Below are positions 1 to 25,637 of a stretch of DNA of 25,637 bases, piece by piece. Within the stretch, counting starts at the first letter, position 1; each line of letters opens with the position of its first letter. Source of the DNA: a virus; IMG/VR virus record IMGVR_UViG_3300024231_000048, positions 1-25,637 of that record. The stretch is one strand, 5' to 3'. Below the pieces are notes generated by a model. It saw nothing but the letters and a program-made list of their open reading frames with translations. It was not told the DNA's origin and ran no database searches. A program made the position numbers and the translations under genes.

Positions 1-148
1 CAATGACTTATACGGTGACTCCGGCTTATGGTGGGTATTTGCTCAACGTAATCCAAACTCAATTAAAGATCCTATCTGGGATTTTAAAGTTGGTGTAAAA
101 ATATTTCTTCCAAAGCAATCTACACTTAAACAAGTATTAGGTCTCTAA
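1..148 (+). CDS. 53: Baseplate wedge protein gp53-like, C-terminal fragment
   Basis: Only the last 48 codons are present, read from base 2 to the TAA at 146-148; the start lies outside the window. The visible peptide includes YGDSGLWWVFAQRNPN, then IKDPIWDFKVGVKIFLP. This pattern (a Y-G-D turn, a W-W pair, A-x-x-N-P, then a D-P and a final G-x-x-I-x-x-P strand) is typical of the LysM-like C-terminal end of T4 gp53-family wedge proteins. In that family gp53 helps join wedges to each other and to the hub. The next gene starts after a single base, and an AGGT ribosome-binding site for it lies within this gene's last codons, so the two are probably translationally coupled. Gene order (53 before hub genes, 25 and 6) supports the call. 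The catalytic-looking LysM resemblance is structural, not evidence of an enzyme. Confidence 0.72.
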   Translation, partial: NDLYGDSGLWWVFAQRNPNSIKDPIWDFKVGVKIFLPKQSTLKQVLGL

Positions 149-149
149 C

Positions 150-3038
150 ATGACGGTAGAAACAGTACTGACGAGACAATCAGATGCAATCGCAACTATG
201 GATCGAGCTAAGACAACAGCATTGGTCAAGTTGCAAGATCCCACAACTTCTAAACAATCACTGTACAACGCAAAAAACGATCTTCGCATTGCCAGTAAAG
301 AAGGGTCAAATGTTAGAGTAGAATCAGAAAAGTTTAGAAGAGACGAGCCTAGCCAATTTGACGGAATGATAATAAAAAATAATGAGTTGATAGCAGACGG
401 CAGAAGAGAAAGTTTCCAGGTAATGAATCTCATTGACGATGAAATTGGGGAACAGTTTGACCCATCAACCGCTCAGAGAATAGGAGATCAGAACCCTTTT
501 ACACCGGACCTTGAAGAAATACAAAGGAGTACATCGTCGGGTGAAATTGTTGACAATGAAGCATTAGCTCGTGCTAACGGTGCAGGAATACAAACTCCTT
601 ATCCTGATCATTTAGATTCTACAACATTAGGTGAAACGGTCACTGAATCAAATGCTGATGCAGTGCCTACTTCATTCCCAGGTGTGACAACTACACTAGC
701 ACCAGATCAATTAGGATCAACTAATACAGTAGCACAAGATGATGTAAGTGACACTCAAACCAATGCCTTTACTGCGTCAGCCAATGGCGGTGTGCAGACT
801 GCTAAAGCATTTTATAGTACGTTTGAGTCAGCAGAGAATCCAATAAACCAATATGCTCAAATGACATATAACATTGGGCTGTACTTACAAACTCCTGAAC
901 AATACAGAGAACTGATAACAAATCAAAATAAAGTAACACAAGGCCTTCTGAAGATTTTACAAAGTGGAGGCAATAATGCCGCAGAGGATGCTATATTCCC
1001 TGATCTATTCATTGATGACCTTGAAATAAATGGATTATTTGCAGAAGGTAACAGTAGTCCCCATAATGCTACAACAATAAACTTTAAAATTATTGAACCA
1101 ATGGGATATACATTTTTTCAAAAATTGAGAAAACTATGTGTTGCAAATGGCATGCCAGAACTTGCAAAACAACATTATCTTATGGTGATTAAATACACGG
1201 GCTATGACGAAAATGGTAATCAACTAACAGCAGACGAAGATGACAGATTGAGTAAATTTGTACCTTTTGTATTTTCAACTATAACGACTAGAGTAGTAAC
1301 AGGCGCAGTGACTTATGACTGTCAAGCAATAGCAATTAATCATGAAGTTGGTCTAAGTTCTAAAAGAGCAACTATCCCGTTTAATGTTGAACTACTAGGA
1401 CAAACATTGGGAGATATGTTTAATGCAACTGCGGATGTTACTAGTAGGCCAGATGAGGCAACTAGTCAAACCACAGCAACATCACCATTTGGTACAACAC
1501 AGACAACAGTTACTCCATCACTATTAAAATCCATGGGTGGGAGTTCAATACAGAGTAAAGGTATTGTTAATTCAATGAATAAACTACAGCAGAAGTTAGC
1601 TAGAGAGGCTGGCTATGAGCATGCAGATCATTACAAAGTTACGTTCACTGGAGGTATAGGTTCACAAAAAGTTGTTTCAAGCGACGCATTACAAAGTGTC
1701 AAAGACTCAAAACCAATGAGTCCTAGCGTAACAGCGTCAGCACAATCGTTGCTTAACAGCAACTTGTCCTACGACAAAACAAGACAGATATACAGTATAT
1801 CGGCAGGAACTATGATGCAACAAGTTTTAGACATCATGGTGCGATCAAGCGAATATATTACAAAACAGCAGACACACATTATTGATCCTAAAACAAATAA
1901 AGTAAAACCAAATCCTGCACAGAATAAGTTTCTACAATGGTATCACATTGGTGTCAAAGCTCTGCCTATTGCTTGGGATAGCAAGCGTGGAGACTATGCT
2001 TATGAAATTGAATATATTGTAAGTCCTAAACAAGTAATTGACACATATTCACCATACTTTCCTAAAGCAAAAATTAGAGGAGTACATAAGAGTTATAACT
2101 ATTGGTTTACTGGTGAGAATACAGAAGTACTAGGATATGAGCAAGAAATAAATTCAACATACTTTGTTGCTATGGATGGTAACATACCACAACAAGAGCA
2201 AAACATCACAGAAGATAGTCAACGTATTACAACTAAAGGGTACGTTAATATGGCCGACACAGGTAGTAAAGGACAACCAGGAAACAACGCAAGTCCTGCA
2301 GAACAGGCCGCTAATGTATTGTACTCTACGGTAGACTTTGCTACATTTACTATGGATATTGTTGGAGACCCAGACTATGTACAACAGAATGACATACTGT
2401 ACACTAGTGGTGACAACTTTGAACCATTTATGCCAGACGGGTCAATTAACTACGACAGCCAAGAAGTATTAATTGAAGTTAACTTTAAATCTATGGAAGA
2501 CTATAACGAAGATGGCACTGCTCAATTAATAGAACCAACATTTACAGATGGCACTAAAGAAACTAAAGGCTTAATTTATAAACTTACAGAAATTATTAGT
2601 ATGTTTAAAGGCGGAAAGATGACACAGACCATCAAAGGCATACTAAGAGAGTTTGACCAGGACAGCAATCAAGAACAGGTAGATGATGGTAGAGAAAATC
2701 AACAAACACCTAATCCTAATGCAGTACCTGGGAAGTCCGCAGTAACTGAGTTTGACGGAAGGTTAATAGGACCTAATCTAGGACAAGTTATTGGCCTGGC
2801 ACAAAATGGTCAAGGACAGTTTGATACAGCAGGACCTATAGGACCTAATCTAGGACAAGTAAATGGTAACTCGGCTCCAAGAAGGAACACAATAACAGGC
2901 GATACTACAGGAACAGACTTAGGCCAAGGTAGAGGACAACCTAGACCAATTATAACAAGAGACAGTGATGGACAATTCCGAGATGAAAACGGCAAAGCAG
3001 TACTGATAGACGAAGAGGGTAATGTCATTGGCGAATAA
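150..3038 (+). CDS. Large structural protein, probable baseplate central hub (gp27-like)
   Basis: This 962-residue protein sits between gp53 and gp5, where a hub protein that carries gp5 is expected. Residues 1 to about 225 are polar, charged, then Ser/Thr-rich, and look like an extended or coiled N-terminal arm. From about 225 the sequence becomes compact and globular, with FIDDLEINGLFAEG and NATTINFKIIEP, a style seen in tube-like hub domains. Residues about 590-700 form a second block containing EYIVSPKQVIDTYSPYFPKA and YNYWFTGENTEVLGYEQE. Residues about 850-960 are a low-complexity Gly/Gln/Pro tail with the heptad GPNLGQV twice. The start at 150 has AGGT 7 bases upstream. No signal peptide or membrane segment is visible. 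The gp27 role rests on position and general character. A different baseplate or tail-tube-adaptor role is possible, but a virion structural role is much more secure. Confidence 0.5.
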   Translation: MTVETVLTRQSDAIATMDRAKTTALVKLQDPTTSKQSLYNAKNDLRIASKEGSNVRVESEKFRRDEPSQFDGMIIKNNELIADGRRESFQVMNLIDDEIGEQFDPSTAQRIGDQNPFTPDLEEIQRSTSSGEIVDNEALARANGAGIQTPYPDHLDSTTLGETVTESNADAVPTSFPGVTTTLAPDQLGSTNTVAQDDVSDTQTNAFTASANGGVQTAKAFYSTFESAENPINQYAQMTYNIGLYLQTPEQYRELITNQNKVTQGLLKILQSGGNNAAEDAIFPDLFIDDLEINGLFAEGNSSPHNATTINFKIIEPMGYTFFQKLRKLCVANGMPELAKQHYLMVIKYTGYDENGNQLTADEDDRLSKFVPFVFSTITTRVVTGAVTYDCQAIAINHEVGLSSKRATIPFNVELLGQTLGDMFNATADVTSRPDEATSQTTATSPFGTTQTTVTPSLLKSMGGSSIQSKGIVNSMNKLQQKLAREAGYEHADHYKVTFTGGIGSQKVVSSDALQSVKDSKPMSPSVTASAQSLLNSNLSYDKTRQIYSISAGTMMQQVLDIMVRSSEYITKQQTHIIDPKTNKVKPNPAQNKFLQWYHIGVKALPIAWDSKRGDYAYEIEYIVSPKQVIDTYSPYFPKAKIRGVHKSYNYWFTGENTEVLGYEQEINSTYFVAMDGNIPQQEQNITEDSQRITTKGYVNMADTGSKGQPGNNASPAEQAANVLYSTVDFATFTMDIVGDPDYVQQNDILYTSGDNFEPFMPDGSINYDSQEVLIEVNFKSMEDYNEDGTAQLIEPTFTDGTKETKGLIYKLTEIISMFKGGKMTQTIKGILREFDQDSNQEQVDDGRENQQTPNPNAVPGKSAVTEFDGRLIGPNLGQVIGLAQNGQGQFDTAGPIGPNLGQVNGNSAPRRNTITGDTTGTDLGQGRGQPRPIITRDSDGQFRDENGKAVLIDEEGNVIGE
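2766..2860 (+). repeat. 23-base perfect direct repeat in the hub gene tail
   Basis: Copies lie at 2766-2788 and 2838-2860, offset by 72 bases (24 codons), and encode IGPNLGQV each time. Looser variants (GTDLGQGRGQ) follow downstream. The third-base identity shows a recent duplication rather than protein-level conservation alone. The encoded tail is Gly/Gln/Pro-rich and probably flexible. Confidence 0.85.
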
Positions 3039-3046
3039 TATTAATA
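3039..3046 (+). promoter_or_regulatory. Weak late-promoter-like octamer upstream of gp5
   Basis: TATTAATA directly after the hub gene stop differs at one base from the T4 late promoter TATAAATA. Start of transcription would fall near 3052, giving a leader of about 23 bases with GCGGAG at 3056-3061. It does not match the GATAAATA form seen before the later genes, so it may be chance in AT-rich spacer. Confidence 0.25.
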
Positions 3047-3074
3047 CTAACCCAAGCGGAGCATAATTAACAGT

Positions 3075-5318
3075 ATGGCAGAGAATCATATAAGAGGTAG
3101 AGGAAAAACAAAAAGTTACGGGTTTGGCCAAGGTAATCAACTACCTGGTGAAGCAGGACCTTTTGTTGGTATTGTTAAAAACAATATCGATCCTACACGT
3201 GCGGCAAGGTTACAAGTATACATTGAACAGTTTGGGGGTCCAGATGAACTAGATCAAACAAACTGGCGAACTGTAAATTATCTTCCACCGTTCTTTGGGT
3301 CAACAGAACACTCAGGAGCATCTGTGGGTTCGGGTAATTTTGTTGGCAATAAACACAGTTACGGAATGTGGTTTACACCACCCGACATTGGCACTAAAGT
3401 ATTATGCTTCTTTGTATCAGGTGATCCAGGAAACGGTTACTACGTAGGTTGTATTCCGGAAGACAGTCTCAATCACATGGTACCTGCTATTGGTTCAGCA
3501 AAAGAATATGAAGTAGGAGAAGGAGCAAAATCTCTTCTCACAGGTGCTACCCAAGTTCCTGTTACAGAAATTAATAATGAAGATCCGGCAATTAACGAAA
3601 ACCCGCTGTTCTTTAAACAGCCTAAGCCAGTACACGATGTATTAGCTGGGTCACTATTTAACCAAGGATTATTAAAAGACAACGTAAGAGGACCAATAAC
3701 ATCAACAGCACAACGTGAATCACCTAGTAATGTATTTGGAGTGTCAACACCAGGCAAGCCAATATACTCAGGTGTCAACGGAGCTGATCAGAGTAGTATC
3801 AGATCTAAACTTCAAAGCGGTGAGTTAAAACCAGAACAAGTAAAAGTTGTTGGCCGTAACGGTGGACATTCTATTGTATTAGATGACGGAGACCTCGAAG
3901 GTAACGATCAACTAGTAAGAATTAGAACAGCCAAAGGTCATCAGATTATAATGAGTGATGACGGAAACTGTTTTCATATTATTCATGCTAACGGACAGTC
4001 GTGGTTAGAGTTTGGCCAAGAAGGTACTGTAGATGTATTTGCTACAAATTCTGTAAACGTAAGGACACAGGGTACTATTAACCTGCATGCTGACAAGGAT
4101 ATTAATATGTATGCTGGTGGACACATTACTAGCTACTCGCAACTGTCAACAAGAATGGAGGCTCAAACAGAATTCTCGGCAACTGGTATTGCTGAAGCAA
4201 AATTATACAGTAAACAATTTGCTGGAGTACGCAGTGATAACACAGCGGCCATTGAAGGCGGAAAACTATCAAGCATGAACGGTGGTGACAGAATGGACAT
4301 CAAAGCAGGCATTATTAATCTTAACAACGGTGGGGGTGTTCCTGTTTCTCCTAATGTATTACTTAAGAAAAACAAAGTCAGCGACACAGTGTTAAGTCAA
4401 AACGGTTGGGAAGTAGAGTACAGTACATTAGAAACTATTGCTACTAGAGTACCAAGTCACGAGCCGTGGCCCTACCATAACCTAGGTGTTGAAAATTCAG
4501 TACAGTTAGGCAAGAAAGAAACAGCAGTGCTTGGATCGGCTGTAGCTACTAAAGTAGCAAACGTTGACAGCAAGTTGCCAACGAATGAAATCAATGCTAG
4601 TGACTTTGCTAAACAACAGTCAGCTACTAAAGCAATTGGCAGTCTCGACGAAGATCAACTGACTGGCTTGATAGCTCAACGTGCAAATGATGTTGGACAA
4701 GAATTTACAGATATATCTGCAGACAAAGGTGTAGGAGCATATGGGATATCACCAGACCAGCTTGAAACAGCAGGATTTTTAAAACCTGGAACAGTTTCTA
4801 GATATATTAAAGATCCTGCGTCATCAGTAACTGATGGATTTGGCACAGTTACAACACAGTTAGAATCAGTTCTTAAAAATCCAAATGTGTGGACTGGTAA
4901 AGGCGGAACAAATAATTTACTTGGATTCTTAAACAACAAGATAGTACAAACGCTAGCACAACAAGATGTTTTGTCAACTAGTCTAAGTACACTAAAAGCC
5001 AAAGGTATAGTAACAGGAAACGAAAGTCCAGTAGACCTAGGCGGTATCTTACAAGCAAGTTCAGCTTATGGTGCTGATGCAGTAGCAACTTGGGCCAATA
5101 GCCAAGGCGGAAACAGTTTAATTAATGCCGGTATTGAACAAACAGCACGTAACGGCAAGTATGCAATTAACTTTATAGATACTAAAATATCAAATCTTAG
5201 CAAGAGTTTTAGTAACCCTGGTGCGTTTGCAGGTACTACAGACAGAGAAACATTAGATAACAATGTTAGTAAGATTATTGCTGACCAACGTGCAATACCA
5301 CCCAAATATACTAGATAA
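3075..5318 (+). CDS. 5: Baseplate hub/needle protein gp5-like, without an internal lysozyme domain
   Basis: The N-terminus (residues about 25-140) matches the gp5 OB-fold: PFVGIVKNNIDPTRAARLQV, then WRTVNYLPPFFG, YGMWFTPPDIGTKVLCFF and GNGYYVGCIP. Residues about 255-355 are short strand repeats ending SVNVRTQGTINLHADKDI and NMYAGG, as expected for the trimeric beta-helical needle. In T4 gp5 (575 residues) a lysozyme domain lies between these parts; here only about 100 residues of linker are present, with no lysozyme-like motif. After the needle, residues about 430-747 form an extra region with GVGAYGISPDQLETAGFLKP (about 551-570) and WTGKGGTNNLLGFLNN (606-621), a pattern reminiscent of muramidase-like or cell-wall-associated virion domains. 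The start at 3075 is preceded by GCGGAG at a long spacing of 13 bases. The stop overlaps a promoter-like octamer for gp25. The hub/needle role is confident; enzymatic activity is not. Confidence 0.82.
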   Translation: MAENHIRGRGKTKSYGFGQGNQLPGEAGPFVGIVKNNIDPTRAARLQVYIEQFGGPDELDQTNWRTVNYLPPFFGSTEHSGASVGSGNFVGNKHSYGMWFTPPDIGTKVLCFFVSGDPGNGYYVGCIPEDSLNHMVPAIGSAKEYEVGEGAKSLLTGATQVPVTEINNEDPAINENPLFFKQPKPVHDVLAGSLFNQGLLKDNVRGPITSTAQRESPSNVFGVSTPGKPIYSGVNGADQSSIRSKLQSGELKPEQVKVVGRNGGHSIVLDDGDLEGNDQLVRIRTAKGHQIIMSDDGNCFHIIHANGQSWLEFGQEGTVDVFATNSVNVRTQGTINLHADKDINMYAGGHITSYSQLSTRMEAQTEFSATGIAEAKLYSKQFAGVRSDNTAAIEGGKLSSMNGGDRMDIKAGIINLNNGGGVPVSPNVLLKKNKVSDTVLSQNGWEVEYSTLETIATRVPSHEPWPYHNLGVENSVQLGKKETAVLGSAVATKVANVDSKLPTNEINASDFAKQQSATKAIGSLDEDQLTGLIAQRANDVGQEFTDISADKGVGAYGISPDQLETAGFLKPGTVSRYIKDPASSVTDGFGTVTTQLESVLKNPNVWTGKGGTNNLLGFLNNKIVQTLAQQDVLSTSLSTLKAKGIVTGNESPVDLGGILQASSAYGADAVATWANSQGGNSLINAGIEQTARNGKYAINFIDTKISNLSKSFSNPGAFAGTTDRETLDNNVSKIIADQRAIPPKYTR

Positions 5319-5321
5319 ATA
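5314..5321 (+). promoter_or_regulatory. T4-type late promoter octamer upstream of gene 25
   Basis: GATAAATA overlaps the TAA stop of gp5 (5316-5318). T4 late promoters place TATAAATA at about -13 to -6, so transcription would begin near 5327, two bases before the gene 25 ATG at 5329. The 12 bases GATAAATAATAC here recur exactly at 23257-23268 upstream of the 450-residue fibre gene, supporting a functional site. Confidence 0.55.
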
Positions 5322-5328
5322 ATACACA

Positions 5329-5703
5329 ATGGCACAATTCTATGGATACAGTTCAATTGGCAGAAACAAAAAGTTTCGCTTAGAGAACCTTGAATTAATT
5401 AAAAGAGATCTACTTAATAATCTCTTAATAAGACAAGGAACACTGCCGGGCCGACCTAATGTTGGCACTGACTTATGGAATTATTTGTTTGAAAGTATAG
5501 ACGATGCAACTTTATCACAACTTGATAACGAAATGCGTAAGTCAATACAACGTGATCCAAGAGTTAAAGTTGAAGAAATACTTTTCTTTACACAAGACAA
5601 TGGATTATTGTGCGAAATTTCAGTTAAGACGGTGATGTCTAGTGCTACTGAAATGTTTAGATTGTTCCTCAATACAGACGACCTCACAGCTACCTACGTA
5701 TAA
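5329..5703 (+). CDS. 25: Baseplate wedge protein gp25
   Basis: The 124-residue product has the length and hallmark motif of the gp25/GpW family: a basic N-terminus, LIRQGTLPGRPNVGTDLW, then NYLFESIDD, followed by LDNEMRKSIQRDPRV and paired C-terminal strands. In T4, gp25 forms part of the wedge core with gp6 and gp53, and the family is shared with type VI secretion baseplates (TssE). The ATG at 5329 is 10 bases after the gp5 stop. No Shine-Dalgarno sequence is visible in front of it, unlike most neighbours. It may be translated by coupling to gp5 or from a nearly leaderless late transcript. All conserved family positions that I can recognise are intact. Confidence 0.95.
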   Translation: MAQFYGYSSIGRNKKFRLENLELIKRDLLNNLLIRQGTLPGRPNVGTDLWNYLFESIDDATLSQLDNEMRKSIQRDPRVKVEEILFFTQDNGLLCEISVKTVMSSATEMFRLFLNTDDLTATYV

Positions 5704-5723
5704 TATACCCACTTAACTAAAGT

Positions 5724-5731
5724 GATAAATA
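5724..5731 (+). promoter_or_regulatory. T4-type late promoter octamer upstream of gene 6
   Basis: GATAAATA lies in the 56-base gap between genes 25 and 6. Expected transcription start is near 5737, leaving a leader of about 23 bases that holds AAGGA (5741-5745) and AGGT (5751-5754, 5 bases before the ATG). This is the most normally arranged of the octamers in the window. Confidence 0.62.
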
Positions 5732-5759
5732 CTTATAATAAAGGAATTATAGGTATTCT

Positions 5760-8700
5760 ATGGCTAAGACTACAAGACAGACCGCTATATTCGGAGCGGA
5801 AGATTGGAAAAAGTTATACCGAACTTACAAAGAAGCAGACTTCCAAAGTTATGACTTTGAGACTTTACGTAAGTCAATGGTTGACTATCTGAGATTATAT
5901 TATCCAGAAACATTTAACGACTATACAGAGTCAAGTGAATTTGTTGCACTACTAGACCTCATGGCGTTCATGGGACAAGGTCTTGCATTCCGCAACGACT
6001 TAAACACCAGGGAAAACTTTTTAGACACAGCAGAGCGTAGAGACTCAGTAACTAAATTAGCCAAGTTAGTGGGTTACACTCCTAAGAGAAACTTAAATGG
6101 TAACGGTTTCCTAAAAGTAACAGCAGTGTCAACCACAGAGTCAGTGTTAGACTATAATAACTTTAATTTATCAGGCATAACAATTAACTGGAACGACGTT
6201 ACTAACCCAGATTGGTTAGAACAGTTTAATGCCATAATGAATGCGTCAATGATTGACAGTCAGCGATTTGGTCGTCCAGGTAATACAACTAAAGTACTTG
6301 GAGTACAAACAGACGAATATCAAATTAACTTACCAACAAACGTGATGCCTATAGCAGGCTTTTCAAGTGATGTTGACGGTGTGTCGATGGACTTTGAAAT
6401 TGTTTCAGGCACAGCAGTAGATAAGACTTATGTGTACGAACAAAGTCCACAACCTGATGGTGCATTTAATGTACTATATAAAAATGATAAACTAGGTTAC
6501 GGTTCAGAAAATACTGGTTACTTCTTTATGTTCAAACAAGGAACATTGAGCAATCAGGACTTTACACTTGTTGATCGTATTTCAAATAGAGTTGTTGACT
6601 TAAACGTTGAAGGAGTTAACCAAGATGACGTATGGTTATTTAATGTAGCTCAAACAGGCAACGTGCTAACTGAATGGAGAGAAGTTGACAACATTTTTGC
6701 AGTTGATTCAAAAGCGTCCATTGGCGAGCGTGAAGTTTATCAAGTCAATACAAAAACAAACGATCAAATACAACTACAATTTGGTGATGGTACATTTAGT
6801 AAAATACCGTTAGGTGAATATAGAAGTTATATTAGATCATCAAATGGTCTAGAATATGTTATTAATCCAGAAGAGATACAAAACATACAAGTACCACTTA
6901 GCTATGTGAGTCGTAATGGTAGAACAGAAACACTTACGCTAACAGTGTCATTGCAGACAGCAGTTTCAAATTCAAAAGCTAGAGAAAATATTAGTGAAAT
7001 AAAAGAAAGAGCACCTGCGGCATTTTATACACAGAACAGAATGGTCAACGGTGAAGACTATAACAACTTTCCGTTTACTAGATTTACAAGTATCTTAAAG
7101 TCAAAAGCATTGGCTAGAACTGGCGTTGGAATTAACAGACAGTTAGACTTATTAGATCCAACAGGCAAATATTCGTCAACAACAGCATTTGCTAGTGATG
7201 GCTCGTTTTATAGATCATTTACAGATCCTACTAAAACATTTAGTTTTGTAGATACAAATGATATTGCTGATGTAATTCAAAATACAGTAGAGCCAATTCT
7301 CAAGTCTAGAGAATTAACACACTTTTACTATGACAAGTACCAACGTGTTAGTCTGTCAGGTATTACTTGGAATCAATCAACAGCTATTGTTAATCAAACA
7401 ACTGGATACTTTACAGATGATGTAAGTGGCGGAACAGTATCAGTAGCACTTACATCAAGCAAAACAAAATACATCCAGGAAGGTGCGTTAATTAAATTTG
7501 AACCACCAGCGAATCAATACTTTGATGCTAACAATAGATTACAGTCAGGTGTACCAACTAAAGCCAATGAAAAATTAGCACTATGGGCAACTGTAACTAA
7601 CTTAGTGTTAGATGGTACTAACTTTGGGCAGGGTAATTTAGCTAATGGCACAGGTCCAATTACATTTAACGAATATCTACCTACTGGATGTGTTCCTACA
7701 GAAGTTATTCCTAAATTTGTAACTGACTTGACAGTGCCATTTGAAAATAAATTAATTGATCAAATTGAAGTTTACCGAGACTTTGGTATTGGGTTTGATG
7801 AAGAAACTAGTGAATGGTATATTATTGCAACAGACAATCTAAGCGAAAGTGCTGATTATGATCGAAGTTTTGCTAAAAATACAGATGGTTTGAATAGAGA
7901 TGCAAGTTGGTTAATACAGTTTACAACAGATGGTGAAATATACACTATTAAATTCCGTAATCTAGTTTATTACTTTGCTTCAGTGCAAGAGAATAGATTT
8001 ATATTTGATTCAAGTGCAAAAGTATATGATCCTAAGACAGGTAAAACAGTTACTGACAACGTTAGTGTTTTAAAAGCAAACACTAAACCAGATGCTAACG
8101 AAAACTTAACAACTGATGTTAGCCTAGATATTGTTGGACAAGAAGTTGAAACAGATGGATTTGTTGATAACTTTAAAGTACTAGTAAGTTTCTCTGACAA
8201 AGACCAGGATGGCATAGCAGATAATCCAGACATCTTTAAGGATCTTGTTAATCCAACTACAAGTCCAAACACAAAATACGTTTTCTTTCAACGCCAAACA
8301 GACTTTGACAACTTAGAAAGATGGGTTCCGTTAGCAAGTAATGTTATTAATATGATGTATGCTGATCTAGACGCTGTTCAACTTAAGAAAAAAGAATATT
8401 TGCAAGGTCAAATATTTTATGCTTATACAGATAAAAAATTCTATAAGTTATCAATTACAGGCAGTGAGTTTACAATAGCTGAAACAACAGACTATCGTGT
8501 GTCAGTAGGCAGACAAGACTTATACTTCCAGTATAAACATAACTCACCAAATACACGCAGAATTGATCCTGCATTAACAAACATTATTGATTTGTATCTT
8601 GTGACTAACACATATTATACAAACTACACAAACTGGATTAAAGATTCAACAGGCAAAGTCACTAAAGCATTAGAGCCAACAATTGATGAACTAACATTGG

Positions 8701-9134
8701 CATACAACAGCTTAGAAGATTACAAGATGGCTAGTGATGGATTAATTCTTAATTCTGTAACATTCAAACCGTTGTTTGGAGATAAAGCAAGTTTAGAGTT
8801 ACAGGGAAAAATTAAAGTTATTAAGCAGAGTGGGATTGTAGTGTCAACAGGTGAAATTAAATCACGTGTTGTTCAATCACTAAATGAATACTTTACTATT
8901 GATAAATGGGACTTTGGTGACACGTTCTATTTCTCAGAACTGTCAGCGTACTTACATGAAGAACTAGGAGATATTGTTTCTAGTGTAGTGATTGTACCAA
9001 CAGACCCAACAAAAACATTTGGTGACTTATACGAGATTCGTTGTGCACCAAACGAAATATTTGTTAACGCGGCATTGGTCAGTGACATTGAAGTCATTGA
9101 CGCACTAACAGCCGGTGCACTTAAAAAGAACTAG
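5760..9134 (+). CDS. 6: Baseplate wedge protein gp6, enlarged
   Basis: The N-terminus closely follows the T4 gp6 pattern: WKKLYRTYKEADFQSYDFET, SMVDYLRLYYPETFNDYTES, then LMAFMGQGLAFRNDLNTREN and DTAERRDSVTKLAKLVGYTP. The baseplate-J-type core follows (about 320-480: LQFGDGTFSKIPLG, then KERAPAAFYTQNRMVNGEDY). The C-terminus also matches gp6, with FTIDKWDFGDTFYFSELSAY and FGDLYEIRCAPNEIFVNAAL. At 1124 residues it is well above the 660 of T4 gp6; the extra length lies between about 500 and 1000. That region contains a calcium-loop-like D-x-D-x-D-G-x-x-x-D stretch at 813-821. gp6 dimerises into the inner baseplate ring and triggers sheath contraction. A late promoter octamer and an AGGT site precede the gene. 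Confidence 0.95.
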   Translation: MAKTTRQTAIFGAEDWKKLYRTYKEADFQSYDFETLRKSMVDYLRLYYPETFNDYTESSEFVALLDLMAFMGQGLAFRNDLNTRENFLDTAERRDSVTKLAKLVGYTPKRNLNGNGFLKVTAVSTTESVLDYNNFNLSGITINWNDVTNPDWLEQFNAIMNASMIDSQRFGRPGNTTKVLGVQTDEYQINLPTNVMPIAGFSSDVDGVSMDFEIVSGTAVDKTYVYEQSPQPDGAFNVLYKNDKLGYGSENTGYFFMFKQGTLSNQDFTLVDRISNRVVDLNVEGVNQDDVWLFNVAQTGNVLTEWREVDNIFAVDSKASIGEREVYQVNTKTNDQIQLQFGDGTFSKIPLGEYRSYIRSSNGLEYVINPEEIQNIQVPLSYVSRNGRTETLTLTVSLQTAVSNSKARENISEIKERAPAAFYTQNRMVNGEDYNNFPFTRFTSILKSKALARTGVGINRQLDLLDPTGKYSSTTAFASDGSFYRSFTDPTKTFSFVDTNDIADVIQNTVEPILKSRELTHFYYDKYQRVSLSGITWNQSTAIVNQTTGYFTDDVSGGTVSVALTSSKTKYIQEGALIKFEPPANQYFDANNRLQSGVPTKANEKLALWATVTNLVLDGTNFGQGNLANGTGPITFNEYLPTGCVPTEVIPKFVTDLTVPFENKLIDQIEVYRDFGIGFDEETSEWYIIATDNLSESADYDRSFAKNTDGLNRDASWLIQFTTDGEIYTIKFRNLVYYFASVQENRFIFDSSAKVYDPKTGKTVTDNVSVLKANTKPDANENLTTDVSLDIVGQEVETDGFVDNFKVLVSFSDKDQDGIADNPDIFKDLVNPTTSPNTKYVFFQRQTDFDNLERWVPLASNVINMMYADLDAVQLKKKEYLQGQIFYAYTDKKFYKLSITGSEFTIAETTDYRVSVGRQDLYFQYKHNSPNTRRIDPALTNIIDLYLVTNTYYTNYTNWIKDSTGKVTKALEPTIDELTLAYNSLEDYKMASDGLILNSVTFKPLFGDKASLELQGKIKVIKQSGIVVSTGEIKSRVVQSLNEYFTIDKWDFGDTFYFSELSAYLHEELGDIVSSVVIVPTDPTKTFGDLYEIRCAPNEIFVNAALVSDIEVIDALTAGALKKN

Positions 9135-9142
9135 GATAAACA
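9135..9142 (+). promoter_or_regulatory. GATAAACA octamer abutting the giant gene start; AGGA ribosome-binding site overlaps it
   Basis: GATAAACA differs by one base from the octamer before other genes but touches the ATG at 9143, so a late start would fall inside the coding region. The overlapping AGGA at 9133-9136 has a good 6-base spacing to the ATG and shares the gp6 stop codon TAG. Translation initiation by coupling to gp6 is the more plausible function; the promoter reading is weak. Confidence 0.35.
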
Positions 9143-12100
9143 ATGGCAAGATTTACTAGAACATTAGATCTACTACCTGAGATATTTCAAACTGACGTTA
9201 ACAAAAAGTTTCTGAATGCCTCACTTGATCAAATTGTACAGCGTCCGCAACTGAAACGTGTTGAAGGCTTTATTGGTCGTAAAACCGGACTAGGTGTTAA
9301 AGGACTTGATAGTTATGTATTAGAACAAGATCAAGAACGTGCGGCCTATCAGTTAGAACCTGCAATTACATATAAGAAAAAAGATTCACAAGAGACTAAA
9401 GACTTTTTAACATACCCGGGTATAGTAGATGCATTACAAGTATCTGGTGCAAATGTTCAAAGACCAGATAGGTTATTTGACTCTGAATACTATTCATGGG
9501 ATCCTTTTGTAGATTTTGACAAGTTAGTTAACTTTAGCCAGTACTACTGGTTACCTGGTGGTCCAGATTCAGTTGACATAGGTGCAACTGAAATTTCAAC
9601 CAGTGACGAGTATGATGTTACAAGAAATGAATTTAATTATAGCCTAGACGGTGTTGAAGGAAATAATCCAACTATCACAGTTGTTAGAGGCGGTAACTAT
9701 AAATTTAATGTTCAACAAACAGGATTTCCTTTCTGGATACAAAGTAACCCAGGAGCAAATGGACTAGTTCCTGGTCAACCTAATCAATCAAGTAGAGAAA
9801 TATTAGGCGTTACTAACAACGGCGACGACAACGGCGTTGTACAATTCAATGTTCCGCAAAGTACAGATCAAAACTTCTTCCTGAACATGGATACTGCGGC
9901 CAAGGTTGATTTAGTTACAGAGTTAGACTTTGATGAAGTTAACAATCAACAAGTAAGACCATTCTTAGATTTGTATGACGGTATTGATCAAGTAACAGAT
10001 CTACGTAACAGAACAATTATCTTTACTAATAGAAACCCTGGTGATGGCGAAGATTCAGGTTGGAAGAGAGATGACAGATTTGATACATCACCATATGACG
10101 ATAATGATACACCGTTTGCTGAGTCAGAAGACATTACTACTAAAACAGATCGTTATTCAGTATACAGAATTGAATATGTATACGAAGAAGATGAATCATT
10201 GCCAGACTTTGATGCTAGTGGTGCTAATCCAATTATGGTACTCAACAAAGTTAAAGAAGTTCCAAACTTACAAAAAGTACATATACAGTATGGCACAACA
10301 TATAACAATAAGTATTTTTGGAAAACTAAAGAAGGCTTCTTTGAAGAACAACCACATCTTACAGCAATAAAAGATACTTTATACTATCAAGATCAAAATG
10401 ATGAAAATAGATTTGGCATCATTCGTGTAGTAGATGCTGTTAACCAATTGACTCTAAATGTTGGAGACGATATTGTAGGAGTTAAAACTTATACTTCTCC
10501 AACAGGTATTAAATTTAGTAACGGAATGAAAGTACAGTTTCGTGGTAAAACACTGCCTGAGACTTATCAGGATAAAGAATACTATGTTGAAGGTGTGGGT
10601 ACTGCAATTAAATTGTTAGCAGTTGCAGACTTTAAAACACCCGAGGCTTATACTGTTAGCGAAACACAACCGTTTGACGCTAAAGGGTTTGATGAAACAC
10701 CATTTGACTCAAGTCTAAATGCCCCAACAGAAAAAGATTATTTTACAATTAACAGAGCGTCACCTGATCAGAATCCGTGGACACGAAGTAACAGATGGTT
10801 CCATATTTCTGTTATCAAAGCATCAGCAGATTACAATAAGACTATTGCTAACTTAGATCAAACAGCTCGTGCTAAACGCCCTATTTTAGAATTTAACGAC
10901 GGTCTGAGGTTATTTAACTTTGGCACTGAAGGTAAACAAGCAATTGATATTATTGATCTAAGACAGAACGATGCACTTTCAAATGTAGCAGGACAGATTG
11001 GATATAGTATTGATAACTTTGGATTATACGATGGTGCAAGAGTTATTTTTGCCGCTGACGAAGATCCCGAAGTACGTAATAAAATTTATACAGTAAATTT
11101 AGTTGACCCGGTAGGTATAACTGTAGATCCTGAACAAACAAGCGAAAAAATTATTCAACTAACAAAAGCAGATGACGGAGATGTTGTCTTGGACCAAGTA
11201 GTGTACTTAATGAGTGGTGCAACTATACAAGGGCAGGCATACAGATATACAGGAACTGAATGGGTACAAACACAACAAAAAACAAAAGTTAATCAACATC
11301 CTGTATTTGACATATTTGATCAAGCAGGTAATTCAATTAGCGATAATACATATTATCCATCAACTAACTTTGCTGGTACTAAACTATTTTCTTTCAAAGA
11401 AGGAACAGGACCAATTGATAGTGAACTTGGTGTTAGACTGAGTTACTTGAACATCAACAATGTTGGAGACATTGTATTTGAAAATAACTTGTATAAAGAC
11501 ACTTATGTTTATACAGTTAATAATGTTTCAACAACTACAGACATTGCTACTGGCTTTGCTAGAAAGTACAGTGACCGAACAACTTTTAATTTAAAAACAG
11601 GTTGGGAAAAAGCTGTTGACACAACAAGACAAAGTCAAGTGTTTACATTTAGTGACCAATCTGAGTGTATCTGTGATATAAGACATAACGACGGTGATAA
11701 CACTGTTGTTGTATATGTTGACAACAAATATGTATTGCCAAGTAATTACACAGTTACAAGAACAGCAACCACAACAACAGTAACATTAGCTAAAGCAGAA
11801 GCAGTTGTACACATTCACGTAGTTAGTGATCAAGCAAGTGACATTGCTTATTATGAAATGCCAAGTAACTTGAGTGATAATTCAGTCAATGACGAGTTTG
11901 AAGAAGTTACACTAGGTACAACTAGAAATCATTTTGTTACACTAGCACAGAGCCACCCGGACTTATCCGGTGAGCTACTAGGTGAAAACAATCTACGTGA
12001 TCTAGGTAATGTTGTTGGTTATGGTAAACAGATTGTTGAACAAAGTAGTCCATTACAATTTACAGCAACATTTGCAAAAGATTCAAACATTAACTTCTTT

Positions 12101-15100
12101 GATTCACTGGAATATGCGTCAAATGAATACGAAAAAATTAAGAACAGATTAGTTGATGCATTAACAAAGAATGACTACCAGGGCCCAGCCGCAGAGAGAT
12201 TAGATCTTGCATTTGCAGATCTAAACAGAGGTAGAAACCCAGACATGCCGTTTTACTGGGCAGACACAATACCGTGCGGTGAAGTATTTGAAGAAACTAA
12301 AATAACAATAACAGCGATTGATGACAATACCTTTGACACACTGTCTACATATGATTACACAAAAGCAAACTACAAAGCTGTATTAGTTTACTTAAATGAT
12401 GTACAGTTAATAAAAGATATAGATTACACAGTAGCAACAGATGGTCCTAGGCTAATTATTGACGAAATTAAACAACCATTGGTTGTTGGTGATGTTGTTA
12501 AAATTAGAGAGTATGACTCTACAGTAGGAAGTTTTGTTCCGCCAACACCAACTAAGCTAGGATTATTTGATAAATTTATTCCTAAGATATTTACAGATAA
12601 TTCATATTCTACATCACAGACAATACTACAAGGTCATGATGGATCCAGAATGATTACGTTTGGTGATAACCGTGACGATGTATTGTTAGAGTTTGAACGT
12701 AGAATGTACAACAATATTAAACTACCATCGTCTAATGTAATACCGCTAAGATGGTATGATGTTATTCCGGGTAAATTTAGAAAAACAGATTATGCAGAGT
12801 CCGAAGTAGTTGAGCTACTTGGCGAAAGCTTCTTGTCATGGGTAAGTTGGAACAAGCTAGATTACAAACTGCAAGAATACGATAAAGATAATAAGAAAAC
12901 ATGGAACTATAGTTCAGCAACAGATAGAATTGATGAGGAACTTCTAAGAGGTAACTGGAGAGGTAATCTACTTAAATTCTATGACACAGATATACCGCAC
13001 TTACATCCGTGGGAAATGTTTGGATTTTCAGAAGAACCAAGTTGGTGGCAACGTCAATATGGTCCAGCACCATATACAGGTGATAACTTAGTGTTATGGG
13101 ACGATTTAGCCAATGGTGTAGTTAATGATCCAGCAGGAAAGTATACGTTAACAAACTTTAAGCGTACTGGACTACAAACTGTTATTCCTACAGGCGACGA
13201 AGGACAACTTGAAGCAACATTTGATGTACTGGTCGACAACTATGACCCAATGAGTACACAAAAGGCTTGGCAAGTAGGAGACGGTGGCCCTGTTGAGACA
13301 GCTTGGAGAAGATCAAGTGCTTGGCCATTTGCTGTTATGAAACTTCTAGCAAAAACTAAGCCAGCACAGTTCTTTAGTTTAATGGCTGACAGAGATAGAT
13401 ACAAGTATTCATCAGCACTAGGACAGTATGTATTTGATTCAAGATATAGATTAACATCAAACAATCTTGACATATACGGCAGTGGCACTATTAAACACAG
13501 TTACATTAACTGGTGTGTTGACTTTGCACGTAGACAAGGTATTGCAGACAAGCAAGCAATAGAAGACACCTTAAGAAATACACAAGTGCAACTAGTCTAT
13601 AGAACAGGCGGCTTTACAGATAAACAGTTCTTAAAAGTGTTTACAGAAAAATCATCACCTAACACACTTAACGCAAACTTACTATTACCTGATGAAAGTT
13701 ACGAAGTTGTTTTATATAATAACGAACCATTTGATGAAGTTACATATAGTTCGGTTATTGTACAGAAAGTAGCAGGCGGTTATGCTGTATACGGTAACTC
13801 AAAAGAACAGTTATACTTTAAGATATTCCAGTCAGTTCCAAACGGAAACTACAAAAATATTGTAGTAGGCGATAGCAATGTTAGGACAAGTCTTGATTTC
13901 TCAAGCAAAGAAGTATTAGTGCCATACGGTTACACATTTACAGATAAAGGTTTATTGGTAGACTTCTTAGTAAGCTACGGTGAATGGTTACAAAGCAAAG
14001 GCTTTATATTTGAAGACAGAGAGAATGGCTATTTACTAAATTGGGGACAAATGGTTACTGAGTTCTTATATTGGAATCAACAAGGATGGCAAGAAGGTGC
14101 GATCATTAATCTTAATCCAGCGGCAAGTGAACTTAAAATTTCAAGACCAGGTGCAGTGGCAACTCCTATACTAGGTAAACGTGCAGATGAATTTGTACTA
14201 AATCAAAATTTACGTCCTATACTAAAAGAAAACCTTGTATGGAATAGAATCGATAATGACTTAACTATTAAAACAATAGATGAAAACTCAATTGGTTTTG
14301 TTAAGATTAAATTTACAAGCTATGAACACGCACTAGTATTTGACAACACTAGTATCTTTAATGACTTAATGTACGATCCAGCAACAGGTGCTAGACAACA
14401 ACGTTTGAGACTAATTGGCACAATGTCAGATAATTGGGACGGGACTGTTAATGCGCCAGGCTTTATTATGAATCAGCCTAATGTTGAAGACTGGAAAGAA
14501 AACAGCCAATATGCAAAAGGTGACATTGTTAAATATAAAAACAAATATTATGCAAGCCTTAAACGTTTAACACCAACAGCAGTGTTTAACTTTGCTAACT
14601 GGGCAGAAACAGAATACGAATCAGTCAAGACAGGCCTAATACCTAACCTAGCATTAAAAGCACAACAGAGTGAACAGTTCTACGATCTAAGTGAAGCAAA
14701 CTTAGAGTCAGACGCAGATCTATTAGGATTTGGTCTTATTGGATTCCGACCAAGAAACTACATGCAAGGACTCACACTTGATGACGTAAGCCAAACAAAT
14801 GTTTATAAAAACTTTATTGGTAATAAAGGTAGTACGCAGTCATTAGACTTATTTAAATCAGCTAAACTTGACAAAGAGCTTACTGACTATAATATATTTG
14901 AAAACTGGGCAGTACGTTCAGGAGTTTATGGTGCTAGCTCAAACAGAAGCTATGTTGAAACACAATTAGACAGTGACAAGTTAACTGGTAATCCTGCAAC
15001 AATAAAAATTACAGATTCAGTTAACGGAACCACAGTTAATCAAACTATCAGAACTGCTGAAATTTACAAATCAAACTACAAAGTCACAACAGAGGACATA

Positions 15101-18100
15101 CTACCAACAGTTGATTATCAGAACGTTGAGAACTCATTGCCGTCGGCAGGTTTTGTAAATGTTGATGATGTTGATATTAAAATATTCCAGCTAAATGATT
15201 TAACTGAGATTATAGATAATATAACCAAGATTGCTGAAGGTACTAAGATTTGGGTAGCTAAAGATAATAACTACTCATGGAACGTTTATAGATCAACGCT
15301 GGTACATAGCGAACCTATTAGAGTGCTCGATAACCTGGACGATACATCAACAGTAACATTCAATGCACATCATAGTCTTAGTAAAAATGATATTGTTGTG
15401 TTTAGATTCTTTGACGGGTTAACAGGAGCATTTAGAGTTAATGCAGTTCCTGATTTAGATAAAATTATTATTGACTTATCATTACCAGATGAGGTTACAA
15501 CTTTAACTGATCTAGGTGTAGCATTTGTACTACAATCAAGTAAAGTTACACAAGGCAGTGACATAGCTAACTTGCCGTATGTTCACGATATAGACACAGG
15601 CGAAAAGATTTGGGTTGATGGAACAAGATGGAAAGTGTTAGAAAAACATAACCCGTTTAACGACTCGGCGAGTACTTGGAGTAAAACACTTAAGGCACCT
15701 CAAGCAAATGCAGAGTTTGGTAAAGTTGTATCACAAACTCCAGATGGCCTAACAAGTTTAATTGGTGCACCAAGATGGGAATCAGGAAGAGGCAGTGTTT
15801 ACGTGTTTGGCCAAATTGGCACAGGTGATATCCAAGAAGGCACACAGTTACATCTAGGTAAACTGTCTAGCACAATTGATAAAGAAATTGCAGAGTACGG
15901 TAAGAGTATTGACTCTGCAGACAATGGATGGAACATTGTTGGAGCTCCGGGATCAAAAGATGACGAAGGTATATCAGTAGTCATTGACAAAACACCAAGT
16001 GGTGTTATTAGAGAGGCACAGATATTAACAATTCCGGGCAATGAAGCCGGTGATAGTTCAACTAGCAGATTTGGCGAAGCAGTTTCAATTAGTCCTAATT
16101 CAAATTGGATTTATGTAGGTGCTCCGGGTAACGAAAAAGTTTATACATATCAACGTGTTGACTATGAGCAACAAACATATGATTTCTTTGGAGATGGGTC
16201 AACAACTATATTTGATATTAGTGATTACATCACAGTAGCTGATGAAACACAGGTTGCAATTAATATTAATAATATATCAAAGGTAGCAGTAGATGATTAT
16301 TCGTTAACTAGTGGTATATTAACATTTGAAGACCCTCCAAGAGATGGGGCTAAGATTGAGATAACACGAGTTTATACATATCAAGCAGACGGTGACGGCT
16401 CAACAGTAGCGTATGATATCAGCTCAATCTATCATGCAACTTCTATAGAAAAGTTTAGAGTATTAATAGATAGTGAATTACTGAGACCTAACTATGATTA
16501 TACATTTGACAGTGGTTCACAAACAATTACATTTACACTAACAAATAAAGTAGGTGCAAGTATTGCACCACCCAATGATTCACTTATACAAGTTTTTGCT
16601 GAATCACATTTCACATATGTTAGTGCTATTAGTAATCCAGGCGAGCCAGGTAATAACTTTGGCGGAAGTATTGCTACTACAAGAGACGGTAGACAAATAG
16701 TAATTGGAGCAGACACAGGAGAAGGATCTGACTCAAGCACAAACGTAGGTAGAGTGTTTGTATTTGATAGAGACGCAGAACGTTTCCAAGCTAAAACAAG
16801 TACGTCGTTGACATTTACAACTACAAAATCTATTGTTGGTAAACCAACAGTGTTGGTTAATGAGCAAGTACAAGTTAACGATGACGACTACTTGTACGCA
16901 GGGTCATACACAGTTTCAGGCAAGACTATAACAATAGATGATGATGTAGTTGATCTAGGTGATATTATTGAAGTTGAAACTAACAACTATGTACTAGCTG
17001 GCGAGTTACATCAAGAGTTACCAATGCAGAATTCACAGTTTGGATTTGCTGTAAAAGTATGTCCAACTAACTGTTCAATGTATGTTGGTGCACCGCAAGA
17101 TTCAAAAAATAAAGAAAATGCAGGTTCTGTAACACGCTTTGTTAACAGATCAAGACTGTACGGTTCAACAATGGGTAGTATAGCAAACCCAACAATTACT
17201 ATTGGTGATGCACTGAGAATTAACAACTATTATGTTGTTGCTACAGGCACAACAGCTACTAGCTACGCACTTGATATTACAAACGCTAATATTCCAAATG
17301 TTAAAGCAAGCGTGGTTGATAATAAAATTAAAATTGAACTAATAAATGTTAATGCGGCACCGACAGCAAATAAATTGTTTATCTATCCAGGTATAGGAGT
17401 AATACACGAGGATCTCGGAATTGATATATTCCCAAGAATGCAAACAATCCATAATCCGTATCCATTAGTTAATGCAAGACTTGGGCACAGTTTAGATATC
17501 TCAAGCGATGCACAATCGATTGTCATTGGAGCTCCGCATGGTGCTACAAACTTAGAAGTTACACTAGACACTAGCACAACAACTATTGACGCAAGTGCAA
17601 CTAAGATAAAAGATGTACAAACACAAAGTGGTGCTGTTTATACATATGACTATTTAGAAAGTGATGCAGATACTTACACAAACCCAGGTAGGTTTGTATT
17701 TGGACAGCAAATTAACGATAACCTAGTTCATCCACTAAGTGAGTTTGGTACTAGTGTTGATTACTGTAATGCTAAATTATTAATTGGTTCGCCTAAACAT
17801 GAAACATCAGATATAGCATACGGTAGAATTGTAAGATTTAACAACGACACATATACACCGGTGTGGCAAGTAGATGAACAAGAAACAGATGTAGTAAATA
17901 CAGCACTTTTAAATTCGGTGTTTATATACGACAGGACAGACGAAAAGCTACTAACACATTTAGATTATATTGACCCACTACAAGGTAAAATCTTAGGTGC
18001 GGCTAAACAAAATATTGACTTACTGATACCAGATGATCCTGCACAATATAATAACGGAACATCAAATAACTTTGGAATGACTTGGGGCAATGAGAAAATA

Positions 18101-21100
18101 GGCACAATATGGTGGGACGTTTCTACTGCTAAGTTTATTAACTACAATCAGTCAACAGCAGACTATCGTGCTAAACGCATAGGTAACTTATTCCCAGGTT
18201 CAACTATTGACATTTACCAATGGATATCTAGTGATCTTCCACCAACAAGCTACGAGGGCGAAGGGACAGTTTACTCAACAGAAAGTTATTCAACACTCAG
18301 CGATGTAAAAGAAGGCGGAGAAGTAATTACAAAATACTACTTCTGGGTAAAAGGATTAACATCAGTTGATAAAGATGCTAACAAAACATTAAGTCCTGTT
18401 ACTATTGCACAATATATTGAAACTCCAAAGTCAAGTGGAATACCATACATGGCCGCTGTTGATAAAAATATATTTGCTCTGTTTAATTGTCAAGATAATA
18501 TTAAAGACCAAGACTCGGTGTTGCACGTTGAGTTTGACAAAATTGAAACAAACAACAATGTACACATTGAGTATGAACTTATTAGAGAAAATGATTCTAC
18601 ACAGTTCTTAAGTGATACCTTATATCGTAAATTCTTAGACTCATTCTGCGGTACTGATACTGCAGGCAACATTGTTCCTGATCCTAGCCTATCAATTACA
18701 GATAGACGAGGTGTTGACTTTAGACCTAGACAAACAATGTTTGTCAACAGATTTAAAGCATTAGAAAATTATCTAACAGCAACAAATAGAATACTAAAAA
18801 CATTGCCAATAACAGAAATAAGAAGTTATCCGCTATTGAATAGCCAGGAAGTAATGCCAGGAAAACCAAGTAACACTTGGGATATTCAAGTAGAAGATAC
18901 AGCTGAGTTAGGATTTCAGACAACAGGCATTGATGCAATTGGTACACGTTATCTTGTCAAGGTAGACGAAAATAACGATAACTTGTGGACTATATATACT
19001 CTACAAAGTAATAGAACATTATTGTTAACACGTGTGCAGAATTATAAAACAACACGTTACTGGGATGTCGCTGATTGGTATGCAACAGGATACAACGTAC
19101 TAGATAAACCAACAAAAGAAGTTAATCTATACGCAGACCTAGCAACACTGACAACTGCAACTGTTGGAAACATTGTTAAAGTACGTTCAAATGCACAAGG
19201 CAAGTTTGAAATTTATCAACTAGATACAACAGGATGGACTAGGGTTGGTTTAGAAAAAGGTACTATACAATTTAAAAGCAGTATATATGATTATACTATT
19301 GACCGTAACGGCTTTGACAATGAAGTATTTGATGCACAATACTTTGATCAAGAAGCTGTTCTTGAACTAAGACAACTAGTTAAATCTATTAACGAAGAAT
19401 TATTTGTCAATGACTTAGCTAAACATAGAATTGACCTAATTACTCTAATGTTTAACTATGTACTCAGCGAACAAAAAACAACAGACTGGTTAGTAAAAAC
19501 TAGTTTAATTGATGTACAACATAACCTACGTGAACTTAAACAGTTTGATATATTAAGACGTGATAACCAAGACTTTATTCAGCAGTACATTGAAGAAGTT
19601 AAACCATACAGAACACAGATTAAAGAGTTTAATTTAGTCTATAAAGGTGAAGATACGTTCTCAGGTGATGCAACTGACTTTGATTTACCTGCACAATTTA
19701 ACACAGATCTTAACAAATATATTTCACCAAGACACGTATTAGATCAAGAAAATATTACAGGTGAAGGTGTTTACCAGTTAGACAATGCAATTTGGTCAAC
19801 AGGTGATTATTCAAGTTGGAGACAGAACTTTGCACTATCAATTCAATCAGTAACAGTGATCGATGGTGGCACAGGGTACACAGAAGCACCTGAAGTAATT
19901 GTTACAGGCGAAGCTGATGCTCCGGCAGAAATGACAGCACGTGTTTCATCAGCAGGTAAGCTAGTTAGTATTACAGTTAATTATGAAGGACAAGGATATA
20001 CGTCAACACCAGTTATTACGCTCAAAGGCGGTAACGGTACAGGGGCTACAGTAGTTGCAGTTACAGCACCAGGTGATGTAAGATCATATAAAACAACAAT
20101 TAAGTTTGACAGATATGACCATAGTACCAGTGTACTTGATTGGACAGCTGAAACTTCGTATGAACAAGATCAACTATTGCGTTACAATAACAAAGTTTAT
20201 AAAGCAGAACTAGCAGATGGCAGTACGTTAAGTAAAGCAACATTTGATCCATTGGATTACACATTAGTTGATGTTACAGATTTATCAGGTGTAGATCGTA
20301 CAATGGGACTATATCAGCCAGGCGCCAATTACCCAGGCTTAGATTTGTCGTTACTAGTATATGGCACAGAGTATCCAGGAGTTAATATAACTGGACCAAA
20401 CTTCAATCAAAATACTGGTTTAGACGTAGGTAACTTTGATGTTAATCCATATGACAACATTGACTTTGATGAAAATGGTAGACCATCGTATTCTGAGACA
20501 ATACTTGATTCTAAATATGAAGGTGGCGACTACAGTGGAACAACAGCAACATCACTATTATCAACTGATGTTGATGTAGACGGTGGAGCATACATTGACA
20601 GTTACAATAGTCATGCACCACAAGAACTTGTTCCGGGTGCAATATTTGACACACTTAATATTTCCGTTACTACACGACCAGGTGAAGACTATACAGATAC
20701 AGGATGGACTGGTCAGAGTCAGGCAACATATGTAGAATTTAATGGTACTGATAGAGTAATTAGTTTTGATGGATTAATTGATGTACCATTTGCTGTACTT
20801 GCGTTTGATGTTGCTTCAGGTAAACAATTAGTATTTGAATATGGTGACACTCCAGTAAATGATGTTGACTACACTATAGATTGGAACGCTAAAACAATTA
20901 CACTAACTGATGGTAGATTTACGTCAGGTGATACTATTGGTGTTACAGCATACGGTGTTGGAGGTGGAAACCAATTGCTTGTTGAGGATTATAAAGCAGG
21001 TGATTACATAACAACTGATGGTCATGCAGATATTATTTTACCAGTTGATCACGAACAGATTAAAAACTTAGAAGTTCTAGTCAATGGTGAAAAGATTACT

Positions 21101-22570
21101 AACTGGACATTAGAAACACATGAGACTTATCATACTAAGTTAGGTATCGGTAATAGAGACATAGACGGCAATGGTGCTCCAAATATTGATCTAGTAGCAA
21201 ATGGTCAGACAAGAGCATTACAGTCAACAGATCATATTCATTTAGTAGTAGTAGGCTATGGTAGTTTAGATACAGTGAGCACACTGTTACTTGAATACAA
21301 CGACGATCATTGCAATGTTTCATACCCTAAAGTTGATAGTACGTATATAACAGATGCGTCTGATTATGTATATGATATATCGCAAGACATACACGACCAT
21401 GGTATTAATCCTGAGCTTGCTATTGTAACATTAAACGGTGAAAGATTAAGACCACCTGAGGGATTAGAGTTTACTAGTGATGGAACTACAGTAGACTTTG
21501 CGTTAGACTTACAGAGTAACCTAGGACAAGGGACAATTTCAGATAACGATATAATTGTATATGTTGACGAACGAGAAATTCAACTATATGCTGACTTTAT
21601 ATTATCCCCGTTTGACGGGTCAAGTGATAGAATTATTACTTTACAAACAGCACCAGAAGATGGTAAGAAAATTAAAATATTTGTAAAAACTGGTGCACAG
21701 TATACCATACACAGACACAGTCACGAAATAGGTGGCGGAGATTCCAGTATACATATAGAGTCAACAGGACTAACACTAAAGGTTGGTGATCACTTAGCAG
21801 TAGTAGGATTTGGATATACTGATGAGCTTGACGGAATGACTAGAGTTTATCAAGGACCAACACAGACTGGCTTCACAACAAGAACAACGTTTGACTCAGT
21901 TGGGTTCGACACAGAAGCAGGATTTGATAGACAAGTAGGTGTTACAGTTGATCAATCAGTTTACTTCTTAGAAAGAGCAATTACATTGCCAGAAAATGTG
22001 GTTGTACATGTTAACGGTCGACGCAAATTCTATGGTGTAGATTGGAAACTACTTGACGGCGACAATAGATATATTGAGTTTTACTCAGTAGACGTACAAG
22101 CAACGGATATTGTCACAGTGACATTAGAAAGCGAAAATATTGTACCAGACGAAATGAAATTCCAAATCTTTAAAGATATGAATGATACTGCAGGTATTTG
22201 GAGATGTGGCGAGCAATCAACGTCAGCACTAATAAAACAAGTTGACTTAACCGACGATGTAATTTATGTTAAGGACGCAAGTAAACTACCTATACCTGAT
22301 TTAGATAATAGTCAATTTGGATTTATTATGATTGGCGGAGAACGTATTAGTTACAGAACTAGAGATCTAGTAACAAACACTGTAAGTAATCTACGTAGAG
22401 GTATACATGGCACAGCAGTTACTACGCATGCGTTAGGCACTGATGTTATTAACATGTCAAGCAATGAATACGTAGATTGGAATTACAACCAATCATTATA
22501 CGCCAACAATGGACTGCCGTTAACACAGACAGATACAGTGCCGGCCAAGTTCTTAAGAAGAGCCAATTAA
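9143..22570 (+). CDS. Giant multidomain baseplate/tail structural protein with FG-GAP propeller
   Basis: One uninterrupted frame of 4475 codons directly after gp6, in the position of T4 gp7. The N-terminus (LLPEIFQTDVNKKFLNASLD, then LVNFSQYYWLPGGPDSV at about 128-144) and HPWEMFGFSEEPSWWQRQYG (about 1287-1306) are of the kind found in large virion proteins of marine T4-like phages. Recognisable parts in order: beta modules near 850 and 1077; chitin-binding-like segment about 1783-1827; W-V/W-K-V motifs near 2033 and 2153; seven FG-GAP-type blades about 2190-2910; VLSEQKTTDWLVKTSLIDVQ and YIEEVKPYRTQIKEFNL about 3445-3500; Gly-Tyr repeats about 3570-3645; second chitin-binding-like segment about 3666-3710; beta modules 3880-4330; and a closing IGGERISYR/LRRGIHGTA segment. 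No signal peptide or membrane span is visible. AGGA lies 6 bases before the ATG, overlapping the gp6 stop. A peripheral wedge role (gp7-like, perhaps replacing further T4 genes) is an inference; structural function is strongly supported by context. Confidence 0.8.
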   Translation: MARFTRTLDLLPEIFQTDVNKKFLNASLDQIVQRPQLKRVEGFIGRKTGLGVKGLDSYVLEQDQERAAYQLEPAITYKKKDSQETKDFLTYPGIVDALQVSGANVQRPDRLFDSEYYSWDPFVDFDKLVNFSQYYWLPGGPDSVDIGATEISTSDEYDVTRNEFNYSLDGVEGNNPTITVVRGGNYKFNVQQTGFPFWIQSNPGANGLVPGQPNQSSREILGVTNNGDDNGVVQFNVPQSTDQNFFLNMDTAAKVDLVTELDFDEVNNQQVRPFLDLYDGIDQVTDLRNRTIIFTNRNPGDGEDSGWKRDDRFDTSPYDDNDTPFAESEDITTKTDRYSVYRIEYVYEEDESLPDFDASGANPIMVLNKVKEVPNLQKVHIQYGTTYNNKYFWKTKEGFFEEQPHLTAIKDTLYYQDQNDENRFGIIRVVDAVNQLTLNVGDDIVGVKTYTSPTGIKFSNGMKVQFRGKTLPETYQDKEYYVEGVGTAIKLLAVADFKTPEAYTVSETQPFDAKGFDETPFDSSLNAPTEKDYFTINRASPDQNPWTRSNRWFHISVIKASADYNKTIANLDQTARAKRPILEFNDGLRLFNFGTEGKQAIDIIDLRQNDALSNVAGQIGYSIDNFGLYDGARVIFAADEDPEVRNKIYTVNLVDPVGITVDPEQTSEKIIQLTKADDGDVVLDQVVYLMSGATIQGQAYRYTGTEWVQTQQKTKVNQHPVFDIFDQAGNSISDNTYYPSTNFAGTKLFSFKEGTGPIDSELGVRLSYLNINNVGDIVFENNLYKDTYVYTVNNVSTTTDIATGFARKYSDRTTFNLKTGWEKAVDTTRQSQVFTFSDQSECICDIRHNDGDNTVVVYVDNKYVLPSNYTVTRTATTTTVTLAKAEAVVHIHVVSDQASDIAYYEMPSNLSDNSVNDEFEEVTLGTTRNHFVTLAQSHPDLSGELLGENNLRDLGNVVGYGKQIVEQSSPLQFTATFAKDSNINFFDSLEYASNEYEKIKNRLVDALTKNDYQGPAAERLDLAFADLNRGRNPDMPFYWADTIPCGEVFEETKITITAIDDNTFDTLSTYDYTKANYKAVLVYLNDVQLIKDIDYTVATDGPRLIIDEIKQPLVVGDVVKIREYDSTVGSFVPPTPTKLGLFDKFIPKIFTDNSYSTSQTILQGHDGSRMITFGDNRDDVLLEFERRMYNNIKLPSSNVIPLRWYDVIPGKFRKTDYAESEVVELLGESFLSWVSWNKLDYKLQEYDKDNKKTWNYSSATDRIDEELLRGNWRGNLLKFYDTDIPHLHPWEMFGFSEEPSWWQRQYGPAPYTGDNLVLWDDLANGVVNDPAGKYTLTNFKRTGLQTVIPTGDEGQLEATFDVLVDNYDPMSTQKAWQVGDGGPVETAWRRSSAWPFAVMKLLAKTKPAQFFSLMADRDRYKYSSALGQYVFDSRYRLTSNNLDIYGSGTIKHSYINWCVDFARRQGIADKQAIEDTLRNTQVQLVYRTGGFTDKQFLKVFTEKSSPNTLNANLLLPDESYEVVLYNNEPFDEVTYSSVIVQKVAGGYAVYGNSKEQLYFKIFQSVPNGNYKNIVVGDSNVRTSLDFSSKEVLVPYGYTFTDKGLLVDFLVSYGEWLQSKGFIFEDRENGYLLNWGQMVTEFLYWNQQGWQEGAIINLNPAASELKISRPGAVATPILGKRADEFVLNQNLRPILKENLVWNRIDNDLTIKTIDENSIGFVKIKFTSYEHALVFDNTSIFNDLMYDPATGARQQRLRLIGTMSDNWDGTVNAPGFIMNQPNVEDWKENSQYAKGDIVKYKNKYYASLKRLTPTAVFNFANWAETEYESVKTGLIPNLALKAQQSEQFYDLSEANLESDADLLGFGLIGFRPRNYMQGLTLDDVSQTNVYKNFIGNKGSTQSLDLFKSAKLDKELTDYNIFENWAVRSGVYGASSNRSYVETQLDSDKLTGNPATIKITDSVNGTTVNQTIRTAEIYKSNYKVTTEDILPTVDYQNVENSLPSAGFVNVDDVDIKIFQLNDLTEIIDNITKIAEGTKIWVAKDNNYSWNVYRSTLVHSEPIRVLDNLDDTSTVTFNAHHSLSKNDIVVFRFFDGLTGAFRVNAVPDLDKIIIDLSLPDEVTTLTDLGVAFVLQSSKVTQGSDIANLPYVHDIDTGEKIWVDGTRWKVLEKHNPFNDSASTWSKTLKAPQANAEFGKVVSQTPDGLTSLIGAPRWESGRGSVYVFGQIGTGDIQEGTQLHLGKLSSTIDKEIAEYGKSIDSADNGWNIVGAPGSKDDEGISVVIDKTPSGVIREAQILTIPGNEAGDSSTSRFGEAVSISPNSNWIYVGAPGNEKVYTYQRVDYEQQTYDFFGDGSTTIFDISDYITVADETQVAININNISKVAVDDYSLTSGILTFEDPPRDGAKIEITRVYTYQADGDGSTVAYDISSIYHATSIEKFRVLIDSELLRPNYDYTFDSGSQTITFTLTNKVGASIAPPNDSLIQVFAESHFTYVSAISNPGEPGNNFGGSIATTRDGRQIVIGADTGEGSDSSTNVGRVFVFDRDAERFQAKTSTSLTFTTTKSIVGKPTVLVNEQVQVNDDDYLYAGSYTVSGKTITIDDDVVDLGDIIEVETNNYVLAGELHQELPMQNSQFGFAVKVCPTNCSMYVGAPQDSKNKENAGSVTRFVNRSRLYGSTMGSIANPTITIGDALRINNYYVVATGTTATSYALDITNANIPNVKASVVDNKIKIELINVNAAPTANKLFIYPGIGVIHEDLGIDIFPRMQTIHNPYPLVNARLGHSLDISSDAQSIVIGAPHGATNLEVTLDTSTTTIDASATKIKDVQTQSGAVYTYDYLESDADTYTNPGRFVFGQQINDNLVHPLSEFGTSVDYCNAKLLIGSPKHETSDIAYGRIVRFNNDTYTPVWQVDEQETDVVNTALLNSVFIYDRTDEKLLTHLDYIDPLQGKILGAAKQNIDLLIPDDPAQYNNGTSNNFGMTWGNEKIGTIWWDVSTAKFINYNQSTADYRAKRIGNLFPGSTIDIYQWISSDLPPTSYEGEGTVYSTESYSTLSDVKEGGEVITKYYFWVKGLTSVDKDANKTLSPVTIAQYIETPKSSGIPYMAAVDKNIFALFNCQDNIKDQDSVLHVEFDKIETNNNVHIEYELIRENDSTQFLSDTLYRKFLDSFCGTDTAGNIVPDPSLSITDRRGVDFRPRQTMFVNRFKALENYLTATNRILKTLPITEIRSYPLLNSQEVMPGKPSNTWDIQVEDTAELGFQTTGIDAIGTRYLVKVDENNDNLWTIYTLQSNRTLLLTRVQNYKTTRYWDVADWYATGYNVLDKPTKEVNLYADLATLTTATVGNIVKVRSNAQGKFEIYQLDTTGWTRVGLEKGTIQFKSSIYDYTIDRNGFDNEVFDAQYFDQEAVLELRQLVKSINEELFVNDLAKHRIDLITLMFNYVLSEQKTTDWLVKTSLIDVQHNLRELKQFDILRRDNQDFIQQYIEEVKPYRTQIKEFNLVYKGEDTFSGDATDFDLPAQFNTDLNKYISPRHVLDQENITGEGVYQLDNAIWSTGDYSSWRQNFALSIQSVTVIDGGTGYTEAPEVIVTGEADAPAEMTARVSSAGKLVSITVNYEGQGYTSTPVITLKGGNGTGATVVAVTAPGDVRSYKTTIKFDRYDHSTSVLDWTAETSYEQDQLLRYNNKVYKAELADGSTLSKATFDPLDYTLVDVTDLSGVDRTMGLYQPGANYPGLDLSLLVYGTEYPGVNITGPNFNQNTGLDVGNFDVNPYDNIDFDENGRPSYSETILDSKYEGGDYSGTTATSLLSTDVDVDGGAYIDSYNSHAPQELVPGAIFDTLNISVTTRPGEDYTDTGWTGQSQATYVEFNGTDRVISFDGLIDVPFAVLAFDVASGKQLVFEYGDTPVNDVDYTIDWNAKTITLTDGRFTSGDTIGVTAYGVGGGNQLLVEDYKAGDYITTDGHADIILPVDHEQIKNLEVLVNGEKITNWTLETHETYHTKLGIGNRDIDGNGAPNIDLVANGQTRALQSTDHIHLVVVGYGSLDTVSTLLLEYNDDHCNVSYPKVDSTYITDASDYVYDISQDIHDHGINPELAIVTLNGERLRPPEGLEFTSDGTTVDFALDLQSNLGQGTISDNDIIVYVDEREIQLYADFILSPFDGSSDRIITLQTAPEDGKKIKIFVKTGAQYTIHRHSHEIGGGDSSIHIESTGLTLKVGDHLAVVGFGYTDELDGMTRVYQGPTQTGFTTRTTFDSVGFDTEAGFDRQVGVTVDQSVYFLERAITLPENVVVHVNGRRKFYGVDWKLLDGDNRYIEFYSVDVQATDIVTVTLESENIVPDEMKFQIFKDMNDTAGIWRCGEQSTSALIKQVDLTDDVIYVKDASKLPIPDLDNSQFGFIMIGGERISYRTRDLVTNTVSNLRRGIHGTAVTTHALGTDVINMSSNEYVDWNYNQSLYANNGLPLTQTDTVPAKFLRRAN
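14490..14626 (+). other. Chitin-binding-like (CBM5/12-type) segment 1 in the giant protein
   Basis: Residues about 1783-1828 read DWKENSQYAKGDIVKYKNKY, then a gap and NFANWAET. The order W-x(5)-Y-x-x-G-D-x-V-x-Y-x-x-x-x-Y ... W is that of CBM5/12 folds, which are common in phage fibres and chitinases as small carbohydrate-binding modules. Binding itself is an inference. Confidence 0.45.
15709..17870 (+). repeat. Seven FG-GAP-type blades (integrin-alpha-like beta-propeller) inside the giant protein
   Basis: Seven repeats follow the pattern F/Y/L-G-x(4,6)-S/T-x(3,8)-I/V-G-A/S-x ... G-x-V-x-x-F/Y. They begin near residues 2192 (FGKVVSQTPDG, LIGAPRW, GSVYVFG), 2250 (YGKSIDSADNG, IVGAPGS), 2309 (FGEAVSISPNS, YVGAPGN), 2506 (FGGSIATTRDG, VIGADTG, GRVFVFD), 2632 (FGFAVKVCPTN, YVGAPQD), 2780 (LGHSLDISSDA, VIGAPHG, GAVYTYD) and 2868 (FGTSVDYCNAK, LIGSPKH, GRIVRFN). 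Seven is the number needed to close a propeller of the integrin-alpha type. Most blades lack the full D-x-D-x-D-G calcium loop of integrins and look closer to the bacterial FG-GAP variant. Extra segments interrupt the series after blades 3, 4 and 5. Confidence 0.78.
19850..20080 (+). repeat. Tandem Gly-Tyr repeat in the giant protein
   Basis: Two copies of about 35 residues: VIDGGTGYTEAPEVIVTG followed by VNYEGQGYTSTPVITLKGGN. Each has G-x-G-Y-T-x-x-P-x-[IV], then an Ala/Thr-rich strand and a G-K-L-V or A-T-V-V turn. Such G-x-G-Y-T-x-x-P repeats occur in several phage tail proteins and are predicted to form beta-strands. Confidence 0.7.
20139..20278 (+). other. Chitin-binding-like (CBM5/12-type) segment 2 in the giant protein
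   Basis: Residues about 3666-3712 contain DWTAETSYEQDQLLRYNNKV followed by Y-K-A and a short loop ending FDPLDYTLV. The spacing W-x(5)-Y-x(5)-L/V-x-Y-x-x-K-V-Y matches the first copy. It lies directly after the Gly-Tyr repeats and before a Tyr/Gly/Pro-rich stretch (LYQPGANYPGLD). Confidence 0.45.
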
Positions 22571-22574
22571 GTAG

Positions 22575-22582
22575 GATAAATA
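22575..22582 (+). promoter_or_regulatory. T4-type late promoter octamer before the 215-residue gene
   Basis: GATAAATA lies 4 bases before the ATG at 22587, so a late transcript would begin near 22588, at or just past that start. The overlapping AGGA (22573-22576) could serve as a ribosome-binding site only on transcripts reading through from upstream. A second in-frame ATG at 22614 would have a 26-base leader on the late transcript. Confidence 0.5.
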
Positions 22583-22586
22583 TAGT

Positions 22587-23234
22587 ATGGACGATAAAAA
22601 AGAAAAAGAAACTATGGAAAATAAAAAACCTGATGAAACCTCAGGTGTTTTAATTGAAGGTCATATTAAGATCTTTGATCCAAACACTAAAGAAGTAATA
22701 GTGGACAAGCGTAATGCTATTCATTACGAAAACTTCTCAAACAGTTTAGCACAGGCGATGGCTAATAAAAATATAGGACACATTTACTCAATGAGTTTCG
22801 GCAATGGTGGTTCGAGTGTAGACTCCACTGGAGTTGTTACATATCTACCTCCAAACTCAGTTGGTAAAAATGCTGACTTATATAACCAAACATATACAAA
22901 AGTTGTTGATGATACATCAGCAAGTAATACAGATCCGAGTCGTAACAAGTTAACAGTTTTGCATACGTCCGGTAAAGTTTATACAGACATACTAGTTTCA
23001 TGCTTGCTAGATTATGGCGAGCCAGCAGGACAAGAAGCATTTGATAATTCAACAAGTTTAGACGGAGAGTATGTATTTGACGAGTTGGGTTTGAAATCAT
23101 GGCAAGGTAGTGCTACTGATTTAGATTTGGTAACACACGTGATATTCCACCCTGTGCAAAAATCATTGAACAGACAGATACAAATTGATTACACAGTGAG
23201 AATACAAACATTAACTAACCTTTCTAGTACATAA
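22587..23234 (+). CDS. Uncharacterised virion structural protein, 215 residues
   Basis: I do not recognise a named T4 counterpart. The first 20 residues are highly charged (KKEKETMENKK) and probably disordered. A globular part follows: GVLIEGHIKIFDPNTKEVIV, then ENFSNSLAQAMANKNIGHIY, SMSFGNGGSSVD and YLPPN, and near the end QKSLNRQIQIDYTVRIQT. The F-G-N-G-G and beta-rich ending resemble small fibre or baseplate-associated proteins of marine T4-like phages. It lies 16 bases after the giant gene and before two fibre-like genes, which suggests that it connects or decorates them. The annotated start has AGGA 10 bases upstream, but Met10 at 22614 is a credible alternative because of the promoter position. 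Structural role is likely; precise role unknown. Confidence 0.72.
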   Translation: MDDKKEKETMENKKPDETSGVLIEGHIKIFDPNTKEVIVDKRNAIHYENFSNSLAQAMANKNIGHIYSMSFGNGGSSVDSTGVVTYLPPNSVGKNADLYNQTYTKVVDDTSASNTDPSRNKLTVLHTSGKVYTDILVSCLLDYGEPAGQEAFDNSTSLDGEYVFDELGLKSWQGSATDLDLVTHVIFHPVQKSLNRQIQIDYTVRIQTLTNLSST

Positions 23235-23256
23235 TAAGTGCTAATATAATGGTTAT

Positions 23257-23264
23257 GATAAATA
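23257..23264 (+). promoter_or_regulatory. T4-type late promoter octamer before the 450-residue fibre gene
   Basis: GATAAATA lies in the 59-base gap after the 215-residue gene. The expected start is near 23270, giving a leader of about 24 bases with AAAGGA (23272-23277) and CGGAG (23280-23284, 9 bases before the ATG). The sequence GATAAATAATAC is identical to that upstream of gene 25. Confidence 0.62.
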
Positions 23265-23293
23265 ATACTACAAAGGATACGGAGTCTTAAACG

Positions 23294-24646
23294 ATGGCAT
23301 ATACAATTAATTTAACAGACGGTACTATATTTGCTACAGTAGCAGATGGTACTATTAACACAGATAGTTCACTTACAGTTGTAGGTAAGAACTATGCTGG
23401 ATACGGGGAGTTCTTAAATGAGAACATGATCAAACTATTGGAGAGTGGTGCAAACACTACTCAACCAAGTGCACCTTTAACAGGTCAGTTATGGTTTGAT
23501 AAAAGCGGAGGCTTATTAAAAGTCTACAATGGTTCTCAATTTAAAAACTTAGGATCAGCAACAGCAAGTGCAAGTGCACCATCAGGAGTAGTTACTGGTG
23601 ATTTATGGTTTGATTCAACAAATGCACAACTTAAAGTGTATGACGGCAGTACGTTCATTTTAGTAGGTCCAGCGTTTACAGCAGGATCAGGAACTACAGG
23701 CGCGATTGTTGACACTATTGAAGACACACTTGGCACAGATCATGTTGTGGTTAAAATGTTCGTAGAAGATAGTATAGTTACTATGGTTTCTAAAGACGCA
23801 ACATTTACGCCATCAGTTGCTATTTCAGGATTTGCAACAGTAGGTCCTGGTGTGAACATGAGTTCAACAGTTTCAAATGCTATCTTTAATGGTAAAGCGG
23901 CTAACGCAGAACAGTTAGACGGTATTGATTCAACAGGTTTTTTATCAGCTACAGGCAATGACACAACGTCAGGTACACTAGGTGTACTTAATGATACAGG
24001 TCTTGCAGTTGGTGTTGATAGTGATTTAAGAGTAAGCGTATCCGGCTCAGACGTTACTATTAGTAATCAAACTTCAGATGGTGATTTAAAACTTTCAGTT
24101 AATGATGGTGGTTCGCAAACTACTATTATTGATATTGACGGTGCTACTAGTTCGTTTAATCCAGGTGCTAACGCAACGATTAACATGGGTACTAGTTCAT
24201 TAAAATTTAATACTATACATGCAGTAGAGTTTAACGGTACAGCAACCACTGCTGAATATGCTGACTTGGCTGAACGTTTTGAAGCTGACGCAGAGTATGT
24301 TCCAGGAACAGTTGTTGAACTAGGCGGTGATAAAGAAATTACTTCCGCAACGTCTGAGTTAAGTGACGAAGTATTTGGTGTTATTTCAACCAGAGCGGCG
24401 TACTTAATGAATTCAAGTGCAGGTAGCGATGCTACTCATCCCCCAGTTGCTATGTCAGGAAGAGTTCCTGTTAGAGTAATTGGTAGAGTAAACAAAGGCG
24501 ATCGTCTAGTATCAGCAGGCGAGGGACTAGCTAGAGCGGCAACTAAAGCTGAAGTTAATAACTTTAATGTTATTGGGCGTGCTTTAGAAACTAAATATAG
24601 CGAAGAACAAGGAACAGTTGAAGCGATCGTAGCGATCGTTCACTAA
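23294..24646 (+). CDS. Tail fibre protein with WFD repeats and a peptidase-G2-like C-terminal domain
   Basis: The N-terminus (LTDGTIFATVADGTINTDSS, then VGKNYAGYGEFLNENMIKLL) is an attachment-type segment frequent in fibre proteins of marine T4-like phages. Two tandem repeats of about 35 residues follow, each with G-[QD]-L-W-F-D-x(4,5)-L-K-V-Y-[ND]-G-S-x-F (residues about 57-126). The middle (about 200-310) is Ser/Thr/Gly/Asp-rich and beta-like, including NAEQLDGIDSTGFLSATGND, as in trimeric fibre shafts. The C-terminal 130 residues contain EYADLAERFEADAEYVPGTV, then ATHPPVAMSGRVPVRVIGRV and NKGDRLVSAGEGLARAA, which resembles the peptidase-G2 / intramolecular-chaperone type ending of phage fibres. 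CGGAG supplies a good ribosome-binding site. Function as a fibre is well supported; autoproteolysis is only a possibility. Confidence 0.8.
   Translation: MAYTINLTDGTIFATVADGTINTDSSLTVVGKNYAGYGEFLNENMIKLLESGANTTQPSAPLTGQLWFDKSGGLLKVYNGSQFKNLGSATASASAPSGVVTGDLWFDSTNAQLKVYDGSTFILVGPAFTAGSGTTGAIVDTIEDTLGTDHVVVKMFVEDSIVTMVSKDATFTPSVAISGFATVGPGVNMSSTVSNAIFNGKAANAEQLDGIDSTGFLSATGNDTTSGTLGVLNDTGLAVGVDSDLRVSVSGSDVTISNQTSDGDLKLSVNDGGSQTTIIDIDGATSSFNPGANATINMGTSSLKFNTIHAVEFNGTATTAEYADLAERFEADAEYVPGTVVELGGDKEITSATSELSDEVFGVISTRAAYLMNSSAGSDATHPPVAMSGRVPVRVIGRVNKGDRLVSAGEGLARAATKAEVNNFNVIGRALETKYSEEQGTVEAIVAIVH
23462..23671 (+). repeat. Two tandem WFD repeats in the fibre gene
   Basis: The segments QLWFDKSGGLLKVYNGSQF and DLWFDSTNAQLKVYDGSTF are spaced 38 to 39 codons apart and share the order A-P-L/V-x-T-G-x-L-W-F-D ... 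L-K-V-Y-x-G-S-x-F. Nucleotide identity is partial, so the duplication is not recent. Confidence 0.8.
24622..24640 (+). terminator. Hairpin at the end of the fibre gene, possible weak terminator
   Basis: The segments 24622-24629 and 24633-24640 can form an 8-base-pair stem (including one G-U pair) with a TAG loop, built from two CGATCG palindromes. It lies in the last codons (EAIVAIVH) and is followed by TTTT at 24647-24650, six bases after the stem. The short U-run and spacing make it a weak candidate; it may be only the consequence of the A-I-V repeat. Confidence 0.25.
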
Positions 24647-24670
24647 TTTTAAGATTATAGGAAAGTAAAA

Positions 24671-25637
24671 ATGGCATATTCCGCAGGAGATACAATACTA
24701 GATGACGAATACAACACATTCGTTACAGGTGGAGCTGATGGATCAGCAACACACGGTACAGCAAACGTTAACACGATATGGGGTACTGGCGATAACACCA
24801 AAGGCTACGGACAAGCAGGCGATATTGCCTCTGTTTCAGCAGGTGCTGTTATTTCAGCAACACAATGGAACAACTTTTTAGGTCGTGTTGAAACACTTGG
24901 TGCACACCAAGGTACTTCGGTAACTGATTATTCATCATTAACAACAGGTGATTCAATTGCCGCTATCAGCACAGTTGCAACAGACTTAACAAACGTTTAT
25001 AACAACAGATACAATGCGGCGGCAGTTGGAGCGGCAATTTCAACTACTAGCGTAGGCACAAATACTTGGACAACAACGCAAAACACAACACTAACACTTA
25101 CATTTGCTTCAGAAGCACAACTGAACTACTGGTTTAACGCTGGCGGTACTGTAAGATTTAGCTGTTCACGTTCAGGTGGCACATCAAACAATAAAAACAC
25201 TGAGTGGACTGACATGATGAATGACCTAGGTACTATTTGGATATCATCTTCAGACTCACACACTGTTAACAGCCAAGCACTAACAGGTACAACCAAAGTT
25301 GGTGGTACAGGTGCAGGTGGTACAGGTACTGTTATTTCAGACCTTGACTTTTACGATCTAACTGGTTCATTGCAACAAATGGCAATATTTTATGCTGATA
25401 CAGCACCATACACAGCTAACTACATCAAATTAGAAGCAAGTAAGAGTGGTGCGGTACTTACAGTTAAAGTAACATTCCAAGATGATGCGGCTGATACAGG
25501 TAATCCAAGTTACCCAGCAGGCGGTACTAACCCACAGTCATTGGATAAAGTTGACGGTACATTAACAGTGTCTATGGATGCTTATCAACCATCAACTAGT
25601 AACCTAACAGCTACATGGGGAACTCCAACCTGGGCTA
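24671..25637 (+). CDS. Tail fibre-like or adsorption protein, N-terminal 322 residues (cut by window end)
   Basis: The frame opens at ATG 24671 with AGGA (24659-24662) 8 bases upstream and stays open to the last base, so the 3' end is missing. The product starts MAYSAGDTILDDEYNTFVTG and continues with IWGTGDNTKGYGQAGDIASV and VISATQWNNFLGRVETLGAH; a G-Y-G-Q motif, then an I-x-A-x-Q-W-N segment, is a pattern I associate with fibre-type structural proteins of marine T4-like phages. From about 120 on it is Thr/Ser/Gly-rich and beta-like (GGTGAGGTGTVISDL), as in adhesin or fibre domains. It follows the 450-residue fibre gene by 24 bases; I see no late octamer before it. The exact role (distal fibre, neck or whisker) cannot be settled from this part. 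Confidence 0.75.
   Translation, partial: MAYSAGDTILDDEYNTFVTGGADGSATHGTANVNTIWGTGDNTKGYGQAGDIASVSAGAVISATQWNNFLGRVETLGAHQGTSVTDYSSLTTGDSIAAISTVATDLTNVYNNRYNAAAVGAAISTTSVGTNTWTTTQNTTLTLTFASEAQLNYWFNAGGTVRFSCSRSGGTSNNKNTEWTDMMNDLGTIWISSSDSHTVNSQALTGTTKVGGTGAGGTGTVISDLDFYDLTGSLQQMAIFYADTAPYTANYIKLEASKSGAVLTVKVTFQDDAADTGNPSYPAGGTNPQSLDKVDGTLTVSMDAYQPSTSNLTATWGTPTWA

What the first reader, a model, noticed from the sequence alone, without database searches (positions are those of the whole stretch)
15709..17870. Seven-bladed integrin-alpha-like FG-GAP propeller inside a phage baseplate-region protein
Seven repeats with F-G ... G-A-P ... G-x-V-Y-x-F character can be read between residues about 2190 and 2910 of the giant protein. 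Seven is exactly the count of the integrin-alpha and similar propellers, in which the domain binds ligands or partners. In a phage this would be a natural receptor-binding or host-glycan-binding platform, carried not on a fibre gene but within the large wedge-adjacent protein. Blade count and boundaries come from reading the sequence; ligand binding is an inference.
Basis: partly seen in the sequence, partly recalled or inferred. Interest (0 to 1): 0.78.

Follow-up and report, generated by a model that had tools for sequence, protein, structure and literature searches.

The report
Integrin-like propeller in giant phage protein
A giant tail-baseplate protein of a large bacterial virus carries a seven-bladed propeller domain folded like the ligand-binding head of animal integrins; it was gained once in a big, uncultivated group of such viruses and may help them grip their hosts, though its ligand is unknown.

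Summary
Residues 2179-2900 (window 15677-17842) of the 4475-residue protein encoded at 9143-22570 hold seven FG-GAP blades. A blade profile trained without the window's close relatives finds exactly seven (17.7-44.8 bits; best of 500 shuffles 9.7). AlphaFold2 gives a confident model (pLDDT 86, pTM 0.87); its first 32 PDB matches are integrin-alpha heads. It differs from integrins: no DxDxDG calcium sites, and three large modules sit in the strand 3-4 loops of blades 3, 4 and 5.

The protein follows gp25 and gp6 in the baseplate gene block and is homologous to giant virion proteins of Rak2/PA5oct/Atu_ph07-type jumbo phages. Those cultured relatives lack the propeller at that site. Among 148 homologues, 114 carry it, always between the same two anchors. 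The tree needs two changes: most simply one gain and one clean loss. So it is an old, vertically inherited module on a conserved scaffold.

Receptor or glycan binding remains inference (about 0.5). Docking or structural roles are the main rivals. Precedents exist: phage propellers in phi11 and phiKZ gp131, and stand-alone FG-GAP genes in Atu_ph07 and Phosso. Rating: new variant of a known kind.

The parts
9143..22570 (+). Giant virion protein, 4475 aa, directly after gp25-like and gp6-like baseplate wedge genes
   Evidence: homologous to giant virion proteins of jumbo phages
15590..15676 (+). Upstream scaffold strand pair (IWVDGTRWKVLEK) into which the propeller is inserted
   Evidence: conserved in the propeller-less homologues L086/L095/Paride
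15677..15685 (+). N-terminal strand, inferred closing (fourth) strand of blade 7
   Evidence: strand in AF2 model; repeat register; pairing not measured
15716..15850 (+). Blade 1 (FGKVV..LIGAP..GSVYVF)
15896..16027 (+). Blade 2 (YGKSI..IVGAP..GISVVI)
16070..16159 (+). Blade 3, strands 1-3 (FGEAV..YVGAP..KVYTYQ)
16160..16606 (+). Insert 1 in the strand 3-4 loop of blade 3: two tandem beta modules (GDGST-type)
   Evidence: the same region of L019 matches a tail-fibre PHROG, E 4e-5; weak PDB match 'Phage particle protein' 9s0y, E 0.09
16607..16633 (+). Blade 3, strand 4
16652..16789 (+). Blade 4, strands 1-3 (FGGSI..VIGAD..GRVFVF)
   Evidence: best PF14312 single match
16790..16963 (+). Insert 2 in the strand 3-4 loop of blade 4 (beta module)
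16964..17008 (+). Blade 4, strand 4
17036..17143 (+). Blade 5, strands 1-3 (FGFAV..YVGAP..GSVTRF), with a nearly invariant CxxxC in the 1-2 loop
17144..17434 (+). Insert 3 in the strand 3-4 loop of blade 5 (alpha/beta module)
17435..17449 (+). Blade 5, strand 4
17480..17713 (+). Blade 6 (LGHSL..VIGAP..GAVYTY), with a 32-residue excursion in its 2-3 loop (17534-17629)
17744..17842 (+). Blade 7, strands 1-3 (FGTSV..LIGSP..GRIVRF)
17900..18322 (+). Downstream scaffold anchor (LLNSVFIYD..DPLQGK..WWDxS..LFPGS), conserved in the homologues
14492..14560 (+). CBM_5_12-like carbohydrate-binding module match, best stretch residues 1784-1804
   Evidence: PF02839, 29.7 bits against cut-off 26.2 over two stretches
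20141..20212 (+). Likely second CBM_5_12-like stretch (WTAETSYEQDQLLRYNNKVYKAEL), placed by eye
   Evidence: one search reports two stretches; position read from the sequence

Best explanation
Residues 2179-2900 are a calcium-site-less, seven-bladed FG-GAP propeller of integrin-alpha type, inserted in a loop of a giant baseplate-associated scaffold protein of T4-like jumbo myoviruses. The scaffold is continuous without it: in the propeller-less sub-clade a loop of about 40 residues takes its place. Both termini leave from the blade-7 strand 3-4 side, the same face that carries the three inserted modules (blades 3, 4, 5). The opposite FG-GAP face, equivalent to the integrin ligand face, should therefore point away from the scaffold. 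Most likely it is a peripheral adhesion platform of the baseplate that binds a host surface glycan or protein and helps adsorption, alongside separate tail fibres. Shown: repeats, predicted fold, site, inheritance. Inferred: ring closure, face orientation, baseplate position, adhesive function.
For: Seven blades, out-of-sample and shuffle-controlled. AF2 pLDDT 86.2, pTM 0.87. Foldseek's first 32 PDB matches are integrin alpha heads. An A4 profile against PDB sequences finds integrin alpha-M at E about 1e-4. Gene order gp5-gp25-gp6-giant. Homologues at 27-28% identity in cultured jumbo phages; one carries the record note 'identified with LC-MS/MS analysis' (ENKO_265c), and CBB_236, beside the CBB gp6 gene, was found in virions (PMC5259590; homology to the giant assumed from position). 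114 of 148 unique homologues carry the propeller; all 986 blade hits lie between the same anchors. The tree needs two changes. Insert 1 has a tail-fibre match in a close relative. CBM_5_12 matches elsewhere in the protein. Phage propeller precedents phi11 and phiKZ gp131 (PMC4901313).
Against: No ligand, host or virion data exist for this clade. One sub-clade (L086, L095, L099, L100) lost the propeller and keeps the same downstream genes where they can be read, so it is not essential everywhere. The scaffold region 2910-3560 (pLDDT 75, pTM 0.50) matches nothing in PDB, so its place in the baseplate rests on gene order. Long, stable vertical inheritance is also what a structural part would show.
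Confidence: 0.5

Rival explanations
1. The propeller is a structural or docking hub: its faces and inserted modules hold tail fibres or neighbouring wedge subunits, and host contact is made by other proteins.
For: Propellers are common protein-binding scaffolds (PMC8023676). Inserts 1-3 are present in all 57 aligned relatives (minimum lengths 140, 56 and 97). Vertical inheritance.
Against: The two immediate downstream genes are kept at similar identity in propeller-bearing and propeller-less relatives, so they are not obligate clients. The scaffold exists without the propeller in 34 of 148 homologues.
Confidence: 0.35
2. The propeller binds environmental or extracellular polymers (particles, mucus, exopolysaccharide) and keeps virions near hosts, rather than binding a specific receptor.
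For: CBM_5_12 (chitin-binding type) matches in the same protein.
Against: No direct evidence; the CBM-like matches are short.
Confidence: 0.1
3. The propeller is an enzyme, such as a glycan-degrading propeller.
For: Some propeller families are glycosidases or lyases (PMC8023676).
Against: Sequence and fold matches are to integrin alpha, not to glycosidase propellers. No enzyme family match among the Pfam hits.
Confidence: 0.03
4. The repeats are chance or separate beta sandwiches.
For: Individual Pfam matches are weak.
Against: Leave-out blade profile and shuffles; confident single-fold prediction and integrin matches.
Confidence: 0.02

Closest known systems
Integrin alpha-subunit beta-propeller
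   Same: Seven four-stranded blades, FG-GAP/cage motif, N-terminal closing strand (inferred), best PDB fold matches
   Different: 1-2 loops are 2-5 residues with no DxDxDG calcium site in the window; three large modules in the 3-4 loops of blades 3-5; embedded in a phage virion scaffold
Pfam FG-GAP_2 (PF14312) repeat proteins
   Same: Passes the family cut-off over the whole protein
   Different: Blades are split by inserted modules, and two blades are not detected singly
Seven-bladed propeller of phiKZ gp131 (4GBF) and five-bladed propeller of Staphylococcus phage phi11 Gp45
   Same: Beta-propellers of phage baseplates linked to host recognition (PMC4901313)
   Different: Carried by separate proteins; no FG-GAP relation was found; 4GBF is not among the 50 best fold matches
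Stand-alone FG-GAP genes of relatives: Atu_ph07 gp320 'hemagglutinin' and Phosso giant ORFs
   Same: FG-GAP_2 repeats in phages of the same scaffold family
   Different: Separate genes, not an insert in the wedge-adjacent giant protein
Giant virion proteins of Rak2/PBECO4, PA5oct/Paride, Atu_ph07, Salicola SCTP-2
   Same: Homologous scaffold and gene order
   Different: No FG-GAP match at the site; other or no insert there

Membership tests
Integrin-alpha-type (FG-GAP) beta-propeller | Seven tandem blades with FG ... GAP/cage motif | tested here: met
   (seven hits); invariant or near-invariant motif residues G44, G59, P61, G68, F161, G162, A178, P179, F357, G358, G485, P502 and others in 57 relatives
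Integrin-alpha-type (FG-GAP) beta-propeller | Fold most similar to integrin alpha heads | tested here: met
Integrin-alpha-type (FG-GAP) beta-propeller | Calcium-binding DxDxDG in the strand 1-2 loop of several blades (definition in PMC3192720 and PMC8023676) | tested here: not met
   1-2 loops are 5,5,5,5,5,5 and 2 residues, and no DxDxDG or DxNxDG was found in the window propeller; sporadic single motifs in 21 of 114 relatives
Integrin-alpha-type (FG-GAP) beta-propeller | Closed ring by N-terminal strand pairing with blade 7 | tested here: inconclusive
   strand present and in register; coordinates not available
Integrin alpha subunit (true integrin) | Thigh/calf domains, transmembrane segment, beta partner | tested here: not met
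   the propeller is flanked by the phage scaffold on both sides
FG-GAP_2 (PF14312) | Score above curated cut-off | tested here: met
   37.4 bits against 23
Phage receptor-binding protein | Binds host receptor or determines host range | not testable with these tools
   no experiment; function inferred
T4 gp7 (wedge initiator) | Gene directly after gp6 in the wedge cluster | tested here: met
   gp25-gp6-giant order; T4 order from own knowledge
T4 gp7 (wedge initiator) | Sequence or fold similarity to gp7 | tested here: inconclusive
   profiles A7-A9 and the A10 model find nothing in PDB; the model is only moderate

The most novel reading that the evidence does not exclude
A large uncultivated clade of jumbo phages acquired an integrin-alpha-like propeller once and mounted it on the wedge-adjacent giant protein as a permanent host-adhesion platform, loaded with further modules on one face: a receptor-binding device that is part of the baseplate frame rather than a fibre.
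Probability: 0.4. Interest if true: 0.72.

Novelty: new variant of a known kind. Interest (0 to 1): 0.52.

Why it matters
No paper describing an FG-GAP propeller in a phage baseplate-region scaffold was found in the searched library. If the adhesive role holds, a whole clade carries its host-binding platform in the baseplate frame, inherited for a long time instead of swapped like fibre tips. The clean loss in one sub-clade gives a natural comparison of related phages with and without it.

Tried and rejected
Chance or separate sandwiches: rejected by the leave-out profile, shuffles and fold prediction. Recent acquisition by the window phage: rejected; 114 of 148 homologues have it and the tree needs only two changes. 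Downstream fibre-like genes as obligate partners: not supported; they are also present in the propeller-less sub-clade. LamG-like domain at the same site in Salicola SCTP-2, which I read by eye: no Pfam match, not claimed. Scaffold as a T4 gp7 relative by sequence or fold: nothing found.

Full report
What is there. The window is a 25.6 kb IMG/VR virus record. Its genes run: 962-aa virion protein, gp5-like hub/lysozyme, gp25-like wedge protein, gp6-like wedge protein, the 4475-aa giant (9143-22570), then a 215-aa protein, a 450-aa protein with tail-fibre matches and an unfinished ORF. PHROG 'head and packaging' for the giant conflicts with this baseplate gene order; I follow gene order.

Repeats. 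Pfam FG-GAP_2 passes its cut-off on the whole protein, and five of the seven blades match it singly in register. To test the count without circularity, I built a blade profile from relatives, leaving out the window and its relatives above 60% identity. It finds exactly seven blades at residues 2178-2904, with scores 17.7-44.8 bits. The best hit in 500 shuffles of the protein is 9.7 bits, and a profile of blade 4 alone hits all seven positions.

Fold. AlphaFold2 on residues 2150-2951 with 57 aligned sequences gives pLDDT 86.2 and pTM 0.87. Foldseek against PDB lists integrin alpha heads (alpha-V, alpha-5, alpha-4, alpha-IIb and others) for the first 32 matches, E from 1.7e-10, TM-score up to 0.64 by target length. 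A sequence profile of the family also picks out integrin alpha-M (E about 1e-4).

How it differs from integrins. The strand 1-2 loops are five residues or fewer, with no DxDxDG; that motif defines the calcium sites of integrin propellers (PMC3192720; PMC8023676). Three modules of 149, 58 and 97 residues sit in the strand 3-4 loops of blades 3, 4 and 5, and all 57 aligned sequences have them. The first is made of two GDGST-type beta modules; in a 79%-identical relative it matches a tail-fibre PHROG (E 4e-5). The scaffold joins at the corresponding position of blade 7. By propeller topology the inserts and the attachment share one face, and the FG-GAP face points away. This orientation is inference.

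The site. Aligned with giants of cultured jumbo phages, the propeller lies between a GYVNxDDV block and a DPLQGK...WWDxS...LFPGS block. In Paride and in the uncultivated relatives L086 and L095 the scaffold runs through with a short loop. Among 148 unique homologues with the downstream anchor, 114 have five or more blades (79 have seven, 25 six, 8 five, 2 eight) and 34 have none. All 986 blade hits lie between the anchors. These counts come from the best hits of three searches, so they describe a sample, not the whole family. The profile was trained on part of the same family; the 34 blank homologues serve as the negative control.

History. On a tree of 140 homologues made from a scaffold segment outside the insert, presence and absence need two changes: the cultured reference phages on the tree all fall outside the bearing clade, and four relatives (L086, L095, L099, L100) inside it lack the propeller. 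The simplest reading is one gain and one loss; the root is a midpoint and some branches are long. tblastn finds no match to the propeller region in the phage collection. In four large contigs of the bearing clade (222-344 kb) the only FG-GAP_2 protein detected is the giant itself.

Function. Homologues of the giant are virion proteins: the record of ENKO_265c notes detection by LC-MS/MS, and CBB_236, beside the gp6 gene of phage CBB, was found in virions with 21 peptides (PMC5259590; its homology is assumed from position). Phage propellers in host recognition have precedents: phi11 Gp45 (five blades) and phiKZ gp131 (seven blades, at the baseplate periphery), where binding was proposed but for phiKZ not confirmed (PMC4901313). 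Two CBM_5_12-like stretches elsewhere in the giant fit a surface-binding role. A peripheral adhesion platform is therefore my best reading (about 0.5), with docking or structural roles next (0.35). The loss sub-clade keeps the same two downstream genes where the contigs reach that far, so they are not obligate partners.

Limits. The scaffold itself matches nothing in PDB by sequence, and a moderate model of residues 2910-3560 has no fold match, so its place in the baseplate rests on gene order and homology. No host, ligand or virion is known for the bearing clade.

Noticed in passing
L239 (Sinorhizobium phage Phosso PV764938.1, 48338-68978, - strand): Two adjacent giant ORFs (3162 and 3692 aa, 'hypothetical') hold nearly 40 FG-GAP_2 repeats, enough for several propellers in tandem; two further FG-GAP ORFs at 92124-94532.
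   Followed up: partly
L238 (Atu_ph07 NC_042013.1, 243018-244199): FG-GAP protein annotated 'hemagglutinin' (gp320) lies beside two tail sheath genes, within a gene range that the genome paper (PMC6102473) lists as a virion protein cluster.
   Followed up: partly
window 14492-14560 and about 20141-20212: Two CBM_5_12 (chitin-binding type) matches in the giant protein outside the propeller.
   Followed up: no
window 17060-17074 (blade 5, 1-2 loop, CPTNC): A CxxxC pair that is nearly invariant across 57 aligned sequences; metal or disulfide unknown.
   Followed up: no
window 19865-20032: GxGYxxxP repeat pair in the giant protein, a motif that fills the propeller site in Phosso and Atu_ph07.
   Followed up: no
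L006 (Salicola SCTP-2), residues about 2110-2370 of the giant: A different insert of roughly 250-300 residues at the same site that reads like a LamG domain by eye, but no Pfam match.
   Followed up: partly
window 22587-23234: The 215-aa downstream protein is 74-76% identical across relatives whose giant scaffold is only about 50% identical.
   Followed up: no
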